From: Planctomycetales bacterium
GTDB lineage: Bacteria > Planctomycetota > Phycisphaerae > SM23-33
Length of the DNA: 64,000 nucleotides
Direction: 5' to 3'
Assembly: GCA_030612725.1 (NCBI GenBank)
Contig: JAUWNJ010000007.1
Coordinates: 1 to 64,000, forward strand
Shown here piece after piece: positions 1-64,000 of this stretch; positions within the stretch are counted from its first letter, which is position 1, and the number at the start of each line of letters is the position of its first letter. The notes under the pieces were generated by a model. The model did not search any database and was not told where the DNA came from. It was given only the letters and a program-made list of their open reading frames with translations. The position numbers and the translations under genes are program-made.

Positions 1-180
1 TAGAGGACAGATAGGGACCAGGGACTTGGGACTAGAAGATAGGGCGTAGGGCATAGGGCGTAGGGAACACGAAGTGTCACTACGTGAAAGCAGATGAACC
101 AATCAACCAGTCAACCAGTCAACGGATTAACCGGAATACCGAGGAATCCGCAATCCACAATTCTCAATCCGCAATGGTGC
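1..180. repeat. Short-unit repeat tract, non-coding
   Basis: No convincing gene lies in the first 447 bases. The tract is made of short degenerate units: TAGGGCG/TAGGGCA repeats near 44-66, AACCAGTC-type units near 95-120 and AATCCGCAATCC-type units near 150-175. It is followed by ordinary sequence to 290. Short open frames here only reflect the repeats. The style matches other short-unit tracts in this window, but the unit sequences differ. Confidence 0.6.
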
Positions 181-290
181 TCTGGGCCGTTTAGGCAAGA
201 TGGGCAATGGTGGATTTTTTAAAATGGGCGTAAAAATGACCTCAAAATACGCAAACCCATACAAGCCGGGGAGTTATGGATTTTGGAAAC

Positions 291-387
291 TTTCCCAATC
301 GTTCCGAATTGTTCCGAATCGTTCCCATTTGTTCCGAATCGTTCCCAATCGTTCCGAATTGTTCCGTTTCGTTCCGTTTCGTTCCGC
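291..387. repeat. Tandem array of 10-bp GTTCCGAATC-like units
   Basis: From 301 every ten bases begin a new copy of a decamer whose consensus is GTTCCGAATC. There are nine in-phase units, with variants ending AATT, AATC, ATTT and TTTC, plus a more degenerate unit at 291-300. The array lies downstream of the 3' end of the glycosyltransferase gene at 448-1674. There are no spacers, so it is not CRISPR. It is a minisatellite of unknown role. Confidence 0.9.
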
Positions 388-447
388 AGGGAGGTCTTCC
401 GGGCCACTTCGGGCTCCCGAGGTATATCGGGATTCGTAGGGTGGTCG

Positions 448-1674
448 TCAGAATTCCATCGGAAGGACAACGGGCTTCTTTATCTTGACTGCCGAGTTGG
501 CGCGGCTATAGGCTTCGTTGTACTGCTCGGCGACGACGTCCCACGAAACAACCTCGTCGAGGTACCGCTCCAGGTTATTTCCCAGCCTCATTCGCAGACC
601 TTCATCGCACGCCAGATGAACGACGTGCTCGCGCAGCATCTCTTTGTTGGTGAACAGCAGTCCGCCTCCGCTTTCGAGCGTTTGAGCGGTCAGTCCTTCC
701 ATCGGCGCAGTTGTAATAAACGGTTTGTTCATCGCGATGATCCTCGCCAGCGTACCGGACTGCGTTTCGTCCGTACTGGGAAGGACGACAAAGTCGCACA
801 CCGCCATCATTTTATAGTACTGCTCACCGCGAGGGACGAACTCGTAATAATGCGCCAGCCCCTTGCCTTCCAGGATATCGACTTCGTGCTTGTATTTTTC
901 GTAATCGGCCTTGTGGTTTATATCCCGCATCGCACCGGCGGCCAGCAGATCCCAATCCTGCCCGGTCTTCTCTTCGATGGTCTTTGCAATCTCCTCCCAC
1001 ATGCTCGTGAGGATGTCCCATCTTTTGTTCGACTGTATCCATCCGATAAGTCCGACCAGGTGGGGTCCGAGCGTTTTGACGTTGTTGAGTCCCAGTTCTT
1101 CCCGCAGTTTCGGTACTTCGCTGACGGCCCATCGCCTGTCGGGTCTGGCGCCGTGAGGGACGACCATAATGTTCCGGGGCGTTTCCCACCCACGTCCGTG
1201 GAAATTCCAGTCAAGGCGCCACTTCTGATAATGACACTTGAAGAGCACAACATGGGCTCGCTGTGCGAGTTTGTAGAGAAAATTCGCCTCGAATTCCGTC
1301 AACCTTCCGTGAACCGTATGCGGCTCGACGATAATCGGAAATTCGCTGATGGCGTCCAGAAGTGCAAGGAAGCCTTCGTTACCGTCGCCTGCGCCGCGCG
1401 AGTCGTGATATTCGTACAGGCCGTATTCGTGCTCGATGTGAATGACATAAGGCTGGAGCTGGCGTATTTTCGCCGCTACCGGGCGCCACCAGTCTCGCTG
1501 CGACATGTCGATTAAGGGATAGACGCCGTCGCCTTCGCCGTCGGTGTGGCTGATGACCAGGACGTCTCTATCGGGGTTGTGTTTCTGGATGAACTCTCGT
1601 GCTTCTTCGCAGAACGTCGCTATTCCGCACAGGCGCGGAGGATACGAACTGATCATTACAATCGGAGACGGCAT
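448..1674 (-). CDS. GT4-like glycosyltransferase
   Basis: A 408-residue cytoplasmic protein with a GT-B fold pattern. The N-terminal region has the CGIATFCEEAREF segment (residues 16-28) and HIEHEYGLYEY (79-89), both typical of a subgroup of family-4 glycosyltransferases. The C-terminal half has a donor-site-like stretch, PSTDETQSGTLARIIAMNKP. It probably transfers a sugar from a nucleotide-sugar donor to a glycan or glycoside; the acceptor cannot be told. The start is supported by AAGGGAG about seven bases upstream. It follows the second glycosyltransferase gene by 12 bases in the same direction, so the two are probably co-transcribed and share a pathway. It shares the GIATF and HEYGL signatures with that neighbour, so they are paralogues in the N-domain. 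Confidence 0.85.
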   Translation of the reverse strand: MPSPIVMISSYPPRLCGIATFCEEAREFIQKHNPDRDVLVISHTDGEGDGVYPLIDMSQRDWWRPVAAKIRQLQPYVIHIEHEYGLYEYHDSRGAGDGNEGFLALLDAISEFPIIVEPHTVHGRLTEFEANFLYKLAQRAHVVLFKCHYQKWRLDWNFHGRGWETPRNIMVVPHGARPDRRWAVSEVPKLREELGLNNVKTLGPHLVGLIGWIQSNKRWDILTSMWEEIAKTIEEKTGQDWDLLAAGAMRDINHKADYEKYKHEVDILEGKGLAHYYEFVPRGEQYYKMMAVCDFVVLPSTDETQSGTLARIIAMNKPFITTAPMEGLTAQTLESGGGLLFTNKEMLREHVVHLACDEGLRMRLGNNLERYLDEVVSWDVVAEQYNEAYSRANSAVKIKKPVVLPMEF

Positions 1675-1686
1675 ACAGAAACTCCC

Positions 1687-4023
1687 TTATCCATCGTGTG
1701 TATCTGACGGGCTTGCTTCTACCATTTTATCGGCAGATGGGAGGCCTAACGTTTGCAGAGTTTGCCTTTCTGTCATTAAAAGCAGGCTCATTAGCCACGC
1801 CAGAGTGCTTTCTGCGCCTTGATTACTGTTGAGTCTGTCGGGGTGGATACCGTCGCGGCATCCTCCGGTGGTGAAATCGCAAACTACCTGCTGGAGGTCG
1901 TTGTCGCCCAGGAACCAGTTGAAGCACCGGCGCGCCTGTTCGAGCCAGTAATCCTGTCCCGTAACGTTATAGGCTTCTATACAGGCGTCGATAAGCCCGT
2001 GTGCCTCGACCGGTTGCTGGTCGAACTGGGCTTTTTCTCCGCCTCGCGTGTACCATCCGTTGGTACCGATGACCGAAAGGTTTCCGCCGTCGCCGGTCTG
2101 CGTTTCCAGTAGCCAGCGGAGCGTCCGTTCGCCCATTTCGATCATATCGGAGCGGAACAACCACTTTCCGCTTAGCAGCAAGGCGTGCGACAGTTTCGCG
2201 TTTTCGTATGTTACAACGTCTTCGCACCATGGCCAGTCATCGGTGATATTCTCGACGAAATGCCTGAAGAGTCTCTCTGCCAACACCTGCCTTGTGCGTC
2301 TCGCTTCGCTGTCTCCGCCGAAACGCTGGAGATATGCGTGGATACCGACAATCGTGAACGCCCACGCTCGCGGCGAGATGAATTTATCGGTAGCAGAAAG
2401 TCCCCGCTCAAATAAACGCGTCGCAAGACCGACAATTGGCGCAGACTTGCACATTGCCACGCAAACCCCAAGCCCCCACAGCGCCCTTCCGTGCGAATCT
2501 TCCGATCCGATCATCTCCGCCCACTGTCGGTCGTAATTCATGAAATTCCGGAACCGTCCCGAATCGTTGTCCAGCGCGTAACTCAAAAACGCCAGATACG
2601 TCTGCAGCAACGGGAGAATCTTCTCGTCGTGCGTCTGGTTCCAGTACATCGCCGCCACGATTAACGCACGCGTGTTATCGTCCGTGGCGTACCCGTGGCG
2701 ACGGTCCGGCGTGGCGTATAGACAGTGCTGAAGAATACCGGTGCTGTCGGTAAGCATATAAAGATGACGCAGGTCAATTTCGGGTAATTCCTCGGCCAAC
2801 GACGGCGAAACAGCAGAGGTCGCATCCGGTTTGGTTACCACCGCAACCGGACGAACCGGCGCATTCTGCGATTCCTTAAACGCTTTCAGGTAACGTTTAC
2901 CAACCTCAGGCCAGATCATCTGCCGACTGTACTGGTAGGCCCGTTTGCGCATGGCGTCGCGTTCGACGTTGTTATCCAGCAGGTCGATGAGTTGTTCGGC
3001 GATTGCGTCTGGATCCTCGAATGGTACGATCCGCCCTCGGTCTTCAGCCAGAATTTCCCTGGCATACCAATACGGTGTTGAGACAATCGCGTTTCCGGTT
3101 CCGAGCATATACGCCATGACACCCGAAACTATCTGTGCTTCACCCAGGTATGGCGTAACGCAGATGTCGGCGGCACAGAGGAACTCGCGCAACTCGGATA
3201 GTTCGACGAAGCGGTTCTGGAAGATGACGTTTCGTTCCACGCCCAGCTCTCGTGCCAGGCGGTGCAATCCGGTGCGGTATTCTTCGCCCTTGCTCCGACG
3301 GACGTGTGGATGCGTGGCTCCGACTATCATGTAGGCGATGTCGGGATGCTTGGCCACAACTGCCGGTAAGGCTTTAATGACGTACTCGATACCCTTTCCC
3401 GGACTCAACAGGCCGAAAGTAAGTATCAGTTCCCTTCCCTCGACGCCGAACTTGTCTTTATAAAAGGCGGGGTCCACAAAAGGAACGTCCGGGATACCAT
3501 GAGGAATGTGAAGGACCTTTTCAGGATCGACGCCGTAAATATCCAGGAGGAACTGTTTGGCCTTTTCGGCCATTACGATGACTTTTGTGCTGAGTTGGCA
3601 TATTTCCGTGAGTACCTTTTTCTGGTCTTCGAGCGGTTCGGCCAGAACTGTGTGGAGCGTGGTAACCAGGGGTCTGCGGAGCCTGCGGAGCAGCGTCAGG
3701 ATATGCGAACCGCTGGGACCGCCGAACAGACCGTATTCGTGCTGGAGGCAGACCACCGCTGCGCTGGAGATATTGATGAACTCTGCTGCGCGACGGTAAT
3801 CGTTCTGAACGGACTCGCGAATCTCGAAGCGAACGCAGTCTTCGTATCGGTATCCTTCAGGGACGTCGTTGATGACTACCACGCCGCAACGGTATGCCTT
3901 GCCCGCCGCTCCGGCAACGGCTTCACGCAGGTCGCGCGTGAATGTGGCTATACCACATTGCCGGGGGACATAATCGCCGATGAAGAGTATTTCTTTTCTG
4001 TCAACACGTTCAACGCGACTCAT
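1687..4023 (-). CDS. GT4-like glycosyltransferase fused to an alpha/alpha-barrel domain
   Basis: The protein has about 778 residues from the ATG at 4023, which is preceded by GAGGG; an upstream ATG at 4053 lacks this support. Residues 1 to about 400 form a GT-B glycosyltransferase (GDYVPRQCGIATFTRDL, LQHEYGLFGG, then a nucleotide-sugar half with LTFGLLSPGKGIEYV). After a linker, residues from about 420 form a helical domain with ATPDRRHGYATDDNTRAL and repeated WALWGLG/WLLETQ-type helices, as in six-hairpin glycosidase folds. The fusion suggests a two-step or processive enzyme acting on one glycan, but no substrate can be inferred. It leads a two-gene operon with the downstream glycosyltransferase. 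The domain calls are solid; the biochemical role is inference. Confidence 0.82.
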   Translation of the reverse strand: MSRVERVDRKEILFIGDYVPRQCGIATFTRDLREAVAGAAGKAYRCGVVVINDVPEGYRYEDCVRFEIRESVQNDYRRAAEFINISSAAVVCLQHEYGLFGGPSGSHILTLLRRLRRPLVTTLHTVLAEPLEDQKKVLTEICQLSTKVIVMAEKAKQFLLDIYGVDPEKVLHIPHGIPDVPFVDPAFYKDKFGVEGRELILTFGLLSPGKGIEYVIKALPAVVAKHPDIAYMIVGATHPHVRRSKGEEYRTGLHRLARELGVERNVIFQNRFVELSELREFLCAADICVTPYLGEAQIVSGVMAYMLGTGNAIVSTPYWYAREILAEDRGRIVPFEDPDAIAEQLIDLLDNNVERDAMRKRAYQYSRQMIWPEVGKRYLKAFKESQNAPVRPVAVVTKPDATSAVSPSLAEELPEIDLRHLYMLTDSTGILQHCLYATPDRRHGYATDDNTRALIVAAMYWNQTHDEKILPLLQTYLAFLSYALDNDSGRFRNFMNYDRQWAEMIGSEDSHGRALWGLGVCVAMCKSAPIVGLATRLFERGLSATDKFISPRAWAFTIVGIHAYLQRFGGDSEARRTRQVLAERLFRHFVENITDDWPWCEDVVTYENAKLSHALLLSGKWLFRSDMIEMGERTLRWLLETQTGDGGNLSVIGTNGWYTRGGEKAQFDQQPVEAHGLIDACIEAYNVTGQDYWLEQARRCFNWFLGDNDLQQVVCDFTTGGCRDGIHPDRLNSNQGAESTLAWLMSLLLMTERQTLQTLGLPSADKMVEASPSDTHDG

Positions 4024-4219
4024 TGTACCCTCGATTCCGCCGGTCCCGCCCATTGCGGATTCGGCAAAAAGTTAAATTCTAACCACCCAGCCTGATTTGT
4101 TCAACCGGATTTAGAATTTGGTAATGGTAACTCATAATGAGCAATTATTCCAGCTGACTGATTTTACGCAAATTATTAGTAGTGCAACATCAGTAGTGTC
4201 CTGTTAAAGTTGGGCGAAT

Positions 4220-4248
4220 TTGACAGAACCAATAAAATAGCATATTCA
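4220..4248 (+). promoter_or_regulatory. Candidate sigma-70 promoter for the beta-helix gene
   Basis: TTGACA at 4220-4225, a 17-base spacer, then TATTCA at 4243-4248, about 50 bases before the start at 4300. The surrounding 240 bases are AT-rich and contain no gene. The -10 match is moderate. Confidence 0.4.
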
Positions 4249-4299
4249 TAATGTTATGTAAATTTACAAAAAAGAGTTTGCACTACCGGAGTATTGCGG

Positions 4300-6471
4300 A
4301 TGATTGAACAGCAGGATGTGAGTCTTACCATTGTAGTCTTCTTGATGCTGTCCGCCGGGTTTGGGGTGGTTTTCGTCTCTCCGGCTGGGGCGTTGGGAGA
4401 CTTCTACGTCTCGCCCCACGGGAAGGATACATTCAGCGGTTCGTTGCCTGATCCGAACGCCACCGGTACTGACGGACCTTTTGCGACCGTCGCGCGGGCA
4501 CAGAAGGCGGTAAGGGCGCTCAAGGCGGGCAAGGCGCGTCCTGACAAGCCGATCCGCGTTATTCTGCGCGGCGGGACATACGAGTTGGCCCGGCCGCTGG
4601 TGTTTGGGCCTGATGATTCAGGCTCGGCTGGGGCGCCGGTCGTGTACAAGGCCTATCGCAACGAAAAGCCCGTTCTTTCGGGCGGGACGGCCCTGACAGG
4701 ATGGCGGGTCAATAAGAAGGGCTTCTGGGAACTGGAACTACCGAAGGTCAGGCAGGGCAAGTGGGCGTTTTCGCAGTTGTTCGTGAACGGCCGACGGTGT
4801 TACCGCCCGCGCCTGCCCGACAAAGGATACTACCATGTCGCAAAGTCCCTGCCTCCGTCGGACCGGGCAGGTGACAAAGGTCCGGGTCAAGGCCCTGACC
4901 AGTTCGGCTTCAAGGCCGGCGACATCCCCGAAGACCTGCAAAACCGCGACGACGTGGAAATACTGATCTTTCACCTCTGGTCCGTGTCGCGCTTCGGTAT
5001 CGAGGGTATCGACACCGGCAAGCACGTCGTCTCGCTTACCGGCAGAACGCTGGCGAAGGCATCCTGGCACCAGTTCAGAAAGGGTTTTCGGTATCTGCTG
5101 CTGAATGTCAGGGAATCGCTGGGCCGGCCTGGGCAGTGGTATCTGGACCGCAAGAGCGGGCTGCTGACCTATGTCCCGCGCAAGGGCGAAAAGCCGCAGA
5201 CCGCCAATGTCATCGCTCCGCGCCTGGGGAGGCTGATGGTGTTGGAAGGCGACGTGAAGGCAAAGCGGTGGGTCGAGCATCTTCAATTCCGAGGCCTGAC
5301 GTTCGCTTATACCAACTGGAACATGCCGACCAACGGGTATAACTGCACGCAGGCAGAAGTGATTCTCCTCGGCACTATCGAGGCCGAGGCAGCAAGGAAC
5401 TGCACGTTTGACCGTTGCAGGATAGAACACACAAGCCAGCACGGAATATGGCTCGGCCTGGCCTGCAAGGAAAACGCCATTACCAATTGCGAACTGACCG
5501 ACCTTGGGGCCGGCGGGGTGTATATCGGAACGACGTCGTCGAAAGGCTGGTCGAAACGCCCCGGCCACCTGGCCGTCCCAATAACCGACGAGACAGTCGC
5601 ATCGCACAACCGCGTGGTTAACTGTCTGATAGCCCGCGGCGGGCGAGTGCACCCGGCGGGTATCGGCGTGTGGATCGGGAAAAGCCACCACAACACTGTC
5701 GAAAATTGCGAAATCTTCGACTTTTATTACAGCGGCTTCAGCGTCGGATGGACGTGGGGTTACGGAAAGAGCCACGCCCACCACAACAGGATCGAGTCCA
5801 ATCACATACACAAGATCGGCCAGAGGGTCCTCAGCGACATGGGCGGGGTGTACACGCTGGGCGTCTCGCCCGGAACAGTCGTTCGGGGCAACCTCATCCA
5901 CGACGTGCGAAGTTACGATTATGGCGGATGGGGCCTGTACACCGACGAAGGCTCAACCGGAATCGTCATGGAAAACAACGTGGTGTACAACACCCGGACA
6001 GGATCGTTTCACCAGCACTACGGTAAGGACAACGTCATCCGCAACAACATCCTGGCCTTCTCTCGCAAGTGGCAGGTGCGGCGAAGCCGAGTCGAGAAGC
6101 ACAGTTCGTTCAACTTCTGCCGCAACATCGTGTACTGGAAGACCGGGCCTCTGTTGAGAAGCAACTGGAAAGACGGGCATTTCGAGATGGACTACAATCT
6201 CTACTTCAACGCCTCCGGCGCTGCCGTCGGATTTGCCGGCATGACGCTGGAGCAGTGGCGCAAGATGGGCAAGGACACCCACTCGATAATTGCCGACCCG
6301 ATGTTCGTCGATGCGGACGGGTACGACTTCCGCCTGCGCCCCGGTTCGCCCGCGGAAAAGATAGGCTTCAAGCCGTTCGACATAGGCAAGGCCGGTCGGC
6401 TCAAAGGGTTCAGGGCGGCCAAGGATCTGCCGCTGGTTGAAGCGGCTTACCCAACTGGTGACTCAAAGTAA
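4300..6471 (+). CDS. Secreted right-handed parallel beta-helix protein
   Basis: About 723 residues. The ATG at 4300 is preferred over a TTG at 4294 because GGAG lies eight bases before it. An N-terminal hydrophobic stretch ([17 protein letters not shown]) ending near AGALG is a signal peptide. The mature start, [20 protein letters not shown], is the classic opening of planctomycete right-handed beta-helix proteins. Later come many short N/H-rich coils (for example [33 protein letters not shown]) that form the parallel beta-helix. Such proteins usually bind or cleave polysaccharides outside the cytoplasm. No catalytic triad can be assigned by eye, so lyase, hydrolase or adhesin remain possible. 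It stands alone between divergent and intergenic sequence. Confidence 0.85.
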
Positions 6472-6657
6472 CTCGCACCTCGTTGGCGGACGGGGGGAAT
6501 ACGCTGGTACTGACCGAATACGTAACACGGGCGTCTCACGTGGTGAAGCTACGCATCGCCCGTGCGGGAAAACAGGAAAAACCCACACAGACGATTACCG
6601 TCGTCCTCGACTGAAGAACAGACAGGGAGTAGGGGCTGCGAATTAGAGTCTTGACTC

Positions 6658-6687
6658 TTGGTCCCTGATCCCTGCTGTTGATATAAT
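6658..6687 (+). promoter_or_regulatory. Candidate promoter with -10 TATAAT abutting the start codon
   Basis: TATAAT at 6682-6687 with TTGGTC 18 bases upstream (6658-6663). A transcript starting the usual distance downstream would begin at or next to the ATG at 6695, suggesting a leaderless message. No ribosome-binding site is visible. Confidence 0.35.
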
Positions 6688-6694
6688 GAGACCT

Positions 6695-7621
6695 ATGAAA
6701 CACAAGGCCTCGCTGATGGTGCTCGTCTGCATTGTCCTCGCCGGCGTCCTGGCGACGGGAGTAATGCTTTCCCAATCATTGTCGTGCACGCAGCCGCGTA
6801 AGGTGGAGGATTACAACCCGCGTATCACCGACGGCCCCCGCCTGGGAAGTCTGGACGTAACATTCATCGTCGCTGCCGACACGCATTTCGGGTATCGCGA
6901 TATAGCCAAAGACAACAAGCGCCAGATACGCGCTATGAATGCTGTTGCGGGTAAATCTTATCCCTTGGGTATCGGCGGGAAGGTTTCCAGGCCTGAATGG
7001 GTGATTGTCGCCGGCGACCTGACGGATCACGGCAGAAAGGCCGAATGGGAGGAATTCGAGAGCCACTACGGTTTCACGGGAAAAGACGCCCTGTTGAAAT
7101 ACCCGGTCTATTTGGGTACCGGAAATCACGACCGATGGAGCGGTGATAACGGGATCGTCATGCAGAAAGTCCGCGCACGCCACGGCGGCCTGTACTATTC
7201 GTGGGACCACGGCGACCTGCACATAGTCTGCCTGGACGAGGCCCCGAACAAGAGGGGGCTGTTCTGGCTGAAAAAAGACCTCGCCAATACCGGCAAGGAT
7301 CGCCCGATTATCATTTTTCTGCACTTTCCGTTCACAGGCCGGTACTCGGATTCCAACTGGTTCGGGGATGAAGAGAAGGAGCAATTCGCCGAGGCCATTG
7401 AAGGTTTCAACGTTATTGGTATTTTTCATGGCCACTATCACGCATCCTCGCATTACGAGTGGAAGGGATTCGACATATACAACGTCGGCTCGCCGAAGCA
7501 CAGTTGGAAGAGTTTTGTGGTAGTCCACGTTACCGACAGCCGCCTGACCGTAGTCGAGCGCCATTGGGGCGGCCTGTGGGACTACTGGGGATGGAAGCAC
7601 AGCAAGGCGATTAACCAGTAA
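6695..7621 (+). CDS. Calcineurin-like metallophosphoesterase, exported
   Basis: About 308 residues from the ATG at 6695, which gives a clean signal peptide (MKHKASLMVLVCIVLAG); an ATG at 6686 overlaps a TATAAT box. The binuclear metal-site motifs occur in order: DTHFG, GDLTDHG, GNHDRW, LHFPF and GHYHASS. This is the calcineurin-like phosphoesterase fold, hydrolysing phosphoesters, probably in the periplasm or at the outer surface. The exact substrate is not visible. A cysteine (LSCTQ) lies close to the signal peptide end but does not fit a lipobox well. The region upstream (6472-6694) holds no other gene. Confidence 0.85.
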   Translation: MKHKASLMVLVCIVLAGVLATGVMLSQSLSCTQPRKVEDYNPRITDGPRLGSLDVTFIVAADTHFGYRDIAKDNKRQIRAMNAVAGKSYPLGIGGKVSRPEWVIVAGDLTDHGRKAEWEEFESHYGFTGKDALLKYPVYLGTGNHDRWSGDNGIVMQKVRARHGGLYYSWDHGDLHIVCLDEAPNKRGLFWLKKDLANTGKDRPIIIFLHFPFTGRYSDSNWFGDEEKEQFAEAIEGFNVIGIFHGHYHASSHYEWKGFDIYNVGSPKHSWKSFVVVHVTDSRLTVVERHWGGLWDYWGWKHSKAINQ

Positions 7622-7710
7622 ATATAGGACGTTAATCTATGTTGCGATTGACAAATTGCCGATTGGCGATGATACTTATTGGAATGACAGGGAGAAAAGG
7701 CGAAAATGGA

Positions 7711-7732
7711 TTAGCGTCCCCTACCCCTATTT
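7711..7732 (-). repeat. Left flanking inverted repeat of the AT-rich island
   Basis: TTAGCGTCCCCTACCCCTAT here is the reverse complement of the AAATAGGGG...GACGCTAA motif at 10617-10638, on the other side of the AT-rich restriction-modification genes. A degenerate copy in the opposite orientation (ATAGGACGTTAATCTATG) lies at about 7624-7641. Confidence 0.65.
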
Positions 7733-7813
7733 CACCGCCCTACTGACAATCAGTTTATCGAATTAGATCGCAAGGCAAGGGAAGAAAAAAGGGATTATGG
7801 GGAATTAATAAAA

Positions 7814-9622
7814 ATGATTAATGAACGAAAAACAGAAAATCTTATTAGAGACAGATTGAGAGAATTAAAATATTATAGCGATCCTAAGTCGATAATTGAG
7901 GAGCAAAAAAGCGATAATCTGAAAATTCAAAAACTATTATTAAATGCTTCAAAGAAGGGGAACGGATGCGGGAAACCGGAATTCCTTATTCAATATCGAA
8001 ACACAGAATTGCTTATTGTCATAGAATGCAAGGCAGACATCACTAAACATGAAAGCGAGCATAGGAATAAATTTGCCGATTATGCAGTCGATGGAGTTTT
8101 ACTTTACGCCTCTTATTTATCTAAAGAATATGATGTATTAGCCATTGCCGTGAGTGGACAGACAAAAAAAGAGTTGAGAATATCTCATTTCCTACAATTG
8201 AAAAATGAAAATAAGCCAATTCCAATTTTCGGCAATAAGATTTTGCCAGCGGCAAATTATTTGAATGGTTATTTAAATACACCAGAAAAATCTCACCAAG
8301 ACTATAATAATCTGTTGGATTTTACGCGGAAACTTAATAAAAAATTACATTCTTGTAAAATCGCCGAAAGCGATAGAAGTCTATTAATAAGTGGCATTTT
8401 AATTGCTCTAGAAAGTTCGGCTTTTAGAAAATCTTACAAAGACCACAAAACACCCCAAAATTTGGCAAATGCATTAGTTCGGACTGCATCAGACGAATTT
8501 GAGCATGCAAATATTACAGGTAAAGAATTGGAAATTCTAAATACGCAATTCAGTTTTATAAAAACAGATACCTCTTTATCCTCCGGTACCGACACACTAG
8601 AAAACATTATAGACGAAATTGATACAAATATAAATTCCTTTAGAAAAACACATCAATATTATGATGTTTTGGGAGAACTATATATTGAATTCTTGCGATA
8701 TGCTAACAGAGAAAAGGGATTAGGAATTGTTCTTACACCACCACATATTACGGAATTATTTGCAGAATTAGCTCAGGTCAATAAAAATAGTGTCTGTTAT
8801 GATAATTGCTGCGGAACCGGAGGTTACTTAATAAGCGCAATGAGAAAAATGGTAAAAGATGCTAATAAAGAAGAAAAAAAGATGAAAGCAATCAAAGCAA
8901 AACAGCTTATTGGCGTGGAGTTCCAATCTCGCATCTTTGCCCTTGCTGTATCGAATATGTATATTCATCAGGATGGAAAAACAAATATTACAAAAGGCAA
9001 TTGTTTTGAAGAAAAAATTATAGAAAAAATAAAGGCAAAAAAGCCGACAGTTGGCATGCTGAATCCGCCTTACCCCAATATTGAAACAGACCGACTAGAG
9101 CTGGAATTTGTGTTGAATAATTTGGAGATCTTGGAGCCGAATAGTACCTGTGTTGCAATTATTCCTATGAGTTGTGTTATTTCGCCCAAGAAAAAGGAAT
9201 ATGAACTAAAACAAAGAATATTAGATTCGCACACTTTAGAGGCTGTTTTATCTATGCCCAATCAACTATTTTACAATAGTGATGTAGGAGTTGTTACTTG
9301 CGTATTGGTGATTACAGCGCACAAACCTCATCCTCGTGGAAAGAAAACATGGTTTGGATATTTCAAAGATGATGGATTTGTAGTGCAAAAACATAAAGGT
9401 AGAATAGAAACAACTGAATGGGATCGGATTAAACAACAATGGATAACTGCATTTAATAATAGGGAAGAAATAGACGGGCTGAGTTTAATAAAAGAAGTTA
9501 CATCCAAGGATGAATGGTGTGCAGAAGCATATATGGAAACGGACTATTCAAAATTAACGGATAAAGATTTTATTAATGAATTAAAAAGATATGCGGCATT
9601 TACAATTGTCACGACTGAATAA
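7814..9622 (+). CDS. BcgI-like restriction-modification subunit (nuclease fused to N6-adenine methylase)
   Basis: 602 residues. The N-terminus carries a PD-(D/E)XK-type nuclease signature, PEF followed by VIECKAD with E71 and K73. After a helical middle, the methylase core shows motif I DNCCGTGGYL (from residue 330) and motif IV NPPY (417-420), as in HsdM and type IIG/IIB gamma-class adenine methylases. No HsdR-type motor protein is present, and the next gene is a specificity subunit three bases downstream, so the layout fits the BcgI-like type IIB arrangement: one polypeptide cuts and methylates and a partner reads the DNA. The gene is AT-rich with AAA/AAT/ATA-rich codons, unlike its neighbours, which points to horizontal transfer. 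Known of the family: such complexes cut on both sides of a bipartite site. The recognition sequence cannot be predicted. Confidence 0.85.
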   Translation: MINERKTENLIRDRLRELKYYSDPKSIIEEQKSDNLKIQKLLLNASKKGNGCGKPEFLIQYRNTELLIVIECKADITKHESEHRNKFADYAVDGVLLYASYLSKEYDVLAIAVSGQTKKELRISHFLQLKNENKPIPIFGNKILPAANYLNGYLNTPEKSHQDYNNLLDFTRKLNKKLHSCKIAESDRSLLISGILIALESSAFRKSYKDHKTPQNLANALVRTASDEFEHANITGKELEILNTQFSFIKTDTSLSSGTDTLENIIDEIDTNINSFRKTHQYYDVLGELYIEFLRYANREKGLGIVLTPPHITELFAELAQVNKNSVCYDNCCGTGGYLISAMRKMVKDANKEEKKMKAIKAKQLIGVEFQSRIFALAVSNMYIHQDGKTNITKGNCFEEKIIEKIKAKKPTVGMLNPPYPNIETDRLELEFVLNNLEILEPNSTCVAIIPMSCVISPKKKEYELKQRILDSHTLEAVLSMPNQLFYNSDVGVVTCVLVITAHKPHPRGKKTWFGYFKDDGFVVQKHKGRIETTEWDRIKQQWITAFNNREEIDGLSLIKEVTSKDEWCAEAYMETDYSKLTDKDFINELKRYAAFTIVTTE

Positions 9623-9625
9623 GCA

Positions 9626-10582
9626 ATGAAATTAATATCGTTAAATCATATTTTTGATATTGAATACGGTAATCAGTTTGACTTTAGCAAAATGGCTAAA
9701 GTGAAAACCGGAGAATATGGTATTAATTTCGTTTCAAGGTCAAGCAAAAATTTTGGAATTATGGGAAAGGTAAAAAAAGATATTTCATGTGAACCATATG
9801 GAAAAGGCTTAATTACCGTCACTTTGGGTGGCTCCTATCTTTTGGCATCTTTTATACAGCCAGACAGGTTTTACACCGCACAAAATATTAAAGTATTAAA
9901 ACCAAAACAAATATTGACGTTCAATGAGAAGCTCTTTTATTGTTTATGCATTCAGCAAAATAGATTTAGGTATAGCTCACACGGCAGAGAAGCGAATGTT
10001 TCGATAGATAATTTATTAGTTCCTAAAAAGATGCCAAGTGGATTCAGTAAGCTTTTTTTAAATAATACTGCGGCAACTTTAAGCAAATCCATTGGGAAGA
10101 ATAGAAGAAGATTAGAGAATTCGCGATGGGAATATTTTAAATTATCCGACTTATTTGAGATTACTGGAAGCAGAACAACATCCCTAAAAAAATTACATGA
10201 CTATGGGCAAGGCAGATATCCCTATATAACAACACGGGCAACAAATAATGGTGTCAAGGGATTTTATAACTTTTATACCGATGAGGGAAATATTCTAACA
10301 GTTGATAGTGCCGTATTAGGTTATTGTTCATATCAATCATTAAATTTTTCGGCTAGCGACCATGTTGAGAAATTAATACCTAATTTTCAAATGAATAAGT
10401 ATATTGCTCTTTTCTTGGTGACCATTTTGAATTTAGAACAGTACCGATATAATTACGGACGTAAGTGCTGCCAAGATAGAATGAAACAAATTAGTATAAG
10501 ATTGCCGGCAAAGGATAATCAACCGGATTATGAATTTATGGAGGCCTATGTTAAATCGCTTCCATACTCAAGTTCTTTATAG
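9626..10582 (+). CDS. Restriction-modification specificity (S-like) subunit
   Basis: 318 residues with two target-recognition halves. The first starts LNHIFDIEYGNQFDFSKM and the second, after a helical linker (SKSIGKNRRRLENS), starts FKLSDLFEITGSRTTSLKKL and contains GRYPYITTRATNNGVKGFY-type residues common in type I S and BcgI-B proteins. It begins three bases after the stop of the nuclease-methylase gene and shares its AT-rich composition, so they are translated and acquired together. Its job is to recognise the DNA site for the fused enzyme. A type I S subunit is the alternative name; no R gene is in reach. Confidence 0.85.
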   Translation: MKLISLNHIFDIEYGNQFDFSKMAKVKTGEYGINFVSRSSKNFGIMGKVKKDISCEPYGKGLITVTLGGSYLLASFIQPDRFYTAQNIKVLKPKQILTFNEKLFYCLCIQQNRFRYSSHGREANVSIDNLLVPKKMPSGFSKLFLNNTAATLSKSIGKNRRRLENSRWEYFKLSDLFEITGSRTTSLKKLHDYGQGRYPYITTRATNNGVKGFYNFYTDEGNILTVDSAVLGYCSYQSLNFSASDHVEKLIPNFQMNKYIALFLVTILNLEQYRYNYGRKCCQDRMKQISIRLPAKDNQPDYEFMEAYVKSLPYSSSL

Positions 10583-10640
10583 GGAAATAGGGGAAATAGG
10601 TAAATAGGGGGTAAATAGGGGTAAATAGGGGACGCTAACC
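10580..10640 (+). repeat. AAATAGGGG tandem units ending in GACGCTAACC
   Basis: Five or six AAATAGGGG-like units run from the end of the specificity gene into GACGCTAACC. The last unit forms an inverted pair with 7711-7732. A further copy in the same orientation (AAATAGGACGCTAACC) lies at 11665-11680. The sequence style resembles REP-type elements. Confidence 0.7.
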
Positions 10641-10652
10641 TATTTTTCAGAG

Positions 10653-10687
10653 GGTGGGGTTCCGCTGTCGCTCCGTCCCAGCCTACC
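10653..10687 (+). repeat. Half copy of the GTGGG...CCCAGCCTAC palindromic element
   Basis: GGTGGGGTTCCGCTGTCGCT followed by CCGTCCCAGCCTAC matches the right arm of the palindromic element found twice inside the BlaR1-like gene (41642-41834). Only one arm is visible. The phrase CCTATTTTTCAGAGGG just before it (10639-10654) recurs as GCCTATTTTTCAAGAGGG at 10721-10738. Confidence 0.65.
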
Positions 10688-10722
10688 CCACTGTAGTTGC
10701 CTTAATTCCCCATATCGACAGC

Positions 10723-11547
10723 CTATTTTTCAAGAGGGGGGTCTTTGGTGGTCGGATTCAGATCCGGGCCGAAGTTCGGAATTGCCGCTTCTTGGCCGGG
10801 GGTGCGCATTCCTGCAGATGGCATCGAGTTCCCGAACGTCGGAGCCGACAGACTCTCTTGTTCCTCGACCTCTTCCTCGACGGGTCCCAGCGGCGTACTT
10901 CGAGCGGCGATTCCACAGCCCACCAGCAGAACGTACATCCCCAGCGAACCCCAAAGCCAGAAAGTGCCCTTGGTCTTGACGAATTTCTTCATCTGGCTCT
11001 TGGTCTCTTGCATGGCGGCCGGACAGGGCGTCTGCCCGCAGTTGCTCCCATTGGCGGCTTGATCCATCGCGTCGTCCACGTAGTCGATGGACGCCGCCAT
11101 AAGAATAATCACCGTCCCGGCAACCCCAATAAGCAGCAACCACGTGCCGACCGTTCCAGCGGTTGCCTTGCCCCTCACCCCAAACCAGCCAATAAGCAGC
11201 GCCAAGACAGGCAGCACCAGGGCCAGGTACAGCCAGGTCCTGTTCTTGAGATCGGGTTGCTTGTCAGAACCGATGGGGTTGTTCTGTTGGGCACAGGCAG
11301 CCTCCAGTGAGATATTTCCTCCGGCCAGTTCCCAGCCGCTGGCCTGGCCGATTTTCGCGGTTATTTCGGGGACGGCCTCGGTCTGCGCCGCCATCGGCGT
11401 GGCGTTGGGCCCCTGCATCGTCTTGGTGAATTGACCGGCGTTGCAGGAGACTTTCAGCCATGGCATGAAGAAGGAGGCTATCAGAAGCAGTGCGATTGGA
11501 AGCGACACGATCACGCTGGTGCGAGGTTTCGAGTTGTTTTGGGTCAT
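10723..11547 (-). CDS. Multi-pass membrane protein of unknown function
   Basis: About 274 residues from the ATG at 11547, chosen because AAGGA lies nine bases upstream; an ATG at 11574 lacks this. Transmembrane segments: VIVSLPIALLLIASFFMPWL near the N-terminus, WLYLALVLPVLALLIGWFGV and TWLLLIGVAGTVIILMAASI in the middle, and WLWGSLGMYVLLVGCGIAA later. The C-terminus is acidic then proline-rich (EEEVEEQESL...PPLEK) and probably cytoplasmic. A loop holds several cysteines (CAQQ, CGQTPC). I do not recognise a family. It stands alone and converges on the restriction-modification island. Confidence 0.65.
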   Translation of the reverse strand: MTQNNSKPRTSVIVSLPIALLLIASFFMPWLKVSCNAGQFTKTMQGPNATPMAAQTEAVPEITAKIGQASGWELAGGNISLEAACAQQNNPIGSDKQPDLKNRTWLYLALVLPVLALLIGWFGVRGKATAGTVGTWLLLIGVAGTVIILMAASIDYVDDAMDQAANGSNCGQTPCPAAMQETKSQMKKFVKTKGTFWLWGSLGMYVLLVGCGIAARSTPLGPVEEEVEEQESLSAPTFGNSMPSAGMRTPGQEAAIPNFGPDLNPTTKDPPLEK

Positions 11548-11664
11548 GTCCGGGCATCCTTGACTATAGTGCAAGTAGCGCGCAACTTACCTGGAATACG
11601 CCTATCCATATTTGCTTCTCGGGCAGATTTGGGGGTAACATTAGTTGTAATAACCACGATGGAA

Positions 11665-11682
11665 ATAGGACGCTAACCTGTT
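11665..11682 (+). repeat. Solo AAATAGGACGCTAACC element
   Basis: A copy of the terminal motif of the 10580-10640 array, without the tandem units, in the gap before the QueD-like gene. No other feature is seen in that gap apart from a possible -10 box. Confidence 0.55.
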
Positions 11683-11756
11683 TTCTATTTTCCTATTTCA
11701 CATAAATGTGGCGATAAATTCCTCCCCCATCCGCTCGATGCGTGTAAAATAAGTAC

Positions 11757-12131
11757 ATGGGCATATATGAGATTACGGTATCGACTTGTTTCTCCGCCCG
11801 CCATAGCGTCGCGCTGCCGGACGGGACAATGGAGCCGTCCCACGAGCATGAATGGTCTGTAACGGCGGCGTTCCGGGCAGGTCGGCTGGACACTGACGGC
11901 TTCGTGATTGATTTTGTGGTCGTCCGGTCTGCACTGGCAGAAATCACCGGCGAGATGGAAGGTGCGAACCTGAATGATTTATTACCTCCGGATTTTGCAG
12001 CCACGGCTGAATGTCTCGCCGAATATCTGGCTGGACGGTTGTCCGAGCGTCTGGAGCGGGAGGTACACTACGTTCGCGTAACCGAGGCGGCCGGTTGCGA
12101 GGCTGCGTTTTATCCGGATGGGTTGCCTTGA
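11757..12131 (+). CDS. queD: 6-carboxytetrahydropterin synthase / PTPS-family protein
   Basis: 124 residues with the features of the PTPS/QueD fold: FSARHSV near the N-terminus, HEHEW supplying metal-binding histidines, GFVIDF, LNDLLP, the ATAECLAEYL segment and a C-terminal EAAGCEAAFY that contains the conserved glutamate. QueD makes 6-carboxytetrahydropterin from dihydroneopterin triphosphate for queuosine and 7-deazaguanine synthesis; some family members do other pterin reactions. No other queuosine genes are nearby, so the precise role rests on the family. TAAAAT at 11745-11750 lies just seven bases before the ATG with no ribosome-binding site, so the message may be leaderless. Confidence 0.8.
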   Translation: MGIYEITVSTCFSARHSVALPDGTMEPSHEHEWSVTAAFRAGRLDTDGFVIDFVVVRSALAEITGEMEGANLNDLLPPDFAATAECLAEYLAGRLSERLEREVHYVRVTEAAGCEAAFYPDGLP

Positions 12132-12202
12132 CGGACAGCACTGCCGGAGCGTAGGATAAATTATACTCCCCCGCCGTATAAGGACGGCATGGAGCAAGAC
12201 TG

Positions 12203-12709
12203 ATGAAGTTTGAATGTGAAAAATGCCAGCATGAAGCGACCGTCCATCTGACCGAGATTATCAACGGCCAGAAGATCGAGCGCCACCTTTGCGAGCAATG
12301 CGCCGCCGATGAGGGAATCACCATCAAGGCCCAACTTCCCATCTCCAAGGTAATCGAGGAGTTGATGCTGCAATCGTCGGCCGAGAAGGAATTTTCCGAC
12401 CTTCGCTGCAATGTTTGCGGAATTTCGTTCCTGGAATTTCGCCGGGGCGGGCTTCTAGGCTGCCCAAACGATTACGAGGCCTTCGAGCATGTTTTGGTCG
12501 GTCTGTTGGAGCGTTCGCACGAAGGTAACTCCTGCCATGTCGGGAAGGTTCCGATAAATGCAGCCGAGGGTCAGCGCGTGCAGAACGAGTTGCTTCGCCT
12601 GCGAGGACAACTCGCCGAAGCCGTCGGGCGTGAGGATTACGAAGAGGCAGCAGCCCTTCGCGACCGCGTCAGGTATCTTTCAGACGGACTTCACGAGGAG
12701 CCGAAGTGA
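12203..12709 (+). CDS. mcsA: McsA-like zinc-binding activator of protein arginine kinase
   Basis: 168 residues. Paired cysteines at C5/C8, C30/C33 and C69/C72 form McsA-type zinc sites; a fourth pair is reduced to a single C87. A C-terminal UVR motif follows (LRGQLAEAVGREDYEEAAAL). In Firmicutes McsA binds and activates the arginine kinase McsB, linking proteins to ClpCP degradation. The gene overlaps mcsB by four bases (GTGA), so translation is coupled. Neither ctsR nor clpC is next to it, unlike the Bacillus operon. Confidence 0.88.
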   Translation: MKFECEKCQHEATVHLTEIINGQKIERHLCEQCAADEGITIKAQLPISKVIEELMLQSSAEKEFSDLRCNVCGISFLEFRRGGLLGCPNDYEAFEHVLVGLLERSHEGNSCHVGKVPINAAEGQRVQNELLRLRGQLAEAVGREDYEEAAALRDRVRYLSDGLHEEPK

Positions 12710-13761
12710 ACTTTGCGGACCTATCGCAACACCTGGCGCAATGGCAGAAGTCCCCGGGGCAATTCTCCGACGTCGTAATCTCCTCCCGCGTTCGCCTTGC
12801 GAGGAATCTCGCGGGGATGTCGTTCCTGAGCCGGTGCAGCGACAGGCAGGTCCGCGAGATTTCCGAACGTCTTCGCACGGTGCTGACCGGCGGCGCTCTG
12901 GGTGAAGGGGCGTTTTACGTCGATATCGCCGAAGCCGACCCGCTCGAAAGCCAACTGCTGGTCGAGCGACACCTCATCTCCCGCCAGCACGCCGAAGGGA
13001 ACGGACCTCGCGGAGTGGCCTTTACGCCCGACGAAACCGTCGCCGTTATGGTCAACGAAGAAGACCACCTCCGTATGCAGGTTCTCGCCGGCGACCTGCA
13101 ATTGGAAAAATGCTACGAGCGCATCTGCCAACTCGACGAGAAATTGGAAGAGCATCTGACGTTTGCCTTTTCAAGCCGATTCGGATACCTGACGGCCTGT
13201 CCGACGAATGTCGGAACGGCCTTGCGCGTCAGCGTCATGCTGCACCTTCCGGCATTGAAGATGACCGGTCAGATAGAGAAGGTTCTTCGGTCGGCGCGCG
13301 ACATGCACCTTGCCGTGCGCGGGCTTTACGGTGAGGGGACCGAGGCAATCGGCGACCTGTTCCAGGTCTCCAACCAGACCACGCTCGGAAAAAGCGAAGA
13401 GCAGATCGTCAGTGATTTCAGGGAGCAGATCGTTCCGGGCATCATTGATTACGAACGCAGCGCACGGGCGGCGCTGCTGGAGAATCGTCGGGCAGCCCTG
13501 GAAGACCGCGTCTGCCGGGCACAAGCCGTGATGAAATCGGCAAGACTGATCTCCTCCGAGGAAGTGCTGTACCTTATAAGCCAACTGCGATTGGGATTGA
13601 GCCTGAATATAATTAGTGATATAACGGTCGAAACGCTCAACAAATTGTCGCTGCTGACCCAGCCGGCACATCTCCAAATGCACCTGGGCCGGAGCATGTC
13701 GCCGTCGGAACGAGGCGAGGCAAGAGCGGAATTGATAAGGGAAAAATTAGGCGAGAAATAA
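12706..13761 (+). CDS. mcsB: Protein arginine kinase McsB
   Basis: 351 residues with a GTG start five bases after GAGGAG, overlapping mcsA. It has the ATP:guanido phosphotransferase core: VVISSRVRLARNLAG, NEEDHLRMQ, CPTNVGTALRVSVMLHLPAL with the catalytic-region cysteine at C165, and VSNQTTLGKSEEQIV. McsB phosphorylates arginines on proteins, which in Bacillus marks them for ClpCP. The lack of the N-terminal small-molecule guanidino domain and the McsA partner separate it from creatine/arginine kinases. It acts in the cytoplasm. How the system is used in this lineage is not known from the sequence. Confidence 0.92.
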   Translation: MNFADLSQHLAQWQKSPGQFSDVVISSRVRLARNLAGMSFLSRCSDRQVREISERLRTVLTGGALGEGAFYVDIAEADPLESQLLVERHLISRQHAEGNGPRGVAFTPDETVAVMVNEEDHLRMQVLAGDLQLEKCYERICQLDEKLEEHLTFAFSSRFGYLTACPTNVGTALRVSVMLHLPALKMTGQIEKVLRSARDMHLAVRGLYGEGTEAIGDLFQVSNQTTLGKSEEQIVSDFREQIVPGIIDYERSARAALLENRRAALEDRVCRAQAVMKSARLISSEEVLYLISQLRLGLSLNIISDITVETLNKLSLLTQPAHLQMHLGRSMSPSERGEARAELIREKLGEK

Positions 13762-13781
13762 TGTCTGAACAGTAAAGCGTT

Positions 13782-13948
13782 GAAATCCGAAATACGAATC
13801 TCGAAATACGAAACAATATCGAATGACCAAAATTCAAATTCTCAAAACACGGCTGATGCCTCAATTAGATATTGATGCACTTGTTTAGAACATTTGAATT
13901 TAGGATTTTGAATTTGTTTCGTATTTCGTATTTCGGTATTCGGATTTC
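13782..13948. repeat. Large imperfect inverted repeat of AAATACGAA-type units
   Basis: The left arm begins GAAATCCGAAATACGAATCT at 13782 and the right arm ends CGTATTTCGGTATTCGGATT plus TC at 13948; arms run about 65 bases each and are made of GAAATACGAA and AATTCAAATT units. The loop is about 30 bases. It fills the gap after mcsB. Confidence 0.8.
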
Positions 13949-13982
13949 CTGAAAGAAGGTACCTCGCGTCATAGCGGTTGAG

Positions 13983-14819
13983 GTGAATCCAAAGATGGTC
14001 AAATTAGGCACAATAGCGGCAATCGGATTCGATGAGTTTGACCCGCCGGAATGGCTGGGATGTTACCGACAACTAGGCTGCGAGGTCGTCCAGGCGTATC
14101 GCAACCAGGCCAAGTCGATCTCTCTCGAACAGATGCGCGACGCCATCGCCGCCGGTGGTATGCCCTGCGACAGTCTGCACGGTGTCTTCGGCGAGCAGTT
14201 CGACCCGTCCGCCCCGGACGAACAGGCCAGACTCTTCGCGGTCAATACCTTCAAACGAGAGGCCGAACTGGCCGACGCGCTCGGCGGCAAACTGGTCGTG
14301 GTACACTGCGCAACTATCCGAGAGAACGGCGTCCCGCCCGAAGAACGTGCCTGCCGCATCGAACAACTGAAAAAATCCATCGCCGAACTGGGCGCATTCG
14401 GAACCGGAGCCGGTATCACCTTCGCATTCGAGAACATGCCAGGCTACCACGCCATCGGATCGGACGTCGCCGAACTGGCCGGCATCCTGACCGAAGTGAA
14501 CGCAGCCAATACCGGGATGTGCTTCGATTGCGGACACGCCAACATGGTCGGCGATCCGGTCGAAGCCGTCGTTGCAGCCGGCAGTACAATGATATACGCG
14601 CACATCTCCGACAATTCAGGCAAGGGCGACGACCACGAGATGATAACTCGCGGTACGATCGACGCCGAAGCGATGACCGTTGCAATGCACAGCACCGGAT
14701 ACGACGGAACATTCATGCTCGAAGTATTTCACCCAGCCGACCGCATCCGCAAACTAATCGACGAAGGACTGGCAGAACAACTCGCAAAACTCATCGACCT
14801 GGCAAATGGAAAGAAATAG
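13983..14819 (+). CDS. Sugar phosphate isomerase/epimerase-like TIM barrel
   Basis: 278 residues from a GTG at 13983, or 274 from the ATG at 13995; neither has a strong ribosome-binding site. It has the xylose-isomerase-like/AP-endonuclease-2 TIM-barrel pattern with metal-binding residues in LVVVHCA, FAFENMPG, GMCFDCGHANMVG, YAHISDN and a late EVFHP. Such enzymes isomerise or epimerise sugars or related hydroxy-acids using a divalent metal. Substrate is not visible. It stands alone between repeat elements. Confidence 0.8.
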   Translation: MNPKMVKLGTIAAIGFDEFDPPEWLGCYRQLGCEVVQAYRNQAKSISLEQMRDAIAAGGMPCDSLHGVFGEQFDPSAPDEQARLFAVNTFKREAELADALGGKLVVVHCATIRENGVPPEERACRIEQLKKSIAELGAFGTGAGITFAFENMPGYHAIGSDVAELAGILTEVNAANTGMCFDCGHANMVGDPVEAVVAAGSTMIYAHISDNSGKGDDHEMITRGTIDAEAMTVAMHSTGYDGTFMLEVFHPADRIRKLIDEGLAEQLAKLIDLANGKK

Positions 14820-14855
14820 TAGTCAGTAGTCGGTAGCCAGTAGTCAGTAAAAACA
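14819..14855 (+). repeat. TAGTCAG short-unit tract
   Basis: AGTAGTCAGTAGTCGGTAGC and further AGTAGTCAGTAA units begin within two bases of the stop codon of the preceding gene. Only one arm is visible. Confidence 0.7.
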
Positions 14856-14863
14856 GCGGGTGG

Positions 14864-14888
14864 CGTGGTCGCGGTGTTTGTGACCACG
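14864..14888 (+). terminator. Candidate hairpin after the TIM-barrel gene
   Basis: CGTGGTC at 14864-14870 pairs with GACCACG at 14882-14888 around an 11-base loop, followed by TTTG. The stem is short, so this is weak. Confidence 0.35.
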
Positions 14889-14982
14889 TTTGTGCTAAAG
14901 AATTGGTTTGAGAAGCCCACAAATCAGCCGTAGAATCCCACATTCGACAATCGTATCTCATTGGGAATTGAAAGGGGACCGT

Positions 14983-15417
14983 ATGAAAGTTACATGCGAA
15001 AAGTGCGGGGCAACTCTGACAGCGCCAGACGATGCAAGCGGTAAAACAGTCAGATGCCCGAAGTGTAAACACGCGTTCATAGTGGATGTCCTGGAATTGA
15101 CGGAAGATGTTGGAGCAGCACCTTCTCCGACTTCCGCATCTGCTTTGGATGAATTAGCAGGTGCAGCGCAGCAATCTTCTCCCGCTGGTCCGCCAATCCA
15201 GCCTCAGTCACCAGTACAATCCTCAGCGCCAGTTATGATCACTCCGCAAAGACGGTGCGCCCAGTGCGGTTTCCAGGGTTACATGCCGAAGAAGTGGGAT
15301 TCGTGGGTTGTGCCGGTTGCCATCATTGTTGCAATTTTCACCTGCGGCTTAGGGTTGCTAATCCTTCTTATTCCTAAAAAACACCAGTGCCCTCAGTGCG
15401 GTGCCATCTTTGAGTAG
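14983..15417 (+). CDS. MJ0042-type zinc-ribbon membrane protein
   Basis: 144 residues from the ATG at 14983, which has AAAGGGGA upstream. The N-terminus is an MJ0042-like zinc finger: CEKCGATLTAPDDASGKTVR then CPKCKHAF. A low-complexity linker rich in serine, proline and alanine follows, then CAQCGF, a transmembrane helix (VVPVAIIVAIFTCGLGLLIL) and a last CPQCG at the C-terminus. The first zinc finger is very similar in layout to the next gene's, so the two are likely duplicates. Function unknown. Confidence 0.75.
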   Translation: MKVTCEKCGATLTAPDDASGKTVRCPKCKHAFIVDVLELTEDVGAAPSPTSASALDELAGAAQQSSPAGPPIQPQSPVQSSAPVMITPQRRCAQCGFQGYMPKKWDSWVVPVAIIVAIFTCGLGLLILLIPKKHQCPQCGAIFE

Positions 15418-15477
15418 TTATCTGCCTAAGAAAAAGCGAGATATGGGATTATTAATCAAGTTGTTGGGGAGACGATT

Positions 15478-16365
15478 ATGAAAGTCAAATGTGTCAATTG
15501 TGGGACAACATGGAGTCTTTCCGATCCATCGGTAGGCAAAGTCCTGAAGTGTGGCAAATGTGGAACAAAATTCGTGCTGGAGGTCGTCCGCTATCTCGAC
15601 GAGCCAGTCAATTCTGTTGAACCATCCAAGCCAAGGAGCGTTACCCCACAGGCTGCATCGCCTATGGACGAATTGATTACGGCTACCAAGCAACCCGCAC
15701 ACGGTTACCGGCCCGCACGCACAACTCGCTACAGGTCGGGTTCCTCGTATCGTAAGGGGATTCCGAAATGGATTATCCCTGTCGCAGTAGTTGTGGTTCT
15801 GGGCGTCGGCTTGCTGATTGTTTGGAGGACGGGATTGCTGAGTAGAGTGGGCCTTCCATCGGGAACTACAGACATCCGAAAAGTAATTTCCAATCCAGAG
15901 GCCTACGCTGGCCGAACATTGGTAAGCCGTGCTATATGTGAAGGGAGCGGGTATTATCGAGGGATAGGTGTTACCGGAGGTATGCCGCTAATTCTTATGA
16001 CATCCCCTCAGATGGAAGAAAAGGAGATGAAGATCGCAATGGCTGTTGGGGAACATCAGTCTGTGATGATAAAGTACCGAATCCACGACAAGGCAATGTT
16101 TGCCAAGATAAAAGCGAAAGAGAAGGCGGAAGATAGGGCGGCGGAGGCAGCGGTGAAGGCGGAACGGGCAAGAGGGGGCACAGCTGAACTCTCTGAACTC
16201 CCTCCTGGGGTTGTATTGGACCCAGGGCCTGATGCTTCCCCTCAGGTGAGAGCGGCCTATGAAGCACGGAGACAGAAAGATGCCGAAGCCGAGGCTGCCG
16301 CAAAAGAAGAGGTGAATGACCCGATGGACTATCAAGGAATTCTAATCGATATTTGGATACCATGA
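15478..16365 (+). CDS. MJ0042-type zinc-ribbon membrane protein with coiled-coil-like tail
   Basis: 295 residues, start after GGGGAGACGATT. The N-terminus CVNCGTTWSLSDPSVGKVLK followed by CGKCGTKF is an MJ0042-like zinc ribbon. One transmembrane helix follows (WIIPVAVVVVLGVGLLIVW), then a domain with IRKVISNPEAYAGRTLVSRA, which recalls OB-fold or stress-response domains seen after such anchors, and a charged helix rich in Lys, Glu and Ala (KIKAKEKAEDRAAEAAVKAE). It lies 60 bases after a shorter paralogue. Role unknown. Confidence 0.7.
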   Translation: MKVKCVNCGTTWSLSDPSVGKVLKCGKCGTKFVLEVVRYLDEPVNSVEPSKPRSVTPQAASPMDELITATKQPAHGYRPARTTRYRSGSSYRKGIPKWIIPVAVVVVLGVGLLIVWRTGLLSRVGLPSGTTDIRKVISNPEAYAGRTLVSRAICEGSGYYRGIGVTGGMPLILMTSPQMEEKEMKIAMAVGEHQSVMIKYRIHDKAMFAKIKAKEKAEDRAAEAAVKAERARGGTAELSELPPGVVLDPGPDASPQVRAAYEARRQKDAEAEAAAKEEVNDPMDYQGILIDIWIP

Positions 16366-16454
16366 TGCGAGGAATTAGCCACAGCAGATAAACAGGGGAT
16401 TCAACTGTCAGCACGCGGAAAGTGCAAGCGAATAAATAATCAGGAGAACACACA

Positions 16455-17072
16455 ATGACATGGGATGAAGTAAAATCACTTTCCTGTCAGCCACAGTCCT
16501 TGATAGGCTGGGGAGACGTTCACAAGAGGAGTAAGGGCACTTGTCTCTACTGCGGTTTCGGTATATTAAGCGGGGGAAACAGCGAAACTAAGTTCGATAT
16601 GTGGCGTCAATTTACTGTTGAGCATATAGTGCCAGCAAAAAACGGCGAACTCAATTGGAAGATCAAAGAGGCCGTCAATAATTTCTTTCCTGACGAGCAG
16701 TCAGGCACAATCAAGAAAGTAAAGAACATGAATGAGATTACATCCTGCCATGTGTGCAATTCTTTCGTAAGCAGGTGCTCGAGTGCCCAAAATATCAATA
16801 ATGCAATCAGATGTTTTCATGGTCATCTCGCGGATCGCAACAAAAACCTACAAACATGGCTTAAGCAACTTCGCGATGACATCTGGGAAGTCTGGAAGTT
16901 GAAGAGTGCAAGGGCTAGGGGAAAACTCGTGTACTTGCGCAAGAAATTTATCGAGACTATCGGGGATGATCTAAACGTAGTCCTTGTTGAATCGAGGAAT
17001 GGTCTGAGTCCCGATGAATTGGACGGTATATTAAAGGGAATTCTTGATGGCATCCTGCCAGAACAGGAATGA
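16455..17072 (+). CDS. HNH-endonuclease-like protein
   Basis: 205 residues. The residues CLYCGFG, then EHIVPAKNGE and SCHVCN form an HNH core with two CxxC zinc-binding pairs around the E-H catalytic pair (VEHIVPA). The C-terminal half is helical and basic (RARGKLVYLRKKFIETIG). HNH proteins cut DNA in restriction, homing and defence systems; no partner methylase or intron lies alongside. The gene is less GC-rich than its neighbours and ends just before a MITE-like element, so it looks acquired. Upstream AGGAG supports the start. Confidence 0.7.
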   Translation: MTWDEVKSLSCQPQSLIGWGDVHKRSKGTCLYCGFGILSGGNSETKFDMWRQFTVEHIVPAKNGELNWKIKEAVNNFFPDEQSGTIKKVKNMNEITSCHVCNSFVSRCSSAQNINNAIRCFHGHLADRNKNLQTWLKQLRDDIWEVWKLKSARARGKLVYLRKKFIETIGDDLNVVLVESRNGLSPDELDGILKGILDGILPEQE

Positions 17073-17182
17073 AAACAACGGAGATACGACCAGCAAGACT
17101 GACATTTTTCCCGATCTGTAAAGCAAGAATAGCGCGTTCAGGCCCTGTGAGGCGGGTTACTCTGAATGTGACAATGTGGGTT

Positions 17183-17335
17183 ATTTAGAGCGTTTTGCAT
17201 AATGATTCTCGTATCTCGTTTAGCCGTCGCCGGAACGGCGATGGTTTTGAGCCTCGCCTTCCCCCGTCGCCGTTCCAGCGACGGCTAAACGCAGCAGCAA
17301 GGATGCGACAAGAATTATCCAAAACGCTCTAAAAT
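17183..17335. mobile_element. MITE-like element with nested inverted repeats
   Basis: The outer ends match as inverted repeats: ATTTAGAGCGTTTTGCATAA at 17183 against the reverse complement of the sequence ending AAAACGCTCTAAAAT at 17335. Inside, GTTTAGCCGTCGCCGGAACG (17218-17241) pairs with 17267-17290 with a single mismatch over 24 bases. There is no gene inside. The rest of the 17073-17400 gap shows nothing else. Confidence 0.75.
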
Positions 17336-17400
17336 GCCGCCTATTTCCGACTTTATCGACAACATCGGTTCGAGTAATATACCCCTCACTGAAAGATCGT

Positions 17401-19089
17401 ATGACGTCGAAAATTTCTAAAATATCGTTGCTGCTGCTGATGGCGGCGGGGTTATCCCTGTCGTCGTGCGTTGCTGATGCGCCGCCGAGGGTTGAACTTG
17501 CGCCCGAAACCGTAGTACCGGAAAAAATGGGGCTGGTGTTCTGGGTTGATGGGGTGGACATCGAGGCCTTCGGCTCGCTTCAGAAGGCGGGCAAACTTCC
17601 AAATATCACAAAATATCTCATCAATCGCGGCGTAACCGTTCATGGGGCCGTCGCCTCGCTGCCGACAATTACATACGCCAACGACACGTCGTTCGCTACG
17701 GGCCTGCTGCCGGGCCACCACGGAATCGTCGGAAACAAGTGGTTCGACCGCCACAGCCTCATCTTCCAGAACTACAACTTCATAAAGACCTACCAGCAGG
17801 TCGATTCGGATTTTCGCGCGACGACGATTTACGAGGCCCTCGCCGACGAGTTCACCGCCACGATACTCGCTCCCGTCCGCAGGGGCGCTACGCGCAATAT
17901 CGACAACTGGATGACGGCCGGCGTTTCCTGGCACTTCGGTATGCAAAAAAACGTCAACCACCTGACCACCGCAAGGTTTGAATTGATAGCCGACGTAGCC
18001 AACCGCACAGGACGCTGGCCAAAGTACATCTTCGCCTACTTCGTTACGCCCGACACCGCAGGCCATGCCTACGGCACGAAGGCCCCGCCATACACCGAGA
18101 TGATCCTCGACATCGACCGACAGATAGGGCACATCTGCCAATCGCTGGAAAAAGCCGGCATACTCGAAAAAACCTACATCACGCTGATTTCCGACCACGG
18201 CTTCGTCGATACGCCGAAGCATTTTGATGTAGCAAAGTATTTTTCCAGGAAACTCAAAATTCCGACAATCAGCAAGCGATATGGTCGGGATGAATTATTC
18301 GAGAAGCGCGTCGCCCACTTTGCCAAGGCCCGCGCAGTCGTCGTAACCGGCGGGATGCGACGATGCTGCATCCACATCCGCACCGGCGAACACTGGTGGC
18401 AAAGGCCGACGGAAGAAGAAATTGGCAATTTTTTTTACGCCCCATTCTGTATCGACGGTCCGTTGAACGATCTACCGAGCCTTCTGGTCCGGCAACCGGC
18501 GACAGACTTGATGATGGTCCGTCTTGGCGATAACAGCGTTCGCGTGCAGAACAAAACCGGCGTCGGCGTGATTGACCGTATTATCCGTGATGGGAAAAAA
18601 TTGTATCGTTATCGTGTAACGAAGGGAACCGACCCGCTGGGTTATGCGCCCAGTCCCAAAGCGTCAGCCTTGATGGACGGCGAATATCACGACGCCGACG
18701 CCTGGCTGGCTGCGACATTGGACACGCCCAAGCCGGACTGCGTTGTGCAATTAATCGAGTTGAACGATTCGCCTCGCAGCGGCGATATTGTCCTTTTCGC
18801 TGCCGACGGGTGGGCCTTCGGCGGCGCGGAAAAAGGCGGCCACGGCGGGCTGCTGAATCATGAGATTATCGTACCGTGGATATGGGCCGGTCCGGGCTTG
18901 CCGGCGAAAAGTTCAATAACCGCAGCGCGAACAGTGGACTTAATGCCCACGATGTTGCATCTTATTGGTCGGCCCGAGGCAATACCCGCCGGACTGGACG
19001 GGAAAAGCCTCGCTGAAAGATTGAAAAGAAGCGGTCAGCAATCAGCATTCAGCGATCAGCAAAAGAAAAAACTGAATGCTGAACGCTGA
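17401..19089 (+). CDS. Lipoprotein of the alkaline-phosphatase/nucleotide-pyrophosphatase superfamily
   Basis: 562 residues. A lipoprotein signal ends in LSSC (SLLLLMAAGLSLSSC). The superfamily metal and nucleophile motifs are in order: VFWVDGVD, TITYANDTSFATGLLPGHHG with the likely nucleophile threonine, VTPDTAGHAYG, LISDHGF and GGHGGLLNHE. Known family members hydrolyse phosphodiesters or phosphomonoesters outside the cytoplasm. The last roughly 15 residues (SAFSDQQKKKLNAER) are encoded by a palindromic AGC-unit repeat, and the stop codon lies in that repeat, so the natural C-terminus was probably replaced. It is followed closely by the GH113-like gene. Confidence 0.85.
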   Translation: MTSKISKISLLLLMAAGLSLSSCVADAPPRVELAPETVVPEKMGLVFWVDGVDIEAFGSLQKAGKLPNITKYLINRGVTVHGAVASLPTITYANDTSFATGLLPGHHGIVGNKWFDRHSLIFQNYNFIKTYQQVDSDFRATTIYEALADEFTATILAPVRRGATRNIDNWMTAGVSWHFGMQKNVNHLTTARFELIADVANRTGRWPKYIFAYFVTPDTAGHAYGTKAPPYTEMILDIDRQIGHICQSLEKAGILEKTYITLISDHGFVDTPKHFDVAKYFSRKLKIPTISKRYGRDELFEKRVAHFAKARAVVVTGGMRRCCIHIRTGEHWWQRPTEEEIGNFFYAPFCIDGPLNDLPSLLVRQPATDLMMVRLGDNSVRVQNKTGVGVIDRIIRDGKKLYRYRVTKGTDPLGYAPSPKASALMDGEYHDADAWLAATLDTPKPDCVVQLIELNDSPRSGDIVLFAADGWAFGGAEKGGHGGLLNHEIIVPWIWAGPGLPAKSSITAARTVDLMPTMLHLIGRPEAIPAGLDGKSLAERLKRSGQQSAFSDQQKKKLNAER

Positions 19090-19105
19090 TTGCTGATTGC
19101 TAAAG
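19033..19105. repeat. AGCAATCAGC-family palindromic element (copy 1)
   Basis: Left arm of AGC-units (GGTCAGCAATCAGCATTCAG...), an A-rich centre AGCAAAAGAAAAAAC, then a right arm of GCTGA units ending GATTGCTAAAGC. It spans the last codons and stop of the phosphodiesterase-like gene and ends two bases before the next start codon. Same family as 37004-37060 and 59054-59149. Confidence 0.85.
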
Positions 19106-19106
19106 C

Positions 19107-20291
19107 ATGGACGATTTTGACGACAATCCGATTCGCCGCAGCAATATCCGACGTGAGCGTTGGGCGATTTTGGGCGTGGTGGTGTTGCTGCTGGGCGCGG
19201 TGGCGGCGCCGCAGGCGTTCAGGAAGGGCAAATATCCGTCCCTTCCCGACGACGGCCCGCCGATAAAACCCTCGCGCGCAGGCGAACTTCGCGGGATGAC
19301 GCTCCAATTGCAGTCCTACTGGGAAGGTAACCCGTTCGAGAAGTACGTCGATGAAATCGCCGACACCGGAGCAAACACCATCTGTTTTGCACTGGCAGCC
19401 TTTCAGGAAAACGCATCCTCAAATTCACTGTTCATCGAATACCGCAAAGTCCCCTCGATAAAAAGATTGAAAGGCCTCATCAATCTCGCCCACAAGCGTG
19501 GGCTTCGCGTAGTGCTGATGCCGATAGTGCTTCTGGAAAAACCCCGTCCGCGTGAGTGGCGGGGAAGAATCAACCCGCCCGACCCGGACTACTGGTGGAA
19601 ACACTACGAAAACTACCTGCTCTTTTACGCACAGGTTGCAGCCGAGACAAAGACCGAAGTGTTTATGGTCGGTTCGGAGATGGTTGATCTGGAAGACCAG
19701 ACCCGCCGATGGCGACAACTTATCAAAGAGGTCAAAAAGGTCTATAAAGGTCAACTCAGTTATTCGGCCAACTGGGACCATTACGAAGACATCGAATGGT
19801 GGGACGACCTGGACCTGGTAGGGATGACCGTCTATTACGATCTCGTCGGCAACAAGAAACCCACGCTGGACGTGCTGACGGAGTCCTGGAAGCCGATAAA
19901 GAAGAAAATTCTCGCCTGGCAGCGGCGAGTGGGGAAGCCGATCCTGTTCACCGAGGTCGGCTGGCCCAGTCAGAAGGGATGCGCGAAGGAACCCTGGAAT
20001 TATTACGGTTCGAAGACGCCCGACCCGGTAACGCAGGATAATTGCTTCAAGGCGTTTTTTGAGACCTGGAAGGGCGAAAAGTCCATCGCCGGCGTGCTGA
20101 TATGGGAGTGGCGCAATCACCGCGAACAGGTCGGCGGGATGAAAGATACCTCTTATGTCCCGACGGGGAAACCGGCAATGAAGACAATTCGCAAATACTT
20201 CGGTTCGCCCGGCGCGTTGCCGCGCACCATGCCTGCCACAACGTCTGCCCCCGCTACCGCACCTGCTACCACTACTAAACCGGCAAGATAA
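19107..20291 (+). CDS. GH113-like glycoside hydrolase, membrane-anchored
   Basis: 394 residues. An N-terminal membrane segment (WAILGVVVLLLGAVAAPQAF) precedes a TIM barrel. Two glutamate-bearing strands fit the GH113/GH5-clan active site: FMVGSEMVDLE (acid/base) and ILFTEVGWPS (nucleophile). GH113 enzymes hydrolyse beta-mannan; related families act on other beta-glycans, so the substrate is uncertain. The C-terminal tail (PATTSAPATAPATTTKPAR) is a Thr/Ala/Pro linker-type ending. No clear ribosome-binding site precedes the ATG; a palindromic repeat ends two bases upstream and may have replaced it. Confidence 0.72.
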   Translation: MDDFDDNPIRRSNIRRERWAILGVVVLLLGAVAAPQAFRKGKYPSLPDDGPPIKPSRAGELRGMTLQLQSYWEGNPFEKYVDEIADTGANTICFALAAFQENASSNSLFIEYRKVPSIKRLKGLINLAHKRGLRVVLMPIVLLEKPRPREWRGRINPPDPDYWWKHYENYLLFYAQVAAETKTEVFMVGSEMVDLEDQTRRWRQLIKEVKKVYKGQLSYSANWDHYEDIEWWDDLDLVGMTVYYDLVGNKKPTLDVLTESWKPIKKKILAWQRRVGKPILFTEVGWPSQKGCAKEPWNYYGSKTPDPVTQDNCFKAFFETWKGEKSIAGVLIWEWRNHREQVGGMKDTSYVPTGKPAMKTIRKYFGSPGALPRTMPATTSAPATAPATTTKPAR

Positions 20292-20402
20292 ATACCCGCA
20301 GAGACGGGAAAATTTACCCAATCCGTAAAATCGTTACTTAACCCCGCCGATTTTCCCTCCGATACTCCCAATATCAGAGTTATTTTGGGAAAGGACAACC
20401 GA

Positions 20403-20705
20403 ATGGTAACATTGCACACGGATGGGCACGTCGAGTTTCGCTTTTACAGGCCTGATGTCGCCGAGGTGTTTCTTAGCGGCGATTTCAACGGTTGGCGTAA
20501 CGATCAACTCAATATGATCCGCCAGGACGACGGTTACTGGATACTTCGTCTCCCGCTCTCAGAAGGCGATTACCGCTTCCGATACGTCGCCGACGGGCAA
20601 TGGTACACGGATTTTTCCGCTTTCGGCGTCGAGCCGGGACGATTCGGACTTAATAGCGTTGTTCGCGTCCCACCAACAGCGACACCGACAGCCATCGCGG
20701 CGTAA
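20403..20705 (+). CDS. Stand-alone glycogen-binding (CBM48/AMPK-beta-like) domain protein
   Basis: 100 residues from the ATG at 20403, eight bases after AAGGA; an upstream TTG at 20385 is less likely. The whole protein is one early-set beta-sandwich: FRFYRPDVAEVFLSGDFNGW, then WILRLPLSEGDYRFRYVADG and WYTDFSAFGVEPGRFG. This is the pattern of isoamylase N-terminal and AMPK glycogen-binding domains. It has no catalytic domain, so it may target partners to glycogen or act as a regulatory subunit. No partner is visible beside it. Confidence 0.8.
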   Translation: MVTLHTDGHVEFRFYRPDVAEVFLSGDFNGWRNDQLNMIRQDDGYWILRLPLSEGDYRFRYVADGQWYTDFSAFGVEPGRFGLNSVVRVPPTATPTAIAA

Positions 20706-20820
20706 CACAACGGGTGATGCGCTTCCATTTTAAGTAGGGAAGTTGTACACTACGGTACAGTCACAGGCTGGGGCTGGTTTATGCGCCGACTGCTCATTAG
20801 AAACAGAACAGGAAATATCG

Positions 20821-21120
20821 ATGCCGGTTCGTATAACAATTGACAAGGAAAAAATCACCTCGTTTTGCAGGAAGAACCACATTCGCCGCCTTGCTCTGTT
20901 TGGTTCTGTTATACGCGATGATTTTGGCCCGAACAGTGACGTGGATGTGCTGGTGGAGTTTGAACCGGGACGCGTTCCTGGCTTGGCGTTTTTCAGGATG
21001 CAGAATGAAATGTCCGAAATTATAGGCCGGAAGGTTGACCTGAACACCTTGCAGGATTTGAGCAAATATTTTCGCGAGGAAGTGCTGGCTGAAGCGGAGG
21101 TTCAGTATGACGCGGCGTGA
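20821..21120 (+). CDS. mntA: MntA antitoxin (MNT-domain nucleotidyltransferase)
   Basis: 99 residues from the ATG at 20821, eight bases after AGGA. It carries the minimal nucleotidyltransferase motif GSVIRDDFGPNSDVDVLVEF, i.e. GS-x10-DxD, and a later acidic region (RKVDLNTLQDLSKYF). It overlaps hepT by 14 bases. Known of the family: MntA antitoxins inactivate the HEPN toxin HepT, by adding AMP groups to a tyrosine next to its active site. The sequence shows the catalytic motif is intact. Confidence 0.88.
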   Translation: MPVRITIDKEKITSFCRKNHIRRLALFGSVIRDDFGPNSDVDVLVEFEPGRVPGLAFFRMQNEMSEIIGRKVDLNTLQDLSKYFREEVLAEAEVQYDAA

Positions 21121-21454
21121 TACAACAGTGCGTTTGCGGCACATGCTTGATTATGCGCGCGAAGCCCATGAAACGGTCTGCGGGAAAAAGCGTGAAGACT
21201 TGGATGATGACAGGCAACTTAATCTTTCGTTGGTGCGATTACTGGAGATTGTCGGCGAGGCTGCGGCAAGAGTCCCGACGGACAAGCGGGAGAAGTATTC
21301 GGGAATTCCCTGGCCTGAAATCATCGGGTTGCGGAATCGCCTGATTCATGGATACGATCAGGTGAATTTTGATCTTCTCTGGGAGATTGTGGAAAACGAC
21401 CTCCCCCCGCTGATTACCGAACTGGAAAAGATACTACCTGGGAGTGATTCGTAA
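21107..21454 (+). CDS. hepT: HepT-like HEPN ribonuclease toxin
   Basis: 115 residues, all helical, with the HEPN active-site motif R-x4-H-x-Y (RNRLIHGY) intact, including the tyrosine that MntA modifies in studied systems. HepT is an RNase toxin (formerly DUF86). It starts inside the mntA gene (14-base overlap), so the pair is translation-coupled. Together they form a type VII toxin-antitoxin pair, possibly with an anti-phage or stress role. Confidence 0.88.
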   Translation: MTRRDTTVRLRHMLDYAREAHETVCGKKREDLDDDRQLNLSLVRLLEIVGEAAARVPTDKREKYSGIPWPEIIGLRNRLIHGYDQVNFDLLWEIVENDLPPLITELEKILPGSDS

Positions 21455-21492
21455 TCTCGATTGCAGTGTAGGGGTGGATAGTCCGGCAGGTA

Positions 21493-22461
21493 ATGTATAG
21501 ACTACCCGGCACTATGTCGCAGAAGAAACCGATTGTCGTAGTGTCTGAACCTCTGGACGATGCCGCACTGGAATACCTCGCCGCTCACGCCGAGGTCCGT
21601 CGGGCCGATCCTGATAATATCAACGAGCACATCGCCCAGGCTGACGGCTTGGTCGTGCGAACGTACACACAGGTGAATCGGGATTTGCTGGGCAGAGCGC
21701 CGAATCTGAAAGTCGTGGGGCGCGCCGGCGTGGCGCTGGAAAATATCGACGTATCCGCCTGCCGGCAACGCGGCGTCGAAGTCGTCAACACACCCGAAGC
21801 CAACACGCTGGCTGTCGTGGATTACACGATTCGCATGATCATCGAGATGAACCGCCGATTCTGGGAAATGACCGGACCGGTAACACCGGAAGAATTTCTC
21901 GCCACACGCAAAAATAAATTCGGGCGTTTCATCTCATCCCTGACGCTCGGGATAATCGGAGCAGGTCGCATCGGTTCGCGCGTAGGTCGGGCGGCTGTCG
22001 GTCTTGGTATGAGAGTCCTGTATAACGACATCAGGGACATCGCCCTGGACTACCGGGCCGAAGCCGTCGATAAACCGACGCTCTACGCCCGCAGCGACAT
22101 CGTAACTGTGCACGTACCCCTGACCGCGCGGACGAGAAATTTTATTGACGCCGAAGCATTAAGGCAGTTCAAGAGCGGTTCGCAGTTGATAAACGCCGCT
22201 CGCGGCGCTTGCGTGGTGGCGTCTGACCTGGCGGACGCTCTACGGGCAGGCCACCTTTCCGGAGCAGTCATTGATTGCCATGAACCCGAACCGACACCGG
22301 CGAATTATCCCCTTTTCGGACTGGAAAATGTAATTCTTACGCCCCATATAGCCGCCCGCGTTCCGGCGGCACTGGCGGCAATGTGCGGGGTGGTTCATGA
22401 CGTTGTGGCTGTACTGGAAGGGCGAGAACCGAGATTCCCAGCCGAGGATGCGGAAGACTGA
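21493..22461 (+). CDS. D-2-hydroxyacid dehydrogenase
   Basis: 322 residues, or 315 from the ATG at 21514; GCAGG five bases before 21493 favours the longer form. The catalytic-domain halves surround a Rossmann fold with GIIGAGRIGSRVG. Conserved active-site elements are NAARGACV (Arg), the acidic DCHEPEP region and LTPHIAAR (His). The family reduces 2-keto acids or oxidises 2-hydroxy acids with NAD(P); 3-phosphoglycerate dehydrogenase-like enzymes have an extra ACT domain, which is missing here. The substrate is not visible. Confidence 0.85.
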   Translation: MYRLPGTMSQKKPIVVVSEPLDDAALEYLAAHAEVRRADPDNINEHIAQADGLVVRTYTQVNRDLLGRAPNLKVVGRAGVALENIDVSACRQRGVEVVNTPEANTLAVVDYTIRMIIEMNRRFWEMTGPVTPEEFLATRKNKFGRFISSLTLGIIGAGRIGSRVGRAAVGLGMRVLYNDIRDIALDYRAEAVDKPTLYARSDIVTVHVPLTARTRNFIDAEALRQFKSGSQLINAARGACVVASDLADALRAGHLSGAVIDCHEPEPTPANYPLFGLENVILTPHIAARVPAALAAMCGVVHDVVAVLEGREPRFPAEDAED

Positions 22462-22506
22462 CCCGGCGGGCGAGGATTTTTACCTCAATTACACGAGCAC
22501 AATTTA

Positions 22507-22534
22507 TTGACACCCGGCGGCGTGAATCTATAAT
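22507..22534 (+). promoter_or_regulatory. Consensus sigma-70 promoter for the HEAT-repeat gene
   Basis: TTGACA at 22507-22512, a 16-base spacer and TATAAT at 22529-22534, both perfect consensus, about 60 bases upstream of the ATG at 22593. Confidence 0.75.
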
Positions 22535-22592
22535 CATGCTCTGAAAAGCACACGACAATCCGGAGTGTCCTATACCTTCACCGGGAGAAATC

Positions 22593-24824
22593 ATGCGAAA
22601 GTTCAATGCGACTGTTGGAATAGCGATTGTTTTGGTGTTGGCGTTAACGGCGGGTTCGGTATATGCCCAACGGGCTGATGCCCCCGCCGCTGACGCGAGC
22701 AAAGGGAAATTACCGGCCCTGTGGGACAACTTCCTCCACTACATCCTTATGGCCCGCCCCGAGATTGCCAAGAGTTACGGACAGGCAATTATCGACGCCA
22801 AACCCAATCCACGGGATTTGTATAATCTGTCCGTAAAGGACGAGAAGGGTAGAGACGCCAGCAGCCTGATCCTCGCACGCGGACAATCCCTAAAAGACCT
22901 CAAACCTGTCATTAGTAAGGTTATGGCCATCATCGACGCCGGCGCTCTGGCTGTACGCACAGACCCTTCCGAAATAGCACGGTGGATTAAGATGCTCGGC
23001 GGTAACCCACGACAATTTCTCGAAGCGACCAGTCGCCTCGTCGATGCCGGCGAATACGCCATTCCGCAAATGATCGAGAAACTCTCCAACGTCAAAACCC
23101 CCGCCCTGCTGCGGGAACGAATTGTTGCCGTCCTGCCCAGGCTCGGAGGTTCCAAACAAGGCGTAGCCGGGCGCGTCTCCGTGGTTCGCGCGCTTTCCGA
23201 AGCCCTGATGATCGAAAATGCGTTCGTCAAAGAGACAATTTGTCGGACGCTCGGAAGAATCGGTTATCCCCAGGCGGCGCCGTACCTGAAGGAACTTATC
23301 GAACAGAAGTCCCTGATGGACCGTACGCGGAATGCCGCACGCGGCGCGCTTTCGTCATGTGCCGGAAAGGTCGCATTAAACAAACCGTCGGCGGAACTGT
23401 TCTACGACCTGTCGTCGAAATACTACAACCGCGACGAATCCTGCAACCCCGACTCACGCTACGACACAGCCAACGTCTGGTACTGGCGTAAAGGGTTTGG
23501 ACTGACTTACAAGGTGGTTCCCGTCTCCATTTTCAACGAGGTTTATGCAATGCGAACCGCCCGCAAAGCCCTTGAGCACGACGCCGATTTTGACCCGGCT
23601 GTGGTAATCTGGATCGCCGCCAATCTTCGAAAAGAGGCCAATCTCAAAGGCGCCAAAGACCCGACACATTCAGCCGATCAGCCCGGTGCGGATTTCACCG
23701 CCCTCGCCGCCGGCGCCGGATACCTCCAGCGAGTCCTGGCAGTGGCGATGAAGGACGGCGATATCGCCGTCGCACTGGCGGCGATAAAAGCGCTCGGTCG
23801 AACTACCGGCGCAAAGAATCTCGTCGCTACGGTCGCCGGCGGCGCCCAGCCCCTGGTTTCGGCGCTGACCTACCCGTCGCGACGGGTGCGATACCATGCC
23901 GCCGAAGCCCTTGCCATGTCGCGTCCGCAGAAGCGGTTCCCGGGATGGCATCTGGTCGTTCCGGTCCTGACCGAAGCCCTGCGTGCGACAGGCACGCCAA
24001 CGGCAGTTCTCGCCCACCCGGATCTGGCGGAAAGGAACAAGGTCAAAGACCTTCTTCGCGGAAGCGGGTGTAAAGTTATAGACGATGCGGTTTTCGGAAA
24101 GGCGCTCTATGCAGCAAGGGAAGCCGGTGGAGCGGACCTCGTTGTGCTGGCGGCGAAGATAACCGCGCCGGACGTCGCAAAGGCAATCGCAGCATTACGG
24201 GCAGAAGCCATCTTCGGAAGGACGCCCGTTATCGTCGTCGCCTCCAGGGGCGAAATCGCCGCAATGAAAAAACTCGCAGGAAGCGACCCGCTCGTCGTTA
24301 TCCTGTGCGATGACAGTCTCGACGAGGCGGGAATGGCCGGCGCAATGAAAACCGCATCGGCGAAAGCGTCGGGCGTCGCGGCTATGAATGAAGACGAAGC
24401 CGCCGAGTGGTCGATCCGCGCCGCTAAGTGCATGCGATTACTGGCGACGACGAACAATCCCGTCTGTGACCTCACCGGCGCTACCAAGAGCCTTATCGCC
24501 TCATTGTCCGACAAGCGCGACCCTGTGCGTATCGCATCGGCCCAGGCATTGGCCCAGTTCCGCGGCGCCGAGGCACAACGGGCGATCGCGTCTCTGGCTG
24601 TCGATGTCGAAGCGTCCGAGCAGGTGCGCGTCGCCGCTTACGAAGCATTGAGCGAATCGGTTCGTCAATTCGGAAACCAACTCACCGAAAAACGGGTCCA
24701 GTCCGTCATCGCCGACGTAATGGGCAAGGGGTCGCTGACGATTCGCAACGCTGCCGCTCAGGCAATGGGCACACTGGCTCTGCCATCGGATAAAGTCAAA
24801 AAAATCATCCGCACCGCAGGGTAA
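22593..24824 (+). CDS. Secreted HEAT-repeat protein with an embedded receiver-like domain
   Basis: 743 residues, start supported by GGGAG five bases upstream. A signal peptide (ATVGIAIVLVLALTAGSVYA) is followed by HEAT-like helical repeats (VKETICRTLGRIGYPQAAPY and others), with more repeats near the C-terminus. Between about residues 470 and 585 an alpha/beta segment resembles a CheY-type receiver: HPDLAERNKVKDLL, GADLVVLAAKI, RTPVIVVASRG and VVILCDD. The usual phosphoacceptor aspartate after the third strand is missing (LVVLAAK), so it is a pseudo-receiver. The signal peptide implies an extracytoplasmic scaffold. A consensus promoter drives it. The binding partner is unknown. Confidence 0.75.
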   Translation: MRKFNATVGIAIVLVLALTAGSVYAQRADAPAADASKGKLPALWDNFLHYILMARPEIAKSYGQAIIDAKPNPRDLYNLSVKDEKGRDASSLILARGQSLKDLKPVISKVMAIIDAGALAVRTDPSEIARWIKMLGGNPRQFLEATSRLVDAGEYAIPQMIEKLSNVKTPALLRERIVAVLPRLGGSKQGVAGRVSVVRALSEALMIENAFVKETICRTLGRIGYPQAAPYLKELIEQKSLMDRTRNAARGALSSCAGKVALNKPSAELFYDLSSKYYNRDESCNPDSRYDTANVWYWRKGFGLTYKVVPVSIFNEVYAMRTARKALEHDADFDPAVVIWIAANLRKEANLKGAKDPTHSADQPGADFTALAAGAGYLQRVLAVAMKDGDIAVALAAIKALGRTTGAKNLVATVAGGAQPLVSALTYPSRRVRYHAAEALAMSRPQKRFPGWHLVVPVLTEALRATGTPTAVLAHPDLAERNKVKDLLRGSGCKVIDDAVFGKALYAAREAGGADLVVLAAKITAPDVAKAIAALRAEAIFGRTPVIVVASRGEIAAMKKLAGSDPLVVILCDDSLDEAGMAGAMKTASAKASGVAAMNEDEAAEWSIRAAKCMRLLATTNNPVCDLTGATKSLIASLSDKRDPVRIASAQALAQFRGAEAQRAIASLAVDVEASEQVRVAAYEALSESVRQFGNQLTEKRVQSVIADVMGKGSLTIRNAAAQAMGTLALPSDKVKKIIRTAG

Positions 24825-24840
24825 TAAAAAATGTAAAGAA

Positions 24841-24877
24841 GTAGCCGGCCTGAGCCTCAGAGCCGAAGGCCGGCTAC
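24841..24877. terminator. Hairpin between convergent genes
   Basis: GTAGCCGGCCT at 24841-24851 pairs perfectly with AGGCCGGCTAC at 24867-24877, with a 15-base loop. It sits between the HEAT gene and the opposite-strand LarA-like gene and could serve as a bidirectional terminator or be a REP-like palindrome. The run of T that marks an intrinsic terminator is weak. Confidence 0.5.
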
Positions 24878-24990
24878 TACAGTCATCGATCATCTTCGAA
24901 GCGCTATCAGTAACCGGTCACCATTTCGAGCAGTTTTTGTCCAACTTTGCGCACTCAAGCATCGACGTGAAAACCCGAATTTGGTTCGCT

Positions 24991-26295
24991 CTATGAATTG
25001 CGGCGCAGCATCGTGTAAGGCCCGTCTGGAATAACGGCGATGCGGGCAGCGGGGTTGGCGGCGATGAATTCGTCGATAGCACACTGAGCGCGGGCGGTGG
25101 CGTCGCCGTCGCCGAGGATGGGCGTTATGCCGATTCGCTTCTGGGTTGCCGAGTCGATCCCGTCGCTGACGAACCAGAGTTTCTCCAGGCCGATACGCTT
25201 CAGCACACGGGTGCGCATCTGGAATTCCCACTGGTCCAGCCTGACGGTTTCGGCGGCGGCGATGTCGGCAAGGAACCGCCGCCAGTCGCCGCCATAGGAC
25301 AGGATCAACTCGCCGAAGGGCTTCGAGCCAAGCCCCTCCGAACAGGCAGAGGCGATCAGCAGCGTGGAGTCCGGACCCAGTGCCGGCATGGCCCCGCACA
25401 TACCCTTGACGGCCTGGTAAAAGGTCGTATCCAGGGCGTACCCGCCGCCGTTGGTAATGACCAGGTCGAAGGCGTCGTCGATGTCGGATGAGGTCCACTC
25501 GGATACGTCTTTGCACCCTGCCAGATGAGCGGCGTTCAGTTCGCCGCAGTAGATTCCGGCGATTCGCCTGTCGCGCGTGATGGCGACGTTGAAAAGGAAA
25601 TCCACACTGACCGTCCGGGCGACTTTCAGCGCGATTTCATGGCAGGGGTTTCCTTCGAGAACGCCGGTGTCTGCCCGCGAGTCGGCCAAGGCTTCGTAGC
25701 CGTGGAACCGCTCGATCGTCGCCAGGTCCACCAAAGCCGGACAAACGCCCTTTCGCCCGCCGGAAAAACCGGCCATGAAATGCGATTCGATGTACCCGGT
25801 AACAATCCGGAAATCCGCCTCGGCGAAGCGGCGATTGACGCTTACGGGCGGGTTATCACTCACCTTTACCAGCGTGCCGGCATCGTCGGCAGTGTGGTCG
25901 ATTACCTCGATGCGGGATTGAATTTCCCGACCGACGAGAATATCGCGTTCTTCCGGCGTGCTTGACCTGTGCATTCCCGTGCCGATGATGATGACGATCT
26001 GCGAATCGACCACGCCCGCGGCATTGAGCACATTCAGCATCGGCGGGAGAAATACCTTGTTCGGTACTGGGCGGGTGATATCGGAAATTGTTATCGCCAC
26101 GGTCCGAGGCCGATTTTTGCCGACCAGTTCCGCCAGCGGCGGTGAGCCGATAGGATTTCCCATCGCTCCGGCAACCGCCGCTGTCGGATCGGCAATGGCC
26201 GGAGCGTCCTTACCGACCAATACCACCGTCTCGTCCGGCACACGAAGGACCATACCGTCCTTGCCGTAGAGCAGTTTGATCGCTTTGGTCTTCAC
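24991..26295 (-). CDS. LarA-like nickel-pincer-cofactor racemase family protein
   Basis: About 434 residues from the GTG at 26295, which overlaps the stop of the upstream gene by one base (TAGTG). Family motifs: SDITRPVPNKVFLPP, GTGMHR, HTADDAG, YIESHFMAGFSGGRKGVCPA with the lysine that anchors the cofactor in LarA, and a C-terminal GPYTML. LarA racemises lactate using a nickel-pincer cofactor; relatives act on other 2-hydroxy acids, including malate and short aldonates. No larBCE cofactor genes are in the window. With the GHL10-like gene translationally coupled upstream, a role in sugar-acid catabolism is plausible inference. Confidence 0.85.
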   Translation of the reverse strand: MKTKAIKLLYGKDGMVLRVPDETVVLVGKDAPAIADPTAAVAGAMGNPIGSPPLAELVGKNRPRTVAITISDITRPVPNKVFLPPMLNVLNAAGVVDSQIVIIIGTGMHRSSTPEERDILVGREIQSRIEVIDHTADDAGTLVKVSDNPPVSVNRRFAEADFRIVTGYIESHFMAGFSGGRKGVCPALVDLATIERFHGYEALADSRADTGVLEGNPCHEIALKVARTVSVDFLFNVAITRDRRIAGIYCGELNAAHLAGCKDVSEWTSSDIDDAFDLVITNGGGYALDTTFYQAVKGMCGAMPALGPDSTLLIASACSEGLGSKPFGELILSYGGDWRRFLADIAAAETVRLDQWEFQMRTRVLKRIGLEKLWFVSDGIDSATQKRIGITPILGDGDATARAQCAIDEFIAANPAARIAVIPDGPYTMLRRNS

Positions 26296-27374
26296 TATTT
26301 CAGGCTGGCGACGACTTTGCTTCTGTCGGATTCGGACCAGTCCATCAGGTGGAAGTAGTCGTAGAAGCAGATACCGGTCAGGCCCTTTTCGGCGCATAAC
26401 TGAATCTGCTTAACGAGCGTATCGGCCGTCTGGTCCCAGATAAGCCCCAGCCCCATGATGAACTGTGCGCCGTTGGACAATGTCGGTCCCGCCTCGGCGG
26501 TCTCGGCGGCCATGTCCAAATGAGGCGTGTACTGCATTATGGCGGCGTAGTCCAGATACCTCATCCGGCACCAGTACGGCCAGTCCTGAAAAATGGCCCA
26601 GTAACGCTTGTTGTGCTGGGCCTCGCCCATTTCCTTACCGGGAACGATGCGGTTGAGGACCAGGGGCTTATCGGGGGAATCGACCGCGTGCCGGCCGCAG
26701 GGGAAAAGCGCCGCAGAGACCTTCTTGCCCGCCTCGCTGACCTTCCCGGAGACGCGACCGACGAAGTCGGTCAGACCATCGACGTTGAATTGATTCCAGG
26801 CGTCCCATAACTGCGAGCCTTCGTCCAGTTCGCGCGGGTCGATGCCGAACTTCCGGCGGAACTGGTCGCGGTGATAGTCGCAGTAGCAGGGCCTGTGCGG
26901 GTAGCGGATGTAGTCCATGTGGAAGCCGTCAATCGGGTATCGCTCGACGAGTTCAGTTACCAGCGAGAGCATGTACTCCTGCGCTTCAGGCCTCATCGGG
27001 CACATCGTCAAATTACCGTCGCCTATGTCAGTGAGGCTGCCGTCGTAATCGACAACGGTCGATTCCGGATGCACCCGCGCGCCGTCGCCCCAGAAACAGA
27101 ACCACGGATGAATCTCGATATCGTGCTTCTTGCACTCTTCGCAGAAGACCTCCAGCAGGTCCCATCCGTAGTAGTTTTTCTCGATGTCGCTGGTGTACCC
27201 GTTGGTGTTGTCGTGCGTCCTGACGCACGGGAAGATGAGATTGAACCCCATCTCGGCGCAGTCGGAGACGATCTTGCGAATCTGCTCGGCCCCGTCGGCG
27301 GGGTCCTTCGATATTCGTTCCCGGAATTGTCCTTCCAGTGCGATCCAAAGAGCCTTTTTCTGAAATCCGCTCAT
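26295..27374 (-). CDS. GHL10-type glycoside hydrolase-like protein
   Basis: 359 residues, no signal peptide, so cytoplasmic as far as visible. The TIM-barrel pattern includes ALWIALEGQFRER, GFNLIFPCVRTHDNTNGY, HPWFCFWGDG and DGFHMDYIRYPHRP, typical of GHL10 (DUF187). Family members include putative hydrolases whose substrates are largely unknown. The stop codon overlaps the LarA-like start by one base, so the genes are translated together. AAGGAG does not directly precede the ATG, but TAAGGAGTAA lies eight to ten bases upstream. Confidence 0.8.
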   Translation of the reverse strand: MSGFQKKALWIALEGQFRERISKDPADGAEQIRKIVSDCAEMGFNLIFPCVRTHDNTNGYTSDIEKNYYGWDLLEVFCEECKKHDIEIHPWFCFWGDGARVHPESTVVDYDGSLTDIGDGNLTMCPMRPEAQEYMLSLVTELVERYPIDGFHMDYIRYPHRPCYCDYHRDQFRRKFGIDPRELDEGSQLWDAWNQFNVDGLTDFVGRVSGKVSEAGKKVSAALFPCGRHAVDSPDKPLVLNRIVPGKEMGEAQHNKRYWAIFQDWPYWCRMRYLDYAAIMQYTPHLDMAAETAEAGPTLSNGAQFIMGLGLIWDQTADTLVKQIQLCAEKGLTGICFYDYFHLMDWSESDRSKVVASLK

Positions 27375-27441
27375 TTTGTTTACTCCTTATTATAGGTTTC
27401 TTTCTTTCGGGCGAGGTATTCTATCGTCCGTCCGCGCCAAG

Positions 27442-27768
27442 TCAAGAACGTTTGGCCTGACCGGTCAGCCTGACGCGCGCCTCTTCCGGTAGTTGTTCGT
27501 TGGGCCTGTAGAGCAGGGCGTTCCGACCGACCAGGTCCACCAGCGTCGCGCCGGTTTGGCGAGCGATTTCATCGGCTGACGCGGTGCGACTGGCAGCACT
27601 TAAAGCCGGTAGGCGTACCTTGAGAAGTTCCCGTCGGGCAAGTTGCGCGCGAACGTGGGTCAAGACGTTCTCATTAATGCCCGCCTTGCCGATGGTTACC
27701 TCCGGCCGCCTTGTTCGTCCGGTAGAGCGAAGAAACCTCCGCTGTGCCGGCGTCAGATCGAAATTCAC
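27442..27768 (-). CDS. YhbY-like CRM-domain RNA-binding protein
   Basis: About 108 residues from the GTG at 27768, which has GGAGGA upstream; an ATG at 27786 would overlap the ribosome-binding site. The CRM fold is clear: LTPAQRRFLRS, EVTIGKAGINENVLTHV, ELLKVRLPAL, GATLVDLVGRNALLYRPN. YhbY binds pre-50S ribosomal particles and takes part in 23S rRNA maturation in E. coli. It sits among metabolic genes on the minus strand; the spacing suggests its own transcript. Confidence 0.88.
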   Translation of the reverse strand: MNFDLTPAQRRFLRSTGRTRRPEVTIGKAGINENVLTHVRAQLARRELLKVRLPALSAASRTASADEIARQTGATLVDLVGRNALLYRPNEQLPEEARVRLTGQAKRS

Positions 27769-27897
27769 GTCATTATTCCTCCGCATCGGGAGCGAACATA
27801 TCCACGTGCCCGCAATCCCAAGTGCGTCCTTGTCATCTCTGGACCTCTGTGTCTCCGGGGCGAACGACCCTGCCCGTGATTCAGCCGTTATCGAAGA

Positions 27898-28758
27898 CTA
27901 CTTCGCATTTCCCTTGCGATGCCTTAGTGCTTCGCTGATGCACTCCTCCGCATTCAGCCCCATGATTTTGGCGATATCGTCGTCTTTCATGCACAGTCCG
28001 TTCTTGAAAAAGAACTTCCAGAATCGCGCCACCTCAATCGCACGCGAATACCACGTATCGGAACCGTAGAGGAAATAGTCCGGACCTATCTCGCGCATAA
28101 TGTTCCCTATCATCACCAGCGACTGCAACATATAAGTCAGGTCGCCGGAGATGTCCATGTACATCTTGGCCCTTCCCCGCATACCGGAGTTCCCGTAGCA
28201 TATCCAGGCTGCCTGTTCGAAGAAATGAACATTCCCTCCCATGTGCGCCATGATAATCACCAGGTCGGGAAAACTCTTGGCTATGGCGTCCATGTGAATG
28301 GGCAGCATGTTCCGCCCATAGGTTTGCTCTATTGTCATATTCGCGGTGTTACCGGACTTCTTCGCATCCCCTACAGGGTAGTAATACCCGCCGCCGACGT
28401 GGAAGAGGATCGGCATGTGCAGTTCCTGCGCCCGTTGGTAATGGCCGAAAAACTCCTTTGAATCATACGGCTTCGGCGGCCAGATGGTTTTTAGTCCGAC
28501 AAAGCCCTGCTCGTAAAGCCAGTCGATCCGCTCGGGGCCCTTACGGAAATCCAGGTATCCGAACGGAACGAATAGTTCCGGATACTGCCGCGCCAGTGCG
28601 ATACTCTGCTCATCCGTTGCGCTTCCCTCCGGCACGCCATTCAGGGACAGAAGCCAGGCCTTGTTTATGACGCCTGAATCGACGAGCGTCCTGGGGTCCC
28701 AATCGTCCGCCGGTTCCTTGGCCGTAAAATTGTGCAGGTGAACATCGACGATATGCAT
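27898..28758 (-). CDS. Amidohydrolase-2-like metal-dependent hydrolase
   Basis: About 286 residues from the ATG at 28758, with AAGGAG upstream; a longer frame to 28860 has no support. The barrel starts HIVDVHLHNFTA with an HxH metal pair, then FVGLKTIWPP, LHMPILFHVGGG (third His), LVIIMAHMGGN and FLYGSDTWYSRA with the aspartate. Family members hydrolyse or decarboxylate small aromatic and lactone substrates; which one is not clear. It follows a nitroreductase and xylulokinase in the same direction, so a catabolic operon is likely. Confidence 0.82.
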   Translation of the reverse strand: MHIVDVHLHNFTAKEPADDWDPRTLVDSGVINKAWLLSLNGVPEGSATDEQSIALARQYPELFVPFGYLDFRKGPERIDWLYEQGFVGLKTIWPPKPYDSKEFFGHYQRAQELHMPILFHVGGGYYYPVGDAKKSGNTANMTIEQTYGRNMLPIHMDAIAKSFPDLVIIMAHMGGNVHFFEQAAWICYGNSGMRGRAKMYMDISGDLTYMLQSLVMIGNIMREIGPDYFLYGSDTWYSRAIEVARFWKFFFKNGLCMKDDDIAKIMGLNAEECISEALRHRKGNAK

Positions 28759-28853
28759 TTCTGACAGTCTCCTTTCACGTTGCCCAAGCGGGCGCTTTGT
28801 ATTTGCGAACAGCGACAAGCCCACAGGAGGCCTTCTGTGGGCTGTCGCTCGGT

Positions 28854-29378
28854 TCACCACTGATTATAACGAATTTTTGACTCGTCGTAGCGATCTTCCC
28901 GCGGCTTCTGTTCTGCCGGGAAACCGATGGAAATCAGAGCAAACGGCACAATATGTTCCGGCGCGCCTATCAGTTCTCGGAACCGAGCAACCCGATCTTC
29001 GGTCGGATAGACGCCAAGCCAGACAGCACCCAGACCGGTAGCGTTGGCTGCAATGAGGAGATTCTCCGTAGCCGCCGAGCAGTCCTGGATCCACCAGAGT
29101 TCCTTCTTGACTATTTCCAGTTCCACCAACTGCTGGTCGTAACAGACCATGATTGCCGCCGGGGCCTCTTTCAGCATCGCCGAATATGGATGGAACGTAG
29201 TTATCTCATCGAGCATCCGGCGGTCGTCGATCACCACAAATAGCCATGGCCGCTGATCACCCGCCGATGGTGCCATCATGGCGGCTTCTAGCAGCGCCTT
29301 TATCATCTCCTCAGGCACGGCCTGGTCGGTGTACTTGCGGATACTCCTGCGGGAAAGAATAGCGTCCATCGCGTCCAT
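28854..29378 (-). CDS. Nitroreductase-family flavoprotein
   Basis: 174 residues, start supported by AGGAG seven bases upstream. FMN-binding pattern: AILSRRSIRKYTDQAVPEEM at the N-terminus, AAMMAPSAGDQRPWLFVVID, and the C-terminal ATGLGAVWLGVYPTEDRV and VPFALISIGFPAE. The family reduces nitro, quinone or flavin-type compounds with NAD(P)H. It begins 15 bases after the xylulokinase stop, so it belongs to the same transcript. Confidence 0.9.
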   Translation of the reverse strand: MDAMDAILSRRSIRKYTDQAVPEEMIKALLEAAMMAPSAGDQRPWLFVVIDDRRMLDEITTFHPYSAMLKEAPAAIMVCYDQQLVELEIVKKELWWIQDCSAATENLLIAANATGLGAVWLGVYPTEDRVARFRELIGAPEHIVPFALISIGFPAEQKPREDRYDESKIRYNQW

Positions 29379-29393
29379 GTTTTTTCTCCTGCT

Positions 29394-30893
29394 CTATTGC
29401 TGTAGTTTCGCTATGAGGGGAAATTCGTTTTTCAGCGCCGGGTAAAGCCGGCGGTATTGCTTGTAATAACGTGCGTAAGCGCGTTTTGCGACGGGACTGG
29501 GTTTTATCGTCTGCGTTGTCTTTACGATAGTCTCGCAGGCCTGCGGAACCGAAGCGTACCTGCCCGTGCCGACCGCGGCGAGGATGGCGGCTCCGTAGGC
29601 GGGTCCTTCCTCCGTTCGGATTGTAACGCAGGTCGAGCCATAGATGTCAGCCTGCATCCGTCGCCAAAGCGCGCTTCTGGCTCCTCCACCGGAGAGGCGA
29701 ATCTGCCTCGGTCTGATTCCGCGATTGCGCAGGATTGTCAGCGCGTCGTTCATCGCAAACGTTACGCCTTCCATCACCGAGCGGATCAGTTCGTTACGGG
29801 TCGTGCGTGCGGTCAGTCCGATCCATCCGCCACGGGCGAGCGGGTCGGCGTGAGGCGTCCGTTCACCGGTCAGGTAAGGAAGAAAAAACAACCCGCCGCT
29901 GCCCGTTCCAGCCTTTGCCGCCAAGGTGGCAAGCGACTTATAGGTTTCGCCTTTGAGCGTATTGGTCAGCCATTGGGCCGACCCGCCTGCCGATAAAATG
30001 CATCCGAACATGCAATACTCGCCCGACACAGCAGAGCAGAACGTCTGCACCCCGCCGGCCGGGTCGGTAACGTATTTTTTCGAGTGTGTCAGGACTGCGC
30101 CGGAGGTCCCTATTGCCGCCGAGACCACGCCGGCCTTCACGACGCCGCATCCGACTGCCCCTGCCGGTTGATCGCCCGCACCGGCAACCACAGGCGTCCC
30201 AACCGAGACGCCCAATTGCCCCGCGGCGCGACGAGTTACCTCACCGGTGATTTCGTGCGATTCATACACCGGTGGGAGAATTTCGCGGTCAATCCCGAAG
30301 AGTTTCAGCATCTTCGCCGAGAAATCCCGCTTTCGCTGGTCAAGCATAAGCGTCCCGGACATATCAGAAACGTCGCCGGCGTATTCACCCGTCAATCGAA
30401 GGCGAATGTAATCTTTGGGAAGGAGGATGTGGCTGATTTTCTCATAGACTTTCGGCTCGTACCGACGGACCCAAAGCAATTTCGTCAGCGTGAACGACGT
30501 CATTGCGACGTTACCGACGAGCCGGATGAGGGCGGCCTTTCCGCCGGCTTTCCGCTCGATTTCCTCGGCCTGTTCGATTGTACGCTGGTCGTTCCAGATA
30601 ATGGCCGGCCGGAGGACTTTGCCGGAATTGTCCAGGCAGATAAGTCCGTGCATTTGTCCGGTCAGTCCGATACCGGCAATATCCTCACCGTTGATTTTTG
30701 CCTTGGTTATCGCGGCGCGGACGGCCTTGACCGTTGCAGTCCACCATTGTTGGGGGTTCTGCTCGGACCATGACGGTTTCGGCGTGCTGACCGTATGGGA
30801 GCCCGTAGCCGTGGCGAGCACTCGCCCACGAGCATCCATAATCAGCGCCTTCGTACCGGATGTTCCAACATCAATACCAAGATAATACGCCAT
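29394..30893 (-). CDS. xylB: Xylulokinase
   Basis: 499 residues with the FGGY carbohydrate-kinase features: YYLGIDVGTSGTKALIMDAR at the start, GIGLTGQMHGLICLD, the ATP-binding-side LSGGGARSALWRRMQADIYG, and conserved GTSGAVLT. LTGQMHG is typical of XylB, which phosphorylates D-xylulose in xylose catabolism. The start has GGAG seven bases upstream. It leads a likely three-gene minus-strand group with nitroreductase and amidohydrolase, downstream of the DarTG pair. A close relative with another ketose substrate is possible. Confidence 0.88.
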   Translation of the reverse strand: MAYYLGIDVGTSGTKALIMDARGRVLATATGSHTVSTPKPSWSEQNPQQWWTATVKAVRAAITKAKINGEDIAGIGLTGQMHGLICLDNSGKVLRPAIIWNDQRTIEQAEEIERKAGGKAALIRLVGNVAMTSFTLTKLLWVRRYEPKVYEKISHILLPKDYIRLRLTGEYAGDVSDMSGTLMLDQRKRDFSAKMLKLFGIDREILPPVYESHEITGEVTRRAAGQLGVSVGTPVVAGAGDQPAGAVGCGVVKAGVVSAAIGTSGAVLTHSKKYVTDPAGGVQTFCSAVSGEYCMFGCILSAGGSAQWLTNTLKGETYKSLATLAAKAGTGSGGLFFLPYLTGERTPHADPLARGGWIGLTARTTRNELIRSVMEGVTFAMNDALTILRNRGIRPRQIRLSGGGARSALWRRMQADIYGSTCVTIRTEEGPAYGAAILAAVGTGRYASVPQACETIVKTTQTIKPSPVAKRAYARYYKQYRRLYPALKNEFPLIAKLQQ

Positions 30894-30941
30894 TTGCTTT
30901 CTCCACCGATGAGTTACCGCATTGGTAGGACCGTGAACCCC

Positions 30942-31982
30942 CTATTTTTTCAACCAACCTTTGCTGCGTAGAACGTCCCATGCAATGCGGATATGTTCCT
31001 GCTTGAACATCCGCTTGCGCTCGTTCCAATCATAGGTCTTGGCAATGGCCTCATCGGCTGTTGAGGCGCCTTCATGTATGGCAACCCAATGGACGGTAGA
31101 TAGCAGTTCCATGCCGTAGGGTGTTTCAAACCCTTCAATCAGGTGAACCACACGGTCGAATCTCGCTCGCGTATTTGAATGTTTCTTGAGAAACACTTCA
31201 GACCGTTCGGCGGCCCCGGGCTTGAGCTCGATCTGTTTATCAGGAGCGTCATCCGCATCACCATAGCCCGTGATAAAATGCCCCTCAATGTAGCTAAGAA
31301 CGTGGCGTAAGTTTTCCGCGTAAGGTCCGTAGGGTGCTTTAGAATATCGAAGTCGCAATTTTTCACCTGCTTCCTGCATGAAGTACATCAATTTGTGAAT
31401 TTCAAGCAGGGTTACTGCAACATCCATTAATGCGGCAAGGTAACGTCGCATCAGTCCCAGAAGAGCCGCTCGCCCGACTGTCATGTTAGGCAGTTTTTCC
31501 TCTTTGACCATCTTCTCTGCCGCCGGAGCGCCTTTTGGCTCGAAAAGCAGCACATGCACATCCGAAAGGTCCCCAAAGGCTTCTTCGATCCTTGATCGGA
31601 CTTCACCCCACTGCAGACCACCAAGCCCGCACCCAAGCGGCGGCACCGCGACCGAACGAATATGCCTATTGCGGACTTCCTCAACTAAATCTATCAGGCC
31701 GGATTCGATGTATTCCAAGCGGCTTTTGCCCTTCCAGTGACGCTTGGTGGGGAAGTTAATCACATAGCGGGGATTCTCAAGACGGTTGAGATCACAGATG
31801 AAAACCTTGCCTGGTTTCAACTCCTCGCGGTCGCAGAAAGCTTTGTACGCCTTGAAATTCCCAGGAAATGCCTTACGAAACTGCAAGGCGATGCCTCGCC
31901 CCATGACACCTGCGCAGTTGACAGTGTTGACCAGGGCTTCGGCATTTGCTTTCAGTATGTCGCCTTGTTTGATCTCTATCAT
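30942..31982 (-). CDS. darG: DarG-like macrodomain antitoxin
   Basis: About 346 residues from the ATG at 31982, after GGAAGGG; a longer frame to 32012 is less likely. Residues 1-150 are a macrodomain (GDILKANAEALVNTVNCAGV, MGRGIALQF, NFPTKRHWKGKSRL with the lysine-bearing segment, PPLGCGLGGLQW). The rest is the DarG C-terminal domain (YSKAPYGPYAENLRHVLSYI...DRVVHLIEGF). Known of DarG: it removes ADP-ribose that DarT adds to DNA and also binds DarT directly. It follows darT by 17 bases. Composition is less GC-rich than neighbours. Confidence 0.9.
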   Translation of the reverse strand: MIEIKQGDILKANAEALVNTVNCAGVMGRGIALQFRKAFPGNFKAYKAFCDREELKPGKVFICDLNRLENPRYVINFPTKRHWKGKSRLEYIESGLIDLVEEVRNRHIRSVAVPPLGCGLGGLQWGEVRSRIEEAFGDLSDVHVLLFEPKGAPAAEKMVKEEKLPNMTVGRAALLGLMRRYLAALMDVAVTLLEIHKLMYFMQEAGEKLRLRYSKAPYGPYAENLRHVLSYIEGHFITGYGDADDAPDKQIELKPGAAERSEVFLKKHSNTRARFDRVVHLIEGFETPYGMELLSTVHWVAIHEGASTADEAIAKTYDWNERKRMFKQEHIRIAWDVLRSKGWLKK

Positions 31983-31999
31983 CGCACTGGCCCTTCCAC

Positions 32000-32650
32000 T
32001 TAATAGTACCAATCCCGCTTAACGGTTACGAGAGGTTTGTGCTCCGACGAGCCAAGGGCTTCTTCAATCCTGGTTTTGATCCCAGCGTCATACACACCAA
32101 TTTTTTCGACAAGCTCCCAGGGAAAAGACTCATGGACGAGAAACTCCGCCTGCTTGTCTTCTTGGATCACAGCATCCTGCCAATCCGTGGCCGCTACTGC
32201 GTGCCAATTTACTCCGTCCAGATCGGATAAGTCACAATAGAATTTTGCATAACTTGCCCTGGCGTTAGCGTCGGTGAAAGCCCACGGCTTGCCTTGCAAA
32301 TCAGCCCCTTCGACGGCAGCCTTCATGTCTGCCTGTAGGTGGATGATTGGCCGCTGGCCACCTCGGTATTTCAGATCAGGATGATTCCCCTTATACAGAA
32401 TGTACAACATTATTGACCGTGGACAGAAGTAGAACGGCACAAACTGTCCAACAGTGGTTCCGGGATGGCACGGTATGGATTTCATCAAGCGAGCCTGCTT
32501 GATATTCTCAATCCCAACTATCTGCGTGTCCTGCTGCAGCTGGAGCCGCTGCTCATCCGATAACAGTCTGCCGCACTCAATGATCCTGGGCAGGTTATCC
32601 ACATGGGTAATGTGGTATATCTTTGGATGCTTCGGTATGGTGCTCACCAT
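32000..32650 (-). CDS. darT: DarT-like DNA ADP-ribosyltransferase toxin
   Basis: 216 residues with the DarT layout: IYHITHVDNLPRIIECGRLL binding NAD, PFYFCPRSIMLYILYKGN, and AEFLVHESFPWELVEKIGVY holding the catalytic glutamate. DarT attaches ADP-ribose to bases in single-stranded DNA and blocks replication, protecting populations from phage. It is upstream of darG in one transcript. All the motifs I can check are intact, so the pair is probably active. Confidence 0.92.
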   Translation of the reverse strand: MVSTIPKHPKIYHITHVDNLPRIIECGRLLSDEQRLQLQQDTQIVGIENIKQARLMKSIPCHPGTTVGQFVPFYFCPRSIMLYILYKGNHPDLKYRGGQRPIIHLQADMKAAVEGADLQGKPWAFTDANARASYAKFYCDLSDLDGVNWHAVAATDWQDAVIQEDKQAEFLVHESFPWELVEKIGVYDAGIKTRIEEALGSSEHKPLVTVKRDWYY

Positions 32651-32891
32651 TCAGGTTTCCAACGAAGCTCTATTCAACATTCATCATCGCGTATCTTTAT
32701 ATTTGATTGTCGGGGCGGGGGCCAGTAATTTTGGAAAAGGGGGCATTCTAAACATGCTATCATGTTCCAGGCAGGGCAAACACCAAAATGATGATTCTCG
32801 GTAAAAAGTGCTCACCCTCCTTTTCAATGGCGATAAATTTATAAAAAAAGGGTGACATATACTTGACACCCCCGTTGCGGCGCGCGATGTT

Positions 32892-33902
32892 GTGAGCAAT
32901 TCATTTACTGAAGCGAATGGGGTCGCAGGCATGGAAGGTCGATGGTCGGATAGGAGGTCCGTGCGGTTTTTTTCCGCCGTCGGCTGCGAAAAAGGGGGCT
33001 TCACTCTCGTTGAACTTCTTGTCGTTCTGATGATCCTGGCTTTGCTTATAGCGATGCTGGTTCCGTCGCTGTCGGCTGCGAAGCGTCAGGCGTTCCTGAC
33101 CTCCTGTACGATGCAGATACGAGGCGTCGGTGTAGCCTTGAGGCAATTCGTCGGCGCAAATCAGAACCACCTTCCGCCCTTCGCATTCAGCGATTACGAC
33201 GGTAATCTACCCCTCAGCGGACACTGGGGTGGATGGAGTCAGGAAGGCGACCCGGACTGCTTCGGCAGGAGGGGAGTCGAAAACGTCAATCTTTATCGCC
33301 TCGTCGCCGACGATTACATATCGGTCGCCCATTCAATCTGTCCGGGGGCTGACAAATCGCTTGTTGACGGTTCGAGCAGTTACTTCCCGCACACTTCCAA
33401 ATTCAGCACCTATTGTCTGCGCATGCCCTATAGCCGGGACGTTTTCCGCGCCTCGCCGAGCCTGTCGGGATGGGCGTCGCAAGGATTGCTGGGCATATAC
33501 ACCCAGGCCGGCGGCGGCGAAAAATTCCATTTCGGTGCGAACACCGTAACCGTTCCGCTTCTTCGTGCGGACCTGTCCTATCGCGAGATTAACCCCGCAG
33601 ACGGTGAGCAACGCGCGATGAACTTCTCCACCGGAGCGATATTGAGCGATGTGTTCTGGTATCAGGATCATCAACGTCAGGCCGATGAGGAGCCGGGGCT
33701 GACTACCTATGGGGTTCGCGCCGAATGGTGTCATGATTCGAGGTTTAACGTCCTGTTCGGCGACGGGGCGGTCGAGAGCATTGCCGATGACGGAACGGTG
33801 GCTGCGAATTCAGTCGGACCGGACTCCGACCTGGGCGACGACGGTACAAACTTCGCATCCTACGCAATCACCGTCTGGAGATACTTCGAAGATAACAGAT
33901 AA
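32892..33902 (+). CDS. Prepilin-type N-terminal methylation protein
   Basis: About 336 residues. A short basic leader ends with the prepilin cleavage site GGFTLVELLVVL, followed by a hydrophobic helix, as in type II secretion or pilus pseudopilins. The C-terminal part ends with a segment FNVLFGDGAVESIADDG that resembles the H-x9-DG domain of planctomycete DUF1559-like and related proteins. The start is uncertain: GTG at 32892, or ATG at 32931, or GTG at 32961. The protein is processed by prepilin peptidase and probably assembles at the envelope. Confidence 0.78.
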   Translation: MSNSFTEANGVAGMEGRWSDRRSVRFFSAVGCEKGGFTLVELLVVLMILALLIAMLVPSLSAAKRQAFLTSCTMQIRGVGVALRQFVGANQNHLPPFAFSDYDGNLPLSGHWGGWSQEGDPDCFGRRGVENVNLYRLVADDYISVAHSICPGADKSLVDGSSSYFPHTSKFSTYCLRMPYSRDVFRASPSLSGWASQGLLGIYTQAGGGEKFHFGANTVTVPLLRADLSYREINPADGEQRAMNFSTGAILSDVFWYQDHQRQADEEPGLTTYGVRAEWCHDSRFNVLFGDGAVESIADDGTVAANSVGPDSDLGDDGTNFASYAITVWRYFEDNR

Positions 33903-34096
33903 AACGAATGTCAGATGGATTCTTCACGACTGCTAATAAGAAGCAGACGAATCGTTGCAGTCAAGTGTGGTACGCACGGGAATCGCTGGGGCGGATAGAT
34001 CAGAATTGATATTTTATTCTCGCCGACGGTTATTTTTCGTTGGTATGGGCAACCAAAGCCTTGGCTCAGCCGACCAGTGCGGGTAAAACATCTCAT

Positions 34097-35434
34097 ATGG
34101 GATTACCTGTTGTTGCCATTGTGGGCCGACCTAACGTCGGCAAGAGCAGTCTGCTGAACTGTCTGACCGGCCGGCGTATCGCAATCGTCGATGCGACGCC
34201 GGGCGTTACGCGCGACCGGATCAGCACGCCACTGCCAATCGGAACCGACCCCGAAAGATACGTCGAACTCGTCGATACCGGCGGGTACGGAATCGAAGAC
34301 ACCGACAACCTCACCGACGAGATTACCGGCCAGATTGATTATGCAATGACGGCGGCGTCGCTGATATTGTTCGTGGTCGATGCCCGCGAGGGCGTAACGC
34401 CGCTGGATAAGGCAGTGGCAGAGCGCCTGCGCCACGCCGACAGGCCCGTTATCCTCGTGGCAAACAAGGTGGACTCATTTAATACGCTGACCGAGCAAGG
34501 CGAGTTGCACGCGCTCGGTTTCGGCAAGCCGATGGTAATATCGGCCACTCATCAACTTGGCACCGATGCGCTGTTGGAGGTAATCGCCGAGCGTGTCGGT
34601 TCCGCCGCCGAGGCCGAAGACGAACCGATAATGAAACTCGCCATCGTCGGGAAGCGAAACGTCGGAAAGAGCACCTTCATCAACGCCTTGGCCGGTACTG
34701 ACCGGGTCATCGTCTCGGAAATCCCCGGGACAACTCGCGACAGCGTCGATGTGCGGTTCGAGATGGACGGGCGGGCGCTTCTGGCCATCGACACCGCCGG
34801 CGTCCGCAAGAAAAGCAAACTCGCCGACGACATCGAATACTATAGCCGGCACCGCGCAATGCGGAGTATCCGACGCGCCGACGTCGTAATGCTGATGTTC
34901 GATGCGGTCGAACCGGTCGGGAAAGTCGAAAAACAATTGGCTGCGTATATCAGCGGGCTTTACAAACCTACCGTTTTCGTCGTCAACAAGTGGGACCTCG
35001 TGCCCGAGGACGTTACGCGGGACGAATACGGGCCTTACCTTACGCGCATCCTTCCGGAACTTTCCTACGCCCCGATTATTTTCACATCGGCCGATGGCGG
35101 CGACGGTATCGGCGAGGCGATCGGACTTGCCGGCGAGTTGTTCAACCAGGCCCGCCGACGCGTACCCACATCGGAATTGAACATCGCGTTCGAGGAAATA
35201 GTGGCCGCTCATGCGCCCAGGGCGAAACTTACTCACAAGTACCCGAAGATTTATTACGTTACGCAGATTGCGACTGCCCCGCCGACGCTGGCAGTATTCG
35301 TCAACAATGTTGACTCCTTCGAGCCGGCATTCCGCCGATACCTCATCAACCAACTGCGCCTGCGCCTACCCTTCCCGGAAGTGCCCATCCGCCTTATCTT
35401 CCGCCCTAAACCGGCGCGGACGTATGATTCGTAA
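34097..35434 (+). CDS. der: Ribosome-assembly GTPase Der
   Basis: 445 residues from the ATG at 34097; a TTG upstream adds a non-conserved leader. Two GTPase domains in tandem: GRPNVGKSS, DTGGYG and NKVDSF in the first, GKRNVGKST, DTAGVRKKS and NKWDLV in the second, followed by the KH-like C-terminal domain (LTHKYPKIYYVTQIATAPP ... VPIRLIFRPK). Der (EngA) helps assemble the 50S ribosomal subunit and is essential in most bacteria. It is monocistronic here. Length is normal. Confidence 0.95.
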   Translation: MGLPVVAIVGRPNVGKSSLLNCLTGRRIAIVDATPGVTRDRISTPLPIGTDPERYVELVDTGGYGIEDTDNLTDEITGQIDYAMTAASLILFVVDAREGVTPLDKAVAERLRHADRPVILVANKVDSFNTLTEQGELHALGFGKPMVISATHQLGTDALLEVIAERVGSAAEAEDEPIMKLAIVGKRNVGKSTFINALAGTDRVIVSEIPGTTRDSVDVRFEMDGRALLAIDTAGVRKKSKLADDIEYYSRHRAMRSIRRADVVMLMFDAVEPVGKVEKQLAAYISGLYKPTVFVVNKWDLVPEDVTRDEYGPYLTRILPELSYAPIIFTSADGGDGIGEAIGLAGELFNQARRRVPTSELNIAFEEIVAAHAPRAKLTHKYPKIYYVTQIATAPPTLAVFVNNVDSFEPAFRRYLINQLRLRLPFPEVPIRLIFRPKPARTYDS

Positions 35435-35487
35435 TCTTTTCACGAACCCCGACGCCCGTACCACGCTACGATTAACTGCGAACTGTT

Positions 35488-36507
35488 CTAACCCGTTTTT
35501 CGGGCCTCTTCGAACAGGGCGAGCGTATTTTCAAGCGGAACGTCGGCTTGGATGGTAATTCCCGGTTCAAGGATGTATCCGCCGCCGGCGCCCATTTCAC
35601 TCTTGAGTTTCCTGACCTCGTCGCGGATCTGCTGCGGCGTGCCGCTCGGCAGCAGGTCCTGCGTCCTCAACCCGCCGCAAAGGGTCAGGTCCGCCCCGAA
35701 GTCCCGCTTGATCTGGTAAATGTCCATCGCCTCAGGCTGGATGGGATTGAGGATGTCGATTCCCACTTCTATCATGTCGGGGATGATTGGCGTGATGTTT
35801 CCGCAACTGTGGTGGAACGTATATCGGTCGTGCTTTTTGGCCAGTCCGTAAATCTCAGCCAACAGCGGTTTTATAAGCCCCCGCCAGTGGTCCGGCGAGA
35901 TGAGCATCGCTTTCTGCGAGCCGTAGTCGTCGCTGAGCGCGATTCCGTCAAAGGCGAACCGTTCGAAGAGTATCTCCATCGTCGCGAGGATGTAATCGGC
36001 TATGCCCCGCAGTAACTCCTCGACGAAACGCCGGTTCAGCGCCACGTCCAGTAGAATGTTTTCCATTCCCCGCATGAACGTCGCCCGCTCCCAGAGGTCG
36101 CCGACCCAGATGATGGTGAAGTGTTCCTTGTTGTCCCGGCACCACCGGCCCAGGTTCTCGAAACGATCTTCAGCCGCCGGGTCGGGGAAGGTGTAGCCGG
36201 ACAGGTTCGCTTCTGTGAGCGGCGGGCCTACGGGAGTGCCTCGGTCAATGTCGCTGTTTGCCCAGAGAACGCCGAACTCATCGGTTGTCCTCTCGCCGTA
36301 CTCGGCGGGAGAAGCGTAAAGAGGCCTGGCGCCGATGCACCACAGCGTACGAATCGGGAAACCGAGCGCCTCTTTGATATCGTCGGTCCCGAAATGTTCC
36401 TGAAGGGCCGAGATCACCGGCGGGCAAAACGTGGCGTTATACGGAACAGCCTCGGTCTGCTCGTGGGCGATAGTCGCCTTTATCCAGTCCCGATCTTTGC
36501 ACATCAT
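35488..36507 (-). CDS. Uroporphyrinogen decarboxylase-family protein (MtaA/CmuA type)
   Basis: About 340 residues from the ATG at 36507; a further upstream ATG at 36582 adds a cysteine-rich stretch that is not conserved in such proteins. The UroD-like TIM barrel shows TDEFGVLWANSDIDRGTPVG, FDGIALSDDYGSQKAM, RYTFHHSCGNITPIIPDMIE and LCGGLRTQDLL with GGGYILEPGITIQADVPLEN. The HxCG (HHSCG) region is typical of methyltransferase-type relatives that bind zinc. It does not look like a heme enzyme. A second family member is at 50333-51472. Confidence 0.85.
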   Translation of the reverse strand: MMCKDRDWIKATIAHEQTEAVPYNATFCPPVISALQEHFGTDDIKEALGFPIRTLWCIGARPLYASPAEYGERTTDEFGVLWANSDIDRGTPVGPPLTEANLSGYTFPDPAAEDRFENLGRWCRDNKEHFTIIWVGDLWERATFMRGMENILLDVALNRRFVEELLRGIADYILATMEILFERFAFDGIALSDDYGSQKAMLISPDHWRGLIKPLLAEIYGLAKKHDRYTFHHSCGNITPIIPDMIEVGIDILNPIQPEAMDIYQIKRDFGADLTLCGGLRTQDLLPSGTPQQIRDEVRKLKSEMGAGGGYILEPGITIQADVPLENTLALFEEARKTG

Positions 36508-36719
36508 GTTGTCTGCATCCCGTATCAGGCCCCCGCTAAAACACGAGCATACCATATTAGAACAACCGCCTCCGAGAGTCAAAGTTCGAACCGGCGAAGG
36601 GTTTTTGTTGACGTTTCCGCAACACGACCCTAGATTATAGACTTTCGACGGGGCTGATATGGATTCGAGTGCGTGTAAGTGACGTTTGCAGAGAAGGCCT
36701 GTCGCGTTAGGAGTCGCCT

Positions 36720-36998
36720 GTGACGCCTACCAGAGGTAAGGACGCCCGTGACCAGCAGGTGCGCAGGTTCGTCCGGCAATTGAGCCGGGAAGAGCGCATG
36801 CTGGTCGTGCTGAAGCGCAATCTATACGAGGGCGACTGGGATGGTATGGTCGCCGACCTGAAGGCAAGACTGGAAGGTAAACCGTATATCTTCAGGCTTG
36901 CCAGTCGGATTACCGACGACCTCGAACGGATCGAGCGGCTGCGAAACTACGAAGAAAAACACAAAGTGAACATTAGCGACTACGTTGAAATGGAATAA
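36720..36998 (+). CDS. Small conserved-looking basic protein, function unknown
   Basis: 92 residues from a GTG with AGGAG six bases upstream. It is helical and charged: VRRFVRQLSREERMLVVLKR, DWDGMVADLKARLEG and LERIERLRNYEEKHKVNISD. No domain is recognised, though the layout suggests a DNA- or RNA-binding helical protein. A repeat element begins six bases after its stop. The following lipoprotein gene lies downstream in the same direction. Confidence 0.6.
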   Translation: MTPTRGKDARDQQVRRFVRQLSREERMLVVLKRNLYEGDWDGMVADLKARLEGKPYIFRLASRITDDLERIERLRNYEEKHKVNISDYVEME

Positions 36999-37003
36999 AA
37001 AAA

Positions 37004-37060
37004 AGCAATCAGCAATCAGCGGTCAGCAAAAAACTGACCGCTGACTGCTGAATGCTGAAA
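37004..37060. repeat. AGCAATCAGC-family palindromic element (copy 2)
   Basis: AGCAATCAGCAATCAGCGGT CAGCAAAAAA followed by CTGACCGCTGACTGCTGAAT. Arms pair around an A-rich centre. It lies between two genes and ends three bases before the AGGAGAA ribosome-binding site of the next gene. Confidence 0.85.
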
Positions 37061-37074
37061 CAGGAGAACATGGT

Positions 37075-38292
37075 ATGCGGTTCGGGAAAATCGTCGTGAT
37101 ATGCACGGCCGTGATGCTGTTGGCGGGTTGTAAGTCTGCTTCGTCGGTAAATGAATGGGACCTGATCGTCGCGCCGTCGGTGCTGAAAGCAGCCTCCCTG
37201 AAATACTACTGGCAATGCAAGGTGAACCTTGAAGACGATGAAGTGGTCCGCAAAATCTGGCGGCTGGATGAAAACCTCTACGCCCTGACATCGGCGAACC
37301 GGCTTATCGCTATGGACGCGTCAGTAGGAGGGGATTACAAGTGGAGTTACCCCGTATCAAACCGCGCCCAGACTGTCTTTCCGCCGTGCCACGCCGATGA
37401 GGTTACGGTACCGAAAACTACGGGAATCGCCGAACTGATCAGCCCAGACCAGAAGAACAAGACAAAACCGTTCAATGCCGTGATAATCAATACGGTCAGT
37501 TACGCACTTCTGATTAATCGCGATACAGGCGAACTTGTCAGGAGACTTGATTTCAAATTCGTCGCCAATACACCCGGAAGCAGCGACGGTATTCACTTCT
37601 ATGTCGCAGCGGTAAATGGTCGGTACTATGCCGTCCGGCTCAGCGAAGGGCTTTACCAATGGGAAATGGCTACTTCCGACGTGATATCGGCCAGACCGGT
37701 GATCTTCAGGGATAAACTTTACGTCGGAAGTCAGGACGGGAAATTCTATGCAATCAATCCATTCCGGGAGAAAAACCGCCTCGCGTGGGCAAACCTGACA
37801 GATGCCGCCATCTCGGCAGACTTCACGGTGGACTCACGGGGATGCTTCGTTCCCAGCCAGGACTACCGACTCTACGCGTACGACAACCTCACCGGAGACG
37901 AACTGTGGAAATACGTTACCCAAGGCCCGCTGCGCGATCCTGTGCAGGTCGGTAGCCAGACGGTTTTTCAGTATGCCTGGCGAGACCACTTCTACGCAAT
38001 CGATCTGGCTAGAGGAGACAAACGCTGGAAAATGCCCGAAGGGCGAACCGTGCTGGCTTGTGCGAAAATCGACAAGCAGCCTTACGCCATGGTCCTGACA
38101 AATAACCGGCAACTACTGCTCGTGCATGAAATACTGGGAAAGGTCGAAAAATCCTTCCCGATGACGGGCCTGGAGCTGTTCGTTCCAAACGCAGCCCAAC
38201 CTGTTATCTATGCCGCTACGACCGACGGAAAATTCGTCTGCATAACACCCGAATCGGTCAACCACATAACGCCGGAAATGCTGAAAGACTGA
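37075..38292 (+). CDS. PQQ-like beta-propeller lipoprotein
   Basis: 405 residues, start preceded by CAGGAGAACATGGT. A lipoprotein signal ends at LAGC (TAVMLLAGC). The rest is a beta-propeller with repeats such as LYVGSQDGKFYAINPFREKN, LYAYDNLTGDELWKYVT and HFYAIDLARGDKRWKMPEG. Such PQQ-like lipoproteins resemble BamB, which helps assemble outer-membrane proteins, or bind ligands at the envelope. Without BAM neighbours the BamB role is only a possibility. Confidence 0.85.
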   Translation: MRFGKIVVICTAVMLLAGCKSASSVNEWDLIVAPSVLKAASLKYYWQCKVNLEDDEVVRKIWRLDENLYALTSANRLIAMDASVGGDYKWSYPVSNRAQTVFPPCHADEVTVPKTTGIAELISPDQKNKTKPFNAVIINTVSYALLINRDTGELVRRLDFKFVANTPGSSDGIHFYVAAVNGRYYAVRLSEGLYQWEMATSDVISARPVIFRDKLYVGSQDGKFYAINPFREKNRLAWANLTDAAISADFTVDSRGCFVPSQDYRLYAYDNLTGDELWKYVTQGPLRDPVQVGSQTVFQYAWRDHFYAIDLARGDKRWKMPEGRTVLACAKIDKQPYAMVLTNNRQLLLVHEILGKVEKSFPMTGLELFVPNAAQPVIYAATTDGKFVCITPESVNHITPEMLKD

Positions 38293-38400
38293 TCCGGTTG
38301 AGCGCATTTATATAATCAGTACGCAAAACACCGACAACATCAGACTTACTCGCTGTTTAGTGCTAACAATAATCCGTTTCCCGAAAGGAGAGCATCACTC

Positions 38401-40029
38401 GTGAAAACCAAAATCCAACGTGCATTAATCAGCGTTTTTGATAAGACGGGTGTAGCCGACTTCGCCAAGTCGCTCGCGGATATGGGCGTGGAGATAATTT
38501 CCTCCGGCGGGACTGCCAAGGTAATCGAAGCCGCCGGTGTGAAAGTTCGCCAGGTCCAGGAATGGACCGGATTTCCCGAAATGCTTGGCCATCGCGTTGT
38601 TACGCTGCATCCGAAGGTCCACGGTGCGATCCTTGCGCTCCGCGACGACCCGGAACATCAGGCCGACATTGAAAAGTACGGTATCGAACCGCTCGACCTG
38701 GTTTGCGTGGGGCTTTACCCGTTCGAGCAGGCCATTGCAAAGGATGGATGCACGCTGGCTGAAGCGATTGAGATGATCGACATCGGCGGGCCTACGATGG
38801 TACGCGCTGCTGCCAAGAACCATAAATTCGTTACTGTCGTAACCGGTTGCGACCAGTACGGCGAAGTCCTCTCCGAGATGCAGGCCAACGACGGAGCCGT
38901 TACGCAGGAACTCCGATGCGAACTCGCCCACACCGCCTTCTGCCTGACTGCCCACTATGACACAGTCATTAATACCTACCTTGCCGGCCAGCAAGGCATC
39001 TCGCTGCCGGAACGTTTGACGCTCAGTTATAAAAAATCCGAAGGCGAACTCCGCTACGGCGAAAACCCCCACCAGAAGGGCGCTTTCTACATCAGCGGCG
39101 AAGCCGACGCAGAACCCTGCATCGGCCGAGCGAAACTCCTGGGCGGAAAACCAATCTCGTACAATAACTACTTCGACGCCAACGGCGCGCTGGAACTGGT
39201 AAAGGAATTCGACTCACCGGCAGTGGCCATTATCAAGCACGCCAACCCCGCAGGATGCGCTATCGATAACGACCTCGTCGAGGCCTACCGCAAGGCCTAC
39301 TTCGGCGACGTCAACGCCTGCATGGGCGGAATCGTCGCAGTCAATCGACCCGTAACGGCGGATTTGGCGACGGCCATTACCGAAACCTATCAGAGATGGG
39401 GAAAAGACGCCGGTGCCGGCGGATTCTTCGCCGAAATCATCCTCGCACCGTCGTTCGAGCCTGAAGCACTGGAAATAATCAAGGCCCGCAAAGGATGGGG
39501 CGGCGACGTCCGACTGCTGGAGATCGGCCCGTTCGACAAGAAGCGAAACAGCGAAAAATATCTCAAGTATGTCGTCGGCGGCCTGCTGGTGCAGGACCGC
39601 GACGCCCTCGGCCTGAACGAGGAGAAATGGAAAGTCGTTTCCAAACGTCAACCGACCGAAAACGAAATGGCCGATATGCGTTTCGGATGGCTGGTCTGCA
39701 AAAACACCAAGTCCAACGCGATAGTATTGGCCAAGGACAAAGCCCTTCTCGGCGCAGGCGCAGGACAGATGAGCAGGGTCAACTCCGCACGCCTGGCCGG
39801 GCAAATAGCCAAGGCCTACGGCGGCGGCGATGCCGTCGATACAGCCGGCTGCGCGCTGGCGTCCGATGCGTTCTTCCCGTTCCCCGATTCTCTCGACTGG
39901 GCAGTCGAAGCCGGCGCCACAGCCGTCATAGAACCGGGCGGAGCAAAGAAGGACGCCGACGTTATCGCCCGCGCCGACGAACTGAACCTGGCAATGATCT
40001 TCACCGGAACCAGACATTTTAATCACTAA
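38401..40029 (+). CDS. purH: Bifunctional AICAR transformylase/IMP cyclohydrolase
   Basis: 542 residues from a GTG, with AAGGAG about ten bases upstream. The N-terminal MGS-like domain has LISVFDKTGVADFAKSL and PKVHGAILALRDDPEH; the C-terminal AICAR transformylase region has LRYGENPHQKGAFY, ISYNNYFDANGALELVKEFD and IKHANPAGCA. It performs the last two steps of purine synthesis: formylation of AICAR and ring closure to IMP. The end ([14 protein letters not shown]) is conserved. A near-identical copy of its last roughly 105 bases occurs downstream at 40707-40812. Confidence 0.97.
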   Translation: MKTKIQRALISVFDKTGVADFAKSLADMGVEIISSGGTAKVIEAAGVKVRQVQEWTGFPEMLGHRVVTLHPKVHGAILALRDDPEHQADIEKYGIEPLDLVCVGLYPFEQAIAKDGCTLAEAIEMIDIGGPTMVRAAAKNHKFVTVVTGCDQYGEVLSEMQANDGAVTQELRCELAHTAFCLTAHYDTVINTYLAGQQGISLPERLTLSYKKSEGELRYGENPHQKGAFYISGEADAEPCIGRAKLLGGKPISYNNYFDANGALELVKEFDSPAVAIIKHANPAGCAIDNDLVEAYRKAYFGDVNACMGGIVAVNRPVTADLATAITETYQRWGKDAGAGGFFAEIILAPSFEPEALEIIKARKGWGGDVRLLEIGPFDKKRNSEKYLKYVVGGLLVQDRDALGLNEEKWKVVSKRQPTENEMADMRFGWLVCKNTKSNAIVLAKDKALLGAGAGQMSRVNSARLAGQIAKAYGGGDAVDTAGCALASDAFFPFPDSLDWAVEAGATAVIEPGGAKKDADVIARADELNLAMIFTGTRHFNH

Positions 40030-40067
40030 TGGCACTGGATGAATCACACTGAAAGGGGAATACAGAG

Positions 40068-40721
40068 ATGAAATCCTGCAAAACATTCGGCCTCTTACTT
40101 GTTGTTGTGGCTATCTGCGGTTGCCGCCCCCCTTCGAATGAGAAGCAACTGGTTACTCGCGCAGGTGTTCTGGGGTTTCGCATCGCGCCGACGCTGCCGG
40201 GAACAGCCCACGACAAAACGTTGGCCTTGACCAAAACCGAATACAAAACCTACATGAGCCGACTGGATGAGCAGGGGCCACCGACCACAGGAAACGCAAA
40301 TGATAAGTACTTGTGGTTCCCCGTTCACAACAAGTGTCGAAGTATTGCCCCCGGTCTGGTCGTCGGTGAACACGCCGGTAAGAAATACGTTTTGCTGTAC
40401 AACCAGACAGGCTACACGATGCTGAACGATCCCGGCAACCCGTCATGGTCAGTCTCGTCGGCCTACCGGGTGCGCGACGCGATGGGAAAACCGGCGGTGG
40501 GTTTCAATTTGGACAAACGCGGAGCCAAACTCATGGTCCGACTGACAGGCGCGCACAAGGGCCATTTTATAGCCGTCCTGTTGGATGACGAAGTGTATTC
40601 GGCACCTGTTCTCAGATCGACAATCTACCACCGAGGCGTTATCGAAGGCAATTTCACTGTCCAGGAAGTTGATGAACTTATCCGCATACTGGAGGGCAGA
40701 CCGCTACCGTCATCGAACTAA
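40068..40721 (+). CDS. Lipoprotein with a SecD-P1-like domain
   Basis: 217 residues with a GGGGAAT ribosome-binding site. A lipoprotein signal ends at CGC ([11 protein letters not shown]). From about residue 100 to the end it resembles the SecD P1-like periplasmic head: [52 protein letters not shown] and [20 protein letters not shown]. The same module sits inside the 2,804-residue protein at 41419-49833. Its last codons (PSSN) lie inside a duplicated purH tail read in another frame, so its C-terminal end may have been set by the duplication. Confidence 0.75.
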
Positions 40722-40815
40722 GCGGGGGCGCGAAAGACTCCGACGTCATCGCCCGCGCAGACGAACTGAACATGGCAATGATCTTCACCGGAACCAGACA
40801 TTTTAATCACTGATT
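40707..40815 (+). pseudogene. Duplicated 3' end of purH
   Basis: This stretch repeats the last 105 bases of purH (39923-40028). In the last 66 bases only three differ, at third-position or conservative sites, and the final 39 are identical. Read in the purH frame it gives [20 protein letters not shown] and ends RHFNH with a stop. It lacks the rest of the gene and a start. It lies immediately after (and overlaps) the SecD-P1 lipoprotein gene. Confidence 0.88.
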
Positions 40816-40852
40816 CGCGGGACCTGACGAAATAAAGAATCCTTGATGCGAT

Positions 40853-40884
40853 AAGCCCAACCATTCGAATGGCTGGGTTTCTTT
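40853..40884 (+). terminator. Intrinsic terminator after the duplicated purH tail
   Basis: AAGCCCAACCATTC pairs with GAATGGCTGGGTTT (12 of 14 matches, the other two G-U) followed by CTTTT. It probably ends transcription from purH and the lipoprotein gene. Confidence 0.75.
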
Positions 40885-40944
40885 TACACACTCACGCGAT
40901 GCTTTCCCAGCACCCTCCTTCACGTCAAAAATTTCCCAAAATTG

Positions 40945-40986
40945 ACGATAATTATCGTTGACTTTTGACGACAGTTGTCGTACATA
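40945..40986 (+). promoter_or_regulatory. BlaI promoter with paired operators
   Basis: A perfect palindrome ACGATAATTATCGT (40945-40958) and a near-perfect one ACGACAGTTGTCGT (40968-40981) have centres 23 bases apart. Between and over them lie TTGACT (40958-40963) and TACATA (40981-40986) at 17-base spacing. This is the pattern of an autoregulated BlaI/MecI-type operator overlapping a promoter. The rest of 40816-41032 is empty apart from the terminator. Confidence 0.7.
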
Positions 40987-41032
40987 AATGATACGAACAC
41001 TTCGCCTATGGATTTATTTTGGAGAATCTGAC

Positions 41033-41422
41033 ATGGCAAAACGAAAGGCAAAACGCCCTACCGACGCAGAACTCGTGATCCTGAATGCCTTGTGGCAGCA
41101 AGGCCCGAGCACGGTCCGACAGGTCAATCTGACGCTGAACGAAACCCGCCGGACAGGATACACGACCACGCTCAAGCAGATGCAGGTAATGACCGGAAAG
41201 GGTTTGCTGACGCGGGATGAATCACGCAGGCCTCAAGTCTATCGACCGGCCTTCTCGCAGGAGAAAACCCGCAGGCAACTGGTCGAGCACCTGATGGACG
41301 GCGCCTTCGGCGGATCGGTGAGCAAACTCGTCCTGCAGGTCCTGCGAACAAAAGATGTCTCGGCAAGGGAACTTTCACGGGTCGAAGCACTTCTAAATAA
41401 ACTGGAAGGAGAGCGGAAATGA
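41033..41422 (+). CDS. blaI: BlaI/MecI-family repressor
   Basis: 129 residues from the ATG at 41033, with GGAG upstream. A winged-helix DNA-binding domain fits BlaI/MecI: PTDAELVILNALWQQGPSTV, ETRRTGYTTTLKQMQVMTGK GLL, and DVSARELSRVEALLNKLEG. In the classical system the partner BlaR1 senses a signal and causes BlaI proteolysis, releasing transcription. It overlaps the BlaR1-like gene (ATGA). Two operator palindromes lie upstream. Confidence 0.92.
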   Translation: MAKRKAKRPTDAELVILNALWQQGPSTVRQVNLTLNETRRTGYTTTLKQMQVMTGKGLLTRDESRRPQVYRPAFSQEKTRRQLVEHLMDGAFGGSVSKLVLQVLRTKDVSARELSRVEALLNKLEGERK

Positions 41423-44400
41423 CCGACCTTCAAAACATCCTGACGAATCCGCTGATGCAGCGTGCCGGGTGGGCGCTGCTGCATTTTTTCTGGCAGGGAG
41501 CAGCCGTAGCGGCCTTGCTGGTTGTGGCGATGCTGCTTCTTCGCCGCCGGTCGCCGAACCTCCGATACGCGATTGCATGTTCTGCCCTTATGCTGATGCT
41601 GGCGATGCCCGCAGCCACTATGTGGCTGGTCAAACCAGTCGGTAGGCTGGGCCGGAGCGAAGCGGAGGCCCACCTTCTGCCTTCAAGGACGGAAAAGGTG
41701 GGGCTTGCTCCGCTCGACCCAGCCTACTCTTCCGAAATTGATAGGCTGGGCCGGAGCGAAGCAGAGGGGCACCTTCCTTATATAGACAAACGGCAGAAAC
41801 AAGGTGGGCCTCCGCTTCGCTCCGACCCAGCCTACACCGCCGAACCTGCCGAACTCGTCGAACCGCCCCAGCCGTGGCGCGAACGGGCCGGTGAAACCGT
41901 CAGACCTGCCTTGCCGTGGGTTGTATTAGGATGGCTTATCGGCGTACTGGTCCTGTCGGCCTGGCACGTGCGGGGATGGATTCAGGTTCAGCGCCTGCGG
42001 CGGGTGGGTGTCCGCCCGGTCGGTCGGGAAATTACCGACGTTCTCGCCCGCTTGTGTAAGCGGCTCGGTATCGGAAGGGCGGTGCGGGTGGTCGAATCGG
42101 CCTTGGTTCGTGTGCCGACGGTCGTCGGGTGTCTCAAACCCATAATCCTCCTGCCGGCGTCGGCCTTGACGGGCCTGACGGCGGAGCAACTCGAAGCCAT
42201 ACTCGCCCACGAATTGGCCCACATCCGCAGGCACGATTATCTTATCAACCTGCTACAGACAGCCGCCGAGACGCTTCTGTTCTATCATCCTGCCGCCTGG
42301 TGGGTCTCGGCCCGCATCCGGGCAGAGCGCGAGAACTGCTGCGACGACCTCGCCATCGCAGCCTCCGGCCAACCCCTGGTCTATGCCCGCGCACTGACAA
42401 CCGTTGCGAAACTCTCCCAACCCCAGCCGCGCCTAGCCGTCGCAGCCGATGGCGGCGGAAAATTCCTCGCCCGCATCCGCAGAATTGTAGGCCAACCCAC
42501 CAACGACGCCAGCCGACGAGGACGATGGCTCGCAGGAGCATTCACACTCCTGACCGTCCTCGCCATCGTCATAACCTTGGGCGTCTCCTGCGTCACAGAC
42601 AAACCCCCAACCGCCCGGGATAACGACGAATCAGCCACCACGCAGAAAAGATCGGTCGGAGAATCCTTGCAGCGAGACTTAACCGACAATTTCGAAGACG
42701 GGGCCATCGACACTACCGTCTGGGTGACTGGCGGCGCTAAGCGGGGATCGTTCAAGCGAACACCAAAAGGCGTAGGGCATTGGACGTTTTCGTGCAAGGA
42801 GATCCGGGGTGAAGACGGCCATCTGCAACTCAGGGTGGCCGGACCGCGATCTGGCAACACGTACGGGGCTGAGGCATGGGCTCGCACGAAGCGGGACTTC
42901 AACGACGGTCGAACTTGGATGATCAATTTCTGCTGGCAGGCGGATGTTGCCATCAAAGGCCACTATGACTATTACCATATTCAGATCACAGACGGAAGCA
43001 TTCCTGATATCGGATACATTCACTGGTCCTTGAATGACAACCCTGGCACAGTGGACTTTCTCACGAGTTACGATAGCAGGGGCAAGTCAAGAAACGGGAA
43101 GCCGCTTATGCAGGGAACCCCGAAACGACACTGGTCCATACGGATCGATCCCAAGGGGACTGCTGTCCTTTACGACGGTCCATCCGGGACAGGCAAGATC
43201 GTCTCCAGAGGAAAACTGGATTCCAAGAAGCCATGGCACATTCGTTTCATGGTCCTCGACGCAACCAGCGCGGGTTTTCCCGGCGGCGATACGCGGTTCA
43301 AGTTGTACCGTTTCACTTCCTCGGTGGGTCGTGCCACTTCGCCCAGCAGGTACACGTTTCAACAGGGCGTAGATGGCTACACAGGGACTGCCGACACGTC
43401 ATTGATACACTGTGAGCCGGATACGTCATACGGTAGCGACACGTTTGTTGAAGCAGACGGATCCACTGTCGGTGATACCATACACGATGAAGGGCTCGTT
43501 CGATTTGACAACATATTTGGCAGTGGCGGGATTCCGTATAGGGCAAAAATTGTCTCTGCAACACTGACTCTGCAGATGATGCAGCCCGGAGCTGCCGGTT
43601 CCAAGGTGTACAGGATGTGCCGACCATGGACTGAGGACGATACCTGGAATGACTGGGGCGGGGGAATATTACCGGACGGTATCGAAGCGAAAAAGACACC
43701 AGAGGTGACATTGGGGCAGATCAGGACCGGGACTCTAGACATTGATGTGACATCCAGTCTGCAGGCCTGGTCGTCCGGAATCACCGACAACAACGGATGG
43801 GTGTTTATCAATGGCCCCAACCAGTCTGACGGATACCAGTTCAGATCATCCGAGTATTCCATCAGATCGAAGCGACCCAAGCTGACAGTAATCGTCCTGG
43901 AAGCCTCCTGCGCCGCCGACAAGACCCGGGCTTACACTACACGCCACGCCACGAAGCCAGCGGGCAATCTTTCACCGGCTGACAAAACAGGTGCTGCCAA
44001 AAAGGAACTTCTTGCAGAAGTGGTGGCATTGGCACGCGCAGCCATCGCGTTGCCGACAAGGGATGTAGGCCCCATCAAGAGCAGGCAGAACCCCACCGGC
44101 CTGGACCTCTCACCGATCCTGAAATTCAGCGGACAGAAAAAGGATTTCGATGACTTCACGAAGGACCACCGTTTCTTTGAGCGGGATGTCGAAAAACTGG
44201 TCCGCCGGAAGAAGACCTGGGCCTTGTGCGCCCTGCTGGACCATCCCAACGTGGGCGCCAAGATTCGCGCGGCAAGGGGGCTGGTCAAACTGGCCGATCC
44301 GTCCAGTGCGGCTGTACTGCTGGCTGCGGCCAAGAGCAACAACTATCCCGTGGAGGGAAGCGAAGAAGCATCGCTGCACTCTAACTACCGCCGGACGTTG

Positions 44401-47400
44401 AAACAGGGTCTGGAGAAGATCACGGGGCTTTCGCTCACGCCAAAGGGCCTCAAGGTCATTACCTACCTCAAGCCGGGCCAGGGCAAGGTCATCCGCTCCG
44501 AAGACGACCCGTCGCGCTTCAAGGAGTACGTGGACTTCAAGAAGGTCGAAAACTGGCTGCGTCAAACGTTCCTACCCGCACCGACCACGAAGTCAGGAAA
44601 CAAAGCAGAGGGTACGACATGGTCGCAGACAGTAAATGGTCTCCAGGCGCGCATAACCCTCAAGAGGTCGGCGGTGTCCAACGGGACGCCGATCATCTCG
44701 ACTTACCTGGAGTTGCGAAACGTATCCAATCTCGCCGCCCCCATGAGGCTGGCGTGGGCGAGCGAGAAGATGAAGTTCCGCGTCATCGACGCCAATGGAC
44801 GCGAATTACCCGCAGCTATGGGTAAAGGCAATTGGCGGTCCTTGGGCAAGCAGAACCTGGTGATTCCGAACCGTGGTACTCTGTCCTTCGACATCTCCAG
44901 CCGGGGCTTGGGCATTCCCGGCGACCAGGCGGGTCTGATCGACCTGGGTTCGACATACAATTGGGTCTTCAAGCACAAAGAAAAGGACTACTACCTCCGG
45001 GCGGTTCTTAAAATTCCCGAAGACAAGCACGACAGAGATCGCCGGAGTTGGTGGCATGGTCAAATCGAGATGCCCCCTGTCCGGGTTCCGCTCAAGCCTG
45101 AGCCTGTGGACCCGGCGAAACTGGGCGAGCGGATCCGGAAGTTGGGCGGCAAGATGCTTGCGACCGACTTCGCCGCCTCGGAAAAGGCAGTTCGGGCCTT
45201 GTCGCTTATCGACGATGAACGTGTCATTCCCTGGTACCTCAAGGCGATGGACACAAACAGGTATGGCCTCAAGTTCGCCGCCCTGGACAGGCTCAGCAGG
45301 TTCAACAGTGATGAAGCGCTTCGCGGCCTGAAAAAAGGGATGACCACCCGAGGTGCCGACATCGGCAATTGCACGACAGATGCGGTAGCCGATCAGATGG
45401 CAGACAACATTCGCCATACAGCGGCGGCCGCTCTGGCGCGAAGCCCGCACCCGGAGGCGAGGAATTTGCTCCTGTCCATGCGGAACGATCCCAGTAGCGC
45501 GGTGCGCATAACGGTGCTGCATGCGCTGGGCCGGATGGATTCGGCGGAGTCCCTGATGCTGCTGAAGAAGATGAGTAAGGACCATGATGAAGGCGTCCGC
45601 AAGGAGGCATTACGGTATCTGAAGCTGCGAGAATCCCCGCCCGCCACGCAGCCGGCTTGGGGAAAGGTGGTGAAAGGCCTGCGGGTCTCAATCCGGGCAG
45701 AGAAGAAACGCTTTGCCAAAGGTCAGCCAGTTCTCGTTCACTGGAAGATCGAAAACGTCGGGAAAGTTGACCGGACGATCATCTGGCATAAACTCCACTA
45801 CTCGCCCGTCCTTTTCGATATTGCCCACAAGGGAGGAAAGAAATACCTCAATTGTTTTGACTCTCGCCGCCTCTTCATCGGCGCTGTTCCTTCGCCACCC
45901 GAGAAAATCGTGCTCCGCCCGGGCCGGTCAAAGGAAGCGACATTCGACCTTCGATACTTCATGGGCATGGGCACTACTCTCACCGGCGTGTTGAAGGTTA
46001 CCGGCCTTTACGCCCCAAAGGCTCCACAAGCACAGGCGGCATACTTCATAGGACAGCCAAAATACAAGGATGCGGTCTCGGATCGCATCGCTTCTAACGA
46101 GATTGAGATCGTCATTACCGAAACCGCCACGAAGCCGGGGGCTGGGTCAGACTCGAAGCCCCCCGTTGCGGTCCACTCTTCGGATGCGGTCCTGGAATCG
46201 CTCAACCTTACTGTGCGGAAGGACATCCAAGAACTTATCGACGCGGTCGCCCTTCCCGGTAAGGGGCCCGTCAATCTCCCTGCCCCTACTATTGCTGTCA
46301 GGGCGGGTGTGGCCACAGAGGTTTTCGGTGCGTGGGGGTCTTACAAGAATCTTGGGTCCGGGAAGACGAATGCTGACTTCAGCCGAGCCGTCCAGGAACT
46401 CATCAGGGTAAAGGCCGTCTGGTGTATCAGCACGGGCCTTTGTCATCGTAACAAAGACGTTCAGATCCGTTGCGCCCGGGCGTTGGGTGATCTGAAAGGA
46501 ATCCGTCCCGCGCGGTTCCTGCTGACAGTTGCCCATGCCAACGCGGTGTACGTGGAGGGAAGCGAATCAGCAAGCCTTCATGGAATTCTTCAACACGCCT
46601 TGACCAAAGCCCTTAACAGAATCCTCGGAACGTCTGTTCACCTCAAGGAAGGCCAGGATCCGGAGGGGCTTGAGGCCGGCATCAAGGTCTGGAGCGCGGC
46701 GCTGGCGAACAAGGAAAAGACTGACTATGCGCCTCTTGTGAAGGTCCTTCAGGACTGGCCGGCCAAGGGTGTCTATGATATTCGGCAGAGTCCTTTCTTC
46801 CAGGCCCTGGCAATCCTGGCTCGTCGGCAGAAGCTCAATAATAAGGACTACCTTCCGTGCGGGTTCGTCCCAGCCGCCAATGGGCGGGTCAAGGTGTTTC
46901 GCTCCGGAAATGAAGAGATACTGGTCGCCATCATAGGCAACACCCCGATGACGCACCCGGGGACTTCCGCTCAGCAGATCATCCTGCTGGACAAGGCCGG
47001 CAGGATCCTCGACAGCCTCGGCTGCCGGATTAACAGCCGATATGGCCTAATCAGCACCGTTTTCAAGGACAAGCCCGATCCCGACGGGGCGCGGATGGTA
47101 ATCACATTCCCGCCGAATCGTTGGCATAATTGGCACAGGATCATCTACCGGGGCAAGACATACACCTTCCGGGAGGATGAGCGGAATCAGCCTCCCGAAT
47201 GGGACCGGAAGGGCCTTTGCCGCATCGGTATCAAGAACCGCAGGCTGGTCGTCCTCTTCCCTACGTTGTGGCCCAGACCGGGTGGAAGCAAACTGGAATT
47301 CCGCCTTGTGGCGTTCAAGCCAGGGTCTAAGCGAGGGCCGGTTCTGGAAAACGTCGAACGCCGCATTAAAGAACTGACCACCCGCGGTCCGAAGGCTGCA

Positions 47401-49833
47401 AACAATCTGGTCGATGGGTTCCGATGGTTCGAGATTCAGTGTGAAGCGCCCAGCCTGTCCGTGGTGGCTAAATATGGAAGGCGGGAATATATCCTTCTGT
47501 CCAACGTGCAGCGTCAAATAATGCTTTCGCATTCAACCGATCCGAAGGGCAAGGCGTGGGGCCTGAAACGCGTCTATCTCAGCAAGGACGCCCGTGGCCG
47601 ACCGGCTGTGGCGTTTGTGCTCGACGCAGCCGGCGCAAGGCTCTTCCAAACCTTTGCCGAAACCTACAAGAACCGTGTCCTGGCCATTCTGGTGGATGGG
47701 AAGGTTCTCTCCACCAGGATTGTTCGCACTGAAGGTTCCAAGCAAGGCGTTATCGAGGGAAATTTCACCGACCAGCAGGCGAGAAATCTCGTCGAGGCCA
47801 TTAAGGTTGGCATGATGAATGATCCAAAGAGCCTTGGCGCACGCGATCTGAACCCCGCCACGCAGCCGGGGGGCATCAAGTCCTCCAAGCAAGCCAAGAT
47901 ACCTCTCGATGTGGGCAAGCAGATTGAACGGCTGTTCTCCTCGAACCCCAAGACACGAGCAGTGGCCGCCATGGAACTGGGCCAGATGGGTGACAGGGCC
48001 GCCCCTGCAATCCCGCACCTGATCGCCCTGCTGGGGGACAAAACCAAGTTTGACACCCGCGATGTGTATAGAAAGACACCGCTAATACCAACGTTCTTCC
48101 GCGTCGGGGGCTGGTCATTCGGAGGGTACGTAGCGGCCGACGCCACGGACGCACTTGCGAAGATCGGCAAGGCGGCCGTCAAGCCCCTCATTGCGGCGCT
48201 AAAGGACAAAAATGCGTTTGCCCGCATGCACGCCGCGCGGGCGCTGGGGGGGATAAAGGACAAAGAGAGTGTAGAGGCGCTCTGCGAGGTTCTGAAAGAC
48301 GAAGACCCCGGCGTCCGGTCCGCGGGCGCAATTGCTCTGGGGGAAATTCGTGACCCCCGTGCGGGGAAGCCGCTTGCGGGTCTGCTGTCAGACAAGGTTT
48401 ACCGTCCAAGGAAGGACGCCATCGAAGCATTGGTGAAGCTAGGCAAGTCGGGGACGGGACCCTTGCTCGAAGCAATGCGGCACCCCTCTACCGCGCAATG
48501 CGCCGCCCGGGTCCTCGCGAAGACAAAAGACGCACAGGCACTTGACCCGTTGGTCACAGCTCTGAAGGATGCGGACCCCCTGGTTCGCAGGGGCGCTGCA
48601 ATCGGGCTGGGGGCACTGGGAGACCGCCGGGCGGTCAAGCCTCTGACCGAGCTGCTTCTCGAGGATCCCGACCCATACGTCCGAGCCGATGCCGCTCAGG
48701 CCCTATGCTCGATTGGCGGCGTGCGGCTGGAGGTCTGGAAAGCGGCATTGACGGACAGCGAATCTCAGGTGCGAATATACGCCGTGAGAGCATTAGGGAA
48801 GGTCGGCGCTACCGAAGCGCTGATCGGCGCGCTCAAGGACAAGAGTTCAAGCGTTCGTCACCAGGCAATCTCGATGTTGTCCACAGGAGGGGATCGGGAC
48901 GCCGTACCGCCACTGATCGCGATGCTTGGAGACAAGCGTGAGAACAAAAGCATTAGAGGAAATGTGGCTGGTGCTTTGGGGTGGTTGCATGATCGCCGGG
49001 CCGTCAAGCCGTTAATTTCGGCGCTGAAGGACGAACATGCCATTGTTCGTTCGAATGCAACCTGGGCACTCGGCCGGATGAAGGATCCGCAGGCTGTTGA
49101 TCCGCTATGTCGTGTTCTGAGCGACAAGAAGCCCGATATCCGCGTCCGGGCTGCGATCGCCTTGCGGGACATACGTGACAAGCGGGCGGTTGCGGCGCTG
49201 GTCAAGGCCTTGAGAGATCCCGACTGGGAAGTCGCTCTCCGCGCCGCCGACGCCCTGGGAAGGATCGGAGATCCCAAGGCCGTCGAACCGCTGATCTCAG
49301 CGCTGAAGGACGAACTCAAGAACCCCCGTAAGGTCAGAATTGTCCGCGAACCGTACAGGGATACCACGGACGATTTGATCTGGATGGGAGAGGGGGACGA
49401 TACGGCAGTGGCGATAGCAATGGTCCAGGCTCTGGGTGCGATCGGAGACAAGCGGGCGACCGCCCCACTTCTCACTGCACTCAAGGACAAACGATGGCGC
49501 ATCCGATGGGCAGTCACCCTGGGACTGGGGAGAATCAAAGACGGCGCCGCCGTCATGCCGTTGATAGCTGCGATGAAAGACGAACACTCCTCTGTTATAA
49601 TCTCGGCTGTGGAATCGCTCGGTCTGATGAAAGACCCGCGTGCTATAGAGCCTCTAATCGCCGCTTTGAAAGACGACCGTCAGGACATCCGCTCGAAAGC
49701 GGCGACGGCGCTGTACTTGATCACCGGCCCAAACCCGAATCAGACCTGGGAGGAATGGCAGAAGTGGTGGAAGGAAAACAGACACAAGTGGCCCAAACCC
49801 GCCACGCAGCCGGCGACAAAACCCTCGCCATAG
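41419..49833 (+). CDS. Giant BlaR1-like M56 sensor fused to multiple extracellular domains and HEAT repeats
   Basis: 2,804 residues. Residues 1-395 form a BlaR1-like M56 metallopeptidase membrane module: helices near 12-70 and 160-182, HELAH at 264-268 with the third ligand in RAERENCCDDLAI, and a final helix WLAGAFTLLTVLAIVITLG. From about 430 to 640 a concanavalin-like domain follows; 644-830 is a DNRLRE-type domain (TLQMMQPGAAGSKVYRMCRP, DIDVTSSLQAW). Then Ig-like and helical regions, a SecD-P1-like segment at about 2047-2131, and around twenty PBS-lyase/HEAT repeats at 2165-2780. ATQPA/ATKPG linkers occur at module joints. A palindromic repeat encodes residues 75-139. It is translation-coupled to blaI, so it is likely its signal partner, though the inducer is unknown. 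Confidence 0.82.
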   Translation: MTDLQNILTNPLMQRAGWALLHFFWQGAAVAALLVVAMLLLRRRSPNLRYAIACSALMLMLAMPAATMWLVKPVGRLGRSEAEAHLLPSRTEKVGLAPLDPAYSSEIDRLGRSEAEGHLPYIDKRQKQGGPPLRSDPAYTAEPAELVEPPQPWRERAGETVRPALPWVVLGWLIGVLVLSAWHVRGWIQVQRLRRVGVRPVGREITDVLARLCKRLGIGRAVRVVESALVRVPTVVGCLKPIILLPASALTGLTAEQLEAILAHELAHIRRHDYLINLLQTAAETLLFYHPAAWWVSARIRAERENCCDDLAIAASGQPLVYARALTTVAKLSQPQPRLAVAADGGGKFLARIRRIVGQPTNDASRRGRWLAGAFTLLTVLAIVITLGVSCVTDKPPTARDNDESATTQKRSVGESLQRDLTDNFEDGAIDTTVWVTGGAKRGSFKRTPKGVGHWTFSCKEIRGEDGHLQLRVAGPRSGNTYGAEAWARTKRDFNDGRTWMINFCWQADVAIKGHYDYYHIQITDGSIPDIGYIHWSLNDNPGTVDFLTSYDSRGKSRNGKPLMQGTPKRHWSIRIDPKGTAVLYDGPSGTGKIVSRGKLDSKKPWHIRFMVLDATSAGFPGGDTRFKLYRFTSSVGRATSPSRYTFQQGVDGYTGTADTSLIHCEPDTSYGSDTFVEADGSTVGDTIHDEGLVRFDNIFGSGGIPYRAKIVSATLTLQMMQPGAAGSKVYRMCRPWTEDDTWNDWGGGILPDGIEAKKTPEVTLGQIRTGTLDIDVTSSLQAWSSGITDNNGWVFINGPNQSDGYQFRSSEYSIRSKRPKLTVIVLEASCAADKTRAYTTRHATKPAGNLSPADKTGAAKKELLAEVVALARAAIALPTRDVGPIKSRQNPTGLDLSPILKFSGQKKDFDDFTKDHRFFERDVEKLVRRKKTWALCALLDHPNVGAKIRAARGLVKLADPSSAAVLLAAAKSNNYPVEGSEEASLHSNYRRTLKQGLEKITGLSLTPKGLKVITYLKPGQGKVIRSEDDPSRFKEYVDFKKVENWLRQTFLPAPTTKSGNKAEGTTWSQTVNGLQARITLKRSAVSNGTPIISTYLELRNVSNLAAPMRLAWASEKMKFRVIDANGRELPAAMGKGNWRSLGKQNLVIPNRGTLSFDISSRGLGIPGDQAGLIDLGSTYNWVFKHKEKDYYLRAVLKIPEDKHDRDRRSWWHGQIEMPPVRVPLKPEPVDPAKLGERIRKLGGKMLATDFAASEKAVRALSLIDDERVIPWYLKAMDTNRYGLKFAALDRLSRFNSDEALRGLKKGMTTRGADIGNCTTDAVADQMADNIRHTAAAALARSPHPEARNLLLSMRNDPSSAVRITVLHALGRMDSAESLMLLKKMSKDHDEGVRKEALRYLKLRESPPATQPAWGKVVKGLRVSIRAEKKRFAKGQPVLVHWKIENVGKVDRTIIWHKLHYSPVLFDIAHKGGKKYLNCFDSRRLFIGAVPSPPEKIVLRPGRSKEATFDLRYFMGMGTTLTGVLKVTGLYAPKAPQAQAAYFIGQPKYKDAVSDRIASNEIEIVITETATKPGAGSDSKPPVAVHSSDAVLESLNLTVRKDIQELIDAVALPGKGPVNLPAPTIAVRAGVATEVFGAWGSYKNLGSGKTNADFSRAVQELIRVKAVWCISTGLCHRNKDVQIRCARALGDLKGIRPARFLLTVAHANAVYVEGSESASLHGILQHALTKALNRILGTSVHLKEGQDPEGLEAGIKVWSAALANKEKTDYAPLVKVLQDWPAKGVYDIRQSPFFQALAILARRQKLNNKDYLPCGFVPAANGRVKVFRSGNEEILVAIIGNTPMTHPGTSAQQIILLDKAGRILDSLGCRINSRYGLISTVFKDKPDPDGARMVITFPPNRWHNWHRIIYRGKTYTFREDERNQPPEWDRKGLCRIGIKNRRLVVLFPTLWPRPGGSKLEFRLVAFKPGSKRGPVLENVERRIKELTTRGPKAANNLVDGFRWFEIQCEAPSLSVVAKYGRREYILLSNVQRQIMLSHSTDPKGKAWGLKRVYLSKDARGRPAVAFVLDAAGARLFQTFAETYKNRVLAILVDGKVLSTRIVRTEGSKQGVIEGNFTDQQARNLVEAIKVGMMNDPKSLGARDLNPATQPGGIKSSKQAKIPLDVGKQIERLFSSNPKTRAVAAMELGQMGDRAAPAIPHLIALLGDKTKFDTRDVYRKTPLIPTFFRVGGWSFGGYVAADATDALAKIGKAAVKPLIAALKDKNAFARMHAARALGGIKDKESVEALCEVLKDEDPGVRSAGAIALGEIRDPRAGKPLAGLLSDKVYRPRKDAIEALVKLGKSGTGPLLEAMRHPSTAQCAARVLAKTKDAQALDPLVTALKDADPLVRRGAAIGLGALGDRRAVKPLTELLLEDPDPYVRADAAQALCSIGGVRLEVWKAALTDSESQVRIYAVRALGKVGATEALIGALKDKSSSVRHQAISMLSTGGDRDAVPPLIAMLGDKRENKSIRGNVAGALGWLHDRRAVKPLISALKDEHAIVRSNATWALGRMKDPQAVDPLCRVLSDKKPDIRVRAAIALRDIRDKRAVAALVKALRDPDWEVALRAADALGRIGDPKAVEPLISALKDELKNPRKVRIVREPYRDTTDDLIWMGEGDDTAVAIAMVQALGAIGDKRATAPLLTALKDKRWRIRWAVTLGLGRIKDGAAVMPLIAAMKDEHSSVIISAVESLGLMKDPRAIEPLIAALKDDRQDIRSKAATALYLITGPNPNQTWEEWQKWWKENRHKWPKPATQPATKPSP
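41642..41834. repeat. Two palindromic elements inside the BlaR1-like coding sequence
   Basis: Each copy begins TAGGCTGGGCCGGAGCGAAG and ends GACCCAGCCTAC: copy 1 at 41642-41727 and copy 2 at 41742-41834. Inner arms pair GGAGCGAAGCGGAGG...CACCTT with AAGGTGGG...CTTCGCTCC. They are read in frame as RLGRSEAEAHL and RLGRSEAEGHL peptides plus VGLAPLDPAY and GPPLRSDPAY, lengthening the loop between membrane helices. Confidence 0.85.
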
Positions 49834-49874
49834 TGATTCGTTACACGAGAAAAAAACACTCGAAATGCTACCCC

Positions 49875-49931
49875 AAGCCCAGTCATTCTCGAACCTGCCT
49901 ACCTGCGGTAAGCAGGCAGGTGGCTGGGCTT
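49875..49931. repeat. Nested palindrome after the giant sensor gene
   Basis: Outer arms AAGCCCAG (49875-49882) and CTGGGCTT (49924-49931) enclose CCTGCC...GGCAGG and an inner CCTGC/GCAGG stem. It may be a terminator or REP-type element in the 49834-50032 gap; nothing else is seen there. Confidence 0.6.
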
Positions 49932-50032
49932 CGCTGTACGCCTGCTACGAAAAAAATGTTGCACTGACTCTCGTGAATCGGTACTACTACCCGCCTTGAT
50001 GAAATAGAACCCCCAAAAAAGGAACCGATTAC

Positions 50033-50329
50033 ATGAGCACGCTGAAAGTTATCCAGATTGGCGTCGGACCGATTGGCCAAAAGGTCGTGAACTATCTGCT
50101 CGAGCGCGAAGGTATGGAGGTCGTCGCTGCCGTCGGACAGGACGACCCTGCCGATACGGTAGAAATCACCGGCGACCCGCCGATCAAATCCGTCATTCCC
50201 GGCGGGGTCAACGGCGACGTGGCCACCTGCGCGATTACCGTCAACGCGATTAAATCAATCGTTACCGCTAATCCGGGATTGCGGACAATGTCCGACATCG
50301 CACCGATAACATTCTTCGAGAGCCTTTGA
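50033..50329 (+). CDS. Internally shortened DapB-like reductase, 98 residues
   Basis: AAGGA lies nine bases before the ATG. The N-terminus is the Rossmann start of DapB-like reductases (LKVIQIGVGPIGQKVVNYLL, evVAAVGQDD), but from about residue 40 it runs straight into what is normally the C-terminal segment (GGVNGDVATCAITVNAIKSI then PGLRTMSDI). Full-length relatives are about 300-350 residues, so the middle, including the substrate part, is missing in frame. It could be a decayed gene or a real miniature protein. The first is the simpler reading. Confidence 0.6.
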   Translation: MSTLKVIQIGVGPIGQKVVNYLLEREGMEVVAAVGQDDPADTVEITGDPPIKSVIPGGVNGDVATCAITVNAIKSIVTANPGLRTMSDIAPITFFESL

Positions 50330-50332
50330 GTT

Positions 50333-51472
50333 TCACCCCCCGAAGTTGGTCGCCAGGCGGACCATCGTCTCGTAATTCGCCATGGTCTTCGGCGAGATTT
50401 CCCGCCCGATGGGGCATGCCGACGGCATCAGGACAAAACCGCGTCCCTGCCCGTCAGTTCCTTCACGCAGGGATTTAACGACGACTTTCTCGAAATCGGC
50501 AGGGGTCAGGTTCTCAATGTCGCTGATCTCGATATTTCCGAACAGAACCATCTCCTGCCCGTATTCACGCCGGACATCAATAAGTTCGACATCGCCTTGC
50601 GGTGGCGGCTCGATCGGATCGAGACCCGCAGCACCCATTTGGGCAATCATCCCAAGCACCGCTTTCAGCCGGCCGTGACTGTGAATACGGGCGAAGCCAC
50701 CGTATTTGTGAATAATTTCCACCATGGGCTTCGTGTATTTAACCACGTACTGCTCGAACAGGCTTGGCGGGAGGTACGGTTCGGTGGCGTACTCAGGCCC
50801 GTAAATTCGCCAGAGATGGCCTGGAAACGCCTTGGCGACTTTCTCCGTCTGCTCGTACATGTACATGGCGTGTTTCTCAAGCAGTTTGTGAAACAATTCC
50901 TGTTCCGTCAGTGCGAAGATCGTGTATTCACCCATGGAAAACAGTTCGGCAGCCGCACATAGCGGATCGCCCGTATCGACCATGATGATGCCGCGATCTC
51001 CAAGCCTCTCATCCTCTACCGCCATATCGGCCACGTCCGGCTCGTAAGCGAAGACCTCGTCGGGCAATTCCAGGTAAGCCTTGGCGTCGTCGGTGTCTTT
51101 GAGCAGATGCTCCAGCGCCCAGTCGGTGTCCGTATCGGGAGAGCGGCGGGACAGAGAGGTCATCTCTCTTCCGCCGACACGGAGCGTAGTTCGCGCGAAA
51201 CGCGAGCCGTCCTTCTCGTACTGCTCGGTCGTGAAGAATTCGCCCCGGCAGTTGCCCGGAGCCGGCTCCGTTTTCGCACTGCGCATGCGAATAAGATCAG
51301 TCTGCTCCTCGGCCAGTTGCAGCAACGGCCTCCAATCCGGCGAATTATATACGTTGAATTCGTCAGGATTAGTCGGATCCACGTCGAACCCGCCGATTTC
51401 GTAGAAATTCACGGCAGGCCGATCCACCGGTTCACCACGTAAGGTAGCCATCAATCTTTCACGTCGAGTCAT
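50333..51472 (-). CDS. Uroporphyrinogen decarboxylase-family protein
   Basis: 379 residues from the ATG at 51472; the longer frame to 51544 overlaps a neighbouring gene and lacks conserved sequence. Its UroD-like TIM-barrel fold shows RRERLMATLRGEPVDRPAVN at the start, GIIMVDTGDPLCAAAELFSM, YGGFARIHSHGRLKAVLG and ELIDVRREYGQEMVLFGNIE, with a C-terminal CPIGREISPKTMANYETMVR. Such proteins in anaerobic Planctomycetota are often methyltransferase-related rather than heme enzymes. It converges on the shortened DapB-like gene three bases away. Confidence 0.85.
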   Translation of the reverse strand: MTRRERLMATLRGEPVDRPAVNFYEIGGFDVDPTNPDEFNVYNSPDWRPLLQLAEEQTDLIRMRSAKTEPAPGNCRGEFFTTEQYEKDGSRFARTTLRVGGREMTSLSRRSPDTDTDWALEHLLKDTDDAKAYLELPDEVFAYEPDVADMAVEDERLGDRGIIMVDTGDPLCAAAELFSMGEYTIFALTEQELFHKLLEKHAMYMYEQTEKVAKAFPGHLWRIYGPEYATEPYLPPSLFEQYVVKYTKPMVEIIHKYGGFARIHSHGRLKAVLGMIAQMGAAGLDPIEPPPQGDVELIDVRREYGQEMVLFGNIEISDIENLTPADFEKVVVKSLREGTDGQGRGFVLMPSACPIGREISPKTMANYETMVRLATNFGG

Positions 51473-51501
51473 AATTACATTTTGCCTTCCTGAAATTCGC
51501 C

Positions 51502-52530
51502 CTATTGCCCCGGCCTCACACGCGCCAAAACCCGCCTGGCCCATACAACGTCGCCGGTGGGAAATGACTGCGGGGCGTACTGCTCGTTGACAGGTATGAG
51601 GTGGACCGTATCACCGGCGCGGCGGAAGACCTTGCAGGTAACGCCAATCTGCCCGGAAAGTTGAACCACCGCCGCAGACCCGTCCGACGCGGAATCCGAG
51701 GCTGAACATATCACCACGTCCCCGTGGCGAATGGCCGGCGACATCGAATCCCCGTCAATGCGAACAGCGAAGGCGTCGGGATGCTTGTGCTTAATCGAAC
51801 CGGCGACAACGAATTCGGCAGGGGAGTCATCGACCGGATCGGTCATGGTGATTAGCTGGGCGGACTGGTCGCCTTTGCCGCTCTCGTCGGTCGCCACGGC
51901 GACGATAACCCGACCGCCGGAGCGTCCGGCAAAGCGTTCCACCAGGTCGGAAAGAACCGTTACGCCGGCAGCATCGTCTGAATTCTCCCAGAACTGCGGA
52001 ACGCCAGCCGCCGACCGACCCAGAATCGGTATCCAGTCCCGCTCCAGATGATCGGCACTGCTCTCGAAGAGTCCTACGGACTGCGAAGCGGCGCTTCGCT
52101 GCGCAGCACGAGACGACTCGCCCGTCGCTTCAATGCTCTCTACCGCTTCCGCTTGTGCCTCATCGGGACAGGGTTTCGCCGACCAGGACAACGATTCTGC
52201 CAAAATATCCACGAATGCCATCAGAGGCCCAGATGCGTCGGGATGGTCGCCCAGGAGTTTCGCAATCCGCCCGATGGCTGGATGGTCAGCCGGTATCGAC
52301 GGGGACAATTCCGCTCCCGTCAATAGCCAGCGCAAATCCACACCTCCCGCATCGGCGATTTTTACCAAAATCTCCGCCGGAGGGATTCGCCCGCTTTCGT
52401 AGTAGTTATACGTCGATGGAGAAATGCCTAACTGCTTTGCAAAGCGGACTTTACCACGATCACCGTGCAGCTCGCGCCGAACCTGCTCCACTCGTCGGCA
52501 TATTTCAGGATTGGAAGGATTATTTTGCAT
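51502..52530 (-). CDS. XRE-family repressor with S24 (LexA-like) peptidase domain
   Basis: 342 residues. N-terminal helix-turn-helix (GKVRFAKQLGISPSTYNYYE) and a C-terminal S24 self-cleavage domain with the catalytic serine in DGDSMSPAIRHGDVV and lysine in VTCKVFRRAG. The middle is an Ala/Ser/Glu-rich linker. Such phage-like or SOS-responsive regulators cleave themselves on DNA damage. It is divergent from a small ORF and the downstream methylase; the intergenic region carries a candidate promoter. It may control the restriction-modification module, which is inference. Confidence 0.85.
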   Translation of the reverse strand: MQNNPSNPEICRRVEQVRRELHGDRGKVRFAKQLGISPSTYNYYESGRIPPAEILVKIADAGGVDLRWLLTGAELSPSIPADHPAIGRIAKLLGDHPDASGPLMAFVDILAESLSWSAKPCPDEAQAEAVESIEATGESSRAAQRSAASQSVGLFESSADHLERDWIPILGRSAAGVPQFWENSDDAAGVTVLSDLVERFAGRSGGRVIVAVATDESGKGDQSAQLITMTDPVDDSPAEFVVAGSIKHKHPDAFAVRIDGDSMSPAIRHGDVVICSASDSASDGSAAVVQLSGQIGVTCKVFRRAGDTVHLIPVNEQYAPQSFPTGDVVWARRVLARVRPGQ

Positions 52531-52557
52531 AATTTTACATATTTGCGAATAATTTCC

Positions 52558-52586
52558 TTGACGCTATACGCAAACGCGAATATCCT
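52558..52586 (+). promoter_or_regulatory. Candidate promoter between the repressor and the small ORF
   Basis: TTGACG at 52558-52563, a 17-base spacer and TATCCT at 52581-52586. GCGAATA-like half-sites (TTTGCGAATAAT near 52551 and ACGCGAATATCC near 52575) could be repressor operators. Confidence 0.5.
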
Positions 52587-52635
52587 GCTTTCTATAGGGT
52601 GTATTTTACTCGATTAAGGCACAGGAGCAAGGAAA

Positions 52636-52821
52636 ATGGGAAAAAAGTTACGCAAAGAAGAATGGGCGATAGAAAAATCTCTCGAAGCCGCTCTGGAACT
52701 GATGGGCTGGCAGGCAGAACTACTCCGTGGCGCACTGCGCCAAGCCAGGAAGGGGACGGGGCAAGCACCACGTCAACGGAAAAAAACGAAAGAGCGATCC
52801 GATCCCCCGGTAGAGCGATAA
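52636..52821 (+). CDS. Small basic helical protein
   Basis: 61 residues, with AAGGAAA next to the ATG. N-terminal half is an amphipathic helix (KSLEAALELMGWQAELLRGA); the C-terminal half is Lys/Arg-rich. No family is recognised. It lies between the divergent repressor and the methylase gene on the methylase strand; a controller or DNA-binding role is only a guess. Confidence 0.5.
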   Translation: MGKKLRKEEWAIEKSLEAALELMGWQAELLRGALRQARKGTGQAPRQRKKTKERSDPPVER

Positions 52822-52923
52822 GTGTGCAGAAAGTGAGACGAACAGAAAATTTTGCTTCGCCTCACAGGAAAAGTTTTTTAGAATCATTGGTGTTAAGGAA
52901 CCTAATATACAGAAAGTCCAATT

Positions 52924-54441
52924 ATGGCGTTAACGGTGAACCCGAAAACAAGACTTGAAATAAAGCTGGGCCGCGTATATGAGGCGAATGATCGGCTTGC
53001 CAACGCATACGCGGACAACCTGCATGTGAATTATGACTTGGATCGCACCCTTGTTAGCTTCCAAGCCAATAAACATGAAAACGGACATCGATGGTGCAAA
53101 TACAAGGAAGGTTTTTCTGCCGCCCTGATGCGGTATATTTTTGACCGGTTAGATCTCACATCCGGCAATCTGCTCGACCCATTTGCCGGATCGGGAACCG
53201 CCCTTTTTACAGCCAGCGATTGTGGCTTGGACGCAGTTGGAATCGAACTACTTCCACACTGTGCTGAAATCATTGAGACGCGAAGCGTCCTGCGTACAGT
53301 TGCCCCCGATGCTATGGCCATATCTATTCGTGAATTTGCGATTAAGAAATCTTGGAGGCAGCCCGGCAAGAGAGAATCATTTGCACATCTGCGGATAACA
53401 AAGGGCGCCTTCCCGCCTGATTCAGAATCTGCTCTTGAACGGTACCTGGCAGAAACAAACACGTTTCATGACGTCAATCTACGACTGGTGCTGCGTTTTG
53501 CTGCCATGTGCATTCTGGAATCGATAAGTTACACCAGAAAAGATGGGCAATATTTGCGATGGGATTCTCGATCCGGCAGACGCGCCGGCAAGTGCCTTTT
53601 CAACAAAGGTCCTATTCTGACATTCGATGAGGCCATTTCAGCAAAGATTGAGCAGATCGCCTCGGACATTTCAGGAAAGAGTCGGCAGTCGAGCCTCTTT
53701 ACGAGTTCGGAACCCAAGAAAGCAGGGACGATTGACCTTCGCATAGGGTCATGTCTTGATATCCTGCCTTCTTTACCTGATAACTCATTCGATGCGGTTG
53801 TAACCTCTCCTCCATACTGCAATAGATACGACTATACGCGAACCTATGCTCTCGAGCTCGCTATGCTCGGAGTCGGAGAGGAACATCTGAAATCACTACG
53901 TCAAACCATGCTAAGCTGTACCGTCGAAAACCGAGAAAAACAAGGTCTAGGCAATAGGATCGATACTGGGGCGTGGGAAAAAATCATGCGGGCCGTGAAT
54001 GCCCAGGAAGCCCTTTCGAGGATAACCCAGTACCTTGAGCAGTGCCGCGAAGAAAAGGTCTTGAACAACAATGGCATCCCGCGAATGGTCCACAACTATT
54101 TCAAGGAGTTGGCTTTGGTGATATTCGAGTGCGGCAGAGTGCTCAAACCCGGCTCCCCCTTTGTAATGGTCAATGACAATGTCCGTTACCAAGGCGCTCA
54201 CATTCCGGTTGATCTCATCCTGTCGGATTTCGCAAAAAGTGCGGGGTTTGAAATCGAGACAATCTGGGTACTGCCTCGCGGCAAGGGCAACAGTAGCCAA
54301 CAAATGGGCACACATGGACGTGAAGAAGTCAGAAAATGCGTTTATGTCTGGAGATTCACAGGGAAACCAGCCAATCGGCCAAGCCGGAAAGTTGTTCCGG
54401 TACAGTTAGATTCGCAGCATGTGCTAGCTGGCCAGATTTAA
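52924..54441 (+). CDS. N4-cytosine-type DNA methyltransferase (AvaI-like partner)
   Basis: 505 residues. Motif I is DPFAGSGT at residues 85-92 and the catalytic motif TSPPY is at 294-298, so the order I then IV differs from the usual beta class and suggests circular permutation. A zinc-ribbon is absent. TSPPY marks N4-cytosine or N6-adenine methylation. Its neighbour on the opposite strand is an AvaI/BsoBI-like nuclease, so it likely protects the host site (family recognises CYCGRG). The 3' ends overlap by about 86 bases. No strong ribosome-binding site is visible. Confidence 0.87.
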   Translation: MALTVNPKTRLEIKLGRVYEANDRLANAYADNLHVNYDLDRTLVSFQANKHENGHRWCKYKEGFSAALMRYIFDRLDLTSGNLLDPFAGSGTALFTASDCGLDAVGIELLPHCAEIIETRSVLRTVAPDAMAISIREFAIKKSWRQPGKRESFAHLRITKGAFPPDSESALERYLAETNTFHDVNLRLVLRFAAMCILESISYTRKDGQYLRWDSRSGRRAGKCLFNKGPILTFDEAISAKIEQIASDISGKSRQSSLFTSSEPKKAGTIDLRIGSCLDILPSLPDNSFDAVVTSPPYCNRYDYTRTYALELAMLGVGEEHLKSLRQTMLSCTVENREKQGLGNRIDTGAWEKIMRAVNAQEALSRITQYLEQCREEKVLNNNGIPRMVHNYFKELALVIFECGRVLKPGSPFVMVNDNVRYQGAHIPVDLILSDFAKSAGFEIETIWVLPRGKGNSSQQMGTHGREEVRKCVYVWRFTGKPANRPSRKVVPVQLDSQHVLAGQI

Positions 54442-55240
54442 GATGAGCGAAAATTTCTTTTGCCATTGACTCCTCAATAGCCGCTCCGGCAAAGAATATC
54501 TTCGGAGGATTCTCTGAAAAACGCTGCCTGATTCTTTGTAGAGCACTTCCTGCTGTTTTCCAATGCTCGTCGGCTCCAGCGGGGTCAATTCCGCCCTTGA
54601 TTTCACCACAGGCTAAATAGTTTTCTTTTGCGGATAACGCATCGTTGGAAATACTTGGTCCCTTAAGAAGAATAACGTCAATGTTCTTGCCAATGAACGT
54701 TGGGGTCTTGTCGAAAAAACACACACGATCAGACCAAACGATTCGCTGTACCTTATCCGGGTTGCCAGGAGAGGTTTTTATCTGGTGCTTGACAGCCTTG
54801 GTCTTCAGGGCTACCAGAATAGATTGGGTGAATTTCACCTGTGCAATGGCCCCAGTAATGTTTCGCATGGCTCCACCTAACGAGTCGCCGCGTGTCAACA
54901 AAAAGCGATAGAGAATCTCTTCACGCCATTTCTTGCCACTTTCTGTTTCTATTGCCTTCAAAATCGTAAGAAGTGAGTCTTCGAGCTCATCGTTGGAGAA
55001 ATAACCAGCGGCCTTGTCGGAGAACCCGGCGGCGGTGACAAGTTCATCCCGAATATCATCTAACCCAATCAGGTCACCGGGAGTGCTTATTTCTTTAAGC
55101 TTGTCGAGCAAGCGATGGGCTTGGGCGACATAGGGCGCAGCCTTCTTTGTCTTCCGCAGCGCCTGGGCCAGAAACCCGTTTCGGGTTGCGTCGTGGGATG
55201 TTACCAGATCGCTGCTGCTTTTTATGAGCGTTGGCGTCAT
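54356..55240 (-). CDS. AvaI/BsoBI-family type II restriction endonuclease
   Basis: About 294 residues from the ATG at 55240 (a TTG directly before it adds one residue). The AvaI/BsoBI signature CGEIKGGIDPAGADEHWKT carries the E-x-K metal site and, 13 residues after the glutamate, a histidine, matching the unusual catalytic His of BsoBI; the preceding aspartate is in KNIDVILL. This family cuts CYCGRG with a PD-ExK-type site. It converges on the methylase gene and overlaps its C-terminus by 86 bases, so neither can be lost by a simple deletion at the junction. Residues I can check are intact. Confidence 0.9.
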   Translation of the reverse strand: MTPTLIKSSSDLVTSHDATRNGFLAQALRKTKKAAPYVAQAHRLLDKLKEISTPGDLIGLDDIRDELVTAAGFSDKAAGYFSNDELEDSLLTILKAIETESGKKWREEILYRFLLTRGDSLGGAMRNITGAIAQVKFTQSILVALKTKAVKHQIKTSPGNPDKVQRIVWSDRVCFFDKTPTFIGKNIDVILLKGPSISNDALSAKENYLACGEIKGGIDPAGADEHWKTAGSALQRIRQRFSENPPKIFFAGAAIEESMAKEIFAHLKSGQLAHAANLTVPEQLSGLADWLVSL

Positions 55241-55340
55241 CAATAGTGTCCGCTTTAGTTAGTGATTGTTGAATCGCAAAAGAAATCTATCCGAACACGA
55301 ATAATCAGGCCAGAAAAATTTCGAAGATGCGTAATTATCA

Positions 55341-55369
55341 TTGCCAACTGTTGCGGGGGTGGTTATATT
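55341..55369 (+). promoter_or_regulatory. Candidate promoter of the ABC export operon
   Basis: TTGCCA (55341-55346), 17-base spacer, TATATT (55364-55369), about 80 bases before the ATG at 55448. Confidence 0.6.
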
Positions 55370-55447
55370 ATTTCCGCTTTGGGCTGATGGATGGAAATGT
55401 AAAGTTCACCTGAAGGTTCGGTACAACAAGGACAGCGGCAGGGTTCC

Positions 55448-57907
55448 ATGAAAGTACAGGTTGGTATAACAGTTCTCTTGATTGCGACAGTCAGCGCGTT
55501 GGCTGGAGACGAACCCGGCGTGCTTTCCGTTTCAGGGGCGTTTTTTCCATACGTCCGCCCGGAGCGATGGGGACAGGTAACAGCCAATCTGGGCAACCCG
55601 GCCGAACAGGCGATGCAGGTGAAGTTTATCCTTTTCGCCAAGGATTCCGCCAGCGGACAAATTCGCTACACTCGCGGAGCCAATTTACCGCCTCGCACTC
55701 GTCGAATAGTCCGTCTTGGTCATCGCATCGGTATCATAAAGCCCAAACGCTTACCGTCGAAAAAACTCTCATACGGTAACAGCGAGCAAAACTTCAGGCT
55801 GGAAAATACGGCTACCAATAAAATCCTCGACAGCAATTTCATGCTGGTTCGCCCGTTGGGGCCCAAGCAATATTGTATTGCCTATGTTGATACCGAGATT
55901 ACACCGGGGCAGGACCATTCCTACCTTGCGAATATACCCGACAAACCTTTCGGGCAGGTCGCTCTGGCCAATTCGTCTCAGCGACTTCTTCCTGACAGGT
56001 GGTACGGATATTCATCGCTTGAGATGTTCATCATCTCGTCGTCTGAACCGGCAGATTTGCTGGACTCTCAAATAGACGCCGTTCTTGATTGGGTAGGTCG
56101 CGGTGGCGTACTGCTGGTTACCGCCCACTCATCAGCCGAACGCACGCTTGCCGGAAGGCTCGCCGAAGCCGCCGGTGTTGTCGTCGCGGGAAGTCATCAG
56201 GAATATCGCTTTGAGGCCAGAAGTACAGAAGGCGAGGATCGCTTCGAGATCGACCTGGTAACGCCGATGACAATGGCGCACTTATGCCCGATGAGCGGCA
56301 CCAAGGTGCTGTGGGAGGCCAACGGCATGCCTCTTTTGACGTCGCGACGGTTTGGTTCAGGGGTGATTTTCACGCTGTCCGTACCGGTCGGCGCTTTGGC
56401 GTCGAAGACGGTAAGTCAGCCCAAGAACAATACGAGCCAACCGACAAGTCGCCCCAGGGACAAGACAGACCGGTCTGGGATGCTCTGGCAGACAATAAGC
56501 GGGCAGGCAAAGCGAACAACGCCGATTTCGGTGGACGCTTTCGCCGAAGCGGCAAAGGACAAACTGCCCCAAATCGCCGGACGTCGCAGCCCAGACCGGC
56601 GCACACCGGTTTGCATCGTCGGCGTTCTGGTAGTCCTGTTCGGCCTGCTGGGGTTGTTTATGCGATTTATCCGACGCGGCGAATTGATCTGGCTGGTCAT
56701 GATACCGGTCGGTCTGCTGGGAACGGTAGGTATGCTGGTGTGGGGGATGACGCTTCGTAAAGAACCGAGGCTGAGTTTTCTGGCGCTGGCGTCGTCCAGA
56801 CCTGACGGAACGGCGCACGTTCAGCAACTATCGACCTATTACACGCCCAAAACCGAAGATGGCGCCTTTTCATCCGGTTCGACGCTGGGGACTATCCGGC
56901 CGGCGGTTTCGACCTCAATTTCAGTGATGAAATTGACGGAGATTTCAGCCAAGAGGACCATGACCCTTGAAAACGTGCGTGTAATCGCCAACAGCAGTCG
57001 GACCGCTTACGCCGAATCGCCGATGATCCTGTCGGGCCGGCTGGTTACGAAATTGTCCCTGGGTCCGAAGGGGCTTTCCGGTACGATAACCAACAATACC
57101 GGTGCGGACGTCTTCGATGCCTTAGTAATTGCGGGCGGACGGGCCTATTCCCTCGGTGATCTCCCCGCCGGACGCGCCACTGAAGTTGTTATCAACGACC
57201 CGCCGCTACCCAAAGATACCTACACCGAAAAAACCTTATTCCCCAGCAAGGAGGATCGTCTTCGCAGCGACCTTATTTCCGCTATGGTAAGTCAAGCGTC
57301 AGGGCAAAACCGCCGCCTGTCCAATCCGTCGCCCATGCTGCTTGGATGGTCCCGCCAAAGATTGCTGGATCCGCTTGGCAAAACTTTTACCAAAGATGTT
57401 GAATCGAAGGGGTTGACGCTGCTGACGTCGCCGCTGGTGATGTTAAAGTCGCCGCCCGATACGAAGGTTGTTGTTCCCAGCGGGCTGCTGAAACTTCACA
57501 TAGGCGGACATCCGCCCGTATGGGATCAGAAGAAGCAACAGTTCAACAAGTCCACCCTTTCGGGCGAAGTGGTGTTGAGTTTCGCCCCGCCGGCCGCTAC
57601 CGTCGAACTCACCGACGCGCACGCCACGCTGCAAATTACGATGCGTGCACCGAACTGTCGAATACGTTTCTTTGCCGTTACAGGCAAAGAAGACCAGGCG
57701 GAAGAAAAGGCACTGATACAAACAATTGACCGCCCCGTCGGGACATACAAAATATCATTCGAGAATCTCCGACGCATCGAAGGCGCGTATGAAATCATCA
57801 TCAAAGTCGATCCGGTTGCAGCAGATAAACAGAACAAACACGAACGTATATCCATCCTGTGGAAAATTGAATCGCTGAACCTGACTCTGGAAGGGGTAAG
57901 CAAATAG
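55448..57907 (+). CDS. Secreted/membrane protein of an ABC export operon, GldG-like or DUF4350-like
   Basis: 819 residues. A signal peptide (MKVQVGITVLLIATVSALAG) precedes beta-rich regions and a Rossmann-like segment LDWVGRGGVLLVTAHSSAER that recalls GATase1-like or DUF4350 domains. Two transmembrane helices lie near residues 395-435 (VGVLVVLFGLLGLFMRFI, MIPVGLLGTVGMLVWGM), followed by a large C-terminal beta domain. Directly downstream are an ABC ATPase and permease, so it is probably a partner of the transporter. In the gliding/Gld systems GldG plays such a role; equivalence is inferred from arrangement, not from catalytic motifs. Confidence 0.7.
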   Translation: MKVQVGITVLLIATVSALAGDEPGVLSVSGAFFPYVRPERWGQVTANLGNPAEQAMQVKFILFAKDSASGQIRYTRGANLPPRTRRIVRLGHRIGIIKPKRLPSKKLSYGNSEQNFRLENTATNKILDSNFMLVRPLGPKQYCIAYVDTEITPGQDHSYLANIPDKPFGQVALANSSQRLLPDRWYGYSSLEMFIISSSEPADLLDSQIDAVLDWVGRGGVLLVTAHSSAERTLAGRLAEAAGVVVAGSHQEYRFEARSTEGEDRFEIDLVTPMTMAHLCPMSGTKVLWEANGMPLLTSRRFGSGVIFTLSVPVGALASKTVSQPKNNTSQPTSRPRDKTDRSGMLWQTISGQAKRTTPISVDAFAEAAKDKLPQIAGRRSPDRRTPVCIVGVLVVLFGLLGLFMRFIRRGELIWLVMIPVGLLGTVGMLVWGMTLRKEPRLSFLALASSRPDGTAHVQQLSTYYTPKTEDGAFSSGSTLGTIRPAVSTSISVMKLTEISAKRTMTLENVRVIANSSRTAYAESPMILSGRLVTKLSLGPKGLSGTITNNTGADVFDALVIAGGRAYSLGDLPAGRATEVVINDPPLPKDTYTEKTLFPSKEDRLRSDLISAMVSQASGQNRRLSNPSPMLLGWSRQRLLDPLGKTFTKDVESKGLTLLTSPLVMLKSPPDTKVVVPSGLLKLHIGGHPPVWDQKKQQFNKSTLSGEVVLSFAPPAATVELTDAHATLQITMRAPNCRIRFFAVTGKEDQAEEKALIQTIDRPVGTYKISFENLRRIEGAYEIIIKVDPVAADKQNKHERISILWKIESLNLTLEGVSK

Positions 57908-57913
57908 AAAAGA

Positions 57914-58055
57914 GAATATTGAATATTGAACAGAGAATGTCGAATTTCGAAGTGAAAAGAAGATAAAATGGTCCCCAAAGCGCAAAACGTGGATTCTTGT
58001 TTTTTTCTTCCTGTTACTTCGAAATTCAAAATTCCCTGTTCAATATTCATTATTC
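57914..58055. repeat. 49-bp imperfect inverted repeat of GAATATTGAA-type units
   Basis: Left arm 57914-57962 and right arm 58007-58055 are each 49 bases and pair at 42 positions, with a 44-base loop. Units are GAATATTGAA and GAATTTCGAAGT. It lies between the first and second genes of the ABC operon. Confidence 0.88.
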
Positions 58056-58082
58056 AGAAAGACGGGCTGAAGGGATACGTAA

Positions 58083-59102
58083 ATGAGCGTTGCAGATAAT
58101 GAGGTCATCCTGCGTACGAAAGGTTTGACCCGCCATTACGACGAGATAAAGGCGTTGACGGACTTGGATCTTGAGGTTCGTCGGGGCGAGATATTCGGTT
58201 ACATCGGGCACAACGGAGCCGGTAAGACGACGACCATTCGCATACTGGCGGGGTTGTTGCGCCCCAGTAGCGGTTCGGCCAGTATTGCCGGCGTGGACGT
58301 TGCCGGCGGACGAGAACGGATAAAGCGCCTTGTCGGATATATGCCTGACAGATTCGGCGTCTATGAACAGATGCGGGTATGGGAGTATCTGGACTTTTTC
58401 GGCGCAGCCTTCGGAATACCCCGAAGCCGGCGGCGTGAGCGTATCGAAGCCGTTTTTGATATGACCGAATCCCACGACCTGCACGACCGGTTCGTCGATA
58501 CTCTTTCTCGCGGGATGAAGCAGCGTATCGGAATCGCCCGGACGCTTATGCACGACCCCCAGGTGCTGCTTCTGGACGAACCTGCCAGTGGGCTGGACCC
58601 GCGCGCCCGCGTCCACATGAGGCAACTCCTGCGCCGACTGGCGGATAACGGAAAGACACTGCTGGTTTCTTCGCACATACTTCCGGAACTGGCGGCCATA
58701 TGCGATTCTATCGGTATCCTGCACAACGGGAGGCTTCGGGCAGTCGGACCAATCGGCGAAGTCCTCGCGTCGTTACGACGCGACCGACTCATGGAAGTCC
58801 GTCTGCTCGGCGACGTCAAAAAGGGCGTCGGTACAATCGAGGCGAATGACCACTGCAAAAATGTCGAAATTTCGAAAGAGGCCGACAACGTTATAAATTT
58901 CCACTTTACCGGCGACGACGAGGAAATAGTGATTTTGCTGGATGGGTTGGTCCGGTTGGACCTTCGCGTCGTAACCTGTCGGGAAGTGCCCCTGACGCTG
59001 GAAGAAGCCTATATGACAGTCAGCGGATTCGAGGGCGAACTGGAAGAGGAGCCGTCAGCGATCAGCGATCAGCAGTCAGCAAAAGATAAAAAAGAATCCT
59101 GA
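58083..59102 (+). CDS. ABC transporter ATPase (GldA/NatA-like)
   Basis: 339 residues, start supported by AAGGGA upstream. Complete ABC motifs: GHNGAGKTTTIRILAG (Walker A), LSRGMKQRIGIARTLM (signature), VLLLDEPASGLDP (Walker B), followed by a C-terminal region. It powers the permease encoded next. The last about 15 residues (PSAISDQQSAKDKKES) are read from a palindromic AGC-unit repeat, so the tail is likely non-native. The motifs for ATP hydrolysis are intact. Confidence 0.92.
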   Translation: MSVADNEVILRTKGLTRHYDEIKALTDLDLEVRRGEIFGYIGHNGAGKTTTIRILAGLLRPSSGSASIAGVDVAGGRERIKRLVGYMPDRFGVYEQMRVWEYLDFFGAAFGIPRSRRRERIEAVFDMTESHDLHDRFVDTLSRGMKQRIGIARTLMHDPQVLLLDEPASGLDPRARVHMRQLLRRLADNGKTLLVSSHILPELAAICDSIGILHNGRLRAVGPIGEVLASLRRDRLMEVRLLGDVKKGVGTIEANDHCKNVEISKEADNVINFHFTGDDEEIVILLDGLVRLDLRVVTCREVPLTLEEAYMTVSGFEGELEEEPSAISDQQSAKDKKES

Positions 59103-59149
59103 ACGCTGAATCCTGACCGCTGATTGCTAAATGCTGATTGCTGAATGCT
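59054..59149. repeat. AGCAATCAGC-family palindromic element (copy 3)
   Basis: Left arm TCAGCGATCAGCGATCAGCA with centre AGCAAAAGATAAAAAAGA and a right arm ending GCTGATTGCTGAATGC. It overlaps the last codons of the ABC ATPase and ends seven bases before the permease ATG. Confidence 0.85.
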
Positions 59150-59155
59150 AAAAAA

Positions 59156-60838
59156 ATGAACCCTATTATTAGAAAAGAAGTTCTTTTTTCTCTGCGAACC
59201 AAGAAGGCTCTCGCCATGCAGGTGGCGTTTTTGCTGACGATGGGCGCGTTGCTTTGGTTGCTCTGGCCTGCAGACGGTATCCAGGACCTTGGTGGTCAGG
59301 AGGTTCGGCGACTTCTGATGGTGCTCGGTATCGGGCAACTGGCGATGGTTATTTTAATCGCACCGGCCTTTACCTCCACCGCAATTACCATCGAAAGGGA
59401 CCGTAACACGCTCGAAAGCCTCCTGGCTACTCCGATGAGCCCGTTGTCGATTGTCTTCGGTAAAATGACCGGCTCGCTTACGTTCCTGGTGCTTCTTGTC
59501 CTGTCGGGCGTTCCGGTACTGGCGACGTTGCTTCTGCTTGGCGGCGTCGAGTTCACGGAAATCCTCGCAGTCGCTGCGGTGCTTCTCCTCTCGGCAGTGC
59601 ATTTGGGGTCGATCGGGTTGCTGGTCAGCGTGCTGTCCAAACGCAGTTACCGCGCCATCATCATAACGTACTGTGCCCTCCTGGTGGTCGTTTTCGCTCT
59701 GGCCGGACCCGTCTGGCCGATTAGCGGAACACTCATCCGTCGGGGCGGACCCGTAGCCGCCGGTATAATGCACGTCTTGGCGAGCATGAGTCCGCTTGAG
59801 GCGATGCTGTCGATTCTGACGCCCGACGGTCCATACGCAATCGGAGCAAAAGGTTGGCCTGCGTTCTGGCAATTGTATATTCCGTTGAGCATCCTTACGA
59901 CGGTTGGTGTGGCCATAGTGGTGTTGAGAGGACTGAACAAGTCGCTGATACCGGCCCGTCCGCGTGAGGGGCTTAAGGTCGTCGAGAGAGGACATTTGAC
60001 CGGAAGAAGCGTCCTTTACCTGTTTTTCTTCGATCCGAGGAAGCGTAAGCGAAATATCGCCTGGTGGCAGAATCCTGTGCTGGTAAAGGAATGCCGCTCC
60101 CGTCGTACGTTGCAACTGCACTGGTTGGCGCGGGCGACGGCCATTTGCCTGATGATCAGCATCGCGCTGATGGTGCTGGTGAGCATCTCCGTTCAGGCCT
60201 TCGTCGGCGAAAGCGCCTCCATGGTTACCGGAATAGCCACCGCCATTGGCGTACTGATGGTAACGCTGATTATTCTGGTCGGTCCTGCAATGACCAGCGG
60301 GGCCGTTTGCAGCGACCGCGAATCGGGCGTCTGGGACCTGATGCGCACCGCGCCGCTTCCGGCATGGAGAATTGTCAGCGGGAAATTCCAGGCTTCGCTT
60401 ATTCCGCTTTTACTGCTGATTATAGGCACAGCGCCGGCGCTGGTGATCCTGTTGGTTTTCCAACAGGCAATGGCGCCGAACATTATAAGGATATTACAGG
60501 TCGTCGGTATGACTGGACTGTTTGTAACAGTGCTGGGAATGTTCTTCTCGAGCGTGTGTTCCAGGACCTCCACTGCCACGGTGTGGACTTACGGCATAGT
60601 CTCGGCGATGAGCCTGCTGACGATGCTGGCGCTGCTGGGAAGCGGAGTCTTCGGGCCTCGCTTTATTGAAACGGTCTTCGTCGTGAACCCCATTGCCGCC
60701 GTGATGGACGCCGCCGGATATGGGTCCATGCAAAACTACAACCTGCTGCGACCTTACCTGAAAATTATGGCGACGGCGTCGGGGATACTGTTTGTTCTGA
60801 CCGTTGTAAGGGTCTATCAACTGGGAAAAGCAGATTAG
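59156..60838 (+). CDS. ABC transporter permease (GldF/NatB-like)
   Basis: About 561 residues from the ATG at 59156; a TTG at 59138 would add six residues encoded by the repeat. About twelve transmembrane helices in two halves (for example LAMVILIAPAFTSTAITIER, LLLSAVHLGSIGLLVSVL, TGIATAIGVLMVTLIILVGP, GIVSAMSLLTMLALLGSGVF). The N-terminal ERDRNTLESLLATPMS stretch is typical of ABC-2 export permeases. It partners with the ATPase upstream. No ribosome-binding site precedes it because a palindromic element fills the junction, so translation may be coupled to the ATPase. Confidence 0.85.
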   Translation: MNPIIRKEVLFSLRTKKALAMQVAFLLTMGALLWLLWPADGIQDLGGQEVRRLLMVLGIGQLAMVILIAPAFTSTAITIERDRNTLESLLATPMSPLSIVFGKMTGSLTFLVLLVLSGVPVLATLLLLGGVEFTEILAVAAVLLLSAVHLGSIGLLVSVLSKRSYRAIIITYCALLVVVFALAGPVWPISGTLIRRGGPVAAGIMHVLASMSPLEAMLSILTPDGPYAIGAKGWPAFWQLYIPLSILTTVGVAIVVLRGLNKSLIPARPREGLKVVERGHLTGRSVLYLFFFDPRKRKRNIAWWQNPVLVKECRSRRTLQLHWLARATAICLMISIALMVLVSISVQAFVGESASMVTGIATAIGVLMVTLIILVGPAMTSGAVCSDRESGVWDLMRTAPLPAWRIVSGKFQASLIPLLLLIIGTAPALVILLVFQQAMAPNIIRILQVVGMTGLFVTVLGMFFSSVCSRTSTATVWTYGIVSAMSLLTMLALLGSGVFGPRFIETVFVVNPIAAVMDAAGYGSMQNYNLLRPYLKIMATASGILFVLTVVRVYQLGKAD

Positions 60839-60865
60839 TAGTCAATAACCGGTGGGCGACTCATA

Positions 60866-62770
60866 TTGTTTGTGATACGAGTAGAAAGCGAAGATGAATT
60901 GAACGAGATAAGAAACAGATATATTGTCGCATGTATCACTTTGTTGGCGGTTTCCCTGTCGGTACAGGCCCAAACGTCCGATGGGAATCGCAAACCTCTG
61001 TCTGAACCTTTTGCCGAAGGTGAGATGAAGAGGCAATACTTCGGTTCGGATCGGACGGTCCGGCTTCTTGGCGAAATTGCCCGCAACGGGATCGATCCTC
61101 TCGAACGGGAAAGAGCGGTAATGGACCTTGGGCGAACGAACAACCCAGTTGCTCTGGCGCTGCTGAAGCAGGCGATCTCGGATAAGGACCGGCGCGTGCG
61201 TTCTGCCGCTGCCTTGGCGCTGTGTAATTTCACTTCTGTCGAAGCCGCCGACCTGCTCGCAGGGGCGCTGAAAAGACCGGATTCGTCGAATGAAGGTCCC
61301 GCCGGGGCCTTGAGGGCCGCCCGAAGCGTCAGGTGGCCTGCACTGACCGAATCGCTGGAAGACCTCCTCGATTACCCCGCCCCCATCGTCCGAGCAAACG
61401 CACTCGATGCGCTGACCGAGCTACCCAAAGCCGTCGATGCGAAGACCTTACGAAAACTCCTGTCCGACAGCAACGTCGCCGTTCGTCTGGCGGCGGCGAG
61501 AAACGCCGCACTTCTCAAACCTGATTCGCTTCTGGCAGAAGCGTTAGCCAAGCAGGCCAGGGATGACGTCCCAGCCGTTCGGGGTCGGTGCCTGGCTGCA
61601 CTGGGACGCCACGGGGCGGGGAAATACATACCCCTGCTGATAACCGGCGGCCGCGACAAAAATCCGCTTCTGCGCATCGGCGCGGTGGAAGGTTTCACGT
61701 TAGCCGGTAAGGGCGAAAAAATCGCCGCTTTTCTGGACGACGACTCGACGCCGGTCCGATTGGCGGCTGTTCGGAGCGCAGGAAAACTCAAGCGGACCGA
61801 GTGCATCGACAGACTCTTCGCAATCATGCTCGGAACACCTCCGTCCGAGACCCACCTGGCCGCTCGAAACTCACTCGCGCAAATGGGTGCGCCGAAAACC
61901 ATCGCCGCCAAGGCCGGTGAACTGATGGAAAAGATCGCCCCGGAGTATTTCAGGCTCCTCGGTCGGGGGAAAATCAAAATTCCCGATCAGGGACGTCAGC
62001 AACTTATCCGACGGATAGAAAAGATCCGTCGAAACCTCAAGGCGCTGAGTTACTTACTTGGAGCGGCCAAAAGCACACAGGCATACAAAACACATCTTGA
62101 CCTGCTGAAAGGTGTACATGTACAGGACTCGCTGCTGGAACAACTGGCTTTGTCCATGGGGCAAATTTCCGAGAGTCGGGCAACCGAACCGATAGTGAAA
62201 CAGATGAAGAATTGTGCTGATTTCTCCGAAAGGGCCTTGAGAATCATGTCAAGGAACCCGGATGTCAAGATAATCCTTCCAGAAGACAACTCTTCCGGTC
62301 TGATGCACGCAGCAGTGGCGATGAAGATTTCCGAGGCGCTGCCCATAGTGATGCGGTTCAGTTCGATGGGATTCGGACGGTTACGGGCACAACGCTCGGC
62401 GTGGACGGCCGATATGCTGATGCCTGCACTGGTCGATAAGCAAACCCGACCGGCCGTTATCGCCGAACTCCGAAAACAGGTGAACCGGAATTACGCTGCG
62501 CGTGGTTTCCAGGTGGATTCACCCGAGTATCGCAAGGCAAAATCGCGAGAGTATACATCGCTGCGGTGCAGGTTCGAATCGGCCAAGTCACTGGGGCGAA
62601 TGAAAGCCGACGAAGCCGTCGAAGACCTTCGCTGGGTCATTACCGAAGACCGCATGGACCAGCGCGTGATGCACGCCGCAGCCTGGGCGATTCAGAAAGT
62701 TACCGGCAGGATGCCCGCCGTTACCATGCCAAAACCACATCATGGCGATTGGATCATAAAAGATTATTGA
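60866..62770 (+). CDS. Secreted HEAT-repeat protein
   Basis: About 634 residues. Only non-ATG starts precede the signal peptide (TTG 60866 or GTG 60872; IVACITLLAVSLSVQAQ). HEAT/PBS-lyase repeats dominate: DLGRTNNPVALALLKQA, RVRSAAALALCNFTSVEAAD and similar units. It follows the ABC operon and precedes the four-helix-bundle cassette. Likely an extracytoplasmic scaffold; no enzyme motif seen. Confidence 0.78.
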   Translation: MFVIRVESEDELNEIRNRYIVACITLLAVSLSVQAQTSDGNRKPLSEPFAEGEMKRQYFGSDRTVRLLGEIARNGIDPLERERAVMDLGRTNNPVALALLKQAISDKDRRVRSAAALALCNFTSVEAADLLAGALKRPDSSNEGPAGALRAARSVRWPALTESLEDLLDYPAPIVRANALDALTELPKAVDAKTLRKLLSDSNVAVRLAAARNAALLKPDSLLAEALAKQARDDVPAVRGRCLAALGRHGAGKYIPLLITGGRDKNPLLRIGAVEGFTLAGKGEKIAAFLDDDSTPVRLAAVRSAGKLKRTECIDRLFAIMLGTPPSETHLAARNSLAQMGAPKTIAAKAGELMEKIAPEYFRLLGRGKIKIPDQGRQQLIRRIEKIRRNLKALSYLLGAAKSTQAYKTHLDLLKGVHVQDSLLEQLALSMGQISESRATEPIVKQMKNCADFSERALRIMSRNPDVKIILPEDNSSGLMHAAVAMKISEALPIVMRFSSMGFGRLRAQRSAWTADMLMPALVDKQTRPAVIAELRKQVNRNYAARGFQVDSPEYRKAKSREYTSLRCRFESAKSLGRMKADEAVEDLRWVITEDRMDQRVMHAAAWAIQKVTGRMPAVTMPKPHHGDWIIKDY

Positions 62771-62772
62771 TG

Positions 62773-63231
62773 TATAGGCTGTAGGCTTTAGGCTGGGGGT
62801 TTGGAGCGGGTGCGGAAGGAACGAATCAAACCGGCAAGAACCTTGGAAGTTTCGACGCATGATTGAGATACAGATTCGTAAATTTGGTCTTGCAGGTAAC
62901 CGAGACGGTGGGAGAGAGACAGTTGGTACTCAACCTCGCGTACGGAGCCATAGGCAATGTCGAGGAAGCGCAGATACTCTGCCTCGGTTCGGCGTGCACA
63001 GCCCTCAACAATGTTGGACGCAACGGAAACGGACGCACGGCGCAACTGTGCCGTCAGACCGAACTGCTCGGCTTTCGGAAACGACGACGTGGCGCGATAG
63101 ACGGCGACGACCAGTTGGTCTGCCAATTGGAACGCTCGCAAGTTCGTGTGGTCTCTCATCTACAAACGCCTTTCCTATAACCCCCCAACCTATATATAAC
63201 CTACAGCCTATAGCCTACAGCCTATAGCCTA
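62773..63231. mobile_element. Inverted-repeat cassette carrying a four-helix-bundle gene
   Basis: Left end TATAGGCTGTAGGCTTTAGG (62773-) and right end, reverse-complemented, TTTTAGGCTATAGGCTGTAG... with TATAGGCTG units share the same repeated word, then GGGGGTT on the inner side in both. The enclosed length is about 460 bases with a single gene on the minus strand. It lies directly between a HEAT gene and the ribosome-binding site of fhs. Confidence 0.75.
62788..63159 (-). CDS. Four-helix-bundle (S23/IVP/Avd-like) protein
   Basis: 123 residues. The pattern LRAFQLADQLVVAVYRATSS, FGLTAQLRRASVSVASNIVE and the GCARRTEAEYLRFLDIAYGS segment define the four-helix-bundle family also found in 23S rRNA intervening sequences and beside diversity-generating retroelements (Avd). 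The stop codon TAA and the last residues (KPPA) are encoded in the flanking repeat. No reverse transcriptase or template repeat is in the window. Function of solo copies is unknown; RNA or DNA binding is suggested by basic residues in the second helix. Confidence 0.9.
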   Translation of the reverse strand: MRDHTNLRAFQLADQLVVAVYRATSSFPKAEQFGLTAQLRRASVSVASNIVEGCARRTEAEYLRFLDIAYGSVREVEYQLSLSHRLGYLQDQIYESVSQSCVETSKVLAGLIRSFRTRSKPPA

Positions 63232-63245
63232 AAAGGAGAACTCCA

Positions 63246-64000
63246 ATGAGTAAATCGGTACCGTCCGACATTGAAATTTCACGCGCGGCGACGCCCAGGC
63301 CCGTTACCGAGATAGCCCAGGCTGCGGGAATCGCTCCAGACGAACTGGAACCTTATGGTCGAAACAAAGCCAAGATATGCCTGAGCGTCCTCGATCGCCT
63401 CTCCGAGAAGCCCAATGGTAAGTACATCGACGTAACGGCCATTACGCCCACGCCGCTGGGCGAGGGTAAGACCACAACGGCCGTAGGACTGACGCAGGGA
63501 ATGGGACTGATCGGGAAAAACGTATTCCTGTGCATCCGTCAGCCTTCGATGGGTCCGACCTTCGGTATCAAGGGCGGAGCCGCCGGCGGCGGATACAGCC
63601 AGGTCATTCCGATGGAAGAGTTCAACCTGCACCTGACCGGCGACATCCACGCCGTCAGCATCGCCAATAACCTCCTCGCTGCCGCCATCGACGCTCGCAT
63701 CAAACACGAAGACCACGCCACCAACAAGAAGTGGGAAAAGACAGGTCTGCCCCGGCTGAATATAGACCCGTGGAGTATCACCTGGCGGCGAGTTGTGGAC
63801 GTCAACGACGCGGCGCTGCGGGGCGTCGAGATCGGGATAGGCGAGAACTGGATGGACGGGCCTCGGCGAAAGGCGCACTTCACCATCGCCGTCGCCAGCG
63901 AGGTAATGGCCGCCCTGGGACTCGCCGACGACCTGAAGGATTTGCGAAAACGTCTGGGGCGCATGATCATCGGACGGAAACGAAATGGAAAACTCCTGAC
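63246..64000 (+). CDS. fhs: Formate-tetrahydrofolate ligase, 5' part
   Basis: The first 251 residues; the gene runs off the window. AAGGAG lies eight bases before the ATG. The P-loop TPTPLGEGKTTTAVGL occurs at residues 67-82, followed by IRQPSMGPTFGIKGGAAGGG and HLTGDIHAVSIANNLLAAAI, all hallmarks of Fhs. It makes 10-formyl-THF from formate, THF and ATP and belongs to the Wood-Ljungdahl methyl branch or purine supply. Its leader is the right end of the four-helix-bundle cassette. Confidence 0.97.
   Translation, partial: MSKSVPSDIEISRAATPRPVTEIAQAAGIAPDELEPYGRNKAKICLSVLDRLSEKPNGKYIDVTAITPTPLGEGKTTTAVGLTQGMGLIGKNVFLCIRQPSMGPTFGIKGGAAGGGYSQVIPMEEFNLHLTGDIHAVSIANNLLAAAIDARIKHEDHATNKKWEKTGLPRLNIDPWSITWRRVVDVNDAALRGVEIGIGENWMDGPRRKAHFTIAVASEVMAALGLADDLKDLRKRLGRMIIGRKRNGKLL

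Follow-up and report, generated by a model that had tools for sequence, protein, structure and literature searches.

A planctomycete BlaI-M56 operon with paired operators and a giant, probably exchangeable exterior

The blaI-M56 locus and its paired operators

The window (the 64,000-nucleotide stretch of planctomycete DNA analysed here) contains a gene for a BlaI-type repressor followed by one for an M56 protein of 2,804 residues (Table 1). The repressor scores 79.7 bits against PF03965 (Penicillinase_R; cut-off 22.6), which places it in the BlaI/MecI family, and is 87-94% identical in four close relatives. Its closest solved relative is PDB 2g9w (E = 5e-6), which we take to be M. tuberculosis BlaI. 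Translation likely starts at 41033 and not at the first in-frame ATG (40988), because that is the start used in the relatives and a GGAG lies ahead of it. S. aureus BlaI is presumably cleaved at N-F; that position aligns with Q-V in the planctomycete protein, and cleavage specificity would therefore differ between the two. Among 81 M56 genes, 31 are followed within 150 bp of their stop by the start of a possible further gene of at least 120 aa on the same strand; the operon is thus usually, but not always, of two genes.

Table 1. Features of the blaI-M56 locus (positions in the window; residues of the M56 protein)
Feature	Position	Strand	Remarks
Neighbour gene, likely lipoprotein with SecDF P1-head domain	40068-40721	+	resembles tail residues 1955-2155
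Operator 1	40945-40958	.	ACGATAATTATCGT, perfect 14-bp palindrome
Predicted sigma-70-like promoter	40965-40992	+	TTGACG-N16-AATGAT, consensus match; sits on operator 2
Operator 2	40968-40981	.	ACGACAGTTGTCGT, 12/14 symmetric
blaI-type repressor, 129 aa	41033-41422	+	PF03965 2.6e-22; PDB 2g9w and 1sd4 matches
M56 (BlaR1-type) receptor/protease, giant exterior, 2,804 aa	41419-49833	+	overlaps blaI by ATGA (41419-41422)
M56 membrane core, residues 1-405	41419-42633	+	motifs, profile, predicted helices
Exterior loop 1 (TM2-TM3)	41640-41835	+	holds a dispersed palindromic DNA repeat in three in-frame copies
Rare exported module, residues 421-634 (earlier "lectin-like")	42679-43320	+	lectin-like fold not confirmed
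DNRLRE domain, residues 659-824	43393-43890	+	57 bits, cut-off 34
Module, residues 1026-1430	44494-45708	+	relatives without M56, starting with signal peptide or lipobox
SecDF_P1_head-like domain, residues 2054-2132	47578-47814	+	Pfam 5e-12
HEAT-repeat array, about residues 2238-2770	48130-49728	+	11 HEAT_2 stretches

The operators are spaced 23 bp start to start, and the predicted promoter is the sole promoter-like match within 40722-41100. By sequence, the gene thus has a predicted palindromic operator in its own promoter, as expected of the BlaI/MecI type. Twin operators with the same spacing lie 5' of blaI in G000, G001, G002, G003 and G025, where the surroundings diverge. Because the pair is present upstream of blaI in all five genomes with a close orthologue (G000, the window's own genome, being one of the five), it is more than a chance occurrence. 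The first-pass annotation had described two palindromic operators across the blaI promoter and an ATGA overlap of the two genes; conservation in relatives bears out the former, and the overlap stands as described. More broadly, in the 150 bp upstream of each of 100 distinct blaI genes, ACGA-N6-TCGT occurs at least once in 67 cases and at least twice in 57, as against 1.2% and 0.6%, respectively, of 40,000 control windows.

The paired pattern was located at nine places in 60 relatives, every one before blaI, and at 19 places in 392 genomes of the phylum (14 before blaI-M56, four within reading frames and one before another gene). Over both searches of related genomes, 21 of 26 places precede blaI-M56, four are intragenic and one precedes another gene; looking for genes that share both palindromes, as the first-pass annotation had proposed, thus led back mostly to blaI-M56 itself. 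We conclude, as a result new here, that the predicted paired operator is nearly confined to the blaI-M56 operon.

The M56 core and the predicted exterior

A Peptidase_M56 domain spans residues 168-335 (E = 4e-29; 102 bits, cut-off 31), and four transmembrane helices are predicted at 11-40, 46-70, 153-195 and 366-391. The core contains HELAH (264-268), E305, D309 and R352; the HEXXH residues (H264, E265, H268), the EXXXD residues (E305, D309) and R352 are invariant across all 54 aligned cores. The domain together with HEXXH and EXXXD places the protein in the M56 family. When the M56 profile was compared with the PDB, S. aureus BlaR1 was the sole match at E ≤ 0.01 (E = 6e-16). The AF2 model of the core (pLDDT 84) retrieved BlaR1 structures as its six best Foldseek matches (8ext, 8exp, 8exs, 8exq, 8exr; E = 5e-6 to 4e-4), which points to a BlaR1-core fold, although the TM-scores normalised by query length are low (0.36-0.45). 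The generic BlaR1 family model (blaR1_generic) matched the core only, with 90 of the 400 bits needed. The earlier call of an M56 protease module is therefore upheld by the Pfam profile, the PDB profile match and the AF2/Foldseek comparison. Exterior loop 1 contacts the sensor in BlaR1, according to PMC9834060. In the planctomycete protein this loop is filled with repeat DNA and was modelled by AF2 with low confidence, and the relay may therefore differ from that of BlaR1.

The remainder of the protein, about 2,400 residues, probably lies outside the cell, as suggested by the four predicted helices, by the N-out/C-out topology of BlaR1 (PMC9834060) and by the occurrence of a tail module in signal-peptide proteins. 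Domain profiles agree with the DNRLRE, SecD-P1-like and HEAT modules named in the first-pass annotation. The lectin-like module fared otherwise: about residues 421-634 there is no Pfam match and no PDB match at E ≤ 1 with a four-sequence profile, and single-sequence AF2 modelling of residues 419-840 gave a pLDDT of 31. A relative of this module, in L202, stands beside Laminin_G_3 domains. No transpeptidase or beta-lactamase family was among the Pfam/NCBIfam matches to the tail at E ≤ 0.1, and the class-D beta-lactamase/penicillin-binding C-terminal sensor of a BlaR1/MecR1 receptor was not found in it. Two candidate processing signals after TM4 were discarded. A lipobox, considered for the Cys at the outer helix end (VSC, YGC), occurs in strict form in none of 97 proteins, and a signal-peptidase I motif (A/V-x-A) occurs in 44 of 97, as against 29 expected from shuffled letters, which is too weak an excess to support a claim.

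Replacement of tails and the spread of BlaI-M56 pairs

G000 and G003 share flanks at this locus, with genes for a PQQ-protein and purH on one side and for URO-D and HTH/S24 proteins on the other. Their M56 cores are 74.6% identical, and their tails are unrelated apart from HEAT. The core is kept and the exterior replaced in all three pairs from the window's genus, which are non-independent and include G001, whose tail ends at a contig end. In contrast, the ten other pairs whose cores reach 70% identity share at least 41% of their tails, which remain recognisably similar. These alignments indicate, as a second result new here, that the exterior was replaced in place at a syntenic locus. It is probably an exchangeable module, the protease, repressor and operators being kept while the tail is replaced.

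Of 101 M56 frames, 98 have BlaI next to them. Closed exterior tails are between 59 and 2,948 aa long, and non-PBP tails are widespread on the BlaI-linked proteins, those of relatives including SLBB/Poly_export, LRR and CarboxypepD_reg domains. Other pairs with non-PBP tails, from Planctomycetota, Acidobacteriota, Bacteroidota and Myxococcota, have the same gene order, core and ACGA-N6-TCGT operator. From the first-pass interpretation we retain an operator-controlled BlaI with an M56 partner and a non-penicillin-binding exterior. Its singularity does not survive these counts. Its proposal that cell-surface polymers are read by the exterior lacks support, a sugar-binding domain being confirmed nowhere in that part. 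The arrangement is undescribed in the literature found, which takes in PMC9834060, PMC12204202, PMC9045261 and PMC7593790 and few subscription papers.

BlaR1-BlaI is taught as a beta-lactam switch. Like S. aureus BlaR1-BlaI and MecR1-MecI, the planctomycete pair combines a BlaI-family repressor and palindromic promoter operators with an adjacent M56 gluzincin (HEXXH and EXXXD), a predicted four-helix core and an exterior C-terminal part. Unlike them, it has no penicillin-binding sensor, an exterior of many modules in place of a single domain, an exterior loop 1 remodelled by inserted repeats and paired operators mainly at its own operon. No beta-lactamase or PBP gene (PBP2a-type included), such as BlaR1/MecR1 systems control, was present among the scanned neighbours (PQQ-protein, purH, SecDF-P1 gene, URO-D, HTH/S24 and methylase). 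M. tuberculosis BlaR1 is likewise an M56 protein without a sensor domain (PMC9834060), but it has no equivalent of the very large planctomycete exterior. The data point to a wider use of the protease-repressor pair, which in several phyla shares an operator grammar but carries very different exteriors.

Proposed self-regulation and alternatives

On balance, we favour a self-regulated BlaI-M56 receptor whose exterior governs BlaI cleavage and thereby its own expression. BlaI dimers would occupy both operators at the promoter of the two-gene operon to which blaI belongs, and the M56 protein would sit in the inner membrane with its zinc protease in the cytoplasm and its mosaic tail outside. By analogy with S. 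aureus BlaR1, an altered state of the tail would be relayed through the last helix and free the protease; BlaI would be cut and expression of the operon would rise. Since nearly all paired operators stand at blaI-M56, the main output would be more receptor, and the feedback loop would set the amount of the giant exterior protein. More tentatively, the BlaI-M56 core and its twin operators may form, in this planctomycete lineage, a conserved feedback cassette in which sister species exchange the exterior in place, a receptor chassis that takes up exported modules and controls hardly anything beyond its own production. With the paired operators so nearly confined to the operon, such feedback loops may serve to meter a surface protein and not to switch on resistance, and the change of exterior beside constant flanks, repressor, operators and protease opens to test the way in which new input domains come to work on a membrane protease.

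Less likely is a conventional sensor that serves a distant regulon, with BlaI controlling further genes from single or degenerate operators and an envelope or environmental polymer as the input of the tail. It would accommodate four operator-like sites that G000 has besides the blaI pair outside frames of at least 100 aa (an exact match at C57:30347, and one mismatch each on C9, C27 and C65), the paired operator that G438 has immediately ahead of the gene of a probable exported beta-propeller protein, and the SLBB/Poly_export, LRR and CarboxypepD_reg tails. However, no second site common to the five close genomes was seen among their listed sites, so that a regulon built on the four G000 sites was set aside, and the lectin call was not confirmed. 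G001 has an exact single site at C186, and single sites of this kind may also be BlaI targets, which, like the G438 pair, would weigh against a fully closed loop. The near matches G002:C270 and G000:C65 share one conserved coding frame.

Somewhat less probable again is that the tail is cargo, the BlaI-M56 core anchoring fused exported proteins and governing their expression, with a surface scaffold (HEAT, DNRLRE) held at a constant amount by a core that senses the membrane or secretion state. Tails swapped in place, tails far larger than a small sensor, operators almost solely at the operon and the occurrence of module 1026-1430 in signal-peptide or lipobox proteins without M56 would all fit. 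Nevertheless, the S. aureus domain at the same position is a ligand sensor (PMC9834060), and in other lineages whose cores are about as alike the tails remain similar, as for a dedicated sensor.

An assembly or annotation artefact is very improbable: the genome is a draft of 65 contigs and the orthologue contigs of G001, G002 and G025 end inside the M56 gene (G025:C225 and C485 may be the two ends of a single gene), but one open frame crosses every module boundary on a 139-kb contig of even GC, and mis-assembly is unlikely because in the sister genome G003 the pair recurs with unchanged gene order and identical neighbours on both sides. The first-pass annotation had also considered that close relatives might encode the modules separately. 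This holds in part, one tail module (residues 1026-1428) occurring without M56 in G002:C72, but long-tailed M56 proteins recur, with frames of 2,528-3,529 aa in G004, G008, G020, L129, L134 and L149.

The blaI-M56 gene pair and its giant tail

The first-pass annotation placed the pair correctly (see table). Of the modules it listed in the 2,804-residue M56 protein, DNRLRE, the SecDF P1 head and the HEAT repeats scored above curated cut-offs; the 'lectin-like' call (residues 421-634) was not confirmed: this part yielded neither a family assignment nor a profile match in the PDB, and its structure model was unusable. It is rare, with a relative in four of the 247 other genomes sampled from the class. 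Because one of these (L202) carries it beside Laminin_G_3 domains, an exported beta-rich module remains plausible.

Features of the blaI-M56 region (window positions)
Feature	Position	Strand	Remark
URO-D-family gene	35488-36582	-	
SecDF P1-head gene	40068-40721		between purH and blaI
Operator palindrome 1	40945-40958		14 bp
Operator palindrome 2	40968-40981		14 bp
BlaI-type repressor gene	41033-41422		129 aa
M56 gene	ends 49833		2,804 aa; ATGA overlap with blaI
Palindromic repeat, core CGGAGCGAAGCGGAGNCCCAC	41650-41673	+	M56 gene, TM2-TM3 loop, in frame
Same repeat	41749-41772	+	as above
Same repeat	41804-41827	-	as above
URO-D-family gene	50333-51544	-	

Within the M56 core (residues 1-405), the zinc motifs are invariant in all 54 aligned cores. 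At E ≤ 0.01 the sole PDB match of the core profile was S. aureus BlaR1, and the six best structural matches of the core model (pLDDT 84; helices 11-40, 46-70, 153-195 and 366-391) were BlaR1 entries, with modest TM-scores. Published work on BlaR1 describes a protease directed toward the cytoplasm, both termini outside, and direct cleavage of BlaI by BlaR1 (PMC9834060). By analogy, we infer the same topology and direct BlaI cleavage for the window's protein.

BlaI adjoins 98 of 101 M56 frames at the 100 loci examined. This set excludes frames that scored below 60 bits or lacked HExxH, and one contig is present in it twice (L081 and L167). The 87 tails uncut at the C-terminal end range from 59 to 2,948 aa, and exterior families in 26 long tails include CarboxypepD_reg (11, the commonest), LRR (4), secretin (3) and PQQ (3). 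The giant exterior is therefore a recurrent planctomycete theme and not a single oddity. The sole other BlaI-M56 pair above cut-offs in the window's genome, G000 (L002, G000:C43), has an M56 protein of 707 aa whose tail is highly charged; the region upstream of the pair lacks a window-type operator.

Operators and their near-confinement to blaI-M56

The two palindromes, to which BlaI would bind, lie at 23 bp spacing over the only promoter-like match in 40722-41100. The same spacing precedes orthologous blaI in four close relatives (G001, G002, G003 and G025) despite differing surrounding DNA. Of 100 distinct BlaI genes, 67 have ACGA-N6-TCGT in the 150 bp upstream and 57 have at least two copies there (background in random windows of the same loci, 1.2% and 0.6%); one further gene, lacking upstream DNA, was skipped. 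Several Planctomycetota are among the loci without the motif, which is thus common but not universal.

Allowing one mismatch, the degenerate palindrome has 18 distinct sites in G000: the blaI pair, 12 inside frames of at least 100 aa, and four outside such frames (one exact). No second site common to the five close genomes was seen. The paired pattern is more telling. Among 60 relatives it was found at nine places in nine genomes, every one before blaI-M56; among 392 phylum genomes, with overlapping matches merged, it was found at 19 places in 18 genomes, 14 before blaI-M56, four inside reading frames (G290, G262, G531, G299) and one at G438:C3. Pooled, the searches gave 26 places (two common to both), 21 of them at blaI-M56. 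At G438:C3:205298-205333 (L236), paired operators directly precede another gene; G438 has an operator-bearing blaI-M56 as well. This other gene, a candidate second BlaI target, probably encodes an exported beta-propeller protein, judging from its sequence.

In-place replacement of the tail

G003 shares the window's gene order (PQQ-protein 76%, purH 93%, blaI 87%, M56 core 75%, URO-D 83%, HTH/S24 75%), and its 1,304-aa M56 frame has a tail unlike the window's. The G001 tail starts carboxypeptidase-regulatory-like, its contig ending at 983 aa. Comparison of 89 cores gave 13 pairs at least 70% identical. Three of these belong to the window's genus, and the aligned share of their tails is 0%, 0% and about 20% (HEAT only); for the remaining ten it is never below 41% of either tail and mostly exceeds 80%. 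Since the three pairs share members, they represent one lineage rather than three independent swaps.

Modules of the tail have separate relatives. Residues 1026-1428 match (77-84%) a 2,422-aa G002 frame that lacks M56 and has a signal-peptide-like stretch after its first Met, with a weaker match to a G009 protein that bears a lipobox; residues 1572-2150 match (87%) a G025 frame ending after the SecD-P1 module. This occurrence in proteins with export signals supports the predicted exterior location of the tail. At locus L123, a long frame with the 1026-1430 module (12934-15657) overlaps the M56 gene end in another frame, possibly through a frameshift within one giant gene. The gene directly upstream of blaI, whose product is probably a lipoprotein, has a domain resembling the tail's SecD-P1 module; it is present in G000, G001 and G002, and no copy was seen in the stretches from G003 and G025.

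We favor a receptor, in which the exterior would relay a signal governing cleavage of BlaI and the main output would be the blaI-M56 operon itself. The tail could instead be exported cargo or scaffold, with the core anchoring it and governing expression, a reading that would account about equally well for the closed loop and the tail swaps.

Repeat DNA in the M56 gene

The TM2-TM3 loop repeat is dispersed, with matches at ≤2 mismatches numbering 62 in G000 (control, 1), 60 in G001, 20 in G002, 12 in G003 and 59 in G025, and none in G004, G017 or G020. The M56 gene of G003 also has copies, that of G001 has none, and that of G002 has other palindromes at that place. Palindromic elements inside genes have been described in Rickettsia, and the repeat in the M56 loop is similar in kind.

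Follow-up and report, generated by a model that had tools for sequence, protein, structure and literature searches.

A 461-bp cassette with a 23S rRNA intervening-sequence protein gene between inverted heptamer arrays, a probable member of a widespread group of minute mobile elements

The window, a stretch of 64,000 nucleotides of contig JAUWNJ010000007.1 from a Planctomycetales bacterium, contains near its end a 461-bp cassette that adjoins the stop codon of an upstream HEAT-repeat gene and is followed by fhs, which we take to encode formate-tetrahydrofolate ligase (Table 1). The limits of the cassette were drawn by comparison with cassette-free spacers and agree with the size of about 460 bases given in a first-pass annotation of the sequence. 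Its only open reading frame codes for a four-helix bundle of 123 amino acids, which unambiguously belongs to the 23S rRNA intervening-sequence protein (IVP) family: it matches Pfam 23S_rRNA_IVP with E=3e-35 and TIGR02436 with E=2e-35, and its 121 bits far exceed the curated cut-offs of 24 (TIGR02436) and 33.8 (PF05635). Among solved structures, XCC0516, 2GSC, and 2RLD are the nearest; for XCC0516 a homopentameric assembly of four-helix bundles has been reported (Lin 2006, cited in PMC4990558). No transposase is encoded, which separates the cassette from classical MITEs and insertion sequences. Rfam had no match at the locus, and models of defence systems had none either.

Table 1. Coordinates of the cassette, its neighbours, and gene-less heptamer arrays in the window
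Feature	Position	Strand	Basis or remark
Whole inserted cassette	62771..63231	- (strand of its gene)	Limits from empty spacers in G002 and G003
Left heptamer array, TATAGGC-TGTAGGC-TTTAGGC-TG..	62773..62801	+	Sequence, inverted-arm comparison
Right heptamer array, inverted, ~5 units (TATAACC-TACAGCC-TATAGCC-TACAGCC-TATAGCC-TA)	63195..63231	-	Sequence, arm comparison
Four-helix-bundle gene, 23S rRNA IVP / TIGR02436 family, 123 aa	62788..63159	-	ORF, profile matches
HEAT-repeat gene, upstream neighbour	60866..62770	+	Stop codon 2 nt before first heptamer of cassette
fhs, downstream neighbour	63246..64000	+	ATG 14 nt after cassette; gene runs off window
Gene-less inverted heptamer hairpin, TCAGC family	19030..19101	.	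Array and pattern search
Gene-less inverted heptamer hairpin, TCAGC family	36999..37056	.	Array and pattern search
Gene-less inverted arrays, TCAGC family	59052..59150	.	Overlap 3' end of ABC-ATPase ORF, tail SAISDQQSA

Both ends of the cassette are formed by inverted arms (62773-62801 and 63198-63226) of 29 nt, which are 90% complementary and built from a tandem 7-nt unit, TAGGCTN (TAGGCTG, TAGGCTT, or TATAGGC), with about five units in the right arm and about three in the left. The left array also writes the stop codon and the last residues of the IVP (..P-A-stop). The enclosure of a four-helix-bundle gene by inverted ends and the coding role of the left repeat had both been pointed out in the first-pass annotation and are confirmed here. 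That one word recurs within the ends is likewise correct, but the word is a heptamer and not the proposed 9-mer TATAGGCTG, which consists of two letters of one unit and the whole next unit.

Two congeners (G002 and G003) have the HEAT-fhs junction without the cassette, and their spacer contains what resembles an fhs promoter, TTGACA-17-TATAAG in G002 and TTGACA-17-TACAAG in G003. About 40 nt of that spacer, including the -10 box, are absent from the window genome and thus were apparently replaced by the insertion. However, because the matched pieces of the flanks are only 77-89% identical, the cassette may instead have been lost later from G002 and G003. A unit copied from the target site was also considered, since the empty site of G002 holds GCCTATAA, but was rejected because units follow related proteins to unrelated sites. 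Empty and occupied versions of a site were also found in cyanobacteria. Plasmids of Nostoc C052 and N. edaphicum are filled where Nostoc C057, whose flanks are 95% identical, has an ordinary spacer stretch of about 43 nt, and Nostoc ATCC 53789 carries a gene-less hairpin at the same site; the nrdB-nrdA spacer is occupied in N. edaphicum and empty in Calothrix NIES-4105. Alignments read by eye revealed no target-site duplication at the four insertions compared, from each of which 12-43 nt are missing. Several spacers are occupied also in relatives from other genera and families, and part of the class must therefore be either long-lived or reinserting at hotspots.

Short-unit inverted ends are a property of most of the family. 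An inventory of the window genome, built from family and pattern searches, showed that all eight family loci, seven with an intact gene and one with an internal deletion, lie between inverted arrays of ~7-nt units, and that the units of the seven intact loci all differ (GGGACTT, GGGCATA, TAGGCTG, GATTGCG, AATGCTA, ATGTCTA, and AAATTAC-like). A set of 101 family members with flanks was then compiled from 40 related genomes, with fragmentary matches excluded. Arms with a 7-nt period are present at 83 of 98 members (85%), and identity within these arms is 0.69 at lag 7 and 0.66 at lag 14, compared with ~0.2-0.35 at other lags. The median arm score is 47 for the two arms of one element versus 17 for arms taken from different elements, and 63 of 97 elements score above the 99th percentile of such mismatched pairs; none of 184 shifted control positions passed, and three passed in direct orientation. 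Genome contigs were also scanned separately and gave 80 loci representing more than 15 phyla, which together with five plasmid loci are called the wide set below. Arms with the same period were recovered at 59 of its 84 scoreable loci (70%), among them loci of Xanthomonas, Nostoc and Calothrix plasmids, Bacteroidetes, and one Methanophagales archaeon. Neither of the two outcomes named in the first-pass annotation as evidence against an element, conservation of the locus in all relatives without empty sites or lack of the repeats at other family members, was thus encountered. The reading of the unit in that annotation as a possible minimal mobile system is accordingly supported. The average arm comprises ~4.6 units, which is compatible with, although no proof of, one unit per protomer of a pentamer. 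One IVP clade, marked by FENLxVYQKAVD (L099, L101, L104, and L110), has no heptamer arms, which suggests that it is a domesticated form. In two elements (L158 and L163; Brocadiaceae, Desulfobacterales) an outer terminal motif, GTAACTACTC, is kept at both ends.

The unit differs between elements, matches between both ends of one element, and tracks the protein. For pairs of elements at non-homologous sites in different genomes of the relatives' set, protein and unit similarity are correlated with rho 0.32, whereas 1000 permutations gave at most 0.086, a comparison that ignores the shared ancestry of the elements. The unit is common to 75% of the pairs with a protein similarity of at least 0.7 and to almost none below 0.4. 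Covariation persists across phyla (0.22 vs 0.075, again with kinship ignored), where the AGGCT core of the window's unit accompanies 11 of the 16 most similar proteins versus 4 of 80 distant ones (p=5e-8); examples come from Hydrogenedentes, Desulfobacteraceae, Deltaproteobacteria, and Uhrbacteria. The link between ends and protein, proposed as a check in the first-pass annotation, is strong, and it shows joint inheritance of the ends with the gene. Because the unit covaries with the protein, we infer as the best reading that the IVP, the element's only protein, would recognise its own heptamer array directly.

Further observations concern copies and derivatives. Two copies with unrelated flanks occur in one genome (L006 and L008), the latter with two internal deletions, and multiple gene-less hairpins built from the window's unit occur in both G005 and G035. 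The latter genome, which is ~90% complete, contains 88 AGGCT matches, and the matching gene was not found in it. A second family of units, TCAGCNN, has 115 pattern matches in the window genome, 379 in the congener G003, and none in 26 of the 40 genomes, and a reversed-pattern control was near zero. The gene matching the TCAGC arrays was found in G003, G012, G050, G048, and G046. Genomes with this gene hold more TCAGC hairpins than the rest (p=0.0003), a count to which the element's own arms add a few matches; here the gene was assigned by the arrays in its own flanks, after the units had been seen. In adjacent opposite pairs of arrays the polarity was the same in 30 of 30 cases (15 TCAGC pairs in the window genome and 15 AGGCT pairs in G035), and it is therefore the hairpin and not the single array that spreads. 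A spacer presumably between V-ATPase genes, as read from the translated sequence, contains four different heptamer arrays in four congeners, one of them with a nested TCAGC hairpin. At a second site a gene-less copy has been kept in a congener, whereas a third site retains no more than a collapsed scar. In the window, an inverted pair of GAATATT-type arrays without a gene inside (57899-58055, between two genes) is possibly another gene-less element, and a tandem array of ~10-nt units, GTTCCGAATC, occupies positions 287-388.

Most elements lie in sense inside operons. According to a codon-score gene caller, 64 elements of the relatives' set lie in sense between codirectional genes and only three, including the window element, in antisense, with six between convergent and three between divergent genes; the wide set has 36 sense and 5 antisense elements. 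The left arm starts at a median of 2 nt past the upstream stop codon. This sense bias would be expected if mobility were RNA-mediated, with the operon transcript carrying the hairpin and the IVP, as a relative of Avd, handing it over to a reverse transcriptase acting in trans for retro-insertion. The window protein is indeed weakly similar to the Avd and bAvd models of diversity-generating retroelements, and PF05635 has been noted both to resemble Avd and to be common near such retroelements (PMC10053308). However, the relationship is distant, with scores below the curated cut-offs (31 bits vs 80 for Avd), and no reverse transcriptase, template, or variable repeat was found. PF00078 matched nothing in any of the four congeneric genomes (G000-G003), including the 96% complete window genome with its seven elements, and G049, which is ~100% complete, also contains an IVP element without a reverse transcriptase. 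A retroelement helper is thus unlikely. Moreover, arm mismatches counted on either strand and pooled over both sets show no G-U bias (150 vs 147; 97:72 in the relatives and 53:75 in the wide set), which gives no support to selection on the arms at the RNA level. The proposal that the ends fold as a hairpin in DNA or RNA holds insofar as the cassette folds well as DNA (z -5.1; no shuffle folds as well) and, to a lesser degree, as RNA (z -2.5; 1 of 100 shuffles folds as well), but not as regards a selected RNA hairpin. Taken together, an RNA-mediated route appears improbable.

An equally doubtful alternative is that the cassettes are RNA devices of operons, comparable to rRNA intervening sequences (IVS) but outside rRNA. 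RNase III, perhaps directed by the IVP, would then excise the hairpin from the mRNA and so regulate or separate the adjacent genes, mobility being incidental. Such a function would fit the placement of the elements in sense within operons just past stop codons, the occupation of the same spacer in several families, and the known excision of IVS elements from 23S rRNA by RNase III (PMC4990558). It does not fit the existence of empty sites and of nested copies, the scars left by deletions, or the amplification specific to a genus, nor the antisense position of the window copy and the missing G-U bias.

Less likely still is that a Y1 (RAYT-type) transposase moves the heptamer hairpins and the IVP gene is a passenger, although Y1_Tnp genes are present in 34 of the 40 relatives, with six in the window genome, and REPINs are known hairpins moved by RAYTs (PMC3116915). 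In the three genomes whose Y1 loci were inspected, these loci have their own REP-type palindromic ends without a 7-nt period and with almost no matches to the heptamer families; G042, G044, and G049 contain IVP elements without any Y1 match, and the heptamer unit tracks the IVP. Finally, a reading without any element, in which a common gene came to lie by chance between spacer arrays produced by tandem slippage and palindrome correction, is scarcely credible: the two processes probably do homogenise the units within an element, as the arms of one element change together, but as a sole cause they are already refuted by the control positions and by the covariation of unit and protein across phyla, and other gene families have other types of ends.

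The cassette itself likely represents a widely distributed group of minute mobile elements, whose protein would recognise its own heptamer array and whose copying would be completed by the host. We know of no catalytic residues in the IVP family, and for this reason the enzyme must come from the host. A protein-guided process on a DNA hairpin is favoured by the lack of a reverse transcriptase, the different ends of the Y1 loci, and the absence of a G-U preference. In such a process the IVP, if it forms a homopentameric ring as does its solved relative, would bind its array, perhaps with one unit per protomer, and join the palindromic ends or an extruded hairpin. Host replication or repair, through template switching or end joining, could then copy the hairpin into new sites, with no recombinase or reverse transcriptase encoded by the element taking part. 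Hairpins without a gene would be moved in trans by a matching protein. The promoterless gene, in turn, might survive mainly where an operon transcribes it, which may be the cause of the sense bias, with the window copy as an antisense exception.

The closest known objects are the IVS of 23S rRNA, whereas REPIN/RAYT systems are the closest working analogue, from which the nuclease is lacking here. The IVS of Coxiella burnetii is 428 nt long and has a 28-bp stem and three to four direct GACAGAT heptamers by its 5' end (PMC4990558); it shares with the window cassette the protein family, the size (428 vs 461 nt), and the terminal inverted repeats. In contrast, the cassette sits in the HEAT-fhs spacer between protein-coding genes and not inside a 23S rRNA gene, its class has element-specific units that follow the protein, and gene-less multicopy derivatives exist. 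With REPIN/RAYT systems (PMC3116915) the class has in common a single protein gene with matching short inverted repeats, many gene-less spacer hairpins with the same ends, and co-evolution of protein and repeat. However, the gene associated with the heptamers encodes a four-helix bundle and not a Y1 HUH nuclease, the repeats are tandem 7-nt arrays without a GTAG tag, and true RAYT loci in the same genomes end in REP-type repeats. Tandem heptamers of cyanobacteria and Beggiatoaceae, such as TAACTGA (PMC4679880), are also 7 nt long, intergenic, close to stop or start codons, spread in a strain-specific manner, and subject to indels in 7-nt steps, but their published description treats them as direct repeats, supposes that they act in regulation, and links them neither to an IVP nor to inverted pairing. 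Apart from the Coxiella heptamers, the openly licensed literature contains no description of a link between IVPs and heptamers.

Other one-gene cassettes were met in the same genomes. GxxExxY / PDDEXK_3 (PF13366) loci of the relatives (L281-L310) carry inverted short-unit arrays in 24 of 28 cases, and one of them, L297, lies in the window genome (G000:C30:11351). They are a sister class that likewise consists of one gene of ~120 codons between inverted short-unit arrays, but the period is 9 nt, the core is CACAGAG-like, and the gene belongs to a nuclease family; the CACAGAG-like motif with its 9-nt period occurs in 40 of 48 arms of PF13366 loci compared with 5 of 160 IVP arms. Small DUF559 genes of the relatives (L311-L315 and L324) were found in six of six cases between inverted CCCTCTCCC..GGGAGAGGG hairpin repeats, which have no 7-nt period.

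To our knowledge, the function of the IVP four-helix bundles is not known, although the genes are common and structures have been solved, and we know of no explanation for the tandem heptamer repeats that have long been seen in bacteria. The present data join the two: in many phyla, the protein goes with a 7-nt end code that matches it. More tentatively, these elements could even represent a separate class of mobile DNA that has neither a recombinase nor a polymerase of its own, in which a non-enzymatic pentamer reads a tandem 7-nt code on its own palindromic ends and recruits host machinery of replication or repair for copying the hairpin, and in which protein and code diverge together into many non-cross-reacting families per genome. 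The rRNA IVS and the dispersed heptamers of cyanobacteria and other phyla would then belong to the same class. The link between IVPs and heptamers would explain the origin of many spacer hairpins and of odd C-terminal tails such as SAISDQ, and it would provide a natural set of protein-nucleic-acid specificity pairs.
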